A stretch of DNA of 64,000 bases, taken from NCBI RefSeq assembly GCF_028912405.1, contig NZ_JAKELO010000002.1, positions 248,001 to 312,000 of the forward strand. The letters are read 5' to 3'. The notes beneath the pieces were generated by a model, which was not told the origin of the DNA, did not search any database, and saw nothing but the letters and a program-made list of their open reading frames with translations. Of this stretch, positions 1 through 64,000 are shown one piece after another. The DNA comes from Methanogenium marinum (GTDB lineage Archaea > Halobacteriota > Methanomicrobia > Methanomicrobiales > Methanomicrobiaceae). A program made the translations under genes and the position numbers. The number at the start of each line of letters is the position of its first letter. Position 1 is the first letter of the stretch.

Positions 1-622
1 CGAAGTATATTTGCCGCATAAAATTGCCGGTCCAGACACAGACATTTAATCTTAAGCCCAAAATTGTGAATGATATCAATGCACTGTTGAATTCCATCCA
101 GGTTTTTCATCTCTTTTGTCCAGGGAATTACTGCAAGAGTGAAATGTTTATCCTTATCGACAACGCTGAGGGTCATATATGCGTAAAAGTAGTTCGTTGA
201 GGCCTTTCCTTTTTACACCGACAACATACGAAAGCATATGTACCTTCTCTCTCTCCAGAGTATGGATCGTCTGTCTTGTCAATGGCAAAACTGTAGGAAC
301 GTCCGTTTTGAAGTATTTTCATTGCAGGTTCAGCAAAGATTGCAGAACTCTGCCTCATTAGCTCTTCCAGATTAAGCTGATGAAGTGTATTCAGGCATGT
401 TACGTGGGAGGGTAATCCCCCGTGCATCTTGCCAAAACCTGAAATAGAATTATTGCAACTGGAAAGTGCCACGCAGCCTTCAAGTATGGCATCTGAATCA
501 GTTCGACCAATTCTGGGAAACAAAATATGGTTGTTGATTATACGTGCGACACAGGTCAGATGAGGACTGTCGTCTGTTTGTTTAGCCCCAAATTTGGGCT
601 TATTTTTTGAGAAAACTGCCAT
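1..622 (-). pseudogene. ISH3/IS4-like transposase, frame-disrupted, cut by window edge
   Basis: The 149-codon ORF (173..622) carries FAIDKTDDPYSG, which matches the first catalytic block FAIDLTNDLYYG of the intact transposase at 45820..46974. Beyond its stop the homology continues in another frame as YFYAYMTLSVVDKDKHFTLA and then KCLCLDRQFYAANILR, the counterpart of VLCLDRGFYSKEVFR. At least one indel near position 185-200 therefore breaks the gene, and the C-terminal third lies outside the window. The element appears to have inserted at the truncated end of the flippase fragment beginning at 792. It is not expected to be active. Family naming as ISH3-like rests on the spacing of the DDE blocks that I can see. 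Confidence 0.75.
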
Positions 623-791
623 ATTTTGAGAATTATGTTCACATGCAAACCTTCCGGTACGTCAATCTTGCTAATTTTCCTTTGGGTATGAGATATGTCT
701 CGGAATTGAGTCTTGAAGATGATGGGAAAAATGGGAAGTAGTTAACTTTCAGATACTATTCCCAGAACTGATGGGAAAAAATGTGGTGATT
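623..791. other. IS/flippase junction spacer with short direct repeat
   Basis: No gene is seen. The 10-11 bp string gatgggaaaa(a) occurs at 721 and again at 770, 49 bp apart, just before the truncated flippase reading frame stops. It may be part of the insertion-sequence end or a junction scar. No clear terminal inverted repeat could be resolved. Confidence 0.3.
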
Positions 792-1423
792 TTAAAGTAC
801 TGAGGAACGGTCAAAGTTAAATTGGGATTTCGTATATCTTGTAATGACGAAAAATAAACTTATCCCCAGGCGGATCAGACTGCCGATAAAAAAAGCGGAT
901 ACAACTGCTATGAGGCCATAGCCAAGCAGGAGGGAAGTAATTGCTAAATAAAAAATAATTATTTTTTCAATCACACGGGATATCAGTTCATATTCCATCT
1001 GCTCAAAGGCCCTGTAGAATGAGCAAAGAAACTGATTGAAAAAGAGTTGGTTACAGAGTACGCGCCGGCAATGTATACCGCAATAATTGTCTCCTGGGGA
1101 TATCCCAAGAAATTAATCACTACCACAATTATGGCAATGGTTAAAATGGAAAGAACCACTTTAATTGCTGATACTGTCCCAAAATACCTATTTACATCTT
1201 CTTTCCGTTTTGCAACCTCACGTATGGTCAGTTGGGTTAACCCTATGTCGGAAAGAAAGGCAAACAACAGTGCAAATGCCAAAGCAAAAGAATATTTTCC
1301 AAATTCAACGTCCCCCAGTTCCCGTGCAATATAGACGAAAAGGAGAAATGCCAAAATTTTTGTTACAAGTTCTGCGGATGCTAGTGAAACCGTATTTTTA
1401 ATGAAACCCCTAACTGCAGTCAA
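792..1423 (-). pseudogene. Wzx-type oligosaccharide flippase, N-terminal fragment, frameshifted
   Basis: The 983..1423 ORF (FIKNTVSLASAELVTKILAF, then several hydrophobic helices and a conserved DIGLTQLTIREVAK loop) is the N-terminal third of a MATE/MOP-superfamily polysaccharide flippase. The 792..998 ORF (MEYELISRVIEKIII...) continues the same protein one frame away. The break is around 1029, where a one-base loss would turn FFCSFYRAFEQMEYEL into FFAHSTGPLSRW-stop. The reconstructed product is about 210 residues against roughly 480 for the family, so it was also truncated at its 3' end, next to the IS remnant. It overlaps the downstream end of the gmd-like gene by 4 nt, so it was once the last gene of that operon. 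Confidence 0.75.
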
Positions 1424-2415
1424 TCCAGGTCACCAAAAATAGATCTATTGTCAGATTTTACACTGTTGAATATTTCCAAATCGACTAACACCATCATGCG
1501 TACTAATTCATTAAAGGCCACATCAGGCTCCCACCCAAGGATCTTCTTTGTCTTTGACACATCCCCAAGCATGAAATTAACTTCAGCCGGCCTGAAAAAC
1601 TTCGGGTCTACAACAACATAATCCTCGTAGTTCAGCCCGACTTCACTAAAGGCAATATCAACAAAATCACGCACCGAGTGCGCTTCCCCTGTTGCAACTA
1701 CATAATCATCCGGTTCATCCTGCTGGAGCATCATCCACATCGCCTTCACATAGTCCCCGGCAAAACCCCAGTCCCTCATGGCATCAAGATTTCCCAGTCG
1801 AAGTTCCGTGTCCAGCCCATTATGAATCCGGGCGACGCCATTCGTGATCTTCCGGGTGACAAATTCAATACCCCGCCGGGGCGATTCATGGTTGAAAAGA
1901 ATACCATTACAGCAGAACATACCATATGTCTCGCGGTAATTCACCGTCGCCCAGTGTGCATAGACCTTCGCAACGCCGTATGGAGAACGAGGACAGAAAG
2001 GAGTGGTTTCACGTTGCGGCATCTCCTCCACATTGCCGAAAACTTCAGCACTCGATGCCTGGAACAGCCGTGCATCGGGACAATGCTGCCGCACTGCTTC
2101 GAGTACGCGAAGGACTCCAAGTGCGGTCACCTCTCCGGTCGCCACAGGGTCACCCCAGGACGCAGCGACAGAGGATTGCGCAGCAAGATTATAGACTTCA
2201 TCGGGCTGTATCTCATTTACCGCAGTGTCCAGCGAAGTCTGGTTAGTGACATCTCCATGCAGGAGAGCAATATCACTAAGAATTGGCTCAAGGAGTGTAA
2301 GATTAGAGATTTCCCTCACAAGACCATACACATCATACTGCTTATCGAGAAGAAGTTCAGCCAGATATGAGCCATCCTGACCATTGATACCAGTGATTAA
2401 TGCGGTTTTTGACAC
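1420..2415 (-). CDS. GDP-mannose 4,6-dehydratase-like SDR, diverged paralogue
   Basis: Extended SDR of 331 residues. The nucleotide-binding Gly motif is [13 protein letters not shown] (residues about 8-20). The catalytic region has SSAEVFG (about 122-128) and the YxxxK motif YGVAK (about 147-151). The second half ([27 protein letters not shown]) is almost the same as that of the neighbour at 2542..3501. The cofactor-binding loop differs: where the neighbour reads [15 protein letters not shown], this copy reads VREISNLTLLEPI, losing the paired arginines and the RI segment typical of Gmd. The family makes GDP-4-keto-6-deoxymannose from GDP-mannose. Here the fold and catalytic residues are kept but cofactor or substrate choice may have changed. 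Probably transcribed with its tandem partner. Confidence 0.85.
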   Translation of the reverse strand: MSKTALITGINGQDGSYLAELLLDKQYDVYGLVREISNLTLLEPILSDIALLHGDVTNQTSLDTAVNEIQPDEVYNLAAQSSVAASWGDPVATGEVTALGVLRVLEAVRQHCPDARLFQASSAEVFGNVEEMPQRETTPFCPRSPYGVAKVYAHWATVNYRETYGMFCCNGILFNHESPRRGIEFVTRKITNGVARIHNGLDTELRLGNLDAMRDWGFAGDYVKAMWMMLQQDEPDDYVVATGEAHSVRDFVDIAFSEVGLNYEDYVVVDPKFFRPAEVNFMLGDVSKTKKILGWEPDVAFNELVRMMVLVDLEIFNSVKSDNRSIFGDLD

Positions 2416-2541
2416 TACGATTGCCTACCTGTCTTTCATACTATTTGTTCACAAACCATTAAAAAGGGATTTAACATATTTTTCCCTTCTTTAAACAGAT
2501 TTCAGTTATAAATTCGATTAATCATATCTAATTTATTGGAG

Positions 2542-3516
<975 letters not shown>

Positions 3517-3520
3517 TTAA

Positions 3521-3838
3521 TCATAATCTGTTATAGTCATCCTCAAAGCGTACAATATCGTCCTCTCCTGTATACTCCCCGATCTGAACCTCGATCAACT
3601 CAAGAGGCAATAAACCAGGATTTTCCAGACGATGGATTGTTCCTGAGGGAACAAATGTACTTTCACCATTTCTGAGTAGGTATTCCTTGTCGCCGACTGT
3701 CACCAGTGCCGTCCCGTGGACCACCACCCAGTGCTCACTCCGATGGTTGTGCATCTGAAGGGAGAGTGAGCTGCATTGTTCCTCAAGAAATTCCATTTCA
3801 TCCATGATATGGTGGAGAAAGATTCCTTCACGCTTCAC
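3521..3838 (-). CDS. stand-alone mannose-6-phosphate isomerase-type cupin
   Basis: 105 codons matching only the C-terminal cupin of the ManC-type protein at 36006..37358: both share HRSEHWVVV, GESTFVPSGT, HRLENPGL and the ending GEDDIVRF. The histidines and glutamate that bind metal in the family (HNHRSEHW) are present. The guanylyltransferase half is absent. This could be a functional single-domain isomerase feeding Gmd or a relic of a lost manC. The longest frame opens with GTG and overlaps the preceding gene by 11 nt; an internal ATG (MDEMEFLEE) is an alternative start. The 19 bp gap to gmd suggests co-transcription. Confidence 0.75.
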   Translation of the reverse strand: MKREGIFLHHIMDEMEFLEEQCSSLSLQMHNHRSEHWVVVHGTALVTVGDKEYLLRNGESTFVPSGTIHRLENPGLLPLELIEVQIGEYTGEDDIVRFEDDYNRL

Positions 3839-4157
3839 ACCAGATCACCTCACTCTCTATGTACGGGCGAAGATAGGGATTTATACCACCAGTGGTCACC
3901 AGATCCACTTTCCTGCCAAAGAGATCTTCCAGGTACTGGATAAGATCCATGAAATTTTGGAATGTAGCGTGTCCCCGTGCAAATTCGACAAGAATATCGA
4001 TATCACTTGCATCTGTCTCCTCACCCCTGGCAACAGAGCCGAATATGCCGATTTGCTTCACGCCAAATGAACCCCAAATAAAAGCGAATCTCTCCTTAAG
4101 TCGCCTAAAATCGTCTGATCTCTTTTTTTTATGGAGGATGGTGGTCACGTAGATCAA
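3828..4157 (-). CDS. MNT-type minimal nucleotidyltransferase
   Basis: The motif IFGSVARGEETDASDIDILVEF (about residues 39-60) is the GSxAR(G)...SDIDILV signature of small polymerase-beta-fold nucleotidyltransferases. These proteins usually pair with a HEPN partner in MNT/HEPN toxin-antitoxin or AMPylation modules. No HEPN gene is visible next to it; the downstream gene is a cupin. Start is uncertain: the longest frame uses TTG, and no clean ribosome site is seen. Probably an orphan antitoxin-like gene placed by chance before the mannose genes. Confidence 0.75.
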   Translation of the reverse strand: MIYVTTILHKKKRSDDFRRLKERFAFIWGSFGVKQIGIFGSVARGEETDASDIDILVEFARGHATFQNFMDLIQYLEDLFGRKVDLVTTGGINPYLRPYIESEVIWCEA

Positions 4158-4313
4158 TAGAATCTAGGATATAAAGACATAAATACATGTCTGCACAGTA
4201 TATCGCGAAACGTTCCCGTTTGGTATTCCATTCGTACCTCTCCCGTGATTTTGTCAATAGGCTCACCATACTATTTCTAAAAGGCCAAAAAAACAAAAAA
4301 CACCTAAAAAAAC

Positions 4314-4330
4314 AGGGGGGATAACCCCCA
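4314..4330 (-). terminator. GC hairpin downstream of a decayed gene
   Basis: The run GGGGG-ATAA-CCCCC forms a tight stem-loop about 50 bp beyond the end of the degenerate gene at 4383..4807 on the minus strand. An analogous stem-loop follows the second copy of that gene end (37565..37592). Its position is consistent with a terminator; function is inferred. Confidence 0.4.
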
Positions 4331-4382
4331 TTTCTGTCATTCGTCAGGCAGTTCACTTCAGGTCGTTTTAGCTCAACTCAAC

Positions 4383-4807
4383 TCAACCCGGCTCAGGCTT
4401 CTCGTCAGCCCATATCTCAACCGCTTCCCGAAAATAGCATCGTCCGCATAGGATGAGATGCGGACTTTGGTGCGGGAGAGCATCACATAGTACGTCTCGC
4501 CGGGTGGCGTCGTGGCACTTCAGCTTGCGGGAGTTGGTGTCCTTCTCTGTGTCACGGAACTGCGCGTTTCGTCGATCACAGTGGCGAGCGTGTTGTCGTC
4601 CATGAAGTGGGCGGCAGCGGTGTTGAAGGCAGCGATGGATTCAACCGCAAGAGAGACATCGCCCAAAAATGTGGTGATTCGATATTTGTATACAAAAATG
4701 TGCATTTTCCGGGAGGATGTCGGGAGAATAAAATATATCAGAACCGGCCGGAGAGTGATCTTCTTTTCACCACTATCTGTGGTATTCCTCATCTTTATGG
4801 CTGACAC
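4383..4807 (-). pseudogene. unknown gene, degenerate (in-frame TGA and frameshift)
   Basis: The 95-codon ORF 4520..4807 stops at TGA after TPTPAS, but reading on in the same frame gives GETYYVMLSRTKVRISSYAD. One frame over it ends REAVEIWADEKPEPG-stop. The second relic at 37639..37760 encodes the matching EIYYISISRNKIRISSHADD...ETWADGKSELS-stop. The homology beyond the stop codon shows a nonsense change and a frameshift in this copy. I do not recognise the family. The conserved tail (tyrosine pair, SR.K.RISS, DDAIR, WAD.K) suggests a small intracellular protein domain present in several copies in this genome. Confidence 0.5.
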
Positions 4808-5244
4808 TTCATTGGAAATTCAAAACAGAGCAATGGAGGTACATCGTTTTGGTACGGGACTGCCGTCTCCCGGTTCAATCCCTCGATCTCCTGATTTGGA
4901 AACCTATGTCCTTCTGTTCTATTTTACCGTGTTCTTCTTTTCCGGCAAACACTTCTCCGGAAATCTGCAGAACTGCCCCATCCGGTTTCCGGGGTATTCG
5001 GATTGATTTTTCTCATGATGTCTCGTCCACCTGTGCACGGCAAAAAGGTGCACACAGAAAAGAAAAAGGAAAAAAACGAGCATACAGATGAAGGGGAAAT
5101 AGTACCAGTGAGATTGTTCCGATATTTGGCATCTGATAAAAGATGAACAACCCATCGTCAGGATGGATACAGATTCAGAGAATCACGAACAAACAGGCAG
5201 GAAACCTGTGACCTGAGTCGTGGATAAATGAGACAGACACCTAT
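4808..5244. other. gene-poor spacer, possible small membrane ORF
   Basis: No recognised gene. The minus-strand ORF 4919..5155 would encode 78 residues with one strongly hydrophobic stretch (MLVFFLFLFCVHLFAV) followed by a basic tail. There is no family match or clear ribosome site, so it is only a candidate. The stretch 5040-5095 is very purine-rich. Confidence 0.25.
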
Positions 5245-5976
5245 TCATACAAACCTTTTCGGCTCATTCAGGAATGACAAATCGGCAGAACCGGAGACCA
5301 GATCATAGATTTCCATACCGTGCCGAAACACCGTCCCATGCAAAATCCCCTGTTCCGGTATATCCCGTGCGGCTATTTCCCTGATTGGGGCGGCCGACAC
5401 GTACCGGGGATTCTGATTCCAGTTGATCCCATTCGGGTTCTCATCCCCTTCCTTTTCCTGAGCATAGTACGCCCCGCCCTGCATCTCCTCATACACCGCA
5501 TACTCACTATCAAACAGGGTCGAAACAAGATTCGCCATGACGAGCACCTCTTCACCCGAATTGATACTTACATGCCCATACCCGGGGGGAATCAGAACAC
5601 ATTCTCCGGCAGATGCGGCAACAGCAACCACATCCAGGAGACCTTTTTGCTGGAGAAGAAAGTGTGCCTCCCCCGCGAGCACCTGGTACAGTTCGGGGTA
5701 GCCGAGACCTGCCGGGTCTTCCGGATGGTAGTGACCCTTTGTCTTGACATATTCACCGCTGAGAACCATCGGTGGGATGACCGTGATATCGTACCGTATA
5801 TTTTGTCGGGAAAGAATCTCACGATCCGTTTCATTCATCGCAAGATCGCGGTACATATAGTAGAGAGGGGTGGCCGAATCGAGTTCGACACTATCCGGGT
5901 CTGCCAGTACACATTCCATATCACCAACTGTTCGGACAGATGGTTCAGGAAGGAATCCTTTCCAGTAGCGGTCCAT
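5245..5976 (-). CDS. pgiA: archaeal cupin-type glucose-6-phosphate isomerase (copy 1)
   Basis: Starts MDRYWKGFLPEPSVRTVGDM. It carries the cupin metal motif KTKGHYHP (about residues 86-93 from this start) and the second motif PPGYGHVSIN, with a downstream SEYAVYEEMQGGAYYA block. This is the metal-dependent phosphoglucose isomerase of archaea, interconverting glucose-6-phosphate and fructose-6-phosphate. I prefer the ATG at 5976 over the ORF-track start at 6015: a TATA box (TATAAATATT, 5997..6008) sits about 25 nt upstream, which would give a leaderless message, and the paralogue at 25209 shows the same spacing before the same MDRYW start. The N-terminal extension seen in the longest frame overlaps that promoter. 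Supplies fructose-6-phosphate for mannose synthesis. Confidence 0.88.
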   Translation of the reverse strand: MDRYWKGFLPEPSVRTVGDMECVLADPDSVELDSATPLYYMYRDLAMNETDREILSRQNIRYDITVIPPMVLSGEYVKTKGHYHPEDPAGLGYPELYQVLAGEAHFLLQQKGLLDVVAVAASAGECVLIPPGYGHVSINSGEEVLVMANLVSTLFDSEYAVYEEMQGGAYYAQEKEGDENPNGINWNQNPRYVSAAPIREIAARDIPEQGILHGTVFRHGMEIYDLVSGSADLSFLNEPKRFV

Positions 5977-5996
5977 ACCCAATAGTTGGGCAGGAA

Positions 5997-6010
5997 TAAT
6001 ATTTATACTA
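5997..6010 (-). promoter_or_regulatory. TATA box of cupin isomerase copy 1
   Basis: Minus strand reads TAGTATAAATATT, about 25 nt before the ATG at 5976. That is the usual archaeal TATA-to-start spacing for a leaderless transcript. No Shine-Dalgarno sequence precedes the start. Confidence 0.55.
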
Positions 6011-6111
6011 CCCATTTTGAATTGGTATTTAATGGTATTTCATTAACAGCCGCATAAGACCCTCACTTATGTTACCCTCATAGTATTAGATTGAAATGAG
6101 ATTGTCTGGTC

Positions 6112-6399
6112 TTAATAGTCCTTTAAAAATTTTTTATAGCCGACTTCCCTGTCAAAAATACGCAAAAGCAATATAATTTTTTTCTCATGGATTGTATATA
6201 ATATTCTTACTTCCCCAACTCTCAGCCGATATAATTGTGGGGTTGTGCCTTTTACCTGAAGAATATCAAGATTAGGTCGGGCCGTATAAGGATCTTCTTT
6301 CAGTTCTTCTGTAGCGACACGAAGTTTATTCTTAACATAAGAATCATATTTATTAAGTTATTTTAAGAATCGCTTACTGACCAGGATATCAAAGGTCAT
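6112..6399 (-). pseudogene. RelE-type toxin interrupted by in-frame TAA
   Basis: Missed by the ORF track because codon 14 is TAA. In one continuous frame it reads MTFDILVSKRFLK-stop-LNKYDSYVKNKLRVATEEL, then PQLYRLRVGEVRILYTIHEK and a terminal VGYKKFLKDY-stop, 95 codons in all. The LYRLRVGEVRILY strand and the closing hydrophobic strands are those of RelE/ParE mRNA interferases. Its ATG overlaps the stop of the upstream antitoxin by 4 nt (ATGA), the normal arrangement. Only one codon is damaged and the rest is intact, so the inactivation seems recent. The same kind of lesion occurs in the second RelE gene at 32528..32794. Confidence 0.8.
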
Positions 6400-6581
6400 A
6401 CTTTTTCCCAGTCCAGCGGCACAAACTCTTCATTCTCCAGGATGTCCTCAACTTTTTTATTTAATTTCTGAATGCAATAATACCGTAACAGCATATCTAC
6501 AATATCGTTATACGTGTCCCCTTTGTTGCCTATTGCCTTCAGAGAATCCCTTGTCTCTGGTTTTACCGTAATTGAAACCAT
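6396..6581 (-). CDS. RelB/VapB-like antitoxin (DUF7557-type)
   Basis: 61 residues beginning MVSITVKPETRDSLKAIGNKGDTYNDIVDMLL, a ribbon-helix-helix style N-terminus followed by a charged C-terminal tail. Such proteins bind their own operator and neutralise a cognate RelE-type toxin. The partner is the overlapping gene at 6112..6399, which has a nonsense codon, so this is an antitoxin without a functional toxin. A related antitoxin at 35587..35847 opens similarly (TSIRISTDMRDKLSELK). Confidence 0.75.
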   Translation of the reverse strand: MVSITVKPETRDSLKAIGNKGDTYNDIVDMLLRYYCIQKLNKKVEDILENEEFVPLDWEKV

Positions 6582-7119
6582 ATTTTCACTCCCTTTAGCA
6601 CCTTTGCAAATTCAATTCTAAGTTATCCCCTATTAAATATATGCATCATTTCCCCATCTGAAACTAAAAAATCATTCATGATATTCTGAATAGTGCGACC
6701 ACAGCTCTGTAAAAAAGAAGACTATAGGTATCAACAACCCATCTCACCCGCCCGCATGACCCATCACACATTGAGGAGGAACAAATCCCTTGTTATTCTT
6801 TTCCAAAATCAGAGGAAAATACTGATCGAATATATTTCCTAAACTTTGGTTCATGGGACTATTGAGTTCACTTATTTATCATCCATGAAACAGCGATTAT
6901 CTATATGATACCGAGGGAATACTAAATGGAAATTACCATATGCGTGGGAAATAGCATAAAATAGTAACGATACCTTCATTCATGGATTTATATTTATTTT
7001 ATCTGCAATTTTTTTACTTTTATCAAAATATTCCTCAAATAAATTTGTCATTTCATCGATAATTTTATAGTAAATAATGGCCATGACAATTTATGATACA
7101 CGTGAAAAAATAATTATGC
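6582..7119. other. intergenic, nothing recognised
   Basis: About 540 bp of AT-rich sequence between the toxin-antitoxin remnant and thiE. No RNA gene, conserved ORF or clear repeat was found. The plus-strand ORF at 7077 is a shadow of thiE. Confidence 0.4.
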
Positions 7120-7773
7120 TCATTTTTGAGCGCCCTCACAGAAAAGAAAATAACCATTCATTCTTTCAGTCGTTTCAGCCACTCTCTCTTCCAGATACGT
7201 ACTGTCCATCATATACCGGACCATGCACAGATTTTTTGCACCGGCACGGAGGACATCTCTCAGATTTTCTGCATTGATACCCCCGATTGCAACAACCGGA
7301 ATATCGCCTGCCATCTCTATTGCCTCTTGTAAGAGGACAGTTCCTGTTACAGGGTCGGGTTTTTTCTTTGTCGGCGTCTTAAATATCGGACCAAATCCGA
7401 TATAGTCCGGATTTAGCCTGACAGCATCTTCTACCTGGGCCAGATTATGGGTTGATAGTCCAAATTCGCCCACCTTTCCCCCGCAGATCTTTTTTGCATC
7501 CAAAAGGCCAATATCATCCTGACCAAGATGAAGGCAGTCTGCACCACAAAGAAAAGCAAGATCTGCCCGGTCATTCATGACAAACCGCGTATCTGTGCCA
7601 TCCGTTACCGCCATAATCTCATCTGCAGCGAGAAGAATCTCTCTGTCACTGAGCTCTTTTTCCCTCAGCTGAAGATACCTGATATTATTATCAACAGCAA
7701 CCCGGGCAATTTTAGCATATGAGACAGATGGATTTGTTATTATCAGATACAGCCCAAAATCCCGTTTACTCAC
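7120..7773 (-). CDS. thiE: thiamine-phosphate synthase
   Basis: 217-residue TIM-barrel protein of the ThiE family. Landmarks: LQLREKELSDREIL near residue 35, RFVMNDRADLAF, the pyrophosphate-binding GADCLHLGQDD, GLSTHN, YIGFGPIFKTPTKK, and VVAIGGINAENL. It joins hydroxymethylpyrimidine diphosphate to the thiazole phosphate carboxylate to form thiamine phosphate. Its start overlaps the end of thi4 by 4 nt, so the two are translationally coupled and under the same upstream TPP riboswitch. The last residues are loosely conserved, but the length is normal for the family. Confidence 0.93.
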   Translation of the reverse strand: MSKRDFGLYLIITNPSVSYAKIARVAVDNNIRYLQLREKELSDREILLAADEIMAVTDGTDTRFVMNDRADLAFLCGADCLHLGQDDIGLLDAKKICGGKVGEFGLSTHNLAQVEDAVRLNPDYIGFGPIFKTPTKKKPDPVTGTVLLQEAIEMAGDIPVVAIGGINAENLRDVLRAGAKNLCMVRYMMDSTYLEERVAETTERMNGYFLFCEGAQK

Positions 7774-8537
7774 TTTAAATCCTCAATGATAAGCTTTGCG
7801 GCCTTTTCTCCGGAAAGCAGCATCCCTCCGAATATGGGCCCCATCCGTGGAGAACCAAATACTCCGTTTGCCGCCATACCGCATACATACAGTCCGGGAT
7901 AGATCTGTTTGGTATTCTCAACCGTCTCTGCCTCACCCTCAGTTACATTCATAGAACGCTCCCCTGAGACTGTTCCTGACGGCGTGTTGAGCGTGATATT
8001 ATTCTTTTTTGCAACCTTCTCTGAAACTTCGCACGGGTGACCAGTTGCATCAACCACCATTTTTGCCCGGAAAGACAGTGGGTCGACATGCAGGCCTTCT
8101 CTTACTACGGGCTCCCAGTTGACAACAACTCCCGATACTCTGTTGTCCTTAAACACAACATCCTCAACACGCATGCCGTTGTGAATCAGAACTCCCGCCC
8201 GGGATGCCCGGTATATCAGTGCAGATGTCGCAAGAACACTGTCACATATGACAAGGTTGTCATTGTATCTCTGATAAGGAATGCCAAGTTCATCAAGAAG
8301 GTAAACTGCTTCATTCTGAAGAGCAATCGAGGTAAACAACATGGCACCGCCCCACATGCCTCCGCCGGGGGCAAGTTTGCTCTCAAACATAGAAACCGTA
8401 TAGCCCGCTTCTGCAATTCTTAATGCGGCAATGAGTCCTGAAGGCCCAGTTCCCGTGATAGCCACATCCATGTCCAGATTTTCCTGAAGTCTTTGAAACC
8501 AGGTATCAGTAATTGCTTTCGTTACTTCCAAATCCAT
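7770..8537 (-). CDS. thi4: thiazole synthase, Thi4/Thi1 family
   Basis: 255 residues with the dinucleotide-binding motif VAITGTGPSGLIAALRIAEAG (residues about 25-45), the GGGMWGGAML segment and a C-terminal GPIFGGMLLSGEKAA motif. The family builds the adenylated thiazole of thiamine from NAD and glycine. Archaeal members use free sulfide with iron rather than sacrificing a cysteine. At the TGH segment, where the sacrificial-cysteine enzymes continue to a cysteine eight residues further on, this protein reads TGHPCEVSEKVAKK, so I do not see the suicidal cysteine at the aligned place. A clear Shine-Dalgarno GGGAGG lies 8 nt before the ATG and is part of the riboswitch expression platform. Confidence 0.92.
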   Translation of the reverse strand: MDLEVTKAITDTWFQRLQENLDMDVAITGTGPSGLIAALRIAEAGYTVSMFESKLAPGGGMWGGAMLFTSIALQNEAVYLLDELGIPYQRYNDNLVICDSVLATSALIYRASRAGVLIHNGMRVEDVVFKDNRVSGVVVNWEPVVREGLHVDPLSFRAKMVVDATGHPCEVSEKVAKKNNITLNTPSGTVSGERSMNVTEGEAETVENTKQIYPGLYVCGMAANGVFGSPRMGPIFGGMLLSGEKAAKLIIEDLK

Positions 8538-8593
8538 TATCGTATCCTCCCTGAATCAAGGCGGATAATGCGAGAAGCTGCGACCACTAAAAG
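8538..8593 (-). promoter_or_regulatory. riboswitch expression platform masking the thi4 ribosome site
   Basis: Minus-strand GCATTATCCG (8571 to 8562) is the exact complement of CGGATAATGC inside the aptamer (8618 to 8609). The same downstream segment can instead form a hairpin TATCCGCCT...GGGAGGATA that buries the Shine-Dalgarno GGGAGG (8551 to 8546). Without TPP the first pairing frees the ribosome site. With TPP the aptamer keeps its strand, so the second hairpin forms and blocks translation. The pairings are read from the sequence; the switching logic is inferred. Confidence 0.75.
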
Positions 8594-8698
8594 GAGCTCC
8601 CTACGCCGGCATTATCCGGATCAGGTAAAATGGGTATAATCTCAGCCGTAACAGTCAGATGAGAATTGTCTCTTCTGGCTGCCGCAGCACCCCATTAT
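8594..8698 (-). promoter_or_regulatory. TPP riboswitch aptamer
   Basis: On the minus strand the hallmarks of the THI element appear in order: GGGGTGCTGCGGCAGC, a variable arm, GGCTGAGA, then ACCTGATCCGGATAATGC followed by CGGCGTAGGGAG. The last block is a textbook match to the thiamine pyrophosphate aptamer consensus. It lies directly upstream of thi4-thiE and should sense the pathway product. The variable helix between the two halves (TCTGGCTGCC side, about 30 nt) is the expected position of the non-conserved stem. Confidence 0.95.
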
Positions 8699-8756
8699 AC
8701 CAACCGATTTCAGGGAATAAATAATTTCTGAAAGAGAGAAGAATTCATATGTCTAG

Positions 8757-8800
8757 CATCCCCGCAAGGAGTCCCCGGTCTTTAGGCCGGGGTAGTTGAC
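8757..8800 (+). mobile_element. IS200/IS605-type element end remnant (hairpin)
   Basis: The hairpin CCCCGG-TCTTTAGG-CCGGGG followed by GTAGTTGAC resembles the right-end stem-loop that follows tnpB in IS200/IS605 elements of archaea. No tnpA or tnpB is present nearby. A matching GTAGTTGAC also occurs near 32879 without the hairpin. A plain bidirectional terminator is the alternative. Confidence 0.4.
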
Positions 8801-8955
8801 TATACGAAATAACCCATATGTAAAAAATAGAGACAAGCCATCAGTATGATTAAATATCTGATTACAACCGTACATGAGAATACATATTACCATATTTCCA
8901 CAATTTAGCGAAGTGCCGATAATTTATTGTATTAAAAAGAGAGAATGCTAACACG

Positions 8956-10773
8956 ATGGAATATATAAAATTTTGTAGCGAACACAAATATTTCATATGT
9001 GCCTTTTTCATCTTATCACTCTATTTAGCACCGTTCTATATCCTTGGCGATACCGCACCCACATTAATCCACGACAATCTTGATTCTAATATTGTCTGGT
9101 ATACAATCCTCGCTGATAGCGGTCAGTCCTTTGGGCTGATGGATGCAACCATTCCACAACTCATGAATGGAATACCCCGTAATTCCTTTGGGTCAGAGTA
9201 TAGTGTGATTCAGTGTCTCTTTCAGTTTTTTGAACCCTACACCGCATATATCATAAATCTTACACTAATGCATCTCTTTGCGTTTATCGGGATGTATCTC
9301 CTCCTCTCACGACATCTCCTGTCCCATAAAGACTCAATTTTTATCACCGTAGGCGTTTCACTTGCATTTGCTCTGCTCCCCTTCTGGCCATCCGGGGGGC
9401 TGAGTATTGCAGGTATGCCCCTCCTCCTCTATGCATTCCTGAATATCCGAAATAACCAATGGAAAATAACAGATTGGGCAATTATCGGACTCATGCCCTT
9501 CTATTCAAGCTTTGCACTCACCGGTTTTTTTGTTCTGGCTGCATTAGTGCTTTTCTGGTTGTATGATCTGTTCCATACACGAAAACCAAATTACGCATTT
9601 TTCCTTGCCATCTGTCTCGTTTGCCTTATGTACTGCCTCGTAGAATATCGGTTACTGTATAGCATGTTCTTCGACACCGGATATGTCTCGATGAGGACAG
9701 AGATGATCCGGGGGGCCGGTTCAACAGATTTTTGGAGCGCAATCGCACATAGCAAAGCCAACTTTATTTATGGTCAATACCATGCCGTAAGCCTGCACAA
9801 GTACGTTATTGGCCTCTCTGTTGCCTGTGCCTTTCTTGTACTCCTGTTCAAAAGAAAGAGATGCGATCTCCTGATACTATTGGTTGGTTTATGCGCTGTA
9901 ATCTCTCTTTTTTATGGATTTGCATATTCGGACCTATTATCAATTCTCCAGAATATCCCTCTCTATAATTCATTCTCGATAATAAGATTCCATTTCCTGC
10001 ATCCATTACTCTGGTTCATCATTTTTGCGCTCGCTCTGAAGATAATTTACTCAAATATTCAGTATGGCAGGCAAATTGCAGTAATCTTCCTTATTTTGCA
10101 GATTGGATTCCTCTTCTCGTTGGGAAGCGTGGGGAATATCAACACAGAATCATATCAATGTGGGGGCCTTGGTCTTTTACAAACAGAACAATTAAGTTTT
10201 GATGAATTTTATTCCCCGGAATTATTTGCAGAGATTAATGACTCAATTCAGCTTCCCAGGGAGTCGTATAGAATTGTTAGTATCGGAATGCACCCTGCCA
10301 TCTCACAATATAATGGGTTTTATACCCTTGACATGTATCACGTAAACTATCCACTGTCATATAAGCATTCATTCAGGTTAATTATAGAGAAAGAACTCGG
10401 GAAAAACGAAAACCATCAGGAATGCTTTGATACCTGGGGCGGTCGTTGCTATATATTTGTCAGTGAACTTGACGGTAATTCCATGTATACACGAGATATA
10501 AATGGTTCCGTTCAGAATTTAGAGATAAACTCTCAGGTTCTCTATGACATGGGAGGACGGTATATATTTTCCGCAGTGGATATTCAGAATTATCAGGAAA
10601 ATAATCTTGATTTCATCGGTACATTTGAAAGAGATGATTCGCCGTGGAAAATACGAGTATATTCTGTTAAAAAACCAGCAGATAATACTTCAAATAGTAT
10701 CATTTCTTCTGCTGATGATGAAAATCTTCAAAACAAACAGCAACCCTCACACCCTGTTGAACACCCATCATGA
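8956..10773 (+). CDS. polytopic membrane protein, DUF6044/YkoS-like
   Basis: 605 residues with about ten hydrophobic helices in the first 400 residues and a soluble C-terminal part (from about residue 405). After the first helix comes APTLIHDNLDSNIVWY, an acidic luminal-type loop as in GT-C-fold membrane glycosyltransferases and in the DUF6044 (YkoS) family, to which I tentatively assign it. It lies divergent from the thi operon and convergent with the ArnC/ArnE-like operon. Such proteins are likely acceptors or transferases for polyprenyl-phosphate sugars at the outer membrane face, which fits that neighbouring module; this is inference. The last 20 residues are polar and low in complexity. 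Confidence 0.7.
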   Translation: MEYIKFCSEHKYFICAFFILSLYLAPFYILGDTAPTLIHDNLDSNIVWYTILADSGQSFGLMDATIPQLMNGIPRNSFGSEYSVIQCLFQFFEPYTAYIINLTLMHLFAFIGMYLLLSRHLLSHKDSIFITVGVSLAFALLPFWPSGGLSIAGMPLLLYAFLNIRNNQWKITDWAIIGLMPFYSSFALTGFFVLAALVLFWLYDLFHTRKPNYAFFLAICLVCLMYCLVEYRLLYSMFFDTGYVSMRTEMIRGAGSTDFWSAIAHSKANFIYGQYHAVSLHKYVIGLSVACAFLVLLFKRKRCDLLILLVGLCAVISLFYGFAYSDLLSILQNIPLYNSFSIIRFHFLHPLLWFIIFALALKIIYSNIQYGRQIAVIFLILQIGFLFSLGSVGNINTESYQCGGLGLLQTEQLSFDEFYSPELFAEINDSIQLPRESYRIVSIGMHPAISQYNGFYTLDMYHVNYPLSYKHSFRLIIEKELGKNENHQECFDTWGGRCYIFVSELDGNSMYTRDINGSVQNLEINSQVLYDMGGRYIFSAVDIQNYQENNLDFIGTFERDDSPWKIRVYSVKKPADNTSNSIISSADDENLQNKQQPSHPVEHPS

Positions 10774-10900
10774 AGATATTAGGAATGTGTTTCGTCATTG
10801 TCACTCTGCACAGTATATACCAATCGTTTCTCCATTCAGTCCACTCCAAAACATATTTTCCCTGCATCCGATTGAACCCATACAAAAAACGTGTTCGAAG

Positions 10901-11257
10901 TCACATAAGATCTAAATTAAACACCACCACTCCCAAAATAATTAATAGTACTGATCCAATCACCCTTGAATTCACGTTCTCTTTCAGAAAAATCGCTGAA
11001 AAGATAACCACTACAACAAAATTCAACCCTGTAAGTGCATAAAATACTTTGAGGTCCATCTCCCGGAGCGCCAGCACGGTTGAAATGGTAACAAGGACAA
11101 AAATTCCATATGCACACATAATCGGCAATTTCACATAATCACCGATAAATCCTCCATATTTCCCATCACGCCCTGCTGCCCACTTTAAAATCGTCTGCGA
11201 GATACCAGTCAGAAGCACTGATACCATTGCAAAAACGAGACCTCCGGTTGGTATCAC
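10901..11257 (-). CDS. small four-helix EamA/SMR-type transporter (ArnE/ArnF-like)
   Basis: 118 residues with four hydrophobic helices and the pattern TGISQTILKWA in the first third, as in half-size EamA/DMT proteins. The best functional analogue is the ArnE-ArnF pair, which flips undecaprenyl-phosphate-aminoarabinose. Its ATG overlaps the end of the neighbouring homologue by 4 nt, suggesting the two form a heterodimer. With the ArnC-like transferase two genes upstream it could move a polyprenyl-phosphate sugar across the membrane. A generic small multidrug exporter is less likely in this context. Confidence 0.75.
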   Translation of the reverse strand: MIPTGGLVFAMVSVLLTGISQTILKWAAGRDGKYGGFIGDYVKLPIMCAYGIFVLVTISTVLALREMDLKVFYALTGLNFVVVVIFSAIFLKENVNSRVIGSVLLIILGVVVFNLDLM

Positions 11258-11661
11258 TGAACATCACTTTCCCGGTCTGAATCATTACCAGAAGACTGAT
11301 CGGTTCTGAATTCCCGTGATAATACTGCAATACCAAGAGATATCAACAAAAGACCGGCAATATTTCCTACCGTAATTCCTTCACCAAAGAGCACCGCCGA
11401 GGCTATGAGGACAACAAAATTAACAAGACTCATAAAGGGATAGGCTAATGAAAGCGGGTAATGTTTCAGTGCCTGTTGCCAGACAATTGCCTGAAAAAAC
11501 ATGCATACGAGAGAGAAGAGGTAGAATACATTTGTTATAAGACTGAACGGAAAGGAAGATGCAACTGATATACTCATTGCTGCATATTTTCCTAAGATAC
11601 CGGCCATTGCCTGGAACATAATCGCAAGAAAAATGAAGAGATAATTTGAAGAGAAAATCAT
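11254..11661 (-). CDS. small four-helix EamA/SMR-type transporter, partner subunit
   Basis: 135 residues, four predicted membrane helices (for example IFLAIMFQAMAGILGKYAAM and the last helix ITVGNIAGLLLISLGIAVL) followed by a short acidic serine-rich tail. Paralogous to the 118-residue protein encoded just downstream. The motif LSLAYPFMSLVNFVVLIASA matches the SLAYP signature of ArnE/ArnF and EmrE-like proteins. It starts 1 bp after the glycosyltransferase stop, so tight co-translation is expected. Confidence 0.78.
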   Translation of the reverse strand: MIFSSNYLFIFLAIMFQAMAGILGKYAAMSISVASSFPFSLITNVFYLFSLVCMFFQAIVWQQALKHYPLSLAYPFMSLVNFVVLIASAVLFGEGITVGNIAGLLLISLGIAVLSREFRTDQSSGNDSDRESDVQ

Positions 11662-11662
11662 T

Positions 11663-12598
11663 TTAACAATATTTCTCCCCTATCACGTACTGTTGTCCAT
11701 AGGTTACTTCAACAAGAACTCTTCGTAAATATTCTCCGATAATACCAAGAGACAGTAATATCATCCCCGATAGAAATGCCAGAGCAACCATGAGAGAACT
11801 CCATCCCATAAGACCAAAGGATGGATCGATTATACTTCGTATGAATACATAAATTCCATAAAATATGCTGAGCATACTGGTACAAAATCCTAATGCACTA
11901 ATGAGTGTCAATGGAAGAACGGAGTGGTTAATGATGAGGTTTAATGAGAGTTTTAGATACCTTATAAATGAATAATTTGACTGTCCGTTTTTTCGGGGAT
12001 TATGCTGAACGTAAACGTCAGCAGCATTTTTCATCGATGTACTTTCACGTATCACTGCAGGCAAAAAGATAAATGAACCTTTAAAATAACAGGCATTTTT
12101 TATTACATCTTTTGAAAAAATGGCAAAACTTGACAGATACACTGAATCAGGGATATCTAAGAATGTATGCATTAATTTTTCAAATAGAGAACTGAAAAAA
12201 TTTTCCACCCTGCTGTGTTGTTTCAGAATATATTTTCCATAAACGACATCATATCCCTCTTTAATCTTATTAATCAATACGGGAATCTCTTCAGGAGGGT
12301 GCTGAAGATCATCATCCATGATGACGACATAATCTCCGGTAGCATAATGAAACCCACATAGTGTTGCATTATGTTGTCCAAAATTTCTCAGCAAATGAAT
12401 AATTCGTGTATTTTTATTTCCCTGATGTATTTTTTGCAACATCTGCCAGCTATTATCTGAACTGCAGTCGTCGACAAGAATGATTTCATAATCTATGGTT
12501 ATTTTTGAGAATACAGCAGAAAGTCTGTCAGTTAGTTCAGTCAACGTATTCTCACTGTTGTACACAGGAATAACAACTGAAATTTTTTGATTTTCCAT
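11663..12598 (-). CDS. ArnC/DPM1-type polyprenyl-phosphate glycosyltransferase (GT2)
   Basis: 311 residues. The GT-A domain begins ISVVIPVYNSENTL and holds VDDCSSDNSW and the metal motif MDDDLQHPPEE (about residues 93-103). It ends with two membrane helices near residues 225-290, as in ArnC, GtrB and DPM1. These enzymes load one sugar from a nucleotide donor onto dolichyl- or undecaprenyl-phosphate. The two small transporters directly downstream are suited to flip that product, and the DUF6044-like membrane protein could use it outside the cell. The start overlaps the preceding gene's stop. Confidence 0.9.
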   Translation of the reverse strand: MENQKISVVIPVYNSENTLTELTDRLSAVFSKITIDYEIILVDDCSSDNSWQMLQKIHQGNKNTRIIHLLRNFGQHNATLCGFHYATGDYVVIMDDDLQHPPEEIPVLINKIKEGYDVVYGKYILKQHSRVENFFSSLFEKLMHTFLDIPDSVYLSSFAIFSKDVIKNACYFKGSFIFLPAVIRESTSMKNAADVYVQHNPRKNGQSNYSFIRYLKLSLNLIINHSVLPLTLISALGFCTSMLSIFYGIYVFIRSIIDPSFGLMGWSSLMVALAFLSGMILLSLGIIGEYLRRVLVEVTYGQQYVIGEKYC

Positions 12599-12945
12599 TA
12601 TACACTCCCTTCAGGATTTCCGGCAGGCGTTTTTAAAATGGTCAGATGGTCACCTGTCTGATTCCATAAATGGCTCCCGAATGTACCTGGTTCATCAATG
12701 GTAATTTTATCATTGTTTGAGTGATAAACCGAATGGTAATACGAATCAAATGGGTTTTTTGTGGGAAATCGTGACGTTGAGACGACAAAATAATTATTCC
12801 ATTGCTTTAAACAAACATCCGGTGCTTTCCGGATGGGAGTAATCATTTGCCTGGTTACGGGCGGGCACATTGAACGGAGAAAATCTATTCCATTCGCATC
12901 CGATTCATATGGGCGTTCACCTTCAGCAAAGCATATGCACTTCAA
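12598..12945 (-). CDS. hypothetical protein, 115 residues
   Basis: Not recognised. The frame opens with TTG, preceded by a strong GGGGGG at a 6 nt spacing, and its stop overlaps the start of the glycosyltransferase gene, so it behaves as a real operon member. The sequence has many aromatic and polar residues (FDSYYHSVYHSNND, HLWNQTGDHLTILKTPAG), no membrane segment and three cysteines. It could be the tail of a larger ancestral enzyme. Function unknown. Confidence 0.5.
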   Translation of the reverse strand: MKCICFAEGERPYESDANGIDFLRSMCPPVTRQMITPIRKAPDVCLKQWNNYFVVSTSRFPTKNPFDSYYHSVYHSNNDKITIDEPGTFGSHLWNQTGDHLTILKTPAGNPEGSV

Positions 12946-12978
12946 AATTATCCCCCCTATTTTGAGGACACATAGATT

Positions 12979-13725
12979 TCATTCATACATTTTCCTCATA
13001 ACTATTTTTTCATCCGTTAAACGAAAACCCAAATGAATATAGATGTTAAATACATCCAGATTATGACTGGATATCGAAGTATAAGCTGTTTTCATTCCCT
13101 TTGAAAAAGCATAATTCAGATAATCATTTACCATACTAACCATGAATCCATATCCTTTGTATTCCTCTGAAACACCTCCTAACATCATATACGTATCATA
13201 AGATTCGTTTTTTATCATTGAAAATCCAATGATGTCCCCCTTTGTTTTCGAAATATAAACATATGTTTCATATTTTTCATCGTGAAACGAATTTAAGAAC
13301 CAATTCTTATAACGCAGCCCGGAATACTTTTTATCGAATTTTGGATCTAAGAAATAGCGGTCGGTATCAAATGTTGTGGTAATAATTTTTATTACTTCAT
13401 CCACTGCTTTTAGATCGGAATAATCCAGTTTCTGCAATACACAATGCCTGGAATAAAGAAGAACCGGAGATGTTTGAGTAAGTACTTTCTTTAATTCATA
13501 CTGAGATTCCATATAATTAAAGCCGCATTCTTCTAAGTAGTGGATTTTTTTAAAATCGTTGTTATTTAATTTGATAAAACTCATAAATGCATTATCAGTA
13601 TAACAGCTCTCATCTACCTCCTTTAATTCATTTTTATTGAAATAATCGGTGTTTTGAATCTCGAACACATTTTTACTAAATAATTTGGTATCCCATTCAA
13701 CCAGAATTTTTTGCATACGCATCAT
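12979..13725 (-). CDS. GNAT-family N-acetyltransferase, WecD/PseH-like
   Basis: 248 residues. The C-terminal half has GNAT features: GDIIGFSMIKN, the acetyl-CoA loop around GGVSEEYKGYGFMVSMVNDYL (about residues 190-210), then TSISSHNLDVFNIYIHLGF. The opening EWDTKLFSKNVFEI resembles dTDP-4-amino-4,6-dideoxygalactose acetyltransferases such as WecD. It likely acetylates an amino sugar nucleotide made with the WecE-like aminotransferase at 23995..25212, or the nonulosonate precursor. It is the first gene of the minus-strand operon ending at 10901. Confidence 0.75.
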   Translation of the reverse strand: MMRMQKILVEWDTKLFSKNVFEIQNTDYFNKNELKEVDESCYTDNAFMSFIKLNNNDFKKIHYLEECGFNYMESQYELKKVLTQTSPVLLYSRHCVLQKLDYSDLKAVDEVIKIITTTFDTDRYFLDPKFDKKYSGLRYKNWFLNSFHDEKYETYVYISKTKGDIIGFSMIKNESYDTYMMLGGVSEEYKGYGFMVSMVNDYLNYAFSKGMKTAYTSISSHNLDVFNIYIHLGFRLTDEKIVMRKMYE

Positions 13726-14194
13726 TTTATACTCCTAAGCTACACCACATAATAAACATTTGCACAAATCATTGGCCACACACAATTTTTATTATTAAAA
13801 AATCAAAATAGTATTGCCGCCAGACAGTGCCTGAACCATCCATTCCAGGCAGAAATTCCAATTATATAATGCATTGTCCATGAATATTATTGGAAATTAG
13901 AGGGCCGGTAGAAATGTTCATTTTCAGAAGATCCGGCTAATAACCAATCCATTGAAAAAACATCAGTAATGCCATTCTTGCCTGTTGTGACAGATGGGTA
14001 ATTTTGCTCAGACATTCTGCTCCTGCAACGTCAGGTCCCTCGCTCACCAAATATTCTTTCAACGGTCACAATAAGATTTGATTGAATGCATCTGCCCCTG
14101 ATTATCGCACAATCAAATGGTGCTGGCTGCACTATTTATAGACATTTATCCCCTTTCTGATATGGATTTTTTTTAATCATTGCAATCCTCTGTA
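13726..14194. other. intergenic with promoter-like AT tracts
   Basis: About 470 bp. TTTTTTAATAATAAAAATT on the minus strand (around 13785-13803) is a plausible TATA region for the acetyltransferase operon. A short minus-strand stretch (about 14130 to 14030) can be read as SNLIVTVERIFGERGT, faintly like a transketolase C-terminal segment, but it soon meets stops. No supportable gene. Confidence 0.3.
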
Positions 14195-15274
14195 TTATGC
14201 CACAAATTCTGCCTCCACTATCTCATCCTCAGATATGGTTTTTTTTGCTCTTTTTCCTATAACCGTTTTTATTGAACGGGGACTGATACCCGTCCCGGGC
14301 CTTTTAAACGTGACCATCCCCTCTGTGATTATCGTTCCCTTCAAAATTTCTCTCTTCGCAACGATGCTCCGGCGTGCAAACATCCGTGCCGGCATCTCAC
14401 TTTCGAGAGGCCGTTTCTCAGAAATTCCTATAATATCCTGTACAAATGAAACCCGCTGAACAAACATTCTCAGATCATCAGGGTCCATTGCATGGTAGTG
14501 ATCATTTCCCGGAAGGGATTTATCGAGAGTGAAATGTTTTTCAATCACCATTGCCCCCAGAATGAAAGCCGTTGTAAGAACTGACATCGTAGAATCAGGA
14601 AGGGTATGGTCTGAATACCCGATGGGATAATCCGGGTATCTCTTCCTGAGATGGGAGAGCATCCCGAGATTCGCATCTCGATATGCTGTCGGATAATTCA
14701 GGATACAATGCATAAGAACAATCTCCTCATTTCCTTCCTCCCTGATTGCCTCCACAGCCTCGTCAATCTCATCAATGGTCGATGCACCGGTTGAGAGAAA
14801 GACCGGTTTCTTCTTTTGGGCAATATACCGGATGAACGGGATATTCGTGATATCAGAGGACGATATTTTAAAAACCGGCATGAGTTCGTCCAGCACATCC
14901 ACCGCCTCGAAATCGAATGGTGTCGATAAAAATACGATATTATTCTCTTGTGAGAAATGGGCCAGTTCCTGATAATCCTCCTTCTCAAAGGAATCAAATT
15001 TTTTGAACAATTCATATTGAGAGGAAGTGGGTTCCTGAGCAGTGTCCCAGTATGCAGGAGAATATTTTGATGCCAGTTTTTCCGCTTTATAGGTCTGAAA
15101 TTTTACTGCGTCAGCACCTGCCTGTGCTGCTGCAGTGATCATCTTCTTTGCTGCGTCTATCGGCTCAATCTGTTCTTTTCCTGCAATATCGTAGTAATTT
15201 ACTCCTATTTCGGCGATAACAAATGGTTTGGCATCTCTGCCGATGGCATACGTTTCAAATTCAACTGGCATCAT
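14195..15274 (-). CDS. neuB: N-acetylneuraminate/nonulosonate synthase with SAF domain
   Basis: The NeuB barrel begins after KPFVIAEIGVNYY, with AGADAVKFQTYKAEKLASKY, the FLSTPFDFEAVD segment, KISSSDITNIPFIRYIA, and GYSDHT with EKHFTLDKSLPGNDHYHAMDP. A C-terminal antifreeze-like SAF domain follows (RRSIVAKREILKGTIIT to the end). It condenses phosphoenolpyruvate with a hexosamine derivative to give a nine-carbon acid such as legionaminic or pseudaminic acid. The start at 15274 is preferred because GGAG precedes it by about 10 nt; the longer ORF begins at 15292. It overlaps the 3' end of the NeuA-PseG gene, so the pair is co-translated. Confidence 0.92.
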   Translation of the reverse strand: MMPVEFETYAIGRDAKPFVIAEIGVNYYDIAGKEQIEPIDAAKKMITAAAQAGADAVKFQTYKAEKLASKYSPAYWDTAQEPTSSQYELFKKFDSFEKEDYQELAHFSQENNIVFLSTPFDFEAVDVLDELMPVFKISSSDITNIPFIRYIAQKKKPVFLSTGASTIDEIDEAVEAIREEGNEEIVLMHCILNYPTAYRDANLGMLSHLRKRYPDYPIGYSDHTLPDSTMSVLTTAFILGAMVIEKHFTLDKSLPGNDHYHAMDPDDLRMFVQRVSFVQDIIGISEKRPLESEMPARMFARRSIVAKREILKGTIITEGMVTFKRPGTGISPRSIKTVIGKRAKKTISEDEIVEAEFVA

Positions 15275-16955
15275 GTCTTTTCCACTCCTCATGGCTATTC
15301 AGTATTAAACTGAGCACCCTTCCAAGATTCCCTTTTAAATCAAACTTTAACAGTTTTTTATTCATTTCCTGTCTCAACGGATAGTCATCAATTAATCTCT
15401 TTATCGCAGTTGCAATATCATCAACCGATACCGTATACGCAAGGCCCAGAGAGAGAGGCCCATGAGAGTTATGAACAAAGAGATGCCGAACTTCCCGCTC
15501 GTTCTGTGATATTGAGATACATGGTGTCCCAACACTCGCAACTTCATAAATAGTTCTGCCGTTGGAGGTGAGCACAATATCTGCTTCCCCCATCTCTTTT
15601 GCCATGAGACGAACGTTTTCCTTCACATCAACCCGGAATCCTTTCTTCCGGAGCTCTGACACATATGCATAGAGCTTCTCTTTGGGCTGATACCCTTTCC
15701 CAAGGATGACATTGATTGCAATCGCCGTTAAATCCAGATTTTCGAGGGCATGGAGTGTTCGTGACGTCAGATCATTGGGGTCGGTTCCCCCAAATGTTAT
15801 CAGGATGTTGTTTACGTCAGGAACAGGTTTTTTTGTGGGGAAAATATAGAATTCATCCCTCAGGCATTCATATTTGTAGCCATAATAATGATTATCCGGT
15901 GGATAACTATTCTCATAGAGAGCATTGATCACAATATTGGCGTATTCGGCCCCCTCTCCAAGATCTTCAAAATTCACCACAAAATACCCTTTGTTCCGGA
16001 GGTTCTGGATATACGCTGGCTCCGTGTCAAGGATATCATTAATGATGATATCCGGCTTTGTTTCATCCAGAATCGAGAACATCTCATCATCATCTGAATA
16101 TGTTTTGACAGGATACAAAAATTCATGAACTTTCTGTATCCCCAACTCCTTTGTCCGATTCATCAAAAATATGATATTATGGCGAAAAACAAGCCTGTTT
16201 GCCAGGGTAAGTGCCCGGTAAATATGGCCCAACCCAGTATCATAGTCACCATCAACGATGTACACAATATTTTTTCGGTGGAGTATATTTTCAGCCGATT
16301 CCCAGTCCTGATACGTATCGATATCAATTCCTTCATTCCGTGATACTTCAAATATGGTGAACGAACTGCCGATTCTGCTCTTTTCAGAAACAACACCCCT
16401 TCTGGAAATGACCACAGCACCGGTTTCCTGGTATATGGGATCAAGATATTGCCGGTTTTTTCGTTCTTTGTAGAGTGGTACAAACTGTTCTCCACTTTTT
16501 ATCCAAAACAGATGAGGTTCCGCTTTTACACTCAGTATGGTATCATACTGTTCACGATACATCAGATCAATCATTGTGTCAAGAGTTAACGTTGAGAGCA
16601 GAGGTGATGTTGGCTGAATCGTAGCAACGAATTCAAATTGCTGATTATTCTCATCTTCGATGGATGTCAGAGCATGATAAATAACAGGATCGAGAGGAAC
16701 CTCATCTTCAGCAAGTTCTTTTGGTCTTATAATTACCTGTGCACCAAAAAGGCGGGAAATTTCGGCGATTTCATCATCGTCTGTTGTTACAACAACATCA
16801 TCAATATATTTTGATCTCAGTGCTGTTTCTATAGCATAACCAATAAGAGGTTTATTCGCAAGCAACCGAATATTTTTTCTTGGAATCCCTTTACTACCGC
16901 CTCTCGCAGGGATAATGGCAACCATTTTTTTGTGCTTCTGTTTCATCTGACTCAC
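15261..16955 (-). CDS. fusion of CMP-nonulosonate cytidylyltransferase and PseG-like hydrolase
   Basis: 564 residues, two domains. Residues about 10-230 are a NeuA/PseF cytidylyltransferase: VAIIPARGGSKGIPRKNI, NKPLIGYAI, TTDDDEIAE, and QPTSPLL. Residues about 232-555 are a GT-B-like PseG/SpsG domain: VDGDYDTGLGHIYRALTLA, ITFGGTDPNDLT, and NGRTIYEVASVGTPCISISQNERE. PseG removes UDP from the 2,4-diacetamido sugar before condensation by NeuB, and the cytidylyltransferase activates the product. One polypeptide thus holds the step before and the step after the adjacent NeuB. The first residues (MSQMKQKHKKM) allow several starts. Confidence 0.9.
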   Translation of the reverse strand: MSQMKQKHKKMVAIIPARGGSKGIPRKNIRLLANKPLIGYAIETALRSKYIDDVVVTTDDDEIAEISRLFGAQVIIRPKELAEDEVPLDPVIYHALTSIEDENNQQFEFVATIQPTSPLLSTLTLDTMIDLMYREQYDTILSVKAEPHLFWIKSGEQFVPLYKERKNRQYLDPIYQETGAVVISRRGVVSEKSRIGSSFTIFEVSRNEGIDIDTYQDWESAENILHRKNIVYIVDGDYDTGLGHIYRALTLANRLVFRHNIIFLMNRTKELGIQKVHEFLYPVKTYSDDDEMFSILDETKPDIIINDILDTEPAYIQNLRNKGYFVVNFEDLGEGAEYANIVINALYENSYPPDNHYYGYKYECLRDEFYIFPTKKPVPDVNNILITFGGTDPNDLTSRTLHALENLDLTAIAINVILGKGYQPKEKLYAYVSELRKKGFRVDVKENVRLMAKEMGEADIVLTSNGRTIYEVASVGTPCISISQNEREVRHLFVHNSHGPLSLGLAYTVSVDDIATAIKRLIDDYPLRQEMNKKLLKFDLKGNLGRVLSLILNSHEEWKRHDAS

Positions 16956-17070
16956 TCCGGTGAAGATATGTGTGAATGAAATTCGAACAAGGGGAGGATA
17001 CGTATCATTTGAACAGGGATTTTGTATTCTGCCTGATTCATATCAAATAAAATGTTCATCAAACAGTGCC

Positions 17071-18072
17071 TCAACGAATCATGTTCGGCTCGCTTTCCCC
17101 ATCATCCCCATATTCTTCATGAATCCGGTCCGCAATCTGAGGTCCTGTGAGATTGTTTTCCTTCAGAAGATACTGATAATCTCCAACGCGTTGAAAGGCA
17201 TCAGGAATGCCAATTTTCACCTGTCGGGGCCTATATGAAATTTCGCTCAGGTATTCTGCTACTGCGCCGCCAAGGCCACCAATCACCGAATGTTCTTCAA
17301 CAGTCACAACGAGATCTGTTTGACAACACACGTCTTTTATCATCGCAGTATCAAGCGGTTTTATCGTGTGCATGTCGATAACGGAGGCTGAGATCCCGTT
17401 ATCACTCAGTATTTCAGCAGCAACAAGAGATTCATGCACCATGGTGCCGGTTGCAATAATCGAAATATCGGTCCCTTTTCTGAGAAGAATTCCTTTCCCA
17501 AATTCAAATTCGTAATCTTCATCATAGACAATCGGATTTCTCAGTGCACCACTCAGACGAATATACATTGGCCCTTTGTGATGTGCTGCTTTTTTTATGG
17601 CCTTCACCGTCTCCAGTCCATCAGCAGGTGAAACGACCATCAGATTCGGGATGGCTCTCATGAGCGAAAGATCCTCCATACCATAATGAGTATTTCCGGA
17701 CATCCCCATGGCAAGGCCACTTCCTGTTCCGATAACCTTGACATTGGATTTCATATATCCAAGCTGGATGCGAATCTGTTCATAAGAACGCATGGCGAGG
17801 AAATTGGAATACGTTGTCACAAAGACATTCTTTCCTTCCTTTGCCATCCCTGCAGCAACACCCACCATATTCTGCTCTGCAATTCCGGCATTGATAAACT
17901 GATCGGGGAATTTTTCCCTGAATTGCGTAAGGCCGGTAAGCGTTGTTAAATCCGCAGTCATCACTACCAAATCATCATCCTGAGCAGCAATCTCTCCCAT
18001 AATCGCTGCAAACGACCCACGCTGGCCAAGTTTTGAATAGAAACGTACATTGAATGGATTAGGATTAACCAT
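17071..18072 (-). CDS. transketolase, C-terminal (pyrimidine-binding) subunit
   Basis: 333 residues of the split transketolase beta half. It has MTADLTTLTGLTQF, FINAGIAEQNMVGVAAGMA, GSGLAMGMSGNTHYGMEDLSLMR, PADGLETVKAI and TVEEHSVIGGLGGAVAEYL. It provides the glutamate-bearing pyrimidine-binding half of the thiamine-diphosphate site. The N-terminal subunit lies 2 bp upstream but carries a frameshift. The position inside a surface glycan/ACP gene cluster, not with central metabolism, suggests a dedicated two-carbon transfer in sugar or aldehyde synthesis (inference). Confidence 0.9.
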   Translation of the reverse strand: MVNPNPFNVRFYSKLGQRGSFAAIMGEIAAQDDDLVVMTADLTTLTGLTQFREKFPDQFINAGIAEQNMVGVAAGMAKEGKNVFVTTYSNFLAMRSYEQIRIQLGYMKSNVKVIGTGSGLAMGMSGNTHYGMEDLSLMRAIPNLMVVSPADGLETVKAIKKAAHHKGPMYIRLSGALRNPIVYDEDYEFEFGKGILLRKGTDISIIATGTMVHESLVAAEILSDNGISASVIDMHTIKPLDTAMIKDVCCQTDLVVTVEEHSVIGGLGGAVAEYLSEISYRPRQVKIGIPDAFQRVGDYQYLLKENNLTGPQIADRIHEEYGDDGESEPNMIR

Positions 18073-18074
18073 GG

Positions 18075-18934
18075 TTATTCCCCACTCCGTATCTCCTGCA
18101 TGGCCAGATCATACTGTTTCTGAGACAGAGTGGAATGGTGCCACTCCTTGTTGTTCTCCATGAATGAGACCCCCTTCCCTTTTACCGTATCAGCAATGAT
18201 AACCTGTGGTTTTCCGTTTGACGAATGGCTACATACAGAAAAAGCATCATACAATTCCTTTACATTATGCCCATCAACCTCGGTTACGTCCCAACCAAAA
18301 CTTTCCCATTTGGCTTTAAAATTATCCAGATTCATAATTTCACAGCACGGGCCATCGTACTGCAATTTGTTACTATCAACTATTGCAATCAGATTGGACA
18401 GATGGTAATGTGATGCAAACATAGCACATTCCCATATCGAACCTTCATCACATTCTCCGTCTCCAACAAGAACATATGTACGATAGGACTTTTTCTGCAT
18501 TTTTCCTGCAAGAGCCAGTCCGGCTCCAAACGGCAACCCCATCCCAAGGCTGCCGGTTGAACATTCAATACCTTTCTCCATATTGAGTATCGGATGACCG
18601 GGCAAACATTCCCCATTGACTTCAAATTTCAGCAGTTCATCTTTCGGGAAAAAACCTGCTTCCGCAAGGGCAGTATAATAGGCAAGAACCCCATGTCCTT
18701 TACTCAGAATGAAACGGTCCCGCCCATCCCATTCAGGATTCTTTGGATCAAAACGCAGTATACCCCCATACAGGGTTGCCATAATCTCAATCATAGACAG
18801 CCCCCGCCTAAGTGTGATCCATTTGTTCCGGCGGAATGAGCCATTTTTATCGCTTGCTCTCGCATCCGTCCAGCCATTTTTTCAATAGAACAAATGGAAT
18901 TATCGAGTTTATCACTTTCAACAGTATTCTCCAT
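18075..18934 (-). pseudogene. transketolase, N-terminal (diphosphate-binding) subunit, one-base frameshift
   Basis: The ORF track shows only 18075..18794, beginning MIEIMATLYGGIL and holding the thiamine-diphosphate motif GDGECDEGSIWE...IVDSNKLQYDG. The conserved start lies upstream in another frame: MENTVESDKLDNSICSIEKMAGRMREQ then AHSAGTNGSHLGGG, which should run into LSMIEIMA. The frames meet at a five-base C run (18801..18805; G run in the coding strand); a sixth base would restore a 287-codon gene. Either a true loss-of-function or phase-variable tract, or a homopolymer error. A translational restart at the internal ATG would lack the N-terminal helix and conserved HLGGG, so it is unlikely to be active. 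Confidence 0.85.
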
Positions 18935-19404
18935 GTACGTGTACCCCCACCGACCCGGATTACCTGACTCAGAACATATGACAAATAATAAAATCGGATG
19001 TCAAAAACGAATGCAACACAAGGTATCCCGTTTGGATATTCTGCCTTTTCGGTCACACACATCGTCAAATAATCATTTTTGACGTCTCCCCCATGTTTTA
19101 TCATGCCAGTTTCGGTCATACCCGGCGCTATTGCATTACCCCGTGATAGATGTTGATGGAATAGTTTTCCCGTGATTGTTTTTTGTAGCCCCACAAGGAC
19201 CGCCTGACAAGAGATATATGCTGGTTGTCCGGGTTCACCATCAATACCTGCTATAGGCGACAGATATATAATACTATCGACAAACCGACTGTCCTGTGGC
19301 CTGAATAAAGAAAATAAAATTCCGTGAATTGGAAAATTCAGGCATTCCCCTAAACCCATTAAATCATGAATATTTGGTTTAATGACGATTAAAAGACAAA
19401 TCAA
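18918..19404 (-). pseudogene. FabG-like short-chain dehydrogenase, decayed
   Basis: The 185-codon ORF looks anonymous, but its middle is an SDR C-terminal half: IIYLSPIAGIDGEPGQPAYI, RGNAIAPGMTETGMIKH and YVLSQVIRVGGG. The catalytic YxxxK reads YISCQ, with lysine replaced by glutamine, and the N-terminal Rossmann motif (TGxxxGIG) is missing. One frame over, the end would read GVHVHGEYC-stop, overlapping the transketolase start. The break is again at a C5 run (about 18942). It sits between luxC and the transketolase genes, so it was probably the oxidoreductase of that pathway. Confidence 0.7.
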
Positions 19405-19486
19405 GAATTTTTAGCCATTATCCACCGGAATAACGATTCATTTGAGCAAAGATATCATTAAATATTCAATCGCACTACCAATATAA

Positions 19487-20785
19487 TCACTGATATTTAA
19501 GTATCACCCAACGCACCAATCTGGACAACGGCAGAATTCCATCCCAGGGGAGATCATAATCATGAATTGTTCCGGGAATGACAATCCTGTCCACACCCAG
19601 ATATGTCGCTTCACGTGCAAAACTCTCTCTTTTTTGTGGATTGAATATGGAAACAGACAACGCCTGAATTTTTCGGGTAATCAATTCGGGAACAGTATCC
19701 AGCGACTCAACTTCTTTAAGGAAAATACATTTCCCATGAACAGGATCTTCTAACCGGAAATCGTTATCAATTAAAATTGTCCAGCTTAAATCATCAGAAG
19801 CAATGACTGATTTATCATCGGACAGCAAATATTTTGCACGAATGTTTATGATATTCGCAAGTATTCCTGCATCCGTGGGCTGTATCCTCAAATCTCCCGG
19901 AAGATTCTCAAAACACCTGGCCAGCTGTTCCCCAATTGTTTGCAGCTGAAATGAACTTTTTTCAAAGAATAACACCTGAGGCGAAGAACAGGCCATCTGA
20001 TTGAAATATGCAATATCTTTTGCCATTTTATCTAACGATTTTTCAAACAGGTCACTCTCAATAAATTCCCTGTCAAACACACCGAACGAATATTTTGGGC
20101 CATAAACAATTGTTTCACAGTGGTCTTTTTGCGGCAATGCCAATATTGACTGTATCGCTTTTGAACCGCCGTACACCAGTCTGCAATCAGCGTTGAGAGA
20201 GAAATCACTACTTATTGTATGATTCCTTCCTTCAAAAGAGACGACAGAGATTGCTTTTACGATATCAAGCCCGGAATAATGAGAATTATCATAGGTAACT
20301 TCAACGCTTGCAAGTTCCTGTAAAAACTGCAGAAGAATGTCTTTATTCTCTTCGGGAACTTTAACAATACTCCCGTTCTTTGAAAGAATTGTCTGAACAA
20401 TGGAAATAATTGCCAAAGTAGGAATATTCGCTGCAACCCATAGGGCGACAACTCCCCTTGGCTGGGCAGTCATTTTAAACCGATTTTCCACGTCAACAAA
20501 AGAATCAGGATAGGAGAGATTTCCATAATTTATCCGGCAGATTTGTTCGAGATTTCTCTTTCTCAGCCACAAAGACAGGTAGGTTATGCCCTGAATTTTG
20601 GTAAGGTGTGGATTTTGTATGATCTTCTTTCCCAGTGCTGATAATATCTCAATTATTACCGGCAATGGCAATGCATGAAGGGCCCGGCGATTGGTGTTGA
20701 CAACCTGCGATATATCTGCGAAATTATCCTGATTCTGCTCAGAAAACTCCCCATCAAGTAAATAGCATTTTACCACTGAATTCAC
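19487..20785 (-). CDS. luxC: LuxC-like acyl-CoA/acyl-protein reductase
   Basis: 432 residues of the LuxC/aldehyde dehydrogenase-like family. The N-terminal region is followed by QPRGVVALWVAANIPTLAII (nucleotide-binding region), GGSKAIQSIL, and the nucleophile segment FNQMACSSPQVLFF (about residue 260), whose cysteine carries the acyl group. The C-terminus keeps GVDRIVIPG. The enzyme reduces an activated acyl group to an aldehyde with NADPH. Its start overlaps the end of luxE by 4 nt, as in other LuxE-LuxC pairs. In this cluster the acyl group probably comes from the ACP and ligase two and three genes upstream. The true substrate is unknown; nothing here suggests bioluminescence. Confidence 0.88.
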   Translation of the reverse strand: MNSVVKCYLLDGEFSEQNQDNFADISQVVNTNRRALHALPLPVIIEILSALGKKIIQNPHLTKIQGITYLSLWLRKRNLEQICRINYGNLSYPDSFVDVENRFKMTAQPRGVVALWVAANIPTLAIISIVQTILSKNGSIVKVPEENKDILLQFLQELASVEVTYDNSHYSGLDIVKAISVVSFEGRNHTISSDFSLNADCRLVYGGSKAIQSILALPQKDHCETIVYGPKYSFGVFDREFIESDLFEKSLDKMAKDIAYFNQMACSSPQVLFFEKSSFQLQTIGEQLARCFENLPGDLRIQPTDAGILANIINIRAKYLLSDDKSVIASDDLSWTILIDNDFRLEDPVHGKCIFLKEVESLDTVPELITRKIQALSVSIFNPQKRESFAREATYLGVDRIVIPGTIHDYDLPWDGILPLSRLVRWVILKYQ

Positions 20786-21897
20786 TCCTTAAACGTATCT
20801 CCGCACCCACGGATCTCTGCTTTTTCGATGCGTGATGCAAATCTGAAATAGGTGCCTTTCCGCCCGCAGGGGCAGTCATCAATACCAACCACATACCCCA
20901 GATCTTCCGTCAGGACTGCCTGAGAATAATAGCTGTCTGATAATACACTCAGAATTTCAATCATTCCGGTTTCACCAACAGAGCATGGCTGAAGGGTATA
21001 CGGGTTCCTGATTATTACCTGAGAAATATTCGGCACATGTTTATTTCCGCATTCACAGTCTACGAAAATAATGCCCGTCTGTTCTGCCATACCATAAAAA
21101 TCCAGGATATTACGTTTATCGGTATTAAATACGGAAGACATGGATTCAGAAAAGTATTCTTTTGAAACCTGTTCATCTTTCAGCTTTTTCCAGCCCCCGC
21201 TATGGAACAGCGTAATGTCACTGAAATTGAAATGAATGTCTTTCTCAATTATCTGTTGGTAAAAGACAGACCAGATGATATAGGTAAAACCAAATGCGTA
21301 CACATCTTTCCCGGAATATCTTTCAATAACGTCCTGTATCACCGGTTCATTTAATACCAGTTTGCCGTTCTCTTCTTTAAGAAGATAATACGTCTTTTTT
21401 GCATAGATGCTAAGCCCCCTCACACCCGCAGTCCGTGCGGTAAATTCAGAAACAGAACTATTGACACCTTCATGATCGATAACCAGGAATACTTTCCGTT
21501 TATTTCCAAGATAATCCGACAGAATCTGTTTTAATGATTTCATCTGGTTTAAAACAGTTTTTTTATTTAATGGAACTCTGCTTGCAGTATCACTTGTCGT
21601 GCCACTGGAACGCAGCATTTTCACAATCGCTTCCTTTTCACACGTTGATAGATCAAAATATTTGAACATCTGAACAGGAATGAATGGGATTTCCTCAATT
21701 TTTGTAATTGCGTCAATGTCAGTGCCCTGTTTTGAAACCAGATTTTTGATGTGAGTATTGTTTTGAACAGCATTTTTCAGCTGAATTTTGAGTATATCGG
21801 TTAAAGTCTGATTTTTTGTTTGATCTTCCAATAGATATGGTGGTTGAATCAATAACTCATTAATATCTGAATCCAGTATTTTCTCAGAATCAGTCAT
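20782..21897 (-). CDS. luxE: LuxE-like acyl-protein synthetase
   Basis: 371 residues. Adenylate-forming fold with the phosphate-binding motif LRSSGTTSDTASRVPL (about residues 93-108), FGFTYIIWSVFY, YGMAEQTGIIFVDCECGN, and the late DLGYVVGIDDCPCGRKGTYF. The C-terminal small domain of full acyl-CoA ligases is missing, as expected for LuxE. LuxE activates an acid or accepts an acyl group and hands it to the LuxC cysteine. Several cysteine pairs (CECGN, CPCGRKG) may bind zinc. Overlaps both flanking genes by 4-8 nt, so it is a core part of a tightly packed operon. Confidence 0.88.
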   Translation of the reverse strand: MTDSEKILDSDINELLIQPPYLLEDQTKNQTLTDILKIQLKNAVQNNTHIKNLVSKQGTDIDAITKIEEIPFIPVQMFKYFDLSTCEKEAIVKMLRSSGTTSDTASRVPLNKKTVLNQMKSLKQILSDYLGNKRKVFLVIDHEGVNSSVSEFTARTAGVRGLSIYAKKTYYLLKEENGKLVLNEPVIQDVIERYSGKDVYAFGFTYIIWSVFYQQIIEKDIHFNFSDITLFHSGGWKKLKDEQVSKEYFSESMSSVFNTDKRNILDFYGMAEQTGIIFVDCECGNKHVPNISQVIIRNPYTLQPCSVGETGMIEILSVLSDSYYSQAVLTEDLGYVVGIDDCPCGRKGTYFRFASRIEKAEIRGCGDTFKE

Positions 21898-23359
21898 GTA
21901 AAATCATCTCCTTTATCTTATTCCGATCTACTTTCCCTGACGAATTCAACGGAAATTCTTTGAAAACAAATACGTTCTTTGGAACTTTATACGAAGGCAG
22001 TTTTTTGTTGCACAAAGAAAAAATGCTGTCATCAATCAATTTTTTGTCATCACTATCAGTCTGAACCACGGCAACAACGCCCTCGCCCATTATCTCATCC
22101 GGCATCCCGACTACCACACATTCCAGTATGCTATTGAGACTGAGGATGACATCCTCAATTTCATACGGGGATATTCTGTATCCCCCGGATTTCAGGATGT
22201 TTTTTGAACGGCCAACGATGAATATATACCCATCAGAATCTACTGTTGCAAGATCTCCGGTGTATAATCTCCCGTTCTTTAAAACATTGGATGTTTCAAC
22301 AGAGTCTCCATAATATCCCTTCATGATATTATTGCCCCATGCCGTGATCTCTCCAATATCACCCGGCTGGACCCTATTTCCATCTGTATCAAGAACTTCA
22401 AGTGTTACTCCGGGAATCCCTTTGCCAATCGACCCCATTTTTTCTTTAATCAAATGAGGAGGCAGATAGGAGAGACGTGAAGTTCCCTCGGTAGCTCCGT
22501 ACATTAAAAAAAAATCCTTGTCAGGGAACGAGTCTACCATTTTCGTGATATATTTATTCGGGAGTTGCCCTCCGGACTGTGCAAAATAGCGTAAAGACGG
22601 ATACTCTCTTTCCAGCAATGGTGATTTATTGATCAAAATCTGATACGTGCTGGGAACGCCGGCAAATCCTGTACACTTGTGCGTATTTATATCCTTAATA
22701 ACAGAACCCAGAAATGGCTTATTATGCAGGTAAATACTGCCGCCAGCCCGGATATGGGTATGGAGTAATGAAGCACCAAAACAGTAAAAAAATGGCAGAA
22801 CAACATAAATCCGATCATCTTCTGTTAACCGCAGATATTCAATTATTGAATGGGTATTCTCACAGAGATTATTATGGGTCAGCATCACTCCTTTTTTGGT
22901 CCCTGTGCTTCCGGACGTGTAGATTATTACCGCTACTTCATCGCCGGACTGTTCCGGATACAATTCAGTTTCAGTCTGATTCTGCAGTTCCTTTTCTAAA
23001 GATTCTGAGTATATGTCATCACAAATCCATGGAAATTTACTGCGGTATTTTTCCTGAATGAAATAGGCATCTAACGAAGATTTTGTGATAACATCCTCAA
23101 AATCTTTGTCTCCAATCTGGGTTTCAATAAGAACAGCAGTATTCCCACTTTTGATTATAGCGAGATAGCAGATGATAAAAAAATCATTATTTTCAGAAAG
23201 AAGGAGCATATTTTTCCCATGGGAGTATTTCTGCTGAATGAAATGTGCCAGATTATTTATTTTATCATACATTTCATGATAACAAATCTCTGTGTCACCG
23301 ACGAGGAACGGACTGGATGAACATTTTTTGCCTTCAAATAAATAATCTGCAAAATTCAT
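21890..23359 (-). CDS. AMP-dependent acyl-CoA/acyl-ACP ligase
   Basis: 489 residues with the full adenylating signature set: IIYTSGSTGTKKGVMLTHNN (about residues 146-165), MYGATEGTSRL, LYTGDLATVDSDGYIFIVGR, and the A10 lysine segment NSSGKVDRNKI near the end. It activates a carboxylic acid as an acyl-adenylate and transfers it to a thiol. The ACP encoded 1 bp upstream is the likely acceptor, so it may act like the adenylation enzyme of a stand-alone carrier-protein system. Substrate cannot be told from sequence. Confidence 0.9.
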   Translation of the reverse strand: MNFADYLFEGKKCSSSPFLVGDTEICYHEMYDKINNLAHFIQQKYSHGKNMLLLSENNDFFIICYLAIIKSGNTAVLIETQIGDKDFEDVITKSSLDAYFIQEKYRSKFPWICDDIYSESLEKELQNQTETELYPEQSGDEVAVIIYTSGSTGTKKGVMLTHNNLCENTHSIIEYLRLTEDDRIYVVLPFFYCFGASLLHTHIRAGGSIYLHNKPFLGSVIKDINTHKCTGFAGVPSTYQILINKSPLLEREYPSLRYFAQSGGQLPNKYITKMVDSFPDKDFFLMYGATEGTSRLSYLPPHLIKEKMGSIGKGIPGVTLEVLDTDGNRVQPGDIGEITAWGNNIMKGYYGDSVETSNVLKNGRLYTGDLATVDSDGYIFIVGRSKNILKSGGYRISPYEIEDVILSLNSILECVVVGMPDEIMGEGVVAVVQTDSDDKKLIDDSIFSLCNKKLPSYKVPKNVFVFKEFPLNSSGKVDRNKIKEMILHD

Positions 23360-23360
23360 G

Positions 23361-23618
23361 TTATTCTGCCATGTATTTATGAATAATCTCTTTAATTAAT
23401 CCGAAATTTTCCATCGCAATGATGTCGTCCATCTGAAATTCCAGATCAAAATGATCTTCATATTCAGAGACTAACTGAAGGTGTTTTAAGGAATCCCATT
23501 TATCAAAGGAATTATATGCAGTCTCATCATTCACTTCAAATTCTTCAGCACCCATTACTGTACAGAATATTTCTTTAATCGTTCTTTCTGATTCATTCGT
23601 CATTTTCATAATCCCCAT
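23361..23618 (-). CDS. acyl carrier protein
   Basis: 85 residues, acidic, four-helix ACP fold. The phosphopantetheine site is WDSLKHLQLVSEYEDHF, serine in DSL (about residue 43). Carrier proteins are normally absent from archaea, which do not make fatty acids by the bacterial route, so this is a notable acquired gene. It lies between the holo-ACP synthase, which overlaps it by 26 nt with the longest start, and the acyl ligase. A start at the second or third methionine (MKMTNESE or MTNESE) would reduce the overlap. Confidence 0.9.
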   Translation of the reverse strand: MGIMKMTNESERTIKEIFCTVMGAEEFEVNDETAYNSFDKWDSLKHLQLVSEYEDHFDLEFQMDDIIAMENFGLIKEIIHKYMAE

Positions 23619-23970
23619 ACATTATTGCAAATGCGATTGCTTTGTCTTCACAATGTGAAAGACTGATTTCCGTCTTTAGCTTTTCATATCCTTTAACCTT
23701 TATCCATATGTGAGGAACGCCATTTCTGTCATTCAGAATTTCAATTTTTTTGTATGGCACCGGCTTTAATCCATATGCATAAAGGGCTTTCATTACCGCT
23801 TCTTTCCCCGCAAATCTCCCTGCTAAATGAGAGGACGCATCTTCCTTTGAAAAGCAGTAATCGAGTTCATCGCCGGAATAATTCTTTTGTAAGAATGAAT
23901 ATTCCTCATTCTTTACAATAGTAGTAAAGCGATGAATGTTCACAATATCTGTTCCAACAGAGATCTGCAT
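23593..23970 (-). CDS. acpS: holo-ACP synthase, AcpS type
   Basis: 125 residues with the AcpS signatures: GTDIVNIHRF at the N-terminus, the Mg/CoA-binding LAGRFAGKEAVMKAL (about residues 48-62) and SLSHCEDKAIAFAI near the C-terminus. It transfers 4'-phosphopantetheine from CoA to the ACP serine. Being the first gene of the ACP operon and overlapping the ACP gene, it appears dedicated to that carrier. Its presence argues that the carrier is really used, since an archaeal host would not supply this enzyme. Confidence 0.93.
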   Translation of the reverse strand: MQISVGTDIVNIHRFTTIVKNEEYSFLQKNYSGDELDYCFSKEDASSHLAGRFAGKEAVMKALYAYGLKPVPYKKIEILNDRNGVPHIWIKVKGYEKLKTEISLSHCEDKAIAFAIMYGDYENDE

Positions 23971-23994
23971 ATTATTTTGTCCTCTTCTCCGAAT

Positions 23995-25212
23995 TCAAAC
24001 GACAATACAGGGTTTCATAAAATGTAATAATTTTTCATTAATGTAATCTTCTTCTTTTAATCCAATTCCTGCAAAAACGGGCAATCTCAGTAACCGTCCG
24101 CTTACATCTTCGGTAATGGGGAGATCACCTTTCACACACCCATACTGCCGCCCCATCGGAGAAGAATGCAGTGGGATATAATGAAAAACAGCATGAATGC
24201 CCTGGTTTTTAAGTTTCGCCATCATTTCGTTGCGAACCGTTTCGGTTTCAAAAAGCACATAGAATAAATGGGCATTGTGTTCAGCATATTCAGGTACAAC
24301 AGGAAGTCGAATACGTCCTTCCTCTTCAAGGGGTTTTAACGCATCATAGTAGGCATGCCAGACCGCGAGTCGCTTTTCCTGGATCTCATCAAGGTGTTCA
24401 AGCTGTGAATATAATAAGGCTGCCAGAATATCACTTGGCAGATAACTTGAACCAATATCCACCCAGGTATATTTGTCCACTTCTCCACGGTAAAACTGAC
24501 TGCGATTCGTACCCTTCTCTCTTAAAATCTCTGCACGTTCATTGATTTTGGGGTCGTCTGTATTTATTAAAAGAGCACCCCCTTCTCCACAGACATAATT
24601 CTTTGTCTCATGGAAACTGTAACAACCAAAATCACCAATTGTCCCAAGATATTTTCGTTTATACCGGGCATTCACTCCCTGTGCAGCATCCTCAACCACT
24701 GACAGATTATGGGCGTCTGCTATATCCATAATTTCATCCATGTCACATGAAACTCCGCCATAATGAACCGGACATATTGCACGGGTCTTTTTCGTGATCT
24801 TACGTCTGATCTCCCCGGGGTCAATATTCATGGTATCAGGGGAAATATCTGCAAAAACAGGTGTTCCACCAGCCAGGATAATAGCATTCGCAGTCGACGG
24901 GAATGTATATGATGGAAGTATTACTTCATCCCCGGATTTGAGATTAAGTAAATAGAACGCAAGCTCAAGGGCACTCGTACCTGAAGTTGTTAAAAGAGCC
25001 ATTCGTGCACCAAAGCATCTTTCAAAAAATTGCTGCACAAGCTTTGTATATTTGCCATCACCGCTTATATGACCACCCGACTGAGACAACCAAATAGCAT
25101 CTTCAATATAGGAAAGCTCATTCCCTGTCAGATAGGGGCGGTTAAATGGAATTTCCATTTTTCCCACGGATTTCATTTTATATGGCGATATGCCCTTGAT
25201 TACAGACTTCAT
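23995..25212 (-). CDS. DegT-family sugar aminotransferase, WecE/RffA-like
   Basis: The catalytic core begins MEIPFNRPYLTGNELSYI, as in dTDP-4-amino-4,6-dideoxygalactose transaminase. It has TTSGTSALELA, DEVILPSYTFPSTANAI, VVEDAAQGVNA, the PLP lysine in CYSFHETKNYVCGEGG and GTNRSQFYRGEVDKYTWVD. The likely start is the ATG at 25158; the longer frame adds 18 residues and overlaps the isomerase stop by 4 nt. It would aminate a nucleotide 4-keto-6-deoxyhexose with glutamate. The GNAT at 12979 is a candidate for the next acetylation. RmlA/RmlB at 53.6-55.6 kb could provide the dTDP-keto sugar. Confidence 0.88.
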   Translation of the reverse strand: MKSVIKGISPYKMKSVGKMEIPFNRPYLTGNELSYIEDAIWLSQSGGHISGDGKYTKLVQQFFERCFGARMALLTTSGTSALELAFYLLNLKSGDEVILPSYTFPSTANAIILAGGTPVFADISPDTMNIDPGEIRRKITKKTRAICPVHYGGVSCDMDEIMDIADAHNLSVVEDAAQGVNARYKRKYLGTIGDFGCYSFHETKNYVCGEGGALLINTDDPKINERAEILREKGTNRSQFYRGEVDKYTWVDIGSSYLPSDILAALLYSQLEHLDEIQEKRLAVWHAYYDALKPLEEEGRIRLPVVPEYAEHNAHLFYVLFETETVRNEMMAKLKNQGIHAVFHYIPLHSSPMGRQYGCVKGDLPITEDVSGRLLRLPVFAGIGLKEEDYINEKLLHFMKPCIVV

Positions 25213-25946
25213 GCAAAAACACCCATTATTTTTTCCGGCTCATTCAGGAATGACAGGTCTGCTGATTCAGAAACCAGGTTATAGATCCCCATTCCATGTT
25301 TAATCGTCATCCCATGCATAACGTCCAGTTCTGGCGTATCTCGTGCTGAGAGTGCTCTGATTGGAGAGGCCGAAAGATAAACGGGATTTTGAGTCCATAC
25401 GTTTCCACTCCCGTTTTCCTTCTTTTTCTGAGCATAGTATGCCCCACCATGCATCTCCTCATACACTGCATACTCACTTTCAAACTGATTCGAAACCAGG
25501 TTCGCCATGACGAGCGCCTCTTTCCCCTGGTTGATACTCACATGCCCATACCCCGGCGGGACAAGAACGTATTCACCAGCAGATGCAGCGACTGTCACCA
25601 CGTCTGAAAGATCCTTTCGCTGAAGAAGAAAGTGGGCCTCCCCTGCAAGCACCTGGTAGAGTTCAGGGTAGCCAATGCCAGAAGAGGTATCAGGATGATA
25701 GTGTCCTTTCGTCTTGACGTATTCCCTTCCGAGGACTACCGGGGGAATGACCGTGATGTCATACCGTATGTTCTGACGGGAAAGAACCTCACGATCAGTT
25801 TCATTCATCGCAAGATCGCGGTACATGTAGTAGAGGGGGGTGGTCGAATCCAATTCAACGCCATCCCGGTCTGCAAGTACACATTCCATGTCACCAACAG
25901 TTCGAACAGATGGTTCAGGAAGGAACCCTTTCCAATAACGGTCCAT
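25209..25946 (-). CDS. pgiA: archaeal cupin-type glucose-6-phosphate isomerase (copy 2)
   Basis: Closely related to 5245..5976, sharing MDRYWKGFLPEPSVRTVGDM, KTKGHYHP, and PPGYGHVSIN. The long N-terminal extension in the ORF track (309 residues) is not shared and overlaps a TATA region, so I place the start at the ATG at 25946. TATATATAT about 25 nt upstream again implies a leaderless transcript. The copies differ mainly in the C-terminal third. It appears to be the promoter-proximal gene of the minus-strand operon running through the aminotransferase and the ACP genes. Role: glucose-6-phosphate to fructose-6-phosphate. Confidence 0.88.
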   Translation of the reverse strand: MDRYWKGFLPEPSVRTVGDMECVLADRDGVELDSTTPLYYMYRDLAMNETDREVLSRQNIRYDITVIPPVVLGREYVKTKGHYHPDTSSGIGYPELYQVLAGEAHFLLQRKDLSDVVTVAASAGEYVLVPPGYGHVSINQGKEALVMANLVSNQFESEYAVYEEMHGGAYYAQKKKENGSGNVWTQNPVYLSASPIRALSARDTPELDVMHGMTIKHGMGIYNLVSESADLSFLNEPEKIMGVFA

Positions 25947-25968
25947 GCCCTGCATATTGTTACACGCA

Positions 25969-25980
25969 ATATATATATAC
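25969..25980 (-). promoter_or_regulatory. TATA box of cupin isomerase copy 2 / operon
   Basis: Minus strand GTATATATATAT ends about 24 nt before the ATG at 25946, the same geometry as copy 1. It probably drives the aminotransferase-ACP-Lux operon as well, because the genes overlap or nearly touch down to 19487. Confidence 0.5.
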
Positions 25981-26138
25981 TCCCCATGCGGGTCATTATT
26001 TAATATTATACTACACTTAAGGTCAAAACAAATTACTTTATCTAAAATATGGCTAAATTGGGAGTTTTTGATCTCTCCGGAAAAATGTCTGAAAAAAAAG
26101 AACGGAGTCTGAAACCGACCATCCGCAGTAAAAATCAA

Positions 26139-26481
26139 CCCCTAAAACAATAATCCACCAAAATATCTATGGCTCTTCTCTTCGTTTTTTGTCATACTAT
26201 GTCTCAGAAATTAAAGCAGAACCGAATTTACCTTTTGGCTTCTGTGAAATGTTCCGGTAACAGAGGAATTGTATCTCCCTCCTATACTCAGCAGTATGAT
26301 TTTCACAGAGCCAAACTATAAATACAACCTCGTTGAATTTAAGCTCATCAATTTCGCATGCACTTCAAACGTGGCATAAAGAATGATATATATGTGCACA
26401 TCAATAAACCAACAATTTAATTATTTTACCTAAAATGATTGAACCGTAAATATATGCAATTTCAGCCAGTCCGGACCTATT
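26139..26481 (+). promoter_or_regulatory. divergent intergenic region with TATA box for flippase gene
   Basis: No gene. CCGTAAATATATG (26444..26456) has the BRE-TATA look of archaeal promoters and lies about 28 nt before the ATG at 26482, which has no Shine-Dalgarno, so a leaderless transcript is likely. A second ACTATAAATAC at 26314 is a weaker candidate. Confidence 0.45.
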
Positions 26482-27969
26482 ATGATTATTGATGATTTAA
26501 AGCGTCTTGCTAAAAATTCTCTCGGGTTTTCCATAGGAACATTGCTATCCCAGGCAATTGGATTTTTCCTTCTTCCGATATACACACGATATCTTACTCC
26601 GGCAGATTATGGAATTCTTTCAATGGCCGGGGTTGTTACCAGCATTTTGATGATATTTTTACTATTTGGACAAAGAGGTGCAATTGGTCGTTTTTATTAT
26701 GATTATCACCATGATCCTGACCAGTTAAAGGATTATCTCAGCACAATTTGTCTGGCAGTGGGTTTGATATCATTAACAGCATGCATTATTATCAGTTTAC
26801 TTGGAGAATCTATTTTTTCAACAATAATCCCTGATGTCCCATTTAATCCATACCTTATTTTGGCTATATGGACTGCATTACTTGGCATACCCCTTAATTT
26901 TGCATTTATTCTTCTCCAGGTGAGAGAGCGGTCCTTTACATACAGTGCAATAAATGTGGCTCAGGTCCTGGTTGTAACAGTCCTGATAATATTTTTTGTT
27001 GTTGTATTGGAAGAAGGGGCACTGGGGAGCCTAAAGGGTCAGTTCTTTTGCAGCATAATCTTCTTATTCGTAGCACTTTTCTACCTGAAAAAGGATATTG
27101 CAATAACATTTGATCTCAATAAATTCAAAGAATCGTTTCGATTTGGTATTCCACTGATTCCCCATATGCTTGCTGGTTGGATCACCACTCTTACAGACAG
27201 GTTATTTTTAAACCTTTACTGTGATCTCTCAATAGTTGGCCTCTATTCCCTTGGGTATAAGTTTGGATCGATAATGAACATTATTACAACTTCTATCAAC
27301 TTTGCCTGGGCTCCGTTTTTTATGTCAAAAGCAACCACTGAGGGGGAAAAGGCAAAACCTTCCTTTTCGAAAATAACAACATATTATATGGCACTAATTA
27401 TATTTGTTGGACTGGGAATGGTATTTTTTTCAAAAGATGTGATCCATATCATGACCGTTCCTGCTTATTATGACTCATATCAGGTAGTTCCGTTCATTGT
27501 TCTTGCATTTATTCTGAATGGCATGTATTACATGGTCGTAAACCAGATATTTCTTTTAAAGAAAACAAAATTATTAGCCACCATTACCTTCTCAGGAGCT
27601 ATTTTTAATGTCATATTGAATATCCTTCTGATTCCCCGATATGGGATGATTGGAGCCGCTGTTGCAACAGCAATCACGTTCCTTTTCACATTTATCGGAG
27701 TATTTATCGCTTCAAACAGATTGTTCCCCATAAAATATGAATACGCAAGGATTGGTAAAATAATCGTTATTGGAATTGTGGTGTATGGTATTTCACTCGT
27801 TCTTCCGGAATATGATATTCCGGGCGATATCATACTAAAATCTCTGCTTATACTTCTGTATCCTGTGGGACTGTTTATTATTCGTGTCTTTACGGATGAA
27901 GAAATTAAACAGGGAAAAGAGTACGCGACAAAAACATTGAATCGGATCATCAAAAAAACAGATTCCTGA
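26482..27969 (+). CDS. Wzx-type polysaccharide flippase
   Basis: 495 residues, about 12-14 membrane helices, MOP superfamily. N-terminus SLGFSIGTLLSQAIGFFLLPIYTRYLTPADYGILSMAG is typical of Wzx/RfbX proteins. Internal SFRFGIPLIPHMLAGWITTLTDRLFLNLY marks the second half. It should flip lipid-linked glycan repeat units across the cell membrane. It is transcribed opposite to its neighbours, with its own promoter. Two other flippase genes exist in the window (a fragment at 792 and an intact one at 60099), pointing to several glycan units or cluster fusion. Confidence 0.9.
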   Translation: MIIDDLKRLAKNSLGFSIGTLLSQAIGFFLLPIYTRYLTPADYGILSMAGVVTSILMIFLLFGQRGAIGRFYYDYHHDPDQLKDYLSTICLAVGLISLTACIIISLLGESIFSTIIPDVPFNPYLILAIWTALLGIPLNFAFILLQVRERSFTYSAINVAQVLVVTVLIIFFVVVLEEGALGSLKGQFFCSIIFLFVALFYLKKDIAITFDLNKFKESFRFGIPLIPHMLAGWITTLTDRLFLNLYCDLSIVGLYSLGYKFGSIMNIITTSINFAWAPFFMSKATTEGEKAKPSFSKITTYYMALIIFVGLGMVFFSKDVIHIMTVPAYYDSYQVVPFIVLAFILNGMYYMVVNQIFLLKKTKLLATITFSGAIFNVILNILLIPRYGMIGAAVATAITFLFTFIGVFIASNRLFPIKYEYARIGKIIVIGIVVYGISLVLPEYDIPGDIILKSLLILLYPVGLFIIRVFTDEEIKQGKEYATKTLNRIIKKTDS

Positions 27970-27989
27970 AAGGTGAATGGTGTTCTGAT

Positions 27990-29719
27990 TTAGGTATTAT
28001 TTCGGTCTTTTTTCCCATCCACCATCTTTTTAATGAGCTGTACCACCCGTTCCGTTGATTTGCCATCAATTTTATACAGATATTTCCCAACGTAAGATTC
28101 TCTGTTATCAGCAAGTTCAGAGTCATCTTTCAGTAATTTTTCAATTGCAATAGAAAGATCATTTTCCTTGTAGACTCCCAGAGCCACACCTTCTTCCACA
28201 TAATCTATCACATCCGGCTTTCCGCTGAGATTGAGAACAATGACGGGTTTATTCAGGGCTACTGCTTCCATCGCAGTTGTTGATTTTTTCACTATCAGAA
28301 GATCACAGACAGTGAGTTGTTCATATGTATCTGAATCCCTGGGAAGGATGATTACATTTATATGATAATCCTTCAGGGCATCCATAATCATATCTGTATA
28401 TTTTTCACCCTCTCCGGGGTGCTGTTTCAGAATTAGTGTTACATCCGCCAGATTTTCCAATGCTCCAAAAATGGCTCTGGAATTTGCATTATTTTCCTCA
28501 TCAGAGAATGCGTGGCACTGCGTTGTCCATAAGACTATCTTGTGATTTTTGGGTATATTGTATCTTTCGAGAAATTGCTCTTTGTTGTACATTTCATGTG
28601 CATGATATAGTATATCATATCGGGGCTGGCCGGTGACAACGACACTATTTTCAGGATACGTGCTTAGATTTGTTAAAATATCATTATAATATGGGCCAAA
28701 TACTGCAGTTATATCTGGTATTGGATAATATGGGGATTTAATAGATCCATTTGTAGACAGTTCATCTTTAGAATGCATGTATCCGTCATGTGAAGGAGTG
28801 ATAATTCCATGCTGTACTGCTAAAACAGGAATATTTTGTTTTTTTCCTGCTACAATAAGTGATAATTCGAATATTCCATATTCGTATTGCATTAAAATTA
28901 AATCAGGATTTTCGGATTCTGTCAATTTTTTTGCCATTTCTATCTGTTGGACTATTGGACCAAAAATCCCAAGAAAATAGTCTGATAATTTTTCTCTTAA
29001 GGGGGAATAATTAATTCCGGTGTTTTCTATCAAAGCATTAAAAGAAGAACTATTATTAATTTTACCCCATAATTCATTAAAATAATTATTTGCTTTTTGA
29101 CTTTTTTTCCATGCATCAAAGGAGAGATAGATTTCAAACGGTTTGTGTATGATATTTTTCTGACTTTTTCTTTTATCGACAATAATTTTTAAACCTGAAA
29201 GAGAATTGTCCACAGGATATGTAGTTACTATTTCGTAATCGGGATCATTTTTTAGCATTGATACTGTTGAATCAAAAAAGGCGTCCGCTTTTTTAAAAGA
29301 TTTATTTGATACATCTGTTATTGTTCTCCATTCAATATTTTGAGCAACAACCAGTATTTTTGTTTTTTTCGAGACGTTGTTGGTATTATATAATCGTACA
29401 TTCATTCTACACAATTCCGTAAAAATGGATTCATATAGATAATAAATAAAACGGTAACAATAATTTCGTTTTAGGATAGCAATATTTCGCCCGATCCACG
29501 TTGCCTGCCGAATGGCATCTGGTCTACAGGAAAAGGTATTGATATAATTTTTAAAATTGAAATTAATAAACCACCAAAGTGCGATATCATCATATGTTGA
29601 TAATTCAATCAGGGATTTCCCCCAATTATCTTCGATTTTGGAATAGTGCTCAGATAATTTTTTAACTCATCTTCATTTGCTATTTTTTTTACACTACCAT
29701 CATCTCTATTCACATTCAT
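27990..29719 (-). pseudogene. GT-B-type surface carbohydrate protein, frameshift near N-terminus
   Basis: The ORF track gives 27990..29414, but coding signal continues upstream: SKIEDNWGKSLIELSTYDDI and RPDAIRQATWIGRNIAIL read straight into its first methionine. The true start is ATG 29719 (MNVNRDDGSVKKIANEDELK) preceded by AGGGAG. The two frames meet at a T6 run (about 29656-29661) where one more base restores ELKKLSEHYSKIEDN. The body has LAVQHGIITP, GQPRYDILY, WTTQCHAF, LILKQHPGE and VKKSTTAMEAVALNKPVIVLN, a GT-B-fold pattern seen in CDP-glycerol- and sialyltransferase-like capsule proteins. It might transfer the CMP-nonulosonate; not provable here. Confidence 0.75.
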
Positions 29720-30233
29720 CACACTCCCTATGTAAATGCAAACTGTTTCTGCACATAGAGATTTGCTGGATTATTGGCTGAATCCCCGGAAAAATTTTCA
29801 GTATTCTCATTTTAATCACCCCGCAATCCACTCATCAGATTCCACGGAATTCTTTCCGGGAACAGCCATTTCTCAAGGCATAATGATGAGTAATACATAA
29901 CAGCCATTTTTATTATATTTAAATGTTTGCCATTAAAGACCATGTAAGAAGAGCTATTATACATAATTTTTTGAAATGAGAATGTTTAATATTCACTACA
30001 AAAATCTGAAAACGATAACGAAAAGTAAAACGGACTCAAAACCCAATCGCCATACAAGAACAGGCTTCATACCACCAATGAGAAACGATCAAAAGACCAT
30101 TTTATGAGGACACGTGGTCCTGGGTAAGCATATCCCACACCTCCCGGAAGATACAGCAAATCCCCTGCATTGAATCTTTGAAAGAGAGCAGGAACACAGC
30201 TATTATACCAATTCCAGAGAAACGTATTAAGGA
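29720..30233. other. intergenic, nothing recognised
   Basis: About 510 bp. AT-rich (several TTTTTATTATATTT tracts near 29910) then more balanced toward the pRiA4b-like gene. It likely contains promoters for both divergent genes. The minus-strand ORF at 30067 is not convincing. Confidence 0.35.
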
Positions 30234-31904
30234 ATGACACCACGAAACAGACCCGGAACCTGCCTGATATGCAGGGCAGTGATAAGTAAAAAATTGGGCC
30301 TGCAACACGGTGAAAAATGTATTCAGTCATCTGGATGGCCAATAGGATCATCCCCGTCATTTATCATCAAAATCGAGGACCGGCATGACCCTACTTACTG
30401 GCTGATGATTCTCGCGCAGCATGACGCACGACTCAACGATATTGACTCCCTGATACGGGATGTCTGGGTAGAATGCTGCAACCATCTCAGCGCCTTTACC
30501 ATCGGGAAAGAGACCTACATGCACACCGATGAAGAGATGAACATACCGCTTGCCGACCTCATTAAGAAGGGTAGTCTGTTCTACTACGAATACGATTTTG
30601 AATCCACAACAGAACTCAGACTCAAGGTGGTGGGCGTAACACCGGTGATGCCACCAGAGGGGAGAATCTGCCTGACTGCAAGAAATAATCACCCGTCGTA
30701 TCCATGCAGTATCTGTGGGAAGAAAGCGGATTTCTATGTGAGCAATTCTGAAGAGGAGGAGGCAGGGCAATACTGCTGCCTGGATTGTACCCTCCATCTT
30801 GATGGTGTGTATGTACAACTCATCGAGAACTCCCCCAGAACCGGTATATGTTGCTACAGTGAGAATCCGGATGTTGCAATCAACTGGTATCCCCCAGGAT
30901 GGACCGTAGATGACTTCCAGTCCAAAGAGATTCAGAAGTTTATGGAATATCTCCGGAAAAACCAGGAGACAGATGGCACAACCCCGGACAATTGCCAATG
31001 TGATGATGAAATGGTGGACGACATGGTATCCGCGGTATCTGCAGATATCGGGGACGAAATAACAGCGTTCATCAAAGAAGAACAGGCATCACACGACGGT
31101 GAAGCGATTGCTCTTGCAGAAGAGATTGTTACAACATTTTCCACCATGCTGTATGGCTATCACAAAAAGAAGATCGGGGAGTGGGATGCACCACTCATAC
31201 ACACCACTCTCCTAAATGATGTGGCACAAAACCCGAGTCTTCCGGATGACTGGCTGGATAATACTGTTCCCATTCTCTGTCGGTTCCTCGCGTACATGGA
31301 GAAATACGGCAGACTGCAGAATGCTGCAGCACTGATCACCGAATTACAGGAGACAGAGCCCCTCTTCCGGGAAACCGTAATAGGTTACAGGGGTGCCGGG
31401 AACCAGTCCGGCTCCATTATGGAGCAGGAGAGGACAAACGAGACAGAAGGTGATGAATTTGCTGCAAAGGGCACCCACACCGCACAGGAATCAATCCCGA
31501 TGGCTCAGACAACCCCGGATTCAGAAGAGGAGAATATCATTTCTGAGAGTCTGTCCGGAAACAGCCAGAATGCATCAGGAGAGGAGGCCAGCCGGCACCA
31601 GATGATTTTCGACCAATGTGTGGATTTCTGCAACCGCCTTGAAAATGAGGGTATAACAAAACGCTGCAGGGAAATTGTCACCAACATGACCACTCATCCG
31701 GAAGATCCACTATCACGGGGAGGCAGCACCCTCTGGAGTGCAGCCATTGTCTACATGGTATGTAAGGATGAAGGCCTTATCGGGCGGGCAACGGGAGGGT
31801 GTCCTCTTGCACAGGATATCTGTGAATATTATGATCTCAAACTCACGTCCGTCCGGTCAAAGGTAAGCGTGCTGAATAAACGTCTCGCAGAATGCACGGA
31901 ATAA
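30234..31904 (+). CDS. pRiA4b ORF-3-like protein with zinc knuckles and DUF6398-like tail
   Basis: 556 residues. N-terminal CLICRAVISKKLGLQHGEKC is a short cysteine/histidine knuckle. It is followed by a pRiA4b ORF-3 (IS1096 passenger TnpR-like) domain: FIIKIEDRHDPTYWLMIL, LNDIDSLIRDVWVECCNHLSAF, GSLFYYEYDFESTTELRLKVVG. A second knuckle YPCSICGKKADF...CCLDC sits near residue 160. The last 95 residues (MIFDQCVDFCNRLENEGITKR to the end) look like DUF6398, including the SRGGSTLWSAAIVYMVC segment. Linker 385-460 is polar and probably disordered. The role of pRiA4b domains is unknown; links to mobile elements are common. The gene has GC-richer codon use than the glycan genes. Confidence 0.75.
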   Translation: MTPRNRPGTCLICRAVISKKLGLQHGEKCIQSSGWPIGSSPSFIIKIEDRHDPTYWLMILAQHDARLNDIDSLIRDVWVECCNHLSAFTIGKETYMHTDEEMNIPLADLIKKGSLFYYEYDFESTTELRLKVVGVTPVMPPEGRICLTARNNHPSYPCSICGKKADFYVSNSEEEEAGQYCCLDCTLHLDGVYVQLIENSPRTGICCYSENPDVAINWYPPGWTVDDFQSKEIQKFMEYLRKNQETDGTTPDNCQCDDEMVDDMVSAVSADIGDEITAFIKEEQASHDGEAIALAEEIVTTFSTMLYGYHKKKIGEWDAPLIHTTLLNDVAQNPSLPDDWLDNTVPILCRFLAYMEKYGRLQNAAALITELQETEPLFRETVIGYRGAGNQSGSIMEQERTNETEGDEFAAKGTHTAQESIPMAQTTPDSEEENIISESLSGNSQNASGEEASRHQMIFDQCVDFCNRLENEGITKRCREIVTNMTTHPEDPLSRGGSTLWSAAIVYMVCKDEGLIGRATGGCPLAQDICEYYDLKLTSVRSKVSVLNKRLAECTE

Positions 31905-32345
31905 GAATAAGAATAAGATCGGATATCATCCACCAGGGAACAGGCAGGGAGACAGGGTCTTCTTTTACCTACTTTTTTCGGCCGGATACCCCTTTTTTTG
32001 CATATGCAGATAATTACCGAACAGCTAACAGCGAAATAAATTGAGGGAAAAATAGATGTGCCCTCCTGTTTTTGAGGGGGCTGACGGGTTGTCAATTCGT
32101 TCTGCAACCATTTTTCTTCCAGCATTTTGGACTATTAAATACATTCCCTTCCTTTTACGGACTTTAATGTGAACACCAGAATGCGGCCTAACTCATTTGT
32201 TAGTGACCCATTTGTTAGTAACTCACTTATTATGGTGGTGCCTGTCTTCATGCAAAAAGTGTTCTTCACCAGAAGGGAACCGCCTTCTTTGGTAATAACA
32301 GCAACTTCAGAAATATATATATTGCCCTGAACATGATACTGATTC
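31905..32345. other. intergenic, short GAATAA tandem repeat
   Basis: Three GAATAA units directly follow the stop of the pRiA4b-like gene (around 31898-31918). The minus-strand ORFs here (31829..32125, 32135..32392) have no family features. Nothing else recognised. Confidence 0.35.
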
Positions 32346-32531
32346 ATGCAGTCTTCACCACAGCAGTATATCGTCGATGAAAAAGGAAACAAAATATCCG
32401 TGATTCTGCCATTTTCAGAATATCAGCAAATGCAGAAAGATTTACATGACCTTGCTGTTATTGCAGAGAGAAATAATGAAAATACCCATACCTTAGTTGA
32501 GATGAAAAAACGGCTCGGAAATAGTTTATGA
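32346..32531 (+). CDS. RelB/Phd-like antitoxin
   Basis: 61 residues: QYIVDEKGNKISVILPFSEYQQMQKDLHDL is the N-terminal strand-helix pattern of RelB/Phd-type antitoxins, which bind DNA and cap a RelE toxin. Its TGA overlaps the ATG of the toxin gene by 4 nt. The toxin has a premature TAA, so the antitoxin survives alone, as at 6396..6581. Confidence 0.78.
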   Translation: MQSSPQQYIVDEKGNKISVILPFSEYQQMQKDLHDLAVIAERNNENTHTLVEMKKRLGNSL

Positions 32532-32794
32532 CAGTATATTCTGTTGAATTCAAATCCGATGTTGAAAAGGATTTGAGGAAGATTGATACAATACATATCG
32601 AATCAATTTTTACCAGAATTGAACAATTATCTTCTGAACCTATTCCTCACGAATCTTAAAGGATATCCGGTTCTGATAATTTTTACAGAATTCGTTCCGG
32701 CAATTATCGAATTATTTATCTGGTCAGTAATGATGATGCCATGGTCACCATATATTATATACGTCACAGGAAAGTTGCATACAGACATTTTTAA
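32528..32794 (+). pseudogene. RelE-type toxin interrupted by in-frame TAA
   Basis: Not in the ORF track. One frame reads MTVYSVEFKSDVEKDLRKID and continues to PIPHES, then TAA at codon 44, then RISGSDNFYRIRSGNYRIIY and MVTIYYIRHRKVAYRHF-stop, 88 codons in all. SGSDNFYRIRSGNYRIIY and YYIRHRKVAYR are the core and the C-terminal active-site strand of RelE toxins. The stop replaces the residue just before R-I-SGS, where family members often have lysine (AAA), one base from TAA. Everything else is intact. Confidence 0.82.
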
Positions 32795-32978
32795 GATGAT
32801 ATTTGTTATACCCATTACAGCAACACAATAGTACGAAAAAACAGGCAAGAAGCCCATTGACTATGTGTGAAGGCGCAAGTAGTTGACAATAGGTATCTAC
32901 CATAAGAACGGAATACTCATTCAGAAAGGCAGGGGCGAAGGAGAGAGCCCTTTCCAATAGGGAGAGATAAATAATTTC

Positions 32979-33449
32979 ATGATTGTTGTTGGGATTGATC
33001 CGGGGATAGCACGGGTCGGGTATGGCGTTCTTGACAAAACCGGCCGGTATCCGACTCCACTCACCTATGGCTGCATTGAGACGAAAAGCAGCCTCGCACA
33101 GTCAAAACGCCTGCGGGAGGTATACGAGAGAATCTCGCAGGTTCTTGATGAGTACAACCCGGAATGCGTCGCCATTGAACAACTCTTCTTCTCCCGGAAC
33201 ACCACATCTGGCATGCAGGTCAGTGAGGCACGGGGCGTCCTCCTTCTCGCCGTCGAGCAGCGGGATATTCCGATTGCAGAGTACACGCCCAACCAGATCA
33301 AGCAGGCGGTCACCGGATCAGGACGTGCCGACAAACACCAGGTGCAGGAGATGATGCGCCGGCTCCTCCGGCTACAGGAGATTCCCCGCCCGGACGATGC
33401 TGCAGACGGCCTTGCGGTCGCTCTCTGCCACATAAATATGATGCGATAA
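32979..33449 (+). CDS. ruvC: Holliday junction resolvase RuvC
   Basis: 156 residues with the RNase H-like core MIVVGIDPGIARVGYGVL (catalytic Asp7), VAIEQLFFSRN (Glu near 68), ARGVLLLAVEQRDIPIAEYTPNQIKQAVTGSGRADKHQV and the final DDAADGLAVALCH acidic pair. It cuts four-way junctions symmetrically. RuvC is bacterial; archaea normally use Hjc. Sequence here is GC-richer than the glycan island. It opens a compact operon with ruvA starting 1 bp after its stop. Confidence 0.95.
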   Translation: MIVVGIDPGIARVGYGVLDKTGRYPTPLTYGCIETKSSLAQSKRLREVYERISQVLDEYNPECVAIEQLFFSRNTTSGMQVSEARGVLLLAVEQRDIPIAEYTPNQIKQAVTGSGRADKHQVQEMMRRLLRLQEIPRPDDAADGLAVALCHINMMR

Positions 33450-33450
33450 T

Positions 33451-34035
33451 ATGATAGCACACCTCTCAGGAATTCTGGCATCCACCGGAGACCGGTGGGT
33501 GGTGATTGACGTTGGCGGAATCGGCTACCGGGTGCAGGTCACTCAGCCCGCACTGCAGAGTCTCCAACAAACGGAAGGTCTTGTCCGGGTGCACACCCAT
33601 ATGGCTGTTCGTGACGATGACATTCAGCTCTATGGATTCCTCCACCCGAGTGAACTGGAACTCTTCCGAATTTTAATTGGGGTCTCCGGAATAGGTCCCC
33701 AGATAGCAATGAACATCCTCTCCCAGATCTCCTTTGCAGATTTTGCCATTGCAATTCTCAGTGACGACGAGAAAGTCCTTACCCGTATACCGGGAATCGG
33801 GCAGAAGAGTGCAAAACGTTTGATTCTGGAACTCAAAGACAAGATGAAGAAACACCCCGGGACTACCACCGGTGGCAAACGAACAGCAGAAGAAGGCGAC
33901 GCGGTGAGCGCCCTCATCTCACTCGGGTTTTCACCACGGGAGGCACAGGAAGCAGTCGACGCTTCCCTGCCTATCCCTGACCCGACCGTGCAGAATATTA
34001 TTCGTGCGGCTCTGGCCCGTCTCCGGGAGCACTGA
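33451..34035 (+). CDS. ruvA: Holliday junction branch migration protein RuvA
   Basis: 194 residues. N-terminal OB-fold [30 protein letters not shown], then [21 protein letters not shown] and [22 protein letters not shown], the paired helix-hairpin-helix motifs that grip the junction. A C-terminal RuvB-binding domain follows ([17 protein letters not shown]). Binds four-way DNA as a tetramer and loads RuvB. Lies between ruvC and ruvB with gaps of 1 and 5 bp. Confidence 0.95.
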
Positions 34036-34040
34036 TACCT

Positions 34041-35057
34041 ATGAAAGACGATTCCATGCAGGAGAGACTCCCTTCCCCCGCACTGTTATCAGAAGAAGCA
34101 GACGATGCCACCATCCGGCCGGCACATTTCGATGAGTTTGTGGGTCAGGCACAAATAAAAGAGACACTTGCGATAGCCATCGCAGCAGCAAAGACACGGG
34201 GCGAGACCATTGACCACATCCTCTTCTCCGGCCCGCCCGGTCTCGGGAAGACAACACTCGCACAGATTGTCGCCCGGGAGATGGGAGTGGCTATCCGGAG
34301 CACCACGGGTCCTGTGCTGGACAAGCCCGGCGATCTTGCCGCCCAGTTAACGGCGCTCTCACACGGTGACGTCCTCTTCATTGATGAAATTCACCGGTTA
34401 AACCCTGTTGTCGAGGAAATTTTGTATCCTGCAATGGAGGACTCCTGTATTGACGTGATGATCGGTGAAGGCCCGGGTGCACGGTCGGTGCAGCTCCCCT
34501 TAGAGGAGTTCACCCTCATTGGTGCGACAACGAAGGTCGGCCTTTTGGGCTCTCCTTTGCGTGACCGGTTCGGATTTATATTCCGCCTCACCCTCTACGA
34601 GGTAGCCGATCTCGTGAAAATTGTGCTCCGCAGCGCTGCAATCATGCAGACACCAATCACCCAGGACGGTGCACGAGAGATTGCACAGCGAAGTAGAGGA
34701 ACACCCCGGATAGCCAACCGTCTCTTACGGCGGGTGCGTGATTTCGCACTGGTCCGGGAGGACGGCACCATTGACACGGAAACAGCAGACCGTGCACTGA
34801 CCATGCTCGGGATTGATTCTCTGGGCCTTGACAATATCGACCGGAAGATTATCTCGGTGATTGCCCATGACTTCGGCGGCAGCCCGGTGGGTGTCAAGAC
34901 GATTGCAATAGCGATTGGAGAGGAGGTACGGACGGTTGAAGAGGTCTATGAGCCATATCTGATTCAGATAGGGTTTATTAAGCGGACGCCGCAGGGGCGG
35001 GATATTACTGAGGCTGCACGCAGACATATTGAGTCGGCATCACCGGCCCCAGGATAA
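34041..35057 (+). CDS. ruvB: Holliday junction helicase RuvB
   Basis: 338-residue AAA+ motor. [11 protein letters not shown], Walker [12 protein letters not shown] (about residues 60-70), Walker [12 protein letters not shown], sensor GATTKVGLL, arginine finger region [13 protein letters not shown], and the C-terminal winged helix [24 protein letters not shown]. It drives branch migration with RuvA. All catalytic motifs are intact, so the whole RuvABC set should work. For an archaeon this complete bacterial resolvasome implies horizontal acquisition; some Methanomicrobiales are believed to carry it. Confidence 0.96.
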
Positions 35058-35109
35058 TGGTGTGTGCCTACGTCTGCTTTGAATGTGAACATTCCATTGA
35101 CAACTCTGA

Positions 35110-35316
35110 CTGAACGTTCTGAAAAAGGCATTTGAGGAGCGACTAGTTCCCCGGAATCCTGATGATAAACCGGCATCTGTTCTTCCAGAGAGGATAAGGA
35201 CTGAAAAAGAGCAGCGGGCTATAGAGGAGAAGGCCAGGAAAAAGGAGTTGAAGGGTCGGAATAAACTCAAATACCGCAAAAAAGGCATAGATATTACAAA
35301 AATCCGCCGGGATTAA
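35110..35316 (+). pseudogene. type I restriction specificity subunit (HsdS), C-terminal remnant
   Basis: A 69-codon frame without start codon reads LNVLKKAFEERLVPRNPDDK and PASVLPERIRTEKEQRAIEE before a lysine-rich end. The phrase LKKAF...LVP.(N/D)P.D.PAS.LLERI is the usual C-terminus of methanogen HsdS-like subunits. The DNA-recognition domains are gone, and it directly follows ruvB. It ends in the toxin-antitoxin locus. Likely a scar of a lost restriction-modification cassette. Confidence 0.55.
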
Positions 35317-35585
35317 TATTTCCGGTATATTTTCTTCCGGTGACCTGCCTCAATCACATGAATCACCATCACATTGTCCTCAATATTAAGAATCACGCGG
35401 TACCTTCCCACACGAAGAGAATAAAACGGAGGATTTTTGTTGCCTTTTAATTTTTTGACGTATTTTGTGGGATTATCTTCACGAGAAAGGGATTTTAATT
35501 CCAGATAAATTTCTTTGGCGATATTTTTCGGAAGCTCGCGAAGACTCTTTTTTGCACGCTTTGTCACCAGAACAGAATAACTCAT
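35313..35585 (-). CDS. RelE/ParE-type toxin (intact)
   Basis: From the ATG at 35585: MSYSVLVTKRAKKSLRELPK, PTKYVKKLKGNKNPPFYSLRVGRYRVILNIED, VIHVIEAGHRKKIYRKY, 90 residues. The RVGRYRVIL strand and the GHRKKIY C-terminal segment are typical of RelE/ParE mRNA interferases or gyrase inhibitors. The longer ORF start (35612) would overlap the antitoxin; the ATG lies 1 nt after the antitoxin stop, so it is preferred. This is the only one of three RelE-type toxins in the window that is uninterrupted. Confidence 0.85.
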   Translation of the reverse strand: MSYSVLVTKRAKKSLRELPKNIAKEIYLELKSLSREDNPTKYVKKLKGNKNPPFYSLRVGRYRVILNIEDNVMVIHVIEAGHRKKIYRKY

Positions 35586-35586
35586 A

Positions 35587-35847
35587 TCAATTAAGACCCA
35601 GTTCTTCTGCAACGTCTTCTAAGGAATAAACTCTTCCTGCTTTTATATCGGCCAGTGATTCTTCTATTGCCTGTATCGTTGCATCGCTTAATGGTTCATC
35701 GTCAACGCAATCTTCAACAAGGCGCTTAATTACATCTTCATAAGACTCCTTCGGATGCACCTTTAACTCCGAGAGTTTATCCCTCATGTCCGTGCTTATC
35801 CTGATTGATGTAATGGCAGACATATGCGAATATATGTGCATATACAT
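35587..35847 (-). CDS. RHH-type antitoxin
   Basis: 86 residues: ITSIRISTDMRDKLSELKVHPKESYEDVIKRLVED resembles the DUF7557/CopG class of ribbon-helix-helix antitoxins. The acidic C-terminal half (ATIQAIEESLADIKAGRVYS LEDV) would wrap the toxin. Several upstream methionines are possible starts (MYMHIYSHMSAI). Directly precedes its toxin. Confidence 0.82.
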   Translation of the reverse strand: MYMHIYSHMSAITSIRISTDMRDKLSELKVHPKESYEDVIKRLVEDCVDDEPLSDATIQAIEESLADIKAGRVYSLEDVAEELGLN

Positions 35848-36005
35848 AGATATACCTAATGGACAATCTCATTTTAGAATTTGGGCTCATCTCCAGATTT
35901 CTGAACTCTGAATTGCTAATAAAGTCAAAAATCCACGTTGATTTCTATTTCTGATTTTAATCAACGGTATTCTCAAAAAAAAGGAAAATACAGTAAAACG
36001 ATAAT

Positions 36006-37358
36006 TCACTCCCGCTCAAAATCATCATCAAACCGCACAATATCATCCTCACCCACATATTCCCCGTTCTGCACTTCAATCACATCAAGCGGGATGAGGC
36101 CGGGGTTCTCCAGTCGGTGTTTGGTGCCCGAGGGGACAAAGGTGCTCTCGCCTGGCCGGACAAAGAATTCATTGCCGTTGTTTGCGACGAGAGCTGTTCC
36201 TTTGACAACAACCCAGTGTTCGCTCCGGTGGTGGTGGAGCTGGAGACTGATGCGGCGTCCTGGCATGACGGTTATCCGTTTTATTTGGAAGGTATCCCCC
36301 CGCTGAAGGATGGTGTATGTTCCCCAGGGGCGGTGAACGGTTGTGTGGAGTTCGCAGCGTTCGTCCCCTTGTTCCTTTAGGAGGCCCGCTATTTCCCCGA
36401 CTCTCTGTGACTCCGACCGGGGGCAGACGAGAAGGGCGTCCGGAGAGTCGATGATTGCGAGATCATTGATTCCAATGGTTGCAACAAGCCTGTCTGAGAT
36501 GATCAGATTGTCCCTGCTCTCGATGCAAAGGTGTTCGCCACGAATGGCATTCCCGTCCTCACCTTTGGAATGAACAGAGTACAATGCTTCAAAACTTCCG
36601 ACATCACTCCAGGGAACGGAGAGGGGGACCACTGCGGCAATGTCTGTCTTTTCCATGATGCCGTAATCTACTGAGATCTTCGGAGTCTCCTGAAACGCCT
36701 CATCTCTGGGAAGGGTGAACGCCTGTGCAACCTCTGGGGCATGTTTTCTGCATTCGTCCATAAAATGGGGTGCAGAAAACAGAAACATCCCGGCATTCCA
36801 CAGGTAGCCATCACGCAGATAGGACTCTGCAGTCTCGCAGTCCGGCTTTTCAACAAAGGCATCCACAGCGAATCCTCCGTCAATGGCTGCACCGGGACGG
36901 ATATATCCATAGCCGGTGTGGGGGGAGTCAGGTGTGATGCCAAAGGTGACCAGATACTTCTCTGCGAGTTTTTCTGCTGCCCCGAATGATGATTTATAGG
37001 ACTCATCTGGGGTGATAAGCTGATCGGATGATATTATTGCAACCTTTGCGTCCGGATCTTTCCTGATAATGTTCGTTATGCCATAGGTGATGGCAGGCAG
37101 GGTGTTTTTTCCCTGCGGTTCAGAGAGGATATGGCAGGTTACATGCATCTCTTCGAGTTGATCTGCTACGAGAAACCGGTGCACCTCATTGGTTACGACG
37201 GTAATTTCATCCGGTTCTGAAAAGATAAGAGACCGCTTCACCGATTTTTGGAAGAGGGATTCTGAATCGATGAGAGGGATGAACTGTTTTGGGTAGTGGG
37301 TCCGGCTTAGGGGGAAGAGCCGGGTGCCGGAACCGCCTGCGAGGATGAGGGTTTTCAT
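36006..37358 (-). CDS. manC: mannose-1-phosphate guanylyltransferase / mannose-6-phosphate isomerase
   Basis: 450 residues, bifunctional ManC/AlgA type. The nucleotidyltransferase begins MKTLILAGGSGTRLFPLSRTHYPKQFI, with ISSDQLI, FVEKPDCETAESYL, NAGMFLF and PWSDVGSFEALYS. The C-terminal cupin isomerase (from about residue 345) has PWGTYTILQRGDTFQIKRI, LHHHRSEHWVVV and GESTFVPSGTKHRLENPG. It makes GDP-mannose from fructose-6-phosphate via mannose-6-phosphate, with a separate mutase not seen here. It feeds the Gmd enzymes at the left end. The cupin part is duplicated as the free-standing gene at 3521..3838. Confidence 0.94.
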   Translation of the reverse strand: MKTLILAGGSGTRLFPLSRTHYPKQFIPLIDSESLFQKSVKRSLIFSEPDEITVVTNEVHRFLVADQLEEMHVTCHILSEPQGKNTLPAITYGITNIIRKDPDAKVAIISSDQLITPDESYKSSFGAAEKLAEKYLVTFGITPDSPHTGYGYIRPGAAIDGGFAVDAFVEKPDCETAESYLRDGYLWNAGMFLFSAPHFMDECRKHAPEVAQAFTLPRDEAFQETPKISVDYGIMEKTDIAAVVPLSVPWSDVGSFEALYSVHSKGEDGNAIRGEHLCIESRDNLIISDRLVATIGINDLAIIDSPDALLVCPRSESQRVGEIAGLLKEQGDERCELHTTVHRPWGTYTILQRGDTFQIKRITVMPGRRISLQLHHHRSEHWVVVKGTALVANNGNEFFVRPGESTFVPSGTKHRLENPGLIPLDVIEVQNGEYVGEDDIVRFDDDFERE

Positions 37359-37564
37359 TACACATCGAACCCATATTGAGGGATATTCCTTTTTAAATGA
37401 TGGATGGATCGGTATCAGTCAACCTGACAATCAACAAAAAAATATTCTGATTCTTATGAAAGGAGATTTACTGAGAGACTTCTCTCACAAAACTCAGATA
37501 GAATTAAATATACAATAAACAATAATGAATGTTTTAAATCATAATTTTGATCAAACAGTGGTAA

Positions 37565-37592
37565 AGAAAAGGGATGGACGAAACCCTTTTCT
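37565..37592. terminator. inverted repeat, terminator-like
   Basis: AGAAAAGGG and CCCTTTTCT form a perfect 9 bp stem with a 10 nt loop. It lies just beyond the end of the minus-strand gene remnant at 37639..37760, paralleling the hairpin after the related remnant at 4383. Confidence 0.45.
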
Positions 37593-37638
37593 GGTGTTTT
37601 TCTGCCATTTCAGAGATCCCTATCGGTCCCATGATTGA

Positions 37639-37760
37639 TTACGACAGTTCAGATTTTCCGTCAGCCCATGTCTCAAACGTGGCCCGGATGGCATCATCCG
37701 CATGTGATGAAATGCGGATCTTGTTGCGAGAGATGGAGATATAGTATATTTCATGGCATT
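37639..37760 (-). pseudogene. C-terminal remnant, second copy of unknown gene
   Basis: Minus strand encodes EIYYISISRNKIRISSHADD, AIRATFETWADGKSELS-stop. It is homologous to the tail of the degenerate gene at 4383..4807. The upstream part has been replaced by unrelated sequence and IS5 material. Family not recognised. Confidence 0.45.
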
Positions 37761-37999
37761 ATAACATTTTATTTTGTGAGAACTAAGGCCTTTTGCAGAT
37801 TTGCGAAACTGTTTTCATCCAATGGCGAGGTCGTTGTCAGCCATTAGACAGCAGATTGAAAGCTGAAACAGTAGATCCATTGAGATGGTCACCAGTTAGA
37901 CAAAAGGCAAACACAGCGACTAACGATGAAGTGGAATTTCTTCTTATTCAGGCAAGTCATAGTGTTCTCATTTGTAGACGACGACCTAAGAATAAAATG

Positions 38000-39054
38000 G
38001 AGAGGATTACAATTTTCCAATTTTTTGAAGACCAAAAATATGGATACAAATTCTAACTTTGCCTAATCACTCATTTCAGACAATATTTCACTATTTTTCA
38101 TATAGCTATCGCTCTAAGCTCCCTGTTTTTGAATCGTCATCATCTGATACAGATTATAAAAATGCAGAGAATGTATTCTTCACTCTTGCTCTGCCAAGTT
38201 CAGTCACTTTCATCGTTCCTGACTTAAATACCGTTTTTAGAACAACAAATGGTCTTTCTCCTTTGGACCTCTTCCGGGTGATTCTTTCATTACTGAGTTT
38301 ATCCCGGATTCCAATTGGATGGTTTCTTGCTCCTCTTTTCATAGTGGCATTGTACCCTTTGCATTTCGCTCCCTGGTATCCTCTGTCACGATAAACAACC
38401 TCTCCCATTTCGGAGAGATCTACCTGGCTGTCATGAACAGATGCAGTTGTTGTAGAAATTCTTCGTATCAGATCATAGTCCTGATCCATAATTGCATGGA
38501 GTTTGTATCCAAAATGGGATTTTCCACCTTTCTTTGTCCATGTGCCATCTTTGCTTCTTCTTGTCTTTGCCTCACCTCCCTGAGGGGTATCAGAAGAGGC
38601 ATGACCCGAATCGGAATGGATGAATGTTGCATCCTGGATCATGCCTTTCTTGATCGTAAGGCCTTTTGTATCCAACTGGCACTGTAGTTCATCCCAAATC
38701 GCACTATCTTTTCCGGATTTAGATATCCTTTCACTAAAAGAGCCAGATCGTGGATCGGTCGGGTATTTTATCGGGTAATCCAAGAAACTGCCTGAATGAA
38801 ATCCAGTTATTTGCCTGTCTTTCAAGTTCAGGATCAGAGAGGCCATGCCATTGCTGCAGAATAAGCATCTTGATCATAAGGATTTCATCCAGATTCGGAC
38901 GGCCACCTTTGTCAGTTTTATTTGAATACAGGTCTCCGAGAATTGGGCGAAATTGTTCCCAGTCTATCAGTTTCTCAACTTCACCTAATTTATCGCCCAA
39001 CTCAGCAATACGTCCGTATTCAGACTTAATTGCAAAATTAATGAAAGTGCTCAT
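38000..39054 (-). mobile_element. IS5-type insertion sequence, transposase frame-disrupted
   Basis: Transposase pieces: 38734..39054 (MSTFINFAIKSEYGRIAELG, RPNLDEILMIKMLILQQWHGL) and 38154..38846 (FGYKLHAIMDQDYDLI, VHDSQ, VVYRDRGYQGAKCKGYNATM, GARNHPIGIRDKLSNERITRKRSKGERPF). These are the N-terminal domain and the DDE catalytic core of IS5-group transposases. Frames change near 38740-38750 and again at the end (SAFL-stop versus SAFCYNLYQM in the other copy). The 3' end matches 47102..47450 in the opposite orientation through about 38000, which defines the element's conserved end. Probably not autonomous. Confidence 0.8.
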
Positions 39055-39238
39055 GAATTAGGGATCGATCTGGTTCAATAAAGTACTTCCGGTAAAAAAG
39101 GGTTTATAGAAATTCTCTTCAAAATATTTTTCTGATGTTCTTTGAAGAGAATTTAATTCAGACATATGCCCACATGTTACAGATTTTACGAATAATATAT
39201 TTATATAATGATTGGCCCACACATCCAACATATATGAA

Positions 39239-40426
39239 TCAAATTGTTTCCAAGAGAGATTTAAACTGTTTTTTTGCGACTTCAACACTGAAATCTATTT
39301 CAGCCCGAATTCGGGCATTCCTTCCAAGCCTATGCTGAAGATCACGATCCTCAAGGATTTTTTTGATACCTTCTGCCAGACATTCTGGATCATTTTCATC
39401 AACTACGAATCCACATTCATATTTATTGAAATACCATGAAACAAATGAATCCTTGGGAGCATGTACAAGTATTGGCCTGCCCGTCGCTAAATATTCACCA
39501 ATTTTCCCTGGTGCAGAGGTCCTAATTACATCCGGATAGGGCGATAAAAATGCCAGTGGGAGAAAGAGAATATCCGCACTTTGTTGTAGTGAGGGCATCG
39601 TACTGACCGGTTGGTGTCCATGGTTGATTACCGGCCCACAGATACTATTGGCTTTTAATTTTATTGGAGACTGAGTTGTGTAGATATGCAAGTTCAGTCC
39701 AGGTATACTTAAAAGTTCAATTGCCTTGATTAAATTCCGGAAGGCATCATAATGTGCCTCATATATGGCCCCTGTATAAACAATCCGGGCTTCTGATCCC
39801 TGTTTTTCTGAAAAAGCCTCATTATTGCCTGCATTGTATTTAGATAGATCACAGGGATTATGGATAACAATCGATTTTGCCCCATAACGTTTATGATATT
39901 CCTTCTGCATGCATTCATTCGGAACAATAATTCCATCCGCCTCGTTAAACATAAGTCTTTCATATTTCTCTGCAAAGGCCTGTTGTATGGGGCACATACA
40001 TTTGGAATAATAATCAAATGCGTATATGCAGAATGGGACACCAAGTTTTTTGCTGGCTAAATAAACTGCAGGTAAATCAAACAGATTGCCTGTACACGCA
40101 ACAATTGACAGACATTTTTCGCGTTGGACAATTTTGATAATCTGATTGGTGCGGAACCTTAACATATTTTTTAAGATAGCCTCTGATTTTAAAACAGAGG
40201 CACTCTTTATTAAACATCTCATGATCTGGAAATCAGGTTGGAGACGATAATATCGGGCCAGGAGAGGAGAAGAGTAGTTCCCCTGCAATTTATATTTATG
40301 ATAATTGCTCTGAGTAATCAGGCAGTATTCCTGAGGATCTAAATCACGCAGGAAAAGGTCAAGTACCATTGACTGTCCTGAATGCGCTGGAGGAAGGGCT
40401 GCTGAAACCAAAGCAAATTTCTTCAT
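39239..40426 (-). CDS. GT4-type glycosyltransferase
   Basis: 395 residues. GT-B fold: N-terminal FALVSAALPPAHSGQSMV, VIHNPCDLSKY, IVYTGAIYEAHYDAFRNLI, SADILFLPLAF, and the donor-binding TSAPGKIGEYLATGRPILVHAP segment. Probably adds one sugar to the lipid-linked glycan in the cytoplasm, plausibly the amino sugar made by the three enzymes encoded next to it, whose genes overlap it by 4 nt. It lies beside an IS5 copy on its 3' side. Confidence 0.88.
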   Translation of the reverse strand: MKKFALVSAALPPAHSGQSMVLDLFLRDLDPQEYCLITQSNYHKYKLQGNYSSPLLARYYRLQPDFQIMRCLIKSASVLKSEAILKNMLRFRTNQIIKIVQREKCLSIVACTGNLFDLPAVYLASKKLGVPFCIYAFDYYSKCMCPIQQAFAEKYERLMFNEADGIIVPNECMQKEYHKRYGAKSIVIHNPCDLSKYNAGNNEAFSEKQGSEARIVYTGAIYEAHYDAFRNLIKAIELLSIPGLNLHIYTTQSPIKLKANSICGPVINHGHQPVSTMPSLQQSADILFLPLAFLSPYPDVIRTSAPGKIGEYLATGRPILVHAPKDSFVSWYFNKYECGFVVDENDPECLAEGIKKILEDRDLQHRLGRNARIRAEIDFSVEVAKKQFKSLLETI

Positions 40427-41526
40427 ATTTCAGGACACTTCAACATATTATGATAGCCAAGCACGATCTTAACAACGGTATCACTTACGTTATCAACGAG
40501 ATATTCTGGTGGCACTGCCCATTGGCCCCTGTTTTCAAGAACACATGCAATGCATCTCATAATATCTTCTGGCTCTGCTCCACTCAGAATATTGCTACCG
40601 CATTCAAGGGTCTCTGGCCTCTCAGTTACGTCCCGCATGGTTACATTAGGGACATTAAAAATGCAACATTCCTCCTGTACTGTCCCACTGTCACTAAGGA
40701 CACATCTTGCGTTTTGTTCGAGATTAATAAAGTCAAAGAAACCGAAAGGGGCATGGAATTGGATGCCGGGATGATCGTTTTCAAGCCCGAAACGGTGCAT
40801 CTTATCTTTTGTTCTGGGATGAAGACTACAGATAATTGGCATCTGATATTCTTCATATATTGATTGTAATCCTTGCATCAACGCACGGAGTCGTTCTTCG
40901 ACATCTACATTTTCTGCCCGGTGCAGGGTTACAAGGAAGTACTCCCTTTTTTTCAGTCCAAGGCGTTGAACAATATCTGACTGTTCAATGGTATCGTTAT
41001 AGTAAGCGATCACTTCATTGATGGGATTTCCTATTGCAAAGATCCGTTTACTGACAATTCCTTCCTGAATCAGGTTGGCACGGCTTCGTTCGGTATAGGG
41101 AAGGAGTATATCACTGGAATGGTCAATAATCCGCCGATTGACTTCTTCGGGGACGCGGTCGTCGTAGCACCGGTTTCCTGCTTCCATGTGAAAAACCGGG
41201 ATCCCGAGTCGTTTGGCAACAATTGAACATAAACTGCTGTTTGTATCTCCGAGGATGAGCACACGATCAGGTTTCTCGGAAAGCATGATCTCTTCACATC
41301 CGGTTAAGATTTTGCCGACCTGATCTCCAAAGCTTTTCCCCTGTACGCCGAGAAAATAATCTGGTTGTCTGAGATTTAGGTCTTCAAAAAATATGTCATT
41401 CAAATTTGGGTCGTAATTCTGTCCGGTATGAATGACGATGTGGTCACAGAGTTTATCGAGTTTTGGAATAATTCTGCTCAGGCGTATTATTTCAGGTCTC
41501 GTGCCGAGGATTGTCAGCACTTTCAT
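40423..41526 (-). CDS. UDP-GlcNAc 2-epimerase family (WecB/WbvD/CapG-like)
   Basis: 367 residues: LTILGTRPEIIRLSRIIPKL, GDTNSSLCSIVAKRLGIPVFHMEAGNRCYD, RVPEEVNRRIIDHSSDILLPYTERSRANL, SLHPRTKDKMH, SDSGTVQEECC and MRDVTERPETLECG. The RCYD..VPEEVNRR stretch and SDSGTVQEECC are typical of the subgroup that acts on UDP-6-deoxy amino sugars (WbjD, CapG, WbvD) as well as of WecB. Its genetic partners are a CapE/WbvB-like dehydratase-epimerase and an RmlD-like reductase, favouring UDP-L-rhamnosamine to UDP-L-quinovosamine conversion. Overlaps both neighbours by 4 nt. Confidence 0.88.
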   Translation of the reverse strand: MKVLTILGTRPEIIRLSRIIPKLDKLCDHIVIHTGQNYDPNLNDIFFEDLNLRQPDYFLGVQGKSFGDQVGKILTGCEEIMLSEKPDRVLILGDTNSSLCSIVAKRLGIPVFHMEAGNRCYDDRVPEEVNRRIIDHSSDILLPYTERSRANLIQEGIVSKRIFAIGNPINEVIAYYNDTIEQSDIVQRLGLKKREYFLVTLHRAENVDVEERLRALMQGLQSIYEEYQMPIICSLHPRTKDKMHRFGLENDHPGIQFHAPFGFFDFINLEQNARCVLSDSGTVQEECCIFNVPNVTMRDVTERPETLECGSNILSGAEPEDIMRCIACVLENRGQWAVPPEYLVDNVSDTVVKIVLGYHNMLKCPEI

Positions 41527-42581
41527 CGAAGCAATTCCCCTTCAGAAGAGTTCTGGTCTTCGAGCAATAGGCCATATTTTTTCAATAATTCTCTGGTTTC
41601 TTCCTTTGACATGAGGTTGTCGGCAGAGCCATACTCATGTGAGATAGATGGAGTCGATTCCATATCATCATTGATTTCAGGAAGGATAGAACAGATTACG
41701 TAATAATTTCCTCTCTCTATGGTTCTGTGTGCTTCTTCTTCTGAGACAAGGGACTCATGAATTTTTTCTCCGGGCCGTATGCCTGTTATGACCGTTTTGA
41801 TCGGACGATCTCCTATAAGAGCATCGGCGAGATCCGTAACTTTGCAGGAGGGAATCCGTGGGATATAGGTTTCACCTTTTCTTCCATAGCGTACAGCCTC
41901 GAAGATTGTATCAACAGCCTGATCGAGACTAAGAAGAAACCTTGTCATGTCACTTGTTGTGATGGTCACCGGTCCGCCGTTGCGAATCTGTTCATGAAAC
42001 AAGGGGACGACTGATCCTCGTGATGCGAGGACATTGCCATATCGGACACAGATAAAACGAGTATCCGGACAGTCGAGGTTGCCATGGATAAAAATACGCT
42101 CCTGAATCGCCTTGGTCATTCCCATGACATTCACGGGTTTGCATGCTTTGTCTGTTGAGATGCCCACAACAGTCTCAATAGGCAGATTATGTTCCCTGAT
42201 TGCACGGATGATATTTTCAGGGCCCGTAATATTGGTTTTTACCGCTTCGTAAGGGAAGTATTCACATGAAGGCACCTGCTTTAAAGCGGCTGTATTAAAA
42301 ACTACATCTACATTCTTCAATGCAGAACATACACTGTGAAAATCACGGACATCTCCAATGCGGAACTCCAGACACCGCCTAAAGTTGTTGTAGATAACTT
42401 CGTCGGTGACAGCGTTGCGGTTCATATATTCTACCCGCAATGCATGCTGTTTTGCCTCATCTCTTGAAAATACGATGATTTTTTTGATATTTCCAATTTC
42501 TCCTGAGAGCAATCTTCGGATCAATATCTTTCCGAGGGATCCTGTTCCGCCAGTAATAAGTATTGTTTTATCTGTCAGCAT
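41523..42581 (-). CDS. UDP-GlcNAc 4,6-dehydratase/5-epimerase (CapE/WbjB/WbvB-like)
   Basis: 352 residues, CapD/PseB-type SDR: KTILITGGTGSLGKILIRRLL, FSRDEAKQHALRVEYM, IGDVRDFHSV, NTAALKQVPSCEYFPYEAVKTNI (PSCE marks the CapE/WbjB subgroup), STDKACKPVNVMGMTKA with the catalytic Lys, and RYGNVLASRGSVVPLF. It dehydrates and epimerises UDP-GlcNAc to UDP-2-acetamido-2,6-dideoxy-L-arabino-4-hexulose. First chemical step of the three-enzyme module with the RmlD-like reductase and the 2-epimerase. A PseB role for the nonulosonate genes is a weaker alternative. Confidence 0.88.
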   Translation of the reverse strand: MLTDKTILITGGTGSLGKILIRRLLSGEIGNIKKIIVFSRDEAKQHALRVEYMNRNAVTDEVIYNNFRRCLEFRIGDVRDFHSVCSALKNVDVVFNTAALKQVPSCEYFPYEAVKTNITGPENIIRAIREHNLPIETVVGISTDKACKPVNVMGMTKAIQERIFIHGNLDCPDTRFICVRYGNVLASRGSVVPLFHEQIRNGGPVTITTSDMTRFLLSLDQAVDTIFEAVRYGRKGETYIPRIPSCKVTDLADALIGDRPIKTVITGIRPGEKIHESLVSEEEAHRTIERGNYYVICSILPEINDDMESTPSISHEYGSADNLMSKEETRELLKKYGLLLEDQNSSEGELLR

Positions 42582-43461
42582 GGTTCTTCCTCATAAGATG
42601 ATATGGAGTTGGATCGTCATGTATCTGTTCAATCATTTTTGACCATGATGGGATGTTAATATTTGTATATTGTCTGAATTTTTCACCCATAAGACTTCGG
42701 TCAGATATTACCGTTTCATCAGGCAACATAGTAACATCCAATTCTAATTTTCCATTGATTAATGCTAGAAGATCGTATTTACTAATAGGTTCGGATGCAA
42801 CGTGCCATACGCCATGTATTTCTGGAAAATCTGATATAATTATAGAAATTATTTCAGCCAAAGCATTTGTCGTCAAACCACTGAATATTGCTTTTTTATA
42901 TCCTTTGACTGTATTTCCACTTTGATCGAGGAACCATTCCAATAAACCATGTGATGTTCTCAATTCACGCCCGATAATAGAGGTCCGGAGAGTAAGGCAT
43001 CCCGGGTAATCCACCTCTCCCAGAAATTTTGTCCTGCCGTACAGGTCTTCTGCATCCGAGGGCTCGTTTTCGGTGTAGTTACCCTTTGAGCCAGAAAAGA
43101 CACAATCGGTGCTCATATGGATGAGGCGAATATCATTGTTGATGCAAAAATTGGCAAGTTGATGAGGAAAGAGGGCGTTGATTGTAATGCTCTGGATTGG
43201 ATCCTGTGCGGCAGGCAATTGTTTTACAATACCAATACAGTTGATAATTACGTCAGGATTAATCATTTTACTTGCATCAATAACGCTACCAAATTGCTTT
43301 GCCTCGACATTTCCTATTAACTGAATATTGCTTAGAATTGGATGATTTTGATATGCTTTTTCGTTGCCACGAACGGTTCCCGAAACATCATATTTGCTGC
43401 CCAGTTTCTGCAATAACTTATGCCCTAACATTCCGCTAGCGCCTAAAACAAGTATTTTCAT
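42568..43461 (-). CDS. RmlD-like sugar-nucleotide reductase (WbvR-like)
   Basis: From the ATG at 43461: MKILVLGASGMLGHKLLQKLG, then VIDASKMINPDVIINCIGIV, IHMSTDCVFSGSKGNYTENE and the YGRTKFLGEV catalytic motif. An atypical RmlD family member, about 297 residues. Beside a CapE/WbvB-like and a WecB/WbvD-like gene, the best analogue is WbvR, which reduces the 4-keto intermediate to UDP-L-RhaNAc before 2-epimerisation to UDP-L-QuiNAc. The ORF-track start 15 codons upstream is possible but lacks the motif-proximal start. Overlaps the dehydratase gene by 14 nt. Confidence 0.82.
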   Translation of the reverse strand: MKILVLGASGMLGHKLLQKLGSKYDVSGTVRGNEKAYQNHPILSNIQLIGNVEAKQFGSVIDASKMINPDVIINCIGIVKQLPAAQDPIQSITINALFPHQLANFCINNDIRLIHMSTDCVFSGSKGNYTENEPSDAEDLYGRTKFLGEVDYPGCLTLRTSIIGRELRTSHGLLEWFLDQSGNTVKGYKKAIFSGLTTNALAEIISIIISDFPEIHGVWHVASEPISKYDLLALINGKLELDVTMLPDETVISDRSLMGEKFRQYTNINIPSWSKMIEQIHDDPTPYHLMRKNHADR

Positions 43462-43555
43462 GCGACTTACATCCATTAAATTTACTGACAAGATTTCAAT
43501 CAACATCTTTTTTTTTGAATGAGATTAATTAAGATGCCTCAAACATAAAGACAGC

Positions 43556-44754
43556 TCAATCCATCCGGATACCAGTATATGTTCCAGACAAAATATTATT
43601 ATATGTTTCAATTACATTAGGTTTAATTACTGAAATATCAAGTCGTTTTGTTGCTGTCTGAAAATTTATTTCAGATGCCTTGTCAACAAGTTCATCGTCA
43701 CTTATTGCTTTAGAGATCTTTTTGCGATAATTTGTGGATTATCTGGTGGTACAATGAATCCTGTTTCACCGTCAATTATCCATTCACTCGCACATGACGT
43801 GTTGGTTTGAATTGGAAATGTCCCCATCATTATTGCTTCAAGTAAAGATGTGCTTATAGCATCGGTAATACTCAATCCGATATATACCCTGGATTTTCCA
43901 AAAATTCCCATAATTTCCTCGTGTGAACATGGGGGGATGATTTTTATCGGGACATTTATACGCTCAGATAAATTATTTGCTTCTCTTTTAACTTCATCTC
44001 CAGCACTATATATTGCGATTATATAGCCACTTAACTCTTCTTTGCATAATTCAATTGCTTGCAGACCCAGAAGAGCTCTTCCTGCCCACCCCTGATTGCC
44101 TTTTAATAGAATTAAACGTCGCGATGACGTTGGGTTATTTTGTCGTATTTTTGAATATTTATTGACTTCAAATCCACCGGTGTTAGGTAATATTGGAAGT
44201 AATTTACCTTTTAACCCCATTTCCATAGCTAATAATCCATCTCTTTTACATTCACAGGAATAATAATCGCATTTCTCTAATATCTCTTTTATTTTGGATT
44301 CATGTCCAGAAACATTTCTAAAATAATATATATCACTGCCCCAATTTGTTGCAATCCAAATAGGAAAGTCAGAATCAAATCGTTTTTTCGCTTCAAGAGT
44401 TAAATAACCTGCAGATTGGAATTCCATTGAATGAATGATATCTGGTTTTATTTTTTTTATGACGTTTTCAAGCTGATCAACGCGGTAATTTGGGTTAATA
44501 AATTTTTTTGCCGTTTTTGCCATCCAGGATAGATAATGTGAGAATACTGGAATTCCTTTGTATTGTACGTTTTTATTCAGGTTCCTGAGATATCCATAAA
44601 AGGAGTGATATAAGGTTAGATTTTTCAAGTCTTTATGCGAGGAGCCATAATCCCTGCTTGGAAATAAATGGATATCCCATCCTTGTTTATCCAATTGAGA
44701 TATCCATCGTGCTGTGTGGATACTATCTGACATCGCGATGAACAAAATACGCAT
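43556..44754 (-). pseudogene. GT4-type glycosyltransferase, frameshift near C-terminus
   Basis: The ORF track ends at 43702 with IIAKRSLKQ-stop. One extra base in the adjacent A run of the coding strand (T5 run near 43724) would restore IIAKKISKAISDDELVDKAS...NNILSGTYTGIRMD-stop at 43556. Main body: MRILFIAMSDSIHTARWISQ, DIIHSMEFQSAGYL, TNWGSDIYYFR, LILLKGNQGWAGRALLGLQA, IGLSITDAISTSLLEAIMMGTFPIQTNTS. The donor site is intact, so even the truncated product might work. Sequence is very AT-rich. Likely real transferase with a homopolymer indel. Confidence 0.78.
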
Positions 44755-44865
44755 ACCTATTCCTTTCTTTTATTACAGTTATAAATGATATAATTTCAGT
44801 TTCAAAATATCGTATCAATTTGTGCACTCCTTGCATTTGTTATAAAATTCAAGTCAGGGGGATCT

Positions 44866-45775
44866 TCAGACTCCCTGTCCTGATTCAAGCAGAATGCCCC
44901 GTGTTCGTTGTATGCCAACCTCTTTCTTTGCATTCTGTATGAGGGAAAGTGCTTCATCAATCCCTATCTTCCGTACCATAGTGAGGAATGCCGGAACCAC
45001 GGACTGCTTTTTTGGTATATAGCTTTCATCAACAAAGAGCTCTTTGTATGTCAGCAAATGCCAGATGATCGTCAGATTTTTTCGTGCGAGTGCTACAATT
45101 GCTTTCTTGTATCCGGATCGCTTCTTTATCCGTTCAAAGAACGTCCACAGTTTTGTCCCTTTCATTCTGGCACAGGAATGTGCAATTTCAACGAGAATCC
45201 ACCACAGATGACGATTCCCTCGTTTGGTGATCGACCCGGTTCTGAGTGTCCCCGCTGACTGGTAGATGCTGGGTACAATTCCCGTCCATGCTGCAAGTTT
45301 CTTGCCGGAAGAAAAATCACTGACATCCCCGATCTCAGAGATTAAAACAGATGCGGCAATATGCCCCACCCCAGGAACCGAGCGCAAGATCTTCAGTTCA
45401 TCCTGATGATTCCAGGTGATATAATAGTTGATCCTGCTCTCGGCATCTTCAATCTCAGACGTAATCAGACGAAGGAGATTCAGGGCACATTATAACATAA
45501 ATCGTTCCCGTTGGGACAACGAATATGAAATTGCCTCACGTATTTCTTCTTATTTCTTTTAGATATTCTTCGGGATGTGCCTGAGGATTTCATCAATATC
45601 CATCCCCTCAACAAGACCGTTCATGATGCGGGTGCCGGTCTTTCCGAATATGTCGGTCATTACATGGGACAAACGGATCTGTGATGCATCAAGGATGTGG
45701 TGGATCTTGTTTTAGGCGACAGTTCGCTGCTGAACAAGCAGTTCACGATACCGGGTGCAGTACTTCACTAAATTC
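44866..45775 (-). pseudogene. IS110-family transposase remnant
   Basis: ORF 44866..45387 is the C-terminal transposase_20 domain: VPGVGHIAASVLISEIGDV, GKKLAAWTGIVPSIYQSAG, ITKRGNRHLWWILVEIAHSCARMKG. Upstream, LNLLRLITSEIEDAESRINYYI and the stretch KIHHILDASQIRLSHVMTDI continue the coiled middle part, but stops and frame changes separate them and the DEDD N-terminal domain is missing. Not active. Confidence 0.8.
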
Positions 45776-45819
45776 CCTCCAATAGAAAAATCAGAACTCG
45801 CTTCAACACCCTCTAAATT

Positions 45820-46974
45820 TCAAACAGATGATCTTAACACAGGAATTTCTGTGACTGGCCTCAACACTTTTCTTATACCTTCCCAGACCAGCATCCGGAA
45901 CTGATCAAACCGGAACAGATTCTCTTCAACTGTCCTTGGCCCCCTCTTTATGGGAGAAAAATAGATCCGCTGCAACACGACCCAGATGTTCTTGAGCAGC
46001 AGAGATATTATCGCATGTAGATATCGAACAGTCACATTTCTGGACGATGTTTTACATTTTACGCTGTTTCTAATGCGATAGGATGCTTCAATGGCAAACC
46101 GTGTTTTATATGTGTTGTAGATCCTTCTCGGTGTCCAGTCCAGCCCATGAACAACATATCCCAGATTGACATTCCCGTACTTTCCCATCTTTCCCTGTTG
46201 GTAATGAACATCAATGGCAACATCCATTTTAAGAGGTTTACCCTCCCCTTTCATTGTATATTGGGCAAATCTGGCCTTTTTGCCATTAAGGAGTGTCTTC
46301 GTTTCTACACTATGTTTCTTCACCGGCACAATGTGAGGAATTCCCTCATCATGAAGAAATCTAAATACTTCCTTCGAGTAGAATCCTCTGTCCAGGCAGA
46401 GGACTTCAACATTAATGTCAAGTTGTTGGATGGTCTCCATACATTTCCTGACATATTCGACCATCTTAACACCTTTTTTCACCGGAAACACGGCAAGCGT
46501 CAGCCGTTCTCTTTTCCGGATGATGTAGATGGATACATACGAATAGAAATACGTTGTGGATTTCTTTGGTCTGCTGCGAATAACGTAATCTGCGTTTGTA
46601 TCGACGATTTTTCCATAATATAGATCGTTTGTCAAATCGATTGCAAACTGGTATTTTTTACCCTTTTTTTGAAGGGAATCTGCAGCATATGTAAGTATTC
46701 GAGAATTAGCACTTTCCAGAGTTGACAGATCAAATTTGGACAGGTGGTGTCTGATAGATGTTTCACACGGTACTTTCTGAACAACATTCCCGATTGAATG
46801 GATTGAGAGACGATTCACTGACATTCCGGTGATAATCTGAAAAAGAGTATTTTGGCTCAATTGGCCGTTTATGGGAATATTGAGATTACGATTCAATGCG
46901 TTTACAGCAAGATCAGAACATTCTTTTGATTTAAAAGTATGTACAATAGTGCGGGCGTTTTGATATTTGGTCAT
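45820..46974 (-). CDS. ISH3/IS4-like transposase, apparently intact
   Basis: 384 residues. Catalytic blocks: FAIDLTNDLYYGK (first Asp, about residue 112), VEVLCLDRGFYSKEVFRFLH (second Asp) and RFAIEASYRIRNSVKCKTSS (Glu). The paralogue at 1..622 is broken. It lies between the IS110 remnant and an IS5 fragment, forming a nest of mobile elements. I could not fix the terminal inverted repeats. Spacing of 45 nt to the IS110 remnant suggests insertion into that element. Confidence 0.85.
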   Translation of the reverse strand: MTKYQNARTIVHTFKSKECSDLAVNALNRNLNIPINGQLSQNTLFQIITGMSVNRLSIHSIGNVVQKVPCETSIRHHLSKFDLSTLESANSRILTYAADSLQKKGKKYQFAIDLTNDLYYGKIVDTNADYVIRSRPKKSTTYFYSYVSIYIIRKRERLTLAVFPVKKGVKMVEYVRKCMETIQQLDINVEVLCLDRGFYSKEVFRFLHDEGIPHIVPVKKHSVETKTLLNGKKARFAQYTMKGEGKPLKMDVAIDVHYQQGKMGKYGNVNLGYVVHGLDWTPRRIYNTYKTRFAIEASYRIRNSVKCKTSSRNVTVRYLHAIISLLLKNIWVVLQRIYFSPIKRGPRTVEENLFRFDQFRMLVWEGIRKVLRPVTEIPVLRSSV

Positions 46975-47094
46975 ATTGGGCGCCCGCAGGGCATATAGAT
47001 CTTTTCTTTTGCTGTTGTTATTACCTAATATTCAGATTTGCAAGAATTTATCTCGTTCACAATGGTCTTTTTGGCTTCAATTTTTAGCTAAGTA

Positions 47095-47450
47095 CTGAAC
47101 TATGAAACGCGGTGCCAGAGATCACCCGATTGGTATCAGGGATAAACTTCGTAATGAAAGAATTACTCGGAAGAGGTCCAAAGGAGAAAGGCCATTTGCT
47201 GTTCTGAAAACGGTATTTAAGTCAGGAACGATGAAAGTAACTGAACTTGGCAGAGCAAGGGTGAAGAATACATTCTCTGCATTTTGTTATAACCTCTACC
47301 AAATGAGAACGATTCAAAAACAGGGAGTTTAGAGCGATAACTATCTGAAAAGGATTGAAATATTGTCTGAAATGAGTGATTAGGCAAAGTTAGAATTTGT
47401 ATCCATATTTTTGGTCTTCAAAAAATTGGAAAATAGTAATCCTCTAGTAT
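47095..47450 (+). mobile_element. IS5-type insertion sequence, 3' fragment, inverted relative to 38000
   Basis: ORF 47102..47332 (MKRGARDHPIGIRDKLRNER...TFSAFCYNLYQMRTIQKQGV) is the last 76 residues of the IS5 transposase. The following 110 bp (GATTAGGCAAAGTTAGAATT and on to ATTGGAAAAT) match the end of the copy at 38000 in reverse orientation. The 5' part is missing, cut near 47100 next to the ISH3-like element. Here the C-terminus is in frame, unlike the other copy. Confidence 0.8.
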
Positions 47451-47570
47451 ATATCAAGGATCTAAAGTCCACAAAATTAATTTGCTATTCACGAGGTAAC
47501 AACAACCATAAGGACGAGGCTTGCAAAAACTTTCAATAATCTGAAAAATAATTCATATACAAGGAAACGT

Positions 47571-47687
47571 ATGAAATACAAAGCTAGAGTAATTTACGAG
47601 AATTCAATACTTAATGGTAGCATTGCTGCTATTTTAAGAGATTTTTTTCGCTTTCTTTCAATATCAAGTCATCAATTAGTCATATGA
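47571..47687 (+). CDS. short ORF upstream of methyltransferase
   Basis: 38 codons (MKYKARVIYENSILNGSIAA ...) ending with an ATGA overlap on the methyltransferase start. An open frame extends 26 codons further upstream without a start codon (EVTTTIRTRLAKTFNNLK). It may be the 3' relic of a gene cut by the IS5 insertion. No family recognised. Confidence 0.3.
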   Translation: MKYKARVIYENSILNGSIAAILRDFFRFLSISSHQLVI

Positions 47688-48268
47688 AAAATTATTATCT
47701 TTTGTTCCGAAAAATGCCCACAGAAAGGAAACTTCATTTTGGTTGTGGCTTCGATTATAAAGAAGGATTCATTAATCTTGATATGGTTAAATCAGCAGAT
47801 TACTATTTCGATGCACGAAATAAGCTTCCATTTAGAGATGGTACTATCGAATATATTTATAGCTCCCATTTTGTTGAACATCTGAATAATGAGGAGCTCA
47901 TGAGACATTTCAAAGAATCTTTCAGAGTTCTCCAAACAGATGGGATTTATAGAATATGCATACCAGATTTTGTAAGTGCGATTAAAGCTTACATTACAAT
48001 GGATAATGAGTGGTTAGAAAGTGCTAAAAGAGACTGGGGCTTTGATTATTTATTTGCTCCCGCTTATCTTCTTTCTCATGCAGAATATCTGGATCGTGCA
48101 CTGCACGAGTTCGGCACCCATAAGATATTCCTTGACTACAAAAAAACAAAAAAAATGCTGATTTATTCAGGATTCCAGGAGGATAATATTAACCTTATGT
48201 CTTATGATCCATCTATAGACAGGAAAGAAAGGAAAATATATTCAATCTACATTGAGGCAAAGAAATAA
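47684..48268 (+). CDS. SAM-dependent methyltransferase
   Basis: 194 residues of the short class I type: RKLHFGCGFDYKEGFINLDM (glycine-rich SAM loop, about residues 15-34), DARNKLPFRDGTIEYIYSSHFVEHL and FRVLQTDGIYRICIPD. Such proteins (COG4627-like) in surface glycan clusters probably methylate sugars. The start could be the ATG of MPTERKLH twelve codons later. Only plus-strand gene of this AT-rich segment. Acceptor unknown. Confidence 0.82.
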   Translation: MKNYYLLFRKMPTERKLHFGCGFDYKEGFINLDMVKSADYYFDARNKLPFRDGTIEYIYSSHFVEHLNNEELMRHFKESFRVLQTDGIYRICIPDFVSAIKAYITMDNEWLESAKRDWGFDYLFAPAYLLSHAEYLDRALHEFGTHKIFLDYKKTKKMLIYSGFQEDNINLMSYDPSIDRKERKIYSIYIEAKK

Positions 48269-48354
48269 TAATTAAACGATAAATCCCACCCTCTAGACCA
48301 ATATTTAAAGTGATAATTTCCATTCAAGTAGTGAAACTCCAATCTCTTCTTAAA

Positions 48355-49224
48355 CTAATATTTTCTTTCGTTTTTTTGAGAAGAACACTTATTAAACGGG
48401 CAAACCTCAAGCAGATGATTAAGATCAATATTAATTGTATATGGGTTAAAAGAATCATAAATATCTGAAATCGTTGTTTTTTTGGAGATGGTGAGAGGTT
48501 CCCTCTCTAATCTACCAACAGACAGAAAATAATCTAAAAATTTAAAGCCATTGCCCACAACATTCTCTGATAATTTCACCCATGTTGATGGAATACCATA
48601 CGCATCAGAAGCAATTATGCCATGTAAGGAACTTGATGCAATACGCTTACAACCACAAATATCATCAACAAAATCATTGATACCTCCCTGTATGTTAATT
48701 ATTTTGACATCCGATCGACCTTCAAATTGTTTTAACAAAGGACTGTTTTTATCAATATAATGAGGAACTATCCCCAACTCATATTTTTTATTAATATTGG
48801 GACAATAAAAAATAGGATACAGTAATGCAGGGTCACCGTATACCTCTGGACATTCAATACCTTGCTTAATAATTAGATCCCTTGTCAGAGGACCCCTCAC
48901 AGCACAAATAGATCTTGGTTCGGTCATAAATTTTCCTGATGCTGAAATAAACCCAGATCCCCAAATTACTGCATTTCTATCAGAGCATCCATCCAGAATA
49001 CTTCCAACAACTCGGAATACAGGTTTATTTTTGATATTTATGTGAGGTCTTGCTAAAGTAGGCCATTTCCCAGAGATATTATGTATTAATATAGGGTTAA
49101 GTGCGTCACCCCAATTATTTAAGTCACCATCACTCCAATATGCCAATATTGCATCAGCATTAAAAATTTCATTTTTAGCATCTAGCAGATAACTACTAAC
49201 GTTTTTTTTAATAGATTTCATCAT
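48355..49224 (-). CDS. polysaccharide pyruvyl transferase family protein
   Basis: 289 residues. AYWSDGDLNNWGDALNPILI (glycine/aspartate motif near residue 30), VIWGSGFISASG, CAVRGPLTRDLIIKQGIE, VYGDPALLYPIFY and ASSSLHGIIASDAYGIPSTWV are the CsaB/ExoV-type pyruvyltransferase motifs. It would add a pyruvate ketal from phosphoenolpyruvate to a sugar, giving the polymer negative charge. AT-rich; separated from neighbours by 200 bp on its 5' side, so probably its own transcript. Confidence 0.88.
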   Translation of the reverse strand: MMKSIKKNVSSYLLDAKNEIFNADAILAYWSDGDLNNWGDALNPILIHNISGKWPTLARPHINIKNKPVFRVVGSILDGCSDRNAVIWGSGFISASGKFMTEPRSICAVRGPLTRDLIIKQGIECPEVYGDPALLYPIFYCPNINKKYELGIVPHYIDKNSPLLKQFEGRSDVKIINIQGGINDFVDDICGCKRIASSSLHGIIASDAYGIPSTWVKLSENVVGNGFKFLDYFLSVGRLEREPLTISKKTTISDIYDSFNPYTINIDLNHLLEVCPFNKCSSQKNERKY

Positions 49225-49428
49225 AATTTTATCTCTGAAAATTTTTCATATATCCTATAAGACAAATCCCGGCACAGGTAACAAAACCAATGGATAAATT
49301 ATTTTTACAATTGTATCAATTATTTTCATTTTAAGTTTATCCCTATAATATATCGCAAGAGAGAGCCATCAATTATTGCGCAAATATTCATAACTATGGT
49401 ATTTGCAGTTCGAATTAAAATATATTTT

Positions 49429-50430
49429 TCATATTGCAAAAATTCGTTTCATTTTTGCAAAAGGAGAACGGATTATTAACCATAATATGGCAAAAGATCT
49501 ATGCAACAATAGCATGCAAATCAATTTTAAAAAAATCGGCATACTGGCTCTATTTGTTTCAAAAAAATTCTTTTTGCATTCATATGGTGTTGATATGGAT
49601 TTGAGATAATTATAACAATGATCCCATTTAACATTCTCAAATTCTTTATTATATATATAGTTGGTTGTTTCGTTCAATTTATCTAACCCATAATACCTAG
49701 AATTAGCCCAATCCAGAGCATATTTTTCATCATTACTTAATTTCTTAGAAAAAGAAAACTCTGTGTTTTGTCTATAGATGGCCATAACATCAGGGACAAA
49801 TAATGCACCGCCACCCAATGAACCAAATACAGTGTTATTCGTGTGCTCTCCTTTAAGCTTTAAAGTCCATTTCGGAGGATGGATTATATTTTCAATTCCA
49901 CATGCACGAAGGACCGTTGAGACTGTTGGAATAAACCCAGCACCTATAATTATTACTTCACTTGTTGAAATGATTTTAATATTATTTGGGTATTTGTAAT
50001 TTAATTTTTGTTCAATAATACCATATTCATTCTTTATATAAACTGGATGAAAACAAATATTACATTCGGGGTGTTTTTCCATCGCATCTATCTGCTTTTG
50101 GAGTTTGCAAGGGTCGATCCAGTAATCATCCCCTTCGCAAAGAGCAAAATATTTGCCTTTTGCTTCCATATATGCATTTGGGAAAATCTGTTCACCTTTT
50201 GAATACTGATTTTCAGTCTGATAAATTGGTTTAATTAAATTAGGATATTTCATTTCATACTCCCTGACAATATCTGCCGTTTTATCTGTGGAAGCATCAT
50301 CATGTATAATAATTTCAAAGGAAAAATCGGTTTTCTGCATGAGAAAACCTTCAATGGAATCTCGAATGTATTTTTCATGATTATAAGTAATACAACAAAT
50401 ACTAACTAGTGGGTCTTGAGTTTCATTCAT
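49429..50430 (-). CDS. GT2-family glycosyltransferase
   Basis: 333 residues: PLVSICCITYNHEKYIRDSI, FSFEIIIHDDASTDKTADIV and CEGDDYWIDPCKLQKQIDAM are GT-A motifs (DxD-like DD near residues 40 and 100). C-terminal part ends in a hydrophobic segment (IFLKLICMLLLHRSFAILWL) that may be membrane-associated. Probably adds a sugar to the lipid-linked glycan. AT-rich gene without close operon partners. Confidence 0.88.
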   Translation of the reverse strand: MNETQDPLVSICCITYNHEKYIRDSIEGFLMQKTDFSFEIIIHDDASTDKTADIVREYEMKYPNLIKPIYQTENQYSKGEQIFPNAYMEAKGKYFALCEGDDYWIDPCKLQKQIDAMEKHPECNICFHPVYIKNEYGIIEQKLNYKYPNNIKIISTSEVIIIGAGFIPTVSTVLRACGIENIIHPPKWTLKLKGEHTNNTVFGSLGGGALFVPDVMAIYRQNTEFSFSKKLSNDEKYALDWANSRYYGLDKLNETTNYIYNKEFENVKWDHCYNYLKSISTPYECKKNFFETNRASMPIFLKLICMLLLHRSFAILWLIIRSPFAKMKRIFAI

Positions 50431-50760
50431 GATTTTTGAGTCCTTTTAATTTTTTATTTAATGTCTTAAATAGCAGAAACTGTGCCTATTTTTATAATAA
50501 ATAGTTAATTACCAAATAGAATAATGTTCCCAAAAAAGCAATCACAAAAAGATAATAATACTTCAAAAGGTAAAACCAAACCAGTTATGTAAATCAAAAT
50601 GCCTATCAAAATGACCAAAAATATAGTTGGATCAAAATATCCAGTCATAGGAACAACACTAATGTTAGCGCGATACCTATCTGAATCCCTCAGCGAAAGA
50701 GCTGCTCCATGAAATTCCAGATGATCCCGATGCTTGTTTTATGGCGGAGATTAACGGGAT
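50431..50760. other. intergenic with possible gene tail
   Basis: 330 bp, very AT-rich up to 50660, then GC-richer. The plus-strand reading LHEIPDDPDACFMAEINGIH near 50708-50768 looks protein-like but has no start and no continuation. Nothing firm. Confidence 0.25.
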
Positions 50761-51324
50761 TCATATATTAGAGTCATCAAATAAACTTCCATATCGTTCA
50801 TTTTCGGGAGTTAACAAAAATTTTTCATAAGTATTCAAAACCTCATTTTTATCCCTCTCACCAATTCGATTATTTCCGATATAGATGCCCCAAGGAGCTA
50901 AATCCTTAGTTACAACAGAATTTGCTCCAATTGTTGCACCTTCACCAATATTTACTCCAGGAAGCACAACGGAATTTGCTCCAACAATACAGTAATCTCC
51001 AATGGATATTGGTGCACTTTCAATATTCCTAAATTTATTCGCTACCGTTGAATTACCAAATCCCCAATTTTTAAAATCATCTGTTGCGGTTAATATTCTA
51101 CATCCTTGGGAAATAGCAGAGTAATTACCCACGGTTAATTTACTACCTCCAGTTATAGAGGTAAAATTTGCAATATGAACATAATTTCCAAATTTCATTG
51201 TTTCTTTTGCATAGATTAGTACAAAATCATCAATAATAACGTACTTTCCAAAAACAATATTTTCAATACCAATGATTTTTGTATTTTCAAATGTTTTTAC
51301 ATATGGATTATTTACTAGATTCAT
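50761..51324 (-). CDS. hexapeptide-repeat (left-handed beta-helix) acyltransferase
   Basis: 187 residues built of repeating [LIV]-G-x4 units: IIGIENIVFGKYVIIDDFVL, FGNYVHIANFTSITGG, ISIGDYCIVGANSVVLPGVNIGEGATIGANSVVTKDL, and a final GNNRIGERDKN. Typical sugar O- or N-acetyltransferase (WbbJ/VioB-like). Its start overlaps the end of the DegT aminotransferase by 4 nt, so it likely acylates the amino sugar produced by that enzyme. Confidence 0.88.
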   Translation of the reverse strand: MNLVNNPYVKTFENTKIIGIENIVFGKYVIIDDFVLIYAKETMKFGNYVHIANFTSITGGSKLTVGNYSAISQGCRILTATDDFKNWGFGNSTVANKFRNIESAPISIGDYCIVGANSVVLPGVNIGEGATIGANSVVTKDLAPWGIYIGNNRIGERDKNEVLNTYEKFLLTPENERYGSLFDDSNI

Positions 51325-52424
51325 ATTATAACCTCTTTCATAATTGAAATGATTTTATTTTGATTAATCTCCTCTAATTCCACATATATTGGTAAACATA
51401 ATATTCTGCTTGCAATATCTCTGGAAATCATTTGAGCCTTTTGCGGCTGAAGGTAATCAAGAGTATCAAGGGATGGATAGAAATACCGTCTTGGGAAGAT
51501 ATTATTATTATTATTTAACTCTTCTTTTACCTTTAACAGTTCGTCTTCTGTCTTGAAAAGAACAGGAAAGTAACTATAATTGTTATTGCTATTTGGATTA
51601 CGCTCCTGCATTTCAACAACGTCTTTCAGTCTGCTTACATAGTGATCCCATACTTCGGCACGATGTTCGATAATTGAATCAATCTCATCTAAAACACACA
51701 AACCCATTGCAGCCTGAAATTCATTCATTTTAGCATTAATACCTTCACTGATGACAGAATCGGGACCATTTATGCCAAAATTGATCAGCAATTTTGCTTT
51801 TTCGAGATCTTCTTTTCTCTTAAAAACAATTGCCCCGCCTTCACAGGTATGGAACAATTTTGTTGCATGAAAACTCAGGATTGTTGCATCCCCGTGTTTC
51901 AGGAGGCTTTCCCCTTTGTAATTCACTCCAAAGGCATGTGCACCATCATATATTGTTTTCAGGTTATATTTTTTTGCAATACCATCAATAGCTTCAACTT
52001 CACATGCGTTGCCAAACACATGAACTGGAACAATAGCGGTCGTTTCCGGAGTTATTGCCTTCTCGATATTTACGGGATCTATGCAGAACGTTTTTGGATT
52101 AATATCAGCAAAAACAGATTCAATACCTTCCCAAACCAGTGAACTTGTTGTTGCTACAAAACTAAAGGGGGAGGTAATCGCCTGACCGGTAATACCCAGT
52201 GTTTTGTATGCAACCTGCAACGCCATCGTACCATTTGTTACCAAAAGGAGATTTTCAACGCCGAGGTACTCTTCAAGTCGTGCAGTCAACTCCTTTACAA
52301 ATTCTCCATTATTCGTAACCCAGGCAGTTTCGAATAATCTATCAATACGTGCATCTAACTTCCCCCGGTCAGGCAGATGCGTCTTTGTGACATTGATAAT
52401 TTCAGAATTCATACTATCGTTCAC
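51321..52424 (-). CDS. DegT-family nucleotide-sugar aminotransferase (VioA-like), copy 1
   Basis: 367 residues: THLPDRGKLDARIDRLFETA, VTNGTMALQVAYKTLGI, SPFSFVATTSSLVWEGIESVFADINPKTF, VHVFGNACEVEAI, DGAHAFGVNY and the PLP-lysine segment SFHATKLFHTCEGGAIVF. The SFHATKLFHT..GGAI form is that of VioA-like dTDP-4-amino-4,6-dideoxyglucose transaminases. Tandem with a close paralogue at 52453 and downstream of rmlA-rmlB, so the expected substrate is dTDP-4-keto-6-deoxyglucose. Differs from copy 2 chiefly at the C-terminus. Confidence 0.87.
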   Translation of the reverse strand: MNDSMNSEIINVTKTHLPDRGKLDARIDRLFETAWVTNNGEFVKELTARLEEYLGVENLLLVTNGTMALQVAYKTLGITGQAITSPFSFVATTSSLVWEGIESVFADINPKTFCIDPVNIEKAITPETTAIVPVHVFGNACEVEAIDGIAKKYNLKTIYDGAHAFGVNYKGESLLKHGDATILSFHATKLFHTCEGGAIVFKRKEDLEKAKLLINFGINGPDSVISEGINAKMNEFQAAMGLCVLDEIDSIIEHRAEVWDHYVSRLKDVVEMQERNPNSNNNYSYFPVLFKTEDELLKVKEELNNNNNIFPRRYFYPSLDTLDYLQPQKAQMISRDIASRILCLPIYVELEEINQNKIISIMKEVII

Positions 52425-52452
52425 TTCATTGTCGGTCTCTGTGTCTGCTTCT

Positions 52453-53619
52453 TCATGTAAATAAAGATCGTCTCACAAAGGTCCTTTCAGAACTCTCATC
52501 AGCCTGAAGTTCACCCTCAAATTGATATTCAGCCAGTATAGTATTACAAATCATTTCTATATCATTTGGATTCAACCATGCATCTATTGGTAAACACAAT
52601 ATTCTGCTTGCAATATCTCTGGAAATCACCTGAGCATTTTGTGGCTGAAGGTAATCAAGAGTATCAAGGGATGGATAGAAATACCGTCTTGGGAAGACAT
52701 TATTGTTGTTTAATTCTTCTTTGATTTGTAACAGTTCATCTTCTGTTTTGAAGAGAACAGGGTAATAAATATAATTGTTATTGATATGTGGATTACGCTC
52801 CTGCATTTCTACAACGTCTTTCAGAAGGCTCGCATAATGATACCAGACTTCAGCACGATGGTTAATAATTGCACCAATTTCATCCAAAACACACAGACCC
52901 ATTGCCGCCTGGAATTCATTCATTTTGGCATTGATACCTTCGCATACAATTGAATCAGGACCGTTTATACCAAAATTGATAAGCAATTTTGCTTTTTCAA
53001 GATCTTCTTTTCTCTTAAAAACAATTGCCCCACCTTCAATGGTATGGAAAAGTTTCGTTGCATGAAAACTCATAATTGTTGCGTCCCCGTGTTTTAACAG
53101 ACTTTCCCCTTTGTATTTCACTCCAAAGGCATGTGCGCCGTCATATACTGTTTTCAGCCCATATTTTTTTGCAATGGCATCAATAGCTTCAACTTCACAT
53201 GCGTTGCCAAACACATGAACCGGAACAATTGCGGTCGTTTCCGGAGTGATTGCCTTCTCAATATTTACCGGATCTATGCAGAACGTTTTTGGATTAATAT
53301 CAGCAAAAACAGGTTCAATACCACCCCATACCAGTGAACTTGTCGTTGCTACAAAACTAAATGGTGTAGTAATTGCCTGACCGGTAATACCAAGTGTTTT
53401 GTATGCAATCTGCAACGCCATAGTACCATTTGATACCAAAAGAAGGTTTTCAACGCCCAGGTACTCTTCAAGCCGTGCAGTTAACTCCCTTACAAATTCT
53501 CCATTATTCGTAACCCAGGCAGTTTCGTACAATCGGTCAATATATGCATCAAACTTCTCCCGATCAGGCAAATGCGTCTTTGTGACATTGATATTTTTAG
53601 AATTCATGTTATCGTTCAC
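52453..53619 (-). CDS. DegT-family nucleotide-sugar aminotransferase (VioA-like), copy 2
   Basis: 388 residues with the same motif set as its neighbour (NGTMALQIAYKTLGI, SFHATKLFHTIEGGAIVF). Overall very similar along the first 340 residues; it carries an extra 20-residue tail (FEGELQADESSERTFVRRSL). It overlaps the start-proximal gene rmlB by 11 nt. The close tandem copies probably arose by recent duplication. Whether they use different keto-sugars cannot be told from sequence. Confidence 0.87.
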   Translation of the reverse strand: MNDNMNSKNINVTKTHLPDREKFDAYIDRLYETAWVTNNGEFVRELTARLEEYLGVENLLLVSNGTMALQIAYKTLGITGQAITTPFSFVATTSSLVWGGIEPVFADINPKTFCIDPVNIEKAITPETTAIVPVHVFGNACEVEAIDAIAKKYGLKTVYDGAHAFGVKYKGESLLKHGDATIMSFHATKLFHTIEGGAIVFKRKEDLEKAKLLINFGINGPDSIVCEGINAKMNEFQAAMGLCVLDEIGAIINHRAEVWYHYASLLKDVVEMQERNPHINNNYIYYPVLFKTEDELLQIKEELNNNNVFPRRYFYPSLDTLDYLQPQNAQVISRDIASRILCLPIDAWLNPNDIEMICNTILAEYQFEGELQADESSERTFVRRSLFT

Positions 53620-54688
53620 TATAATTTTTATCGATCCAATCCCGGTATTCTCCAGTCCGAATGCGATTGATCCATTCCATATTATTCAGATACCAGGAAA
53701 CCGTTTCCCGAAGCCCCAGTTCAAAAGAAACTGAATGGCTCCATCCAAGTTCTTCCTGTATTTTCGTGCTGTCGATAGCATATCGCCGATCATGGCCAGG
53801 CCGGTCTTTCACATAGGTGATTAAGGAAAGAACATCACTCTCTTCTTTCCCTGTGATCTCGGCGTATACCTTACACAACGTCTGAACCACGTCAATATTG
53901 GTCTGTTCATTGCCACCACCAATATTATAGGTACTTCCAGCCAGACCGGATGTGATAATTTTCCAAACACCTTCATTATGGTCCCGCACATGAACCCAGT
54001 CACGCACATTCTGGCCGTCACCATACACGGGTAAAGAATTCCCCTCACTCATATTTAGAATCATCAATGGAAGCAGTTTTTCCGGAAACTGAAATGGTCC
54101 ATAATTGTTGGAACAGTTGGAAATCGTAACTGGTATTCCATATGTGTGAAAATATGCTGAAACCAAATGATCACTCCCTGCTTTACTGGCACTGTACGGA
54201 CTTCTTGGATCGTAGGGGGAATCTTCAGAAAACAGTCCAGTTTCTCCCAGGGAACCGTAGACCTCATCTGTTGATACATGATGAAACAACACATCCTTCC
54301 GATTTTTCCAGTATGCACGGACTGCCTCAAGAAGAGTGAATGTTCCCAGAATATTTGTTTTGATAAACTCTGCAGGACCTTCTATCGAACGGTCCACATG
54401 ACTCTCTGCTGCAAGATGAATGACCGTATCAATATCATATTCATTCAGAGTCACTGCTAACAGTTCAGAATCATTGATATCACCATGCACAAACGTATAT
54501 CGATCGTTGCCATATTTTTCTTCAATATCAAGAAGACTTTCCTGGTTTCCTGCATACGTCAGTGCATCCAGATTGACAATTGTTCCCGTGAAATTATTCT
54601 TAGAAAAAAAGGAACGGATCAGGTTGGAGCCAATGAACCCACATCCACCCGTCACCAGAATCGACTGAAGTTTTCTCGGTGAATTCAT
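53609..54688 (-). CDS. rmlB: dTDP-glucose 4,6-dehydratase
   Basis: 359 residues: [73 protein letters not shown] (YxxxK), [19 protein letters not shown] and [18 protein letters not shown]. All hallmark RmlB motifs. It makes dTDP-4-keto-6-deoxyglucose for the aminotransferases next door. No RmlC or classical RmlD accompanies it, so the product is likely an amino sugar rather than rhamnose. Overlaps rmlA by 4 nt. Confidence 0.95.
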
Positions 54689-55569
54689 TTACACGTCCTT
54701 TTATAATCATCAACAATCTCAAGAAGATACTCACCATATGAAGACTTTCTCTGCTGCTCCCCTAATGTACGGAATGCATCAAAATTGATGTAACCCATTC
54801 TGAAGGCAATCTCTTCGATTGAACTGATCATTAACCCCTGTCGTTCCTGAATGGTCTTTACAAACATGCCTGCTTCAAGCATACTTTCTGGCGTTCCGGT
54901 ATCAAGCCAGGCAAATCCTCGTCCCATCATTTTTACGGAAAGTTCGCCCCGTTCTAGATATATCCTGTTGATATCGGTTATTTCAATCTCACCTCTTGCA
55001 GAAGGTTTGAGATTGGCAGCGATATCCACTACCTGATTATCATAAAAATATAGTCCTACTACTGCACAATTAGATTTGGGATGTTCAGGTTTCTCTTCAA
55101 TTGAGATCGCATTCATATTCTCATCGAACTCAACAACACCAAATCGATGCGGGTCATGTACCGGATATCCAAACACAATCGCACCACTTTCCATTTGTGC
55201 TGCCTTCTGAAGCATTGGTCTGAGCCCGGCACCATAAAACACATTATCCCCGAGAATAAGACAGACTGAATCATCTCCTATAAACTCACGCCCAAGGATA
55301 AACGCATCCGCAAGACCCCGTGGCGCTTCCTGCACAGCATAGGTAATATTCAGTCCAATAAAAGACCCATCACCCAGCAGTTTCTCCATATTCGGCGTAT
55401 CTTCAGGTGTTGAAATAATTAAAATGTCACGAATTCCTGCCAGCATCAGTGAGGAAAGAGGATAGTACAGCATTGGTTTGTCAAACAGTGGCAGAAGATG
55501 TTTTGATACAACACGTGTTGTAGGGTTCAGTCTTGAACCACTACCTCCTGCGAGAATTATTCCTTTCAT
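54685..55569 (-). CDS. rmlA: glucose-1-phosphate thymidylyltransferase
   Basis: 294 residues: [99 protein letters not shown] and [16 protein letters not shown]. Canonical RmlA. It starts the dTDP-sugar branch from glucose-1-phosphate and dTTP. First gene of the rmlA-rmlB-vioA-vioA-acyltransferase operon. Confidence 0.95.
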
Positions 55570-55685
55570 ATTTATTTTCAGCCTGACATTAATTATATCT
55601 GATCAATTAATAGCTTTCTTTCAATACGACTTAGAGCCTGATCAATGATACAAATACAGAATATATGCCAGAACATAATGAAGCA

Positions 55686-57518
55686 TCAATTAATATTGGA
55701 ACTCTCCTGAGAGAATATTTCATCTCTCTGACCCAGATACAAATTGCAGTATTCTCCTTTTAAATCCATTAAAGTCTCATGAGAACCAATTTCAACAAGT
55801 ATTCCATTTTTTAGCACACAGATTTGATCAGCACCCAGAATAGTTGACAAACGATGAGCGATAGTAATCACCGTCATATTTTCAGAGAGTTTCTCAACAG
55901 ATTTCATAATCCTCTGCTCGGATATATTATCAAGAGAACTGGTTGCCTCATCAAGAAGCAAAATATCAGGCTTTCTTAAAATAATACGTGCAATGGCAAT
56001 TCTTTGTCTCTGACCTCCGGACAGTTTGATTCCCTGATCACCAATTATAGTATTATAGCCATCGTTCGTATCCATAATGAAATTATGAGCATCGGCAAGT
56101 GTTGCCGCCTCAATTATTTCCTCATCAGTGCAATCCAGACCAAATCTGATATTCTCCTTTATTGTGTCATGATAAACAAAAGTCTCCTGACCAATATATC
56201 CAAGAGAATTCAGATAGTCAGCGGGATCAATATCATTTAAATCTACACCATCCACAAATATCCCACCTGAACAAGGCCTGTAGAGAAGTGCCAAAAGATT
56301 TGCAGTTGTAGTCTTTCCCGAACCTGAACTTCCGACAATTGCCACCTTTGTATTCTTCTTGATCTCCAGCGACAGATTGTGAATGGTATCTTCCGAACTG
56401 GTATCATATCTAAATGAGACATCCCGGAATTCGATTTTTTGATCAAATGATAATTTTTTTTGTTCTGATTTTTCTGATGTCTTAGACCACGGGGATTCAT
56501 TCATTTCATCCTCAGAAAGAATAGTATAGACCAGTTCAAGTGCTGGAAGATACTGCACCAAACTAGACAAATTACTTTGTGTAGCAGTCAAAGTCGGCAC
56601 AAGACGGTATAATGCAAGCATGAACGTTCCAAATATCCCGATATACGGAATGAAATTACCACCGGTGAAAAAATAAAGAAGAATTCCACCCAGTGCAATG
56701 ATTGAAAACATGATACAATCATTAGCAATGGATGGAATCTTGGCCAATGCATTTACATTAATATATGCCTTTAAGAGCTTGTTTACAGCAGATTCATACT
56801 TATGTTTCCAGACTCCAACGGAACCCGTAATGAATATCGTTTTGATTCCGGAAATAAACTCCTGATACACCACAGATTTTTCCATTGAAGAACAGGTCAG
56901 TACTCCACTGTTCCTGTAAACACGTGAAAATAACTGTTTTTTTATAACAAATGCATATACAGCACCAAGCACCATGACACCTAATGTCAGCCAGAATGAG
57001 AGATAAAAGAGGAATAACAGATATAATAAAGATAACAATGAATTTCTCATCAGTTCAACAAACTGACTGACAGCCCTTCCAGACTCGTTGACAGCACCCT
57101 GACCTAAATAGAGAAGATCACCCTGCTTTTTTGAAGCAAAATAGTTATATGGTTTACTTTGTATTGTATCAAAAACCCGTCTGTCCAGGGAATCACGAAC
57201 TGTTGCAAAAAGATATGCTCCCCCATATGCAACAACCGAATAAAAACCTACAATCACAAATGTTGTTATTAGAAGCATAAACGCCGATGCAAAAAAAGGA
57301 TCTACAGAAGAAGGCAAAAGATAATCGTAAAATGCATCCAGAAATTTTGGTTGATTTTCAACACCAAGCCCATAATTAATTATTGGGTAAACCAATGAGA
57401 TTCTGAATACTTCAAGAAAACTTAGAACAATAACAGCTATCAGGTAGAGAGTTATTATTTTCTTAAAAGGACTGAAAAGATAATGCATTATCTTAACAGA
57501 ATCACTTATTATTGACAT
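55686..57518 (-). CDS. ABC exporter, MsbA-like fused permease-ATPase
   Basis: From ATG 57518 (MSIISDSVKIMHYLFSPFKK), about 610 residues. Six-helix ABC exporter membrane domain to about residue 320. Then ATPase: VAIVGSSGSGKTTTANLLALL (Walker A), YIGQETFVYHDTIKENI (Q-loop region), LSGGQRQRIAIARIIL (signature), DILLLDEATSSLD (Walker B), TIAHRLSTI. Such exporters flip lipid-linked oligosaccharides (PglK/MsbA-type). Its place in the glycan island supports that role. The ORF-track start at 57566 adds 16 residues; either is possible. Confidence 0.9.
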   Translation of the reverse strand: MSIISDSVKIMHYLFSPFKKIITLYLIAVIVLSFLEVFRISLVYPIINYGLGVENQPKFLDAFYDYLLPSSVDPFFASAFMLLITTFVIVGFYSVVAYGGAYLFATVRDSLDRRVFDTIQSKPYNYFASKKQGDLLYLGQGAVNESGRAVSQFVELMRNSLLSLLYLLFLFYLSFWLTLGVMVLGAVYAFVIKKQLFSRVYRNSGVLTCSSMEKSVVYQEFISGIKTIFITGSVGVWKHKYESAVNKLLKAYINVNALAKIPSIANDCIMFSIIALGGILLYFFTGGNFIPYIGIFGTFMLALYRLVPTLTATQSNLSSLVQYLPALELVYTILSEDEMNESPWSKTSEKSEQKKLSFDQKIEFRDVSFRYDTSSEDTIHNLSLEIKKNTKVAIVGSSGSGKTTTANLLALLYRPCSGGIFVDGVDLNDIDPADYLNSLGYIGQETFVYHDTIKENIRFGLDCTDEEIIEAATLADAHNFIMDTNDGYNTIIGDQGIKLSGGQRQRIAIARIILRKPDILLLDEATSSLDNISEQRIMKSVEKLSENMTVITIAHRLSTILGADQICVLKNGILVEIGSHETLMDLKGEYCNLYLGQRDEIFSQESSNIN

Positions 57519-57589
57519 TATATGAAATACCTGTAAAAAATATAGCAATCCTGATATTTTAAACAACTGTTACCAAAAAATTCCAGCAA

Positions 57590-58409
<820 letters not shown>

Positions 58410-58475
58410 CACCCATATATGATAGTTATATTCACTTTAAATATATTGATATTGTGCGTTTCTTCAGATGAATAC

Positions 58476-59732
58476 TCAATAAATTACTTTTTGATCATCC
58501 ATCCTACGGTAAATTTCCAGAATCTCCCCTACAACATTTCCCCATGAATACTGTGATGAAAACTCAGTAATTTCAGAAACGTCCCATCCCCTTCCAAACG
58601 CGTCAGTAATTGCTGCAGCAAGGCACTCCGGATCACGTGGGAAACATAATATTCCATTTTTGTCGAGCAGAATCAGTTCCTCACTTCCTCCGTTATATGT
58701 CCCAACAACAGGTTTACCACAGGCCATCGCCTCTATCTGCACAATTCCAAAACTCTCATTCAGACTCGGCAGCACAAACACATCACAGGCATTCATCCAC
58801 ACAGGAATCTCTTCATGTGGCTTACCCCCGGCGAGAAAGACATACTCCTCCAGCTGGGCCCCTTTTATCTGTTCCTCCAGTGCTGACTGCAAAAAACCAG
58901 AACCAACAATGACACAGAGTATATCTTTCCGCTGTTTTGCGAGGCGCTCCATCGCTTCGATGAGATACTTGTGCCCCTTCACGTCAAAGAGATTTCCAAC
59001 GGTCAGGATTATTATTTTATCCAAGGGCAGATCCAGTTTTTTCCTGCATGCATCCCTGTCACGTGGGTAAAAAAGATCTTCTGAGAACCCGTTCGGGATC
59101 ACCGTGATCGGGGTTGTGATGTGAAGTTTCTCCAGACATCCCTGATTCTTTTTGCTTACCGTAATTATCCGGTCCATACTATTGAGAACAGATTCCACCC
59201 GTTTTTGCCAAATCTGGTCACGGAAGGGAAGTTCGTAGACATCGTATCCATGTGCTGTCACAACACAAGGAACATTATATTTCTTCTTCAGTTCCTGTGC
59301 AATTTTGGCAGAAGGCCACACAAAATGGGCATGAACAAGGTCAAACACTATCTTCTCTTTTTGTATCAGAGCCTCAACGGCAGATGCACGGGTATCAAAA
59401 TACATACGACTGACATTTAATTTCCGGTATACGGGCCACGGAATGTAGAGGGAACGGGGATAATAAACGCGGACATTGTCATAGGCGTAATTATGACAGA
59501 GTCTGTCATCCAATAAACGCCCCGCAGAGAAAAGAACAGGGGCGATGACAATCACTTCTTTAAAATTATGTTTCAGTGCATCAACCTGATTTTTAACAAA
59601 AACGCTGCCGAAGTAGGATCCATCTTCATTTGGATAATTCGGAGTGATGACAAGAAGGCATTTGTCGGTGAAATCACTATCACATGTGGTATCATTAGGT
59701 TCTGACATTCCATCCATTATTGTTCCAGCCAA
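58476..59732 (-). CDS. GT4-type glycosyltransferase
   Basis: 418 residues, GT-B fold: VITPNYPNEDGSYFGSVFVK, VVTAHGYDVYELPFR, IITVSKKNQGCLEKL, VIPNGFSEDLFYPRDRDAC, ILTVGNLFDVKGHKYLIEAM, and the donor site PSLNESFGIVQIEAMACGKPVVGTYNGGSEEL with the E-x7-E motif. Similar to GT4 enzymes of capsule clusters. Alternate starts: MDGMSEPN or MSEPNDT near the N-terminus. Genes upstream are in GC-richer sequence, so it stands at the island boundary. Confidence 0.92.
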   Translation of the reverse strand: MAGTIMDGMSEPNDTTCDSDFTDKCLLVITPNYPNEDGSYFGSVFVKNQVDALKHNFKEVIVIAPVLFSAGRLLDDRLCHNYAYDNVRVYYPRSLYIPWPVYRKLNVSRMYFDTRASAVEALIQKEKIVFDLVHAHFVWPSAKIAQELKKKYNVPCVVTAHGYDVYELPFRDQIWQKRVESVLNSMDRIITVSKKNQGCLEKLHITTPITVIPNGFSEDLFYPRDRDACRKKLDLPLDKIIILTVGNLFDVKGHKYLIEAMERLAKQRKDILCVIVGSGFLQSALEEQIKGAQLEEYVFLAGGKPHEEIPVWMNACDVFVLPSLNESFGIVQIEAMACGKPVVGTYNGGSEELILLDKNGILCFPRDPECLAAAITDAFGRGWDVSEITEFSSQYSWGNVVGEILEIYRRMDDQKVIY

Positions 59733-60098
59733 AAAAACCTGAATCTCTTATCCATACGACACTCACCCATCCGAAAATATCAATATATAGATTATATTTC
59801 ATCAATATAACAAGAGATCTTCCCTTGAACTATCGTAAATCATCCCACTCACAGACCTGTTGCTCTGCCGGTGGATCTAATCCATACACAGTAAAATCCC
59901 CCGCCACAGTCTTACATTCGTTGAATCTTTGTGCAGAAGCAGATTCTTACATACCCATCAGACAGACCACGCCCCGGGTATTACAACACCCCCTTATATC
60001 CCCAGAGGATTCAGTTCATCTTCTGATAGGTACATCACATCAAACCACACCTCACCAATATAATACGATTTAATGATTTCCGGCGACGACAATACATT
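59733..60098. other. divergent intergenic region
   Basis: No gene. AATATAATACG (about 60058-60068) is a TATA-like box for the flippase gene on the plus strand. The plus-strand ORF 59720..60073 has no family features and sits in the region where divergent promoters are expected. Confidence 0.35.
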
Positions 60099-61574
60099 GT
60101 GTTACCGTCCCGCAGTTTCACCCGCCTGATGAACATCGACCCCATCCGCCGCCAGAGCCTCATCAGCCTCGCCTCCACACTTGGCCTGACCATCGCCGGA
60201 TTCATCGCCACAATGTATTTCGCCCACGCACTCGGGAAGGCAGCATACGGGGCATATGCACTCTTCCTTGCATACTATGGCATTTTCAATCTCATAGGCG
60301 ACGGGGGCTTTGGCGGCGCGGCAGTAAAGCGTATCTCTGAGGGACATGAACCAAATGAATACTATTCTGCATTTTGTGCCCTGAGAATTGCACTCCTGAC
60401 GGTATCCATTACCGCCGTCATTGCAGTACGCCCGCTCTTAATTGACCTTGACGCATCAGGGATGGTCTTCTGGCTGTTCATTGCCCTTGTTGCCGGCGTG
60501 TTTCCGGGCATCATATCAACCGGCATATACGGCACCGGTATGGTTGGCGTGCAGCAGACAGCTGGCCTCATTAACAATATCGCTAAAGTGCTGTTTCAGA
60601 TCCTTGCTGTTTTTCTCGGCTTCACTGCAGCAGGACTTGCCGGTGGCTTTGTCGCCGGAATGCTTGTGGGCGGGCTTGTCTCTCTGCCATTTTTGAAACT
60701 CCATCTCACCCGATTCAACAGCAGACACATAAAAAATCTCTTCACCTTCTCCTTCTGGATATTTCTCTCCGGAAGCGGTGCTATTGTCTTCTCATATGCC
60801 GACACGATTCTTATCGGCTACTTCCTGTCCACCGCCGACGTCGGTATCTATCAGATTGCCTTCCAGTTGACTGCCGCTGCAACCTTCACAACGATGGCCC
60901 TCAGGACAACCCTATATCCAAAGATCAGCCGATGGCACGCGGAAGGCTCCCTCAGCTGCATCAGCCACTCTCTTGAGCGGGCCATTACGTATTCCCTCCT
61001 CCTCGCGGTTCCGGTCGCGGTCGGCGGCTGGATCCTCGGCGACCGTCTCCTCTACTTCTTCTATGGCGCAGGCTTCGCCGAGGGAGCAGATGTCCTCGGC
61101 ATCCTTCTCCTCGTGCAAATAGTCAACGCCTTCATGTTCCTTCTGACAATGACCCTCAATGCCATTGACCGCCCAAAGGAATCCTTCTACGCCACCGGAA
61201 CCGCAGCGGTCGTGAACATCCTCCTGAATCTCGCCCTCATCCCCATCTTTGGGATCAAAGGGGCAGCAATCGCCACCCTCGCAACGATGATCGTCAATGC
61301 AATCATCGCCCACCACTACCTCTCACAACAGGTATCAGTGCGCATCGAGCGTGGCCCCACCCTCCACATTCTCCTTGCAGCAGGCGTGATGGGCCTTGTT
61401 ATCCTTATGTACAGAATACTCATCCCCCTCTCCAATGCTTTCATCGTCCTCGGAGCCGTCGTCCTCGGCGGTCTCGTTTATGGACTTGTGCTCCTCAAAG
61501 CCGACCCGGGCCTCCACGACGAAATTCAGGAACTCGTGGTACAGCTCGGGGTACCCTGGCCGAAATGGCTTTGA
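60099..61574 (+). CDS. Wzx-type polysaccharide flippase
   Basis: Up to 491 residues, about 14 membrane helices. N-terminus MNIDPIRRQSLISLASTLGL, then FAHALGKAAYGAYALFLAYY, FSFWIFLSGSGAIVFSYADTILIG and ALIPIFGIKGAAIATLATMIV. MOP superfamily. The ORF-track start is GTG; the ATG at 60129 gives MNIDPIRR and is an equally good choice. Clearly GC-richer than the other flippase (26482), so more at home in the core genome. It may flip the host's original glycan while the other serves the acquired one. Confidence 0.9.
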   Translation: MLPSRSFTRLMNIDPIRRQSLISLASTLGLTIAGFIATMYFAHALGKAAYGAYALFLAYYGIFNLIGDGGFGGAAVKRISEGHEPNEYYSAFCALRIALLTVSITAVIAVRPLLIDLDASGMVFWLFIALVAGVFPGIISTGIYGTGMVGVQQTAGLINNIAKVLFQILAVFLGFTAAGLAGGFVAGMLVGGLVSLPFLKLHLTRFNSRHIKNLFTFSFWIFLSGSGAIVFSYADTILIGYFLSTADVGIYQIAFQLTAAATFTTMALRTTLYPKISRWHAEGSLSCISHSLERAITYSLLLAVPVAVGGWILGDRLLYFFYGAGFAEGADVLGILLLVQIVNAFMFLLTMTLNAIDRPKESFYATGTAAVVNILLNLALIPIFGIKGAAIATLATMIVNAIIAHHYLSQQVSVRIERGPTLHILLAAGVMGLVILMYRILIPLSNAFIVLGAVVLGGLVYGLVLLKADPGLHDEIQELVVQLGVPWPKWL

Positions 61575-61686
61575 GGCCCATTTCATTGACACGAATGCCG
61601 GATACATTTTCAATAAGACTCTTTTCCATATTTCTGAAGTCTGAATTTCACCAGATTATGTTGCGTTCTAAACTACAACTGGAGCA

Positions 61687-61710
61687 AGGGGGGTGCTTGC
61701 CCACCCCCCT
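61687..61710. terminator. strong GC stem-loop 1
   Basis: AGGGGGGTG and CACCCCCCT form a perfect 9 bp stem with loop CTTGCC, about 110 bp after the flippase stop. Possible transcription terminator or processing site. Confidence 0.5.
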
Positions 61711-61740
61711 GCGACTCATCACATTTCAGGAGGAGGGGTC

Positions 61741-61767
61741 AGGGGAGGGGGATTTTCCCCCTCCCCT
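61741..61767. terminator. strong GC stem-loop 2, G-rich tract
   Basis: AGGGGAGGGGGA and TCCCCCTCCCCT form a perfect 12 bp stem with a TTT loop. The preceding plus strand (GGAGGAGGGGTCAGGGG) also gives four or more G tracts, so a G-quadruplex is an alternative structure. It is symmetrical and could end transcription in both directions. Confidence 0.5.
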
Positions 61768-61876
61768 GTTAATGATCTCATGCATTAATTGAATCCACAC
61801 GTTTGTCCAATCTTCAAAATAGTGCAGGAAAAAAATCCTGATCGTAATATACTCACATCACCGTGTTGATCTGATA

Positions 61877-62058
61877 TCACCCAATTTCAGGATGCCACGG
61901 GGCGCCAAAATGGTCTTCATGCGTAATGAAAAACCAGTCATTGGCAGACATGATGTGAAGTGCCCGGTCATCAATTGAGAAAAACATCAATTCACTCTGC
62001 ACAACAATGAAACCTTTCTCAGGGCGGTATACATCCTTCGCCTTGGTGAGGGACGCGG
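61877..62058 (-). other. protein-like frame without start codon
   Basis: Minus strand reads SLTKAKDVYRPEKGFIVVQS, ELMFFSIDDRALHIMSANDW, FFITHEDHFGAPWHPEIG-stop in one open frame. Composition and ending look like a true protein C-terminus, but upstream is a stop and there is no ATG before MFFSIDD (a GTG in IVVQ is possible). Probably the remnant of a gene lost upstream. Family not recognised. Confidence 0.35.
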
Positions 62059-62070
62059 ATCTTCCTTTCG

Positions 62071-62116
62071 TAGATTATAATCGACGATTCGTTGCAGAAT
62101 CATCGATTATAGTCTA
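62071..62116. repeat. long near-perfect inverted repeat
   Basis: TAGATTATAATCGACGATTC, loop GTTGCA, GAATCATCGATTATAGTCTA: 20 nt arms with two differences, one of them a wobble in RNA on either strand. It lies in the spacer between two convergent genes. Could be an RNA hairpin, a protein-binding palindrome, or a small mobile-element scar. Confidence 0.6.
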
Positions 62117-62347
62117 TGATATTGCCAGAAATCGTCGAACATACTGGATAATTTGCTCATACATTTTCAAAAAACAGGATTCTGATGAGTAAAATGGATC
62201 TCAGAATTATGCACAGATGGCCGGGGAAAAACAGGAGCACGCCAAAAATACTTGGGAATATTCCCGGAAAAAATCCGAAATAGTTCGGGAACATCAGGAA
62301 TATTTTCTAATCTCTTCTCACCGTCAACCGAAAACCACCAGACATTT

Positions 62348-63796
62348 TCAAACCCCAAAGGGATGCCCGTTCTTATCTCCTCTCCCAATCCCCTTATACA
62401 CAAAACCTTCCGCAATCCATGCATCCGGATCAACAATATTCCGCCCGTCAACAACCACCGGATGCACCTGCCCCGAAAGCACACAGCACCGCACCGGATC
62501 AAGCCCCCGATACTGCGAATGTCCGGTGAGAATCGCAACCACATCAGCACCCTCGAGCACCGCATCCACATCCTGTGAGATGGGAACACCCCGATACGTG
62601 AGTACATAAGGATCATGGACAGCAACCTCAGCGCCTTCACCGAGGCAGAGATCCCGATACACCTCAGACGGCGTATTCCTCGCATCATCTGAATTGTTCA
62701 GAAACGCCCAGCCTAACATCGCAATCTTTGCACCACGGATATCCTTTCCCACGCGGGCCAGTGCATCCTTTGTCAGGGTCAACATATGCGCAGGCATAAA
62801 GTCATTAATCCCGCGGGCAAGCACAAAGAGCGACTCCCGCCCCTCCGGGTAGTCCAGCGGCTCTGCTGCAACGACAGAAACACCCCGTTCAAGATGATAC
62901 GTGTCCTTCGTCAGACAGTGCCCGCCGACCCCAGCACCGGGCCAGAGGATGGCACGGGTAATGCCCTCGCCCTTGAGAGAGTCAACACCCGTCCGGACAT
63001 CATAGAAATTGATGCCCATCACCTCACAGTAGAGAGCTAACTGATTCGCTGCAGCAATCTGCAAATCGCGGAAAGTGTTCTCCGCAGTCTTTGTCACCTC
63101 TGCTGCAGTCGCACTCATCGGAATCAGGCTGCCTTTCGTTAAGACCGGGCCATAGAGTTCACCGGCACGCCGGGTGCACACGTCATCAATCCCGCCGACA
63201 ATCCGGTCATGCTCACGGATGTTTTTGAGCAACCGGCCCACCATCACCCGCTCCGGGGCATGGGCCAGGCCAAAGTCCTCGCCTGCGACAAGTCCTGACT
63301 CCTCCTCGAGAATCTCACGGGCCATCCCCATCGTCGTCCCCGGCGTGATCGTTGACTCGAGGACAACAAGGGTGCCCGGTGTAAGATATCGTCCCACATT
63401 CCGTATACCTTCAATCAGGGGGGTGAAGTTTGGGATGAGGTCCTTTGGATTTGCAAACGGCGTCTGGATGGCAAGCGTCACTGCATCACACGCTGCAATC
63501 TTCGAAAAATCTGCGGTGCATTCAAACTTCCGTGTACCGCCAACTTTACCCACAACCTTCGCAATCAATTCCTCAAGGCCCGGTTCCTCCCCTTTCAGGG
63601 GACTAACACCTGCGTTGAGCATCGCAATCTTATACCCGGAACTCTTCGAGTCCCGCTGGAACCCATACACAAAATCAAATTCCGATGCGTCCGCAAAGAG
63701 CACTGCCGCAGGAATTCCCACATAGCCCATGCCGATGACGCCGATTGTTTTGATGGGTCCACGCTCGTTGAATACCTGCTGAAGTTTCCCGTTCAT
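62348..63796 (-). CDS. UDP-N-acetyl-hexosamine 6-dehydrogenase (WecC/WbpA-like)
   Basis: 482 residues, UDP-glucose/UDP-ManNAc dehydrogenase family. IGVIGMGYVGIPAAVLFADA (NAD site), LAIQTPFANPKDLIPNFTPL, LVVLESTITPGTTMGMAREI, LAHAPERVMVG, TKTAENTFRDLQIAAANQLA, and the catalytic cysteine in GAGVGGHCLTKDTYHL. ESTITPGTT...ERVMVG.L and TKTAENTFRDLQIA indicate the HexNAc branch (UDP-ManNAc or UDP-GlcNAc 6-dehydrogenase). The preceding Gfo/Idh-type gene overlaps its start, pointing to a UDP-GlcNAc(A)-3-keto route to 2,3-diamino uronic acids, as found in archaeal glycans. GC-rich. Confidence 0.9.
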   Translation of the reverse strand: MNGKLQQVFNERGPIKTIGVIGMGYVGIPAAVLFADASEFDFVYGFQRDSKSSGYKIAMLNAGVSPLKGEEPGLEELIAKVVGKVGGTRKFECTADFSKIAACDAVTLAIQTPFANPKDLIPNFTPLIEGIRNVGRYLTPGTLVVLESTITPGTTMGMAREILEEESGLVAGEDFGLAHAPERVMVGRLLKNIREHDRIVGGIDDVCTRRAGELYGPVLTKGSLIPMSATAAEVTKTAENTFRDLQIAAANQLALYCEVMGINFYDVRTGVDSLKGEGITRAILWPGAGVGGHCLTKDTYHLERGVSVVAAEPLDYPEGRESLFVLARGINDFMPAHMLTLTKDALARVGKDIRGAKIAMLGWAFLNNSDDARNTPSEVYRDLCLGEGAEVAVHDPYVLTYRGVPISQDVDAVLEGADVVAILTGHSQYRGLDPVRCCVLSGQVHPVVVDGRNIVDPDAWIAEGFVYKGIGRGDKNGHPFGV

Positions 63797-64000
63797 ATTC
63801 CCATCGTCCCAGTGATCTCCTCACAGACCCGGACATTCTCCACACCCTGCTCCGGTGACACGGGAAACGGCGTTCCCATCCGGGCACACTCAATAAAGGT
63901 CAGAAGTTCTGTTCTCAGAGGTTCAACCTTACCCACCATCACCTTCTCCGTGATATTCTCCTGCACATAGCGTTCGGCTTCCTGGTGATAATGCTCAGGC
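63793..64000 (-). CDS. Gfo/Idh/MocA-type oxidoreductase, C-terminal part only
   Basis: The window edge cuts this gene; visible frame: PEHYHQEAERYVQENITEKV, MVGKVEPLRTELLTFIECAR, MGTPFPVSPEQGVENVRVCE, ending EITGTMGI-stop. The pattern EPL..EL..FI.C...G.PFPVS.E.G...V..C is the usual C-terminus of WlbA/WbpB-like sugar-nucleotide dehydrogenases. Its TGA overlaps the ATG of the downstream dehydrogenase gene (ATGA). Likely oxidises C3 of UDP-HexNAcA; the N-terminal NAD domain is off the window. Confidence 0.75.
   Translation of the reverse strand, partial: PEHYHQEAERYVQENITEKVMVGKVEPLRTELLTFIECARMGTPFPVSPEQGVENVRVCEEITGTMGI

Follow-up and report, generated by a model that had tools for sequence, protein, structure and literature searches.

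A minus-strand gene run in the archaeon Methanogenium marinum (in order AcpS, ACP, an AMP-forming ligase, LuxE, LuxC, a dead SDR and the N- and C-terminal halves of a transketolase, TKN and TKC) probably specifies a dedicated pathway in which an acyl side chain is built on a private ACP and attached to a dTDP-4-amino-4,6-dideoxy sugar that belongs to a surface glycan; a probability of about 0.6 is assigned to this reading. The gene run itself is real, and it is beyond chance, since the gene order recurs in 13 further Methanomicrobiales genomes and dN/dS values are 0.10-0.20.

The window is the whole 64,000-nucleotide stretch of DNA that was analyzed, and genes are named by Pfam and NCBIfam profiles (Table 1). 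By these profiles, every component that the first-pass annotation had placed in the interval 18075-23970 is present, the SDR as a relic; TKN lies inside that interval, as claimed, while TKC falls just outside it.

Table 1. Genes of the cassette and of its sugar-related neighbourhood in the window
Feature	Position	Strand	Profile or other basis
WecE-type aminotransferase (dTDP-4-amino-4,6-dideoxyhexose transaminase)	23995..25212	-	NF008687 562.7 bits, cut-off 375
AcpS, holo-ACP synthase	23593..23970	-	TIGR00516 65.2 bits, cut-off 59.8
ACP, WDSL phosphopantetheine serine	23361..23618	-	PF00550 22.3, cut-off 20.8
AMP-forming acid ligase	21890..23359	-	PF00501 5e-62
LuxE-family acyl-protein synthetase	20782..21897	-	PF04443 182.5 bits vs 24.9, 1.6e-53
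LuxC-family acyl-thioester reductase	19487..20785	-	PF05893 205.1 bits vs 21, 2e-60
SDR pseudogene, FabG-like, TK-linked type	about 18940..19480	-	blastx
Transketolase N-half, ThDP/Mg domain	18075..18934	-	PF00456 7e-43; NF004559 269 bits
Transketolase C-half	17071..18072	-	PF02779/PF02780
PseF-PseG fusion, pseudaminic-type sugar	15261..16955	-	TIGR03584 + TIGR03590, below cut-off; 68% in G414
NeuB-family nonulosonate synthase	14195..15292	-	PF03102 2e-81; 70% in G414
WecD-like GNAT acyltransferase	12979..13725	-	NF008212 1.4e-9 full length, below cut-off
GT2 glycosyltransferase	11663..12598	-	PF00535
RmlB-like dehydratase + RmlA-like nucleotidyltransferase	53609..55569	-	PF16363 + PF00483

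We infer every reaction, the order of the steps, the substrate and the acceptor. AcpS would arm the ACP, and the AMP ligase would activate an acid and is presumed to load it onto the carrier. LuxE would activate a carboxyl group and hand it, by way of its own cysteine, to LuxC for reduction to an aldehyde. One version of the operon would then use a FabG-like SDR to reduce the product; in the other, the split transketolase would add a two-carbon ketol unit to a non-phosphorylated aldehyde, and an SDR reduction would originally have come next, a step presumably lost or replaced in the genus Methanogenium. WecE would make the amino sugar and a WecD-like acyltransferase would move the finished acyl group from ACP onto it. 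A dicarboxylic starting acid, held on ACP at one end and reduced at the other, would fit the presence of two separate acid-activating enzymes. A more specific version is possible but doubtful: LuxE/LuxC would reduce the free end of an ACP-tethered acid, and a transketolase evolved for non-phosphorylated, ACP-bound aldehydes would extend the tethered aldehyde, yielding polyhydroxyacyl groups for amino sugars in archaea and bacteria. We know of no natural transketolase dedicated to carrier-bound aldehydes. If true, this version would account for LuxC/LuxE in flagellin glycan islands and possibly for a 102-Da moiety of Aeromonas.

Proposed carrier loading and reduction

AcpS is the sole PF01648 match in the genomes of M. 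marinum (G000) and of its sister species (G409), and retains the motifs GTDIV and FAGKEA. The ACP, likewise the sole match found in M. marinum, has a WDS motif that is invariant across 19 aligned rows; a phosphopantetheine serine is thus accompanied by a cognate transferase scoring above the TIGR00516 cut-off. In a motif alignment the AMP ligase is missing the Asp with which NRPS A-domains bind amino acids, so its substrate is probably a non-amino acid. LuxC and LuxE belong to families PF05893 and PF04443, respectively, by profile score and by their acyl-accepting cysteines: that of LuxC, in NQMACSSP, is invariant in 20 aligned rows, and Cys365 of LuxE (in RGC, toward the C-terminus) is retained and invariant. 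Each aligns with its counterpart in PDB 7xc6. The NCBIfam equivalogs for long-chain fatty acid enzymes are nevertheless far out of reach (80 bits for LuxC and 83.5 for LuxE, vs cut-offs of 750 and 550), and the kinship of the two proteins with the bioluminescence enzymes is only distant.

These scores bear on the proposal, made by the Aeromonas and enterobacterial authors (PMC7874193, PMC4875605) and suggested by the family names LuxC, LuxE, FabG and ACP, that such a cassette turns ordinary fatty acids into fatty aldehydes or alcohols for a glycan (a liposugar). This is unlikely: besides the low equivalog scores, a condensing enzyme is not seen in the cassette, extending a fatty chain by a two-carbon ketol unit is hard to rationalize, and the closest mass data, a 102 Da moiety in A. 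piscicola, fit a small residue. A dihydroxybutyryl residue has a calculated mass of 102.032.

The sugar side

The DegT aminotransferase had been proposed to aminate the aldehyde. It scores instead as WecE, and so more likely makes the acceptor sugar. Its orthologues stand directly upstream of AcpS in G409 (85%), G414 (68%) and G466 (65%). In G414, G466 and G238 the aminotransferase and cassette have RmlA/RmlB homologues upstream of them; in the window, the RmlB-like and RmlA-like genes could be the source of dTDP-sugar for WecE. The acyltransferase aligns over its full length with WecD, an enzyme that uses acetyl-CoA, but falls short of the equivalog cut-off (38 vs 219 bits) and is therefore a relative rather than a member. 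The first-pass annotation had not counted it as part of the set. The gene that immediately follows TKC in G409 is 75% identical to this acyltransferase and the one that immediately follows FabG in G414 is 60% identical to it, and its GT2 companion occupies the matching place in both (82% and 62%). Sugar acyltransferases are also found near other cassette copies. Together, the WecE-type aminotransferase and the WecD-like acyltransferase suggest that a dTDP-4-amino-sugar is acylated.

The aldehyde and ketol unit might instead form the backbone of a sugar (higher-carbon or branched, for example one feeding NeuB/PseFG), with no acyl group involved. NeuB and PseF-PseG do lie between TKC and the acyltransferase in M. 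marinum, and other, unrelated transketolases are found near NeuB/PseF (L067, L068, L073, L074). The most similar operon, however, that of G409 (WecE-AcpS-ACP-Lig-LuxE-LuxC-(relic)-TKN-TKC-WecD-like-GT2), has no NeuB/PseFG in a 20-kb stretch and carries the acyltransferase directly after TKC, and the WecE and WecD-like pair is common to FabG- and TK-type operons, making a backbone role improbable.

Exchangeable endings, the transketolase and selection

The first-pass annotation had proposed conservation of gene order in unrelated genomes as a check on the pathway, and such conservation is found: the cassette order occurs in 14 of 232 Methanomicrobiales genomes and in Methanohalophilus profundi (the only match in a scan of genome contigs with LuxC alone), and bacterial plasmids carry similar gene sets. 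AcpS-ACP-Lig-LuxE-LuxC is the order at all 15 archaeal loci at which the contig covers the cassette. (In other archaea, the LuxE/LuxC pairs L039-L041 are 24-30% identical, have no ACP or ligase nearby and were set aside as a different system.) Two kinds of ending follow LuxC, a FabG-like SDR or SDR(s)-TKN-TKC. Transketolases of the Lux type occur in seven of the 232 genomes, all seven among the 14 cassette carriers (hypergeometric 5e-10, ignoring relatedness); a transketolase of any type at E <= 1e-60 is found in 14 of 232. The Lux-linked transketolases form one group (support 93/97, slightly below the starred level). Split transketolases of other bacterial plasmids form a separate clade beside sugar kinases and ABC transporters, and probably serve sugar catabolism.

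On the LuxC tree, which has long bacterial branches, the two endings require at least 5 switches, the same number being obtained from starred branches alone. In two pairs of genomes the DNA identity breaks off shortly ahead of the LuxC stop codon: 93.6% identity between G164 (TK) and G411 (FabG) ends 4 bases short of the LuxC end, and 81% identity between G534 and G466 ends 13 bases short. Exchange of endings at one place points to a branch compound, which is probably the LuxC aldehyde.

The transketolase retains E411, H473, H66, H261, D155 and N185 (E. coli numbering), and with them the ThDP/Mg motif and the catalytic Glu and His. Its C-half carries H461G, D469S, R520G and S385L. The residues with which canonical sugar-phosphate transketolases recognize phosphate and substrate, H461, D469 and R520, are absent from all eight Lux-linked enzymes compared, which have G/T, S/F/L and G, respectively, in their place. 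The pocket is altered as would be expected for a non-phosphorylated aldehyde. Pocket loss alone is no proof of LuxC-aldehyde use, since some non-Lux transketolases (L066b, L069, L072, L080) also lack H461 and D469. Of the scheme proposed at first pass (acid activation, transfer to ACP, reduction to aldehyde, two-carbon extension, then reduction or amination by SDR or DegT), the steps up to the two-carbon extension gain specific support from the exchange of endings at LuxC, the altered pocket and the retained catalytic residues.

That the transketolase is a housekeeping pentose-phosphate enzyme, placed beside the cassette by chance, is very unlikely. It is the only transketolase found in the M. 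marinum genome, and archaeal transketolases are often split, but most relatives lack such an enzyme, the type is confined to cassette genomes and has repeatedly been swapped with FabG at the LuxC end, and H461, D469 and R520 are lost; pocket and distribution together lead to its rejection.

The first-pass annotation had judged the SDR and TKN damaged, and had suggested that the loading and reduction half may persist alone. The SDR is a genuine pseudogene. Nothing beyond the C-terminal half can be recognized (42% to SDR1 of G471, of the TK-linked type, by blastx), its frames are broken, and it is dead in G409 as well, where no recognizable SDR was found in the matching 0.5-kb gap. SDR-containing cassettes are intact in FabG-type relatives. 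TKN is no wreck: its coding sequence, starting at ATG 18934, has a single frameshift, in a five-G run at 18801-18805, and the G409 copy (about 84% identity) is intact. The frameshift may stem from one error in the G5 run. A frameshift-rich assembly, which 81% completeness might suggest, was dismissed as the general explanation: in coverage and length the ORFs are like those of the 99%-complete G409, and no clear split genes were found among 21 homologues.

Relative to G409, every gene but the SDR is under purifying selection: dN/dS is 0.10-0.18 for WecE and for all seven genes of the cassette and the transketolase (dS 0.5-0.9), 0.20 for the WecD-like acyltransferase and 0.17 for GT2. Purifying selection is strong on TKN (0.10) and TKC (0.16) although the SDR is dead in both species, which does not support the suggestion that the loading and reduction genes persist alone. 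The TK branch may nonetheless be off in the M. marinum strain, given the dead SDR and the frameshifted TKN. The notion that the run came from bacteria and is now decaying and functionless, which would draw on these lesions, on SDR death in two species and on transposases elsewhere in the window, is hardly tenable against the dN/dS values and the copies, most of them intact, that 13 further Methanomicrobiales genomes carry.

Comparison with known systems

An ACP-SDR-ligase-LuxE-LuxC cassette has been described in Aeromonas and enterobacterial flagellin islands (PMC7874193, PMC4875605); this precedent was missed at first pass. All five gene types are present in the M. marinum glycan locus, the SDR as a relic. 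The Aeromonas island (PMC7874193; compared by description only) has the same five protein types beside pseudaminic-acid genes, with a glycosyltransferase after LuxC, but lists no AcpS or transketolase, and its target is bacterial flagellin. The Enterobacteriaceae islands (PMC4875605) have the same protein types (Acp, CaiC, FabG, LuxE, LuxC) in glycan islands, but are bacterial, with transketolase not mentioned and function only guessed. What is new is the archaeal occurrence, the dedicated AcpS and the TK branch; no description of an archaeal cassette, or of one with a transketolase, was found in the literature, open-licence papers being covered. Genes named luxC and luxE sit in many bacterial surface-glycan islands, and the archaeal gene set opens an unexplained decoration pathway to testing. 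In archaea the genes may be cleaner to study, since no second ACP turned up in the host genome and the operon brings its own AcpS.

The LuxC-LuxE fatty acid reductase of luminous bacteria (PDB 7xc6) is homologous, and both acyl-carrying cysteines are retained in the cassette, but the archaeal proteins are remote, far under the equivalog cut-offs, and have ACP and ligase as partners. The annotated genes of the window include none for luciferase.

The tetronate pathway of Vibrio cholerae O1 includes ACP, ligase and LuxC/LuxE-like genes, with an alcohol dehydrogenase in place of SDR or TK. By description, to which the comparison is confined, it N-acylates a 4-amino sugar, perosamine, with 3-deoxy-tetronate (wbe/rfb region; WbeL) (PMC3441752).

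Two Rhizobium plasmids (NZ_CP098804, NZ_CP090094; L046, L082) carry TKN-TKC, a NeuD/VioB-type acyltransferase, ACP, ligase, LuxE, LuxC and SDR. Their transketolase falls in the same clade as the other Lux-linked enzymes, with the same pocket losses, but gene order differs, no AcpS is seen, and a GMC oxidoreductase, FabZ and a methyltransferase are added. We know of no study of these clusters.

The split transketolase of Carboxydothermus (6yaj/6yak), two-chain like that of M. marinum, is the best PDB match for both halves, but 6yaj retains H461, D469 and R520, in contrast with the Lux-linked enzymes. E. coli transketolase engineered as S385Y/D469T/R520Q accepts non-phosphorylated aliphatic and aromatic aldehydes (PMC5073344), and the Lux-linked enzymes are changed at the same pocket positions; that variant is laboratory-made, whereas theirs are natural, have other replacing residues and have lost H461 as well. 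The Lux-linked family resembles a natural version of a long-standing enzyme-engineering goal, ketol transfer to non-phosphorylated aldehydes.

The gene run in the window and its conservation

The genes named in the first-pass annotation are all present on the minus strand and correctly named, in the order (upstream to downstream) WecE-type aminotransferase (scoring above the curated cut-off), AcpS, ACP, AMP ligase, LuxE, LuxC, a relic of a FabG-like short-chain dehydrogenase (SDR), and the N- and C-halves of a transketolase (TKN, TKC). TKC lies just beyond the interval 18075-23970 assigned to the run. SDR and TKN had both looked damaged in that annotation. The SDR is indeed dead, here and in the sister species G409; TKN carries a single frameshift and is intact in G409. 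The frameshift may have arisen recently by mutation, may be a slip that can revert, or may be an error of sequencing; a general excess of frameshifts was not found in this genome.

G409 (same genus, 99%-complete, same operon, protein identity 78-85%) affords the best comparison for selection. AcpS, ACP, ligase, LuxE, LuxC, TKN, TKC and WecE have dN/dS of 0.10-0.18 (dS 0.5-0.9), and the acyltransferase and glycosyltransferase further down 0.20 and 0.17. The suggestion that only the loading and reduction half persists is not borne out: TK is under selection though neither species has a working copy of the SDR, and is therefore kept without this SDR.

Sought in other genomes, the order AcpS, ACP, ligase, LuxE, LuxC recurs in every uncut archaeal copy. 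The LuxE cassette stands at 15 loci in 14 of the 232 genomes of the order (gene contexts were read at every locus; that of G534 is cut by a contig end), and a further copy lies outside this set, in Methanohalophilus profundi. In a fifteenth genome, G198, the LuxE-LuxC pair is remote and no ACP accompanies it. Among bacterial plasmids, the scope of bacterial sampling, copies in Ponticoccus, Deinococcus and Nonomuraea read ACP-SDR-ligase-LuxE-LuxC and a TK-bearing version occurs in Rhizobium; no AcpS was seen in these plasmid copies, the host having its own.

Features in the window and at other loci
Feature	Location	Remarks
Cupin-type glucose-6-phosphate isomerases (PF06560)	5245-6015; 25209-26138	two in window
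DUF6044 protein	8956-10773	E 1e-201; within glycan island
PseF-PseG fusion	15261-16955	one 564-aa protein
Same fusion, G414	L100:15519-17207	562 aa, 68%
TKN frameshift	18801-18805	within five-G run
DDE transposase genes	38154-38846; 45820-46974	within glycan island
Two split-TK gene pairs, G311	L066:7247-12397	close together, one canonical
Full-length unrelated TKs	L073:8734-10671; L074:8285-10219	two other archaea; directly beside PseF-like genes, NeuB nearby

Exchange of operon endings and the TK pocket

LuxC is followed by a FabG-like SDR at 8 loci and in M. profundi, and by one or two SDRs, then TKN and TKC, at 7 (the SDR being a relic in the window's genome and G409). All 7 genomes with the Lux-type TK fall within the 14 cassette genomes (hypergeometric 5e-10, relatedness ignored). 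The TK/FabG label requires five switches on the LuxC tree, likewise when well-supported branches alone are counted, and on the TK tree the archaeal and rhizobial Lux-linked TKs group together (93/97); it therefore seems that LuxC cassettes acquired a TK of one single lineage several times over. The swap is seen in two sister pairs, G164/G411, whose DNA is 93.6% identical up to a point 4 bases short of the LuxC end, and G534/G466, 81% identical up to 13 bases short of it.

In alignment, Lux-linked TKs keep catalytic and cofactor residues; every one examined has substitutions at H461, D469 and R520 (E. coli numbering), which are retained by 6yaj, by TktA and by 5 of 8 archaeal split TKs not linked to Lux. 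These three residues bind the phosphate and hydroxyl of the substrate. Evolved E. coli TK S385Y/D469T/R520Q accepts non-phosphorylated aliphatic and aromatic aldehydes, R520Q widening the active-site funnel (PMC5073344); the Lux-linked TKs are changed at the same places, but naturally. A pocket-changed natural TK adjoining a LuxC predicted to make aldehyde is the strongest clue to mechanism. Pocket loss is support and not proof, because some TKs of other loci have lost part of these residues too.

The non-canonical split-TK pair of G311 has lost H461, D469, R520 and H26, with no LuxC nearby. The TKs of L073 and L074 are a second TK-nonulosonate association.

Possible product and relation to known systems

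In G409, the genes immediately after TKC encode a WecD-like acyltransferase and a GT2. This pair is also found a short way past FabG in G414; in the window it is separated from TKC by PseFG and NeuB. Hexapeptide sugar acyltransferases lie close to other cassette copies, and RmlA and RmlB homologues upstream in G414, G466 and G238. The DUF6044 protein has homologues close to the cassette in G414 (L100, 65%) and G466 (L103, 49%), and so may be a component of this glycan machinery.

The acyl group would be built on ACP, then moved to a dTDP-4-amino-4,6-dideoxy sugar. Two acid-activating enzymes are present, which suggests a dicarboxylic starting acid, tethered at one end and reduced at the other. 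By motif alignment the ligase is without the Asp that serves as the amino-acid-binding residue of NRPS A-domains. AcpS, ACP and TK are each the sole one found in the genome, which makes general fatty-acid synthesis an unlikely role for this ACP. ACP is absent from most archaea, the few exceptions being regarded as imports (PMC3533463).

The cassette has already been described, with no product assigned, from the flagellin islands of Aeromonas group II (PMC7874193) and of enterobacteria (PMC4875605), and A. piscicola AH-3 flagellin carries, according to the literature, an unidentified 102-Da moiety. In V. cholerae O1, perosamine is N-acylated with 3-deoxy-tetronate, wbeL being part of 3-deoxy-tetronate synthesis (PMC3441752). 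The calculated tetronyl residue mass is 102.03, and this nominal mass suggests a possible link between the A. piscicola moiety and the V. cholerae-type tetronyl. What is new is that the cassette occurs in archaea and brings an AcpS of its own, that FabG and TK are exchanged, and that a TK clade has a rebuilt pocket.
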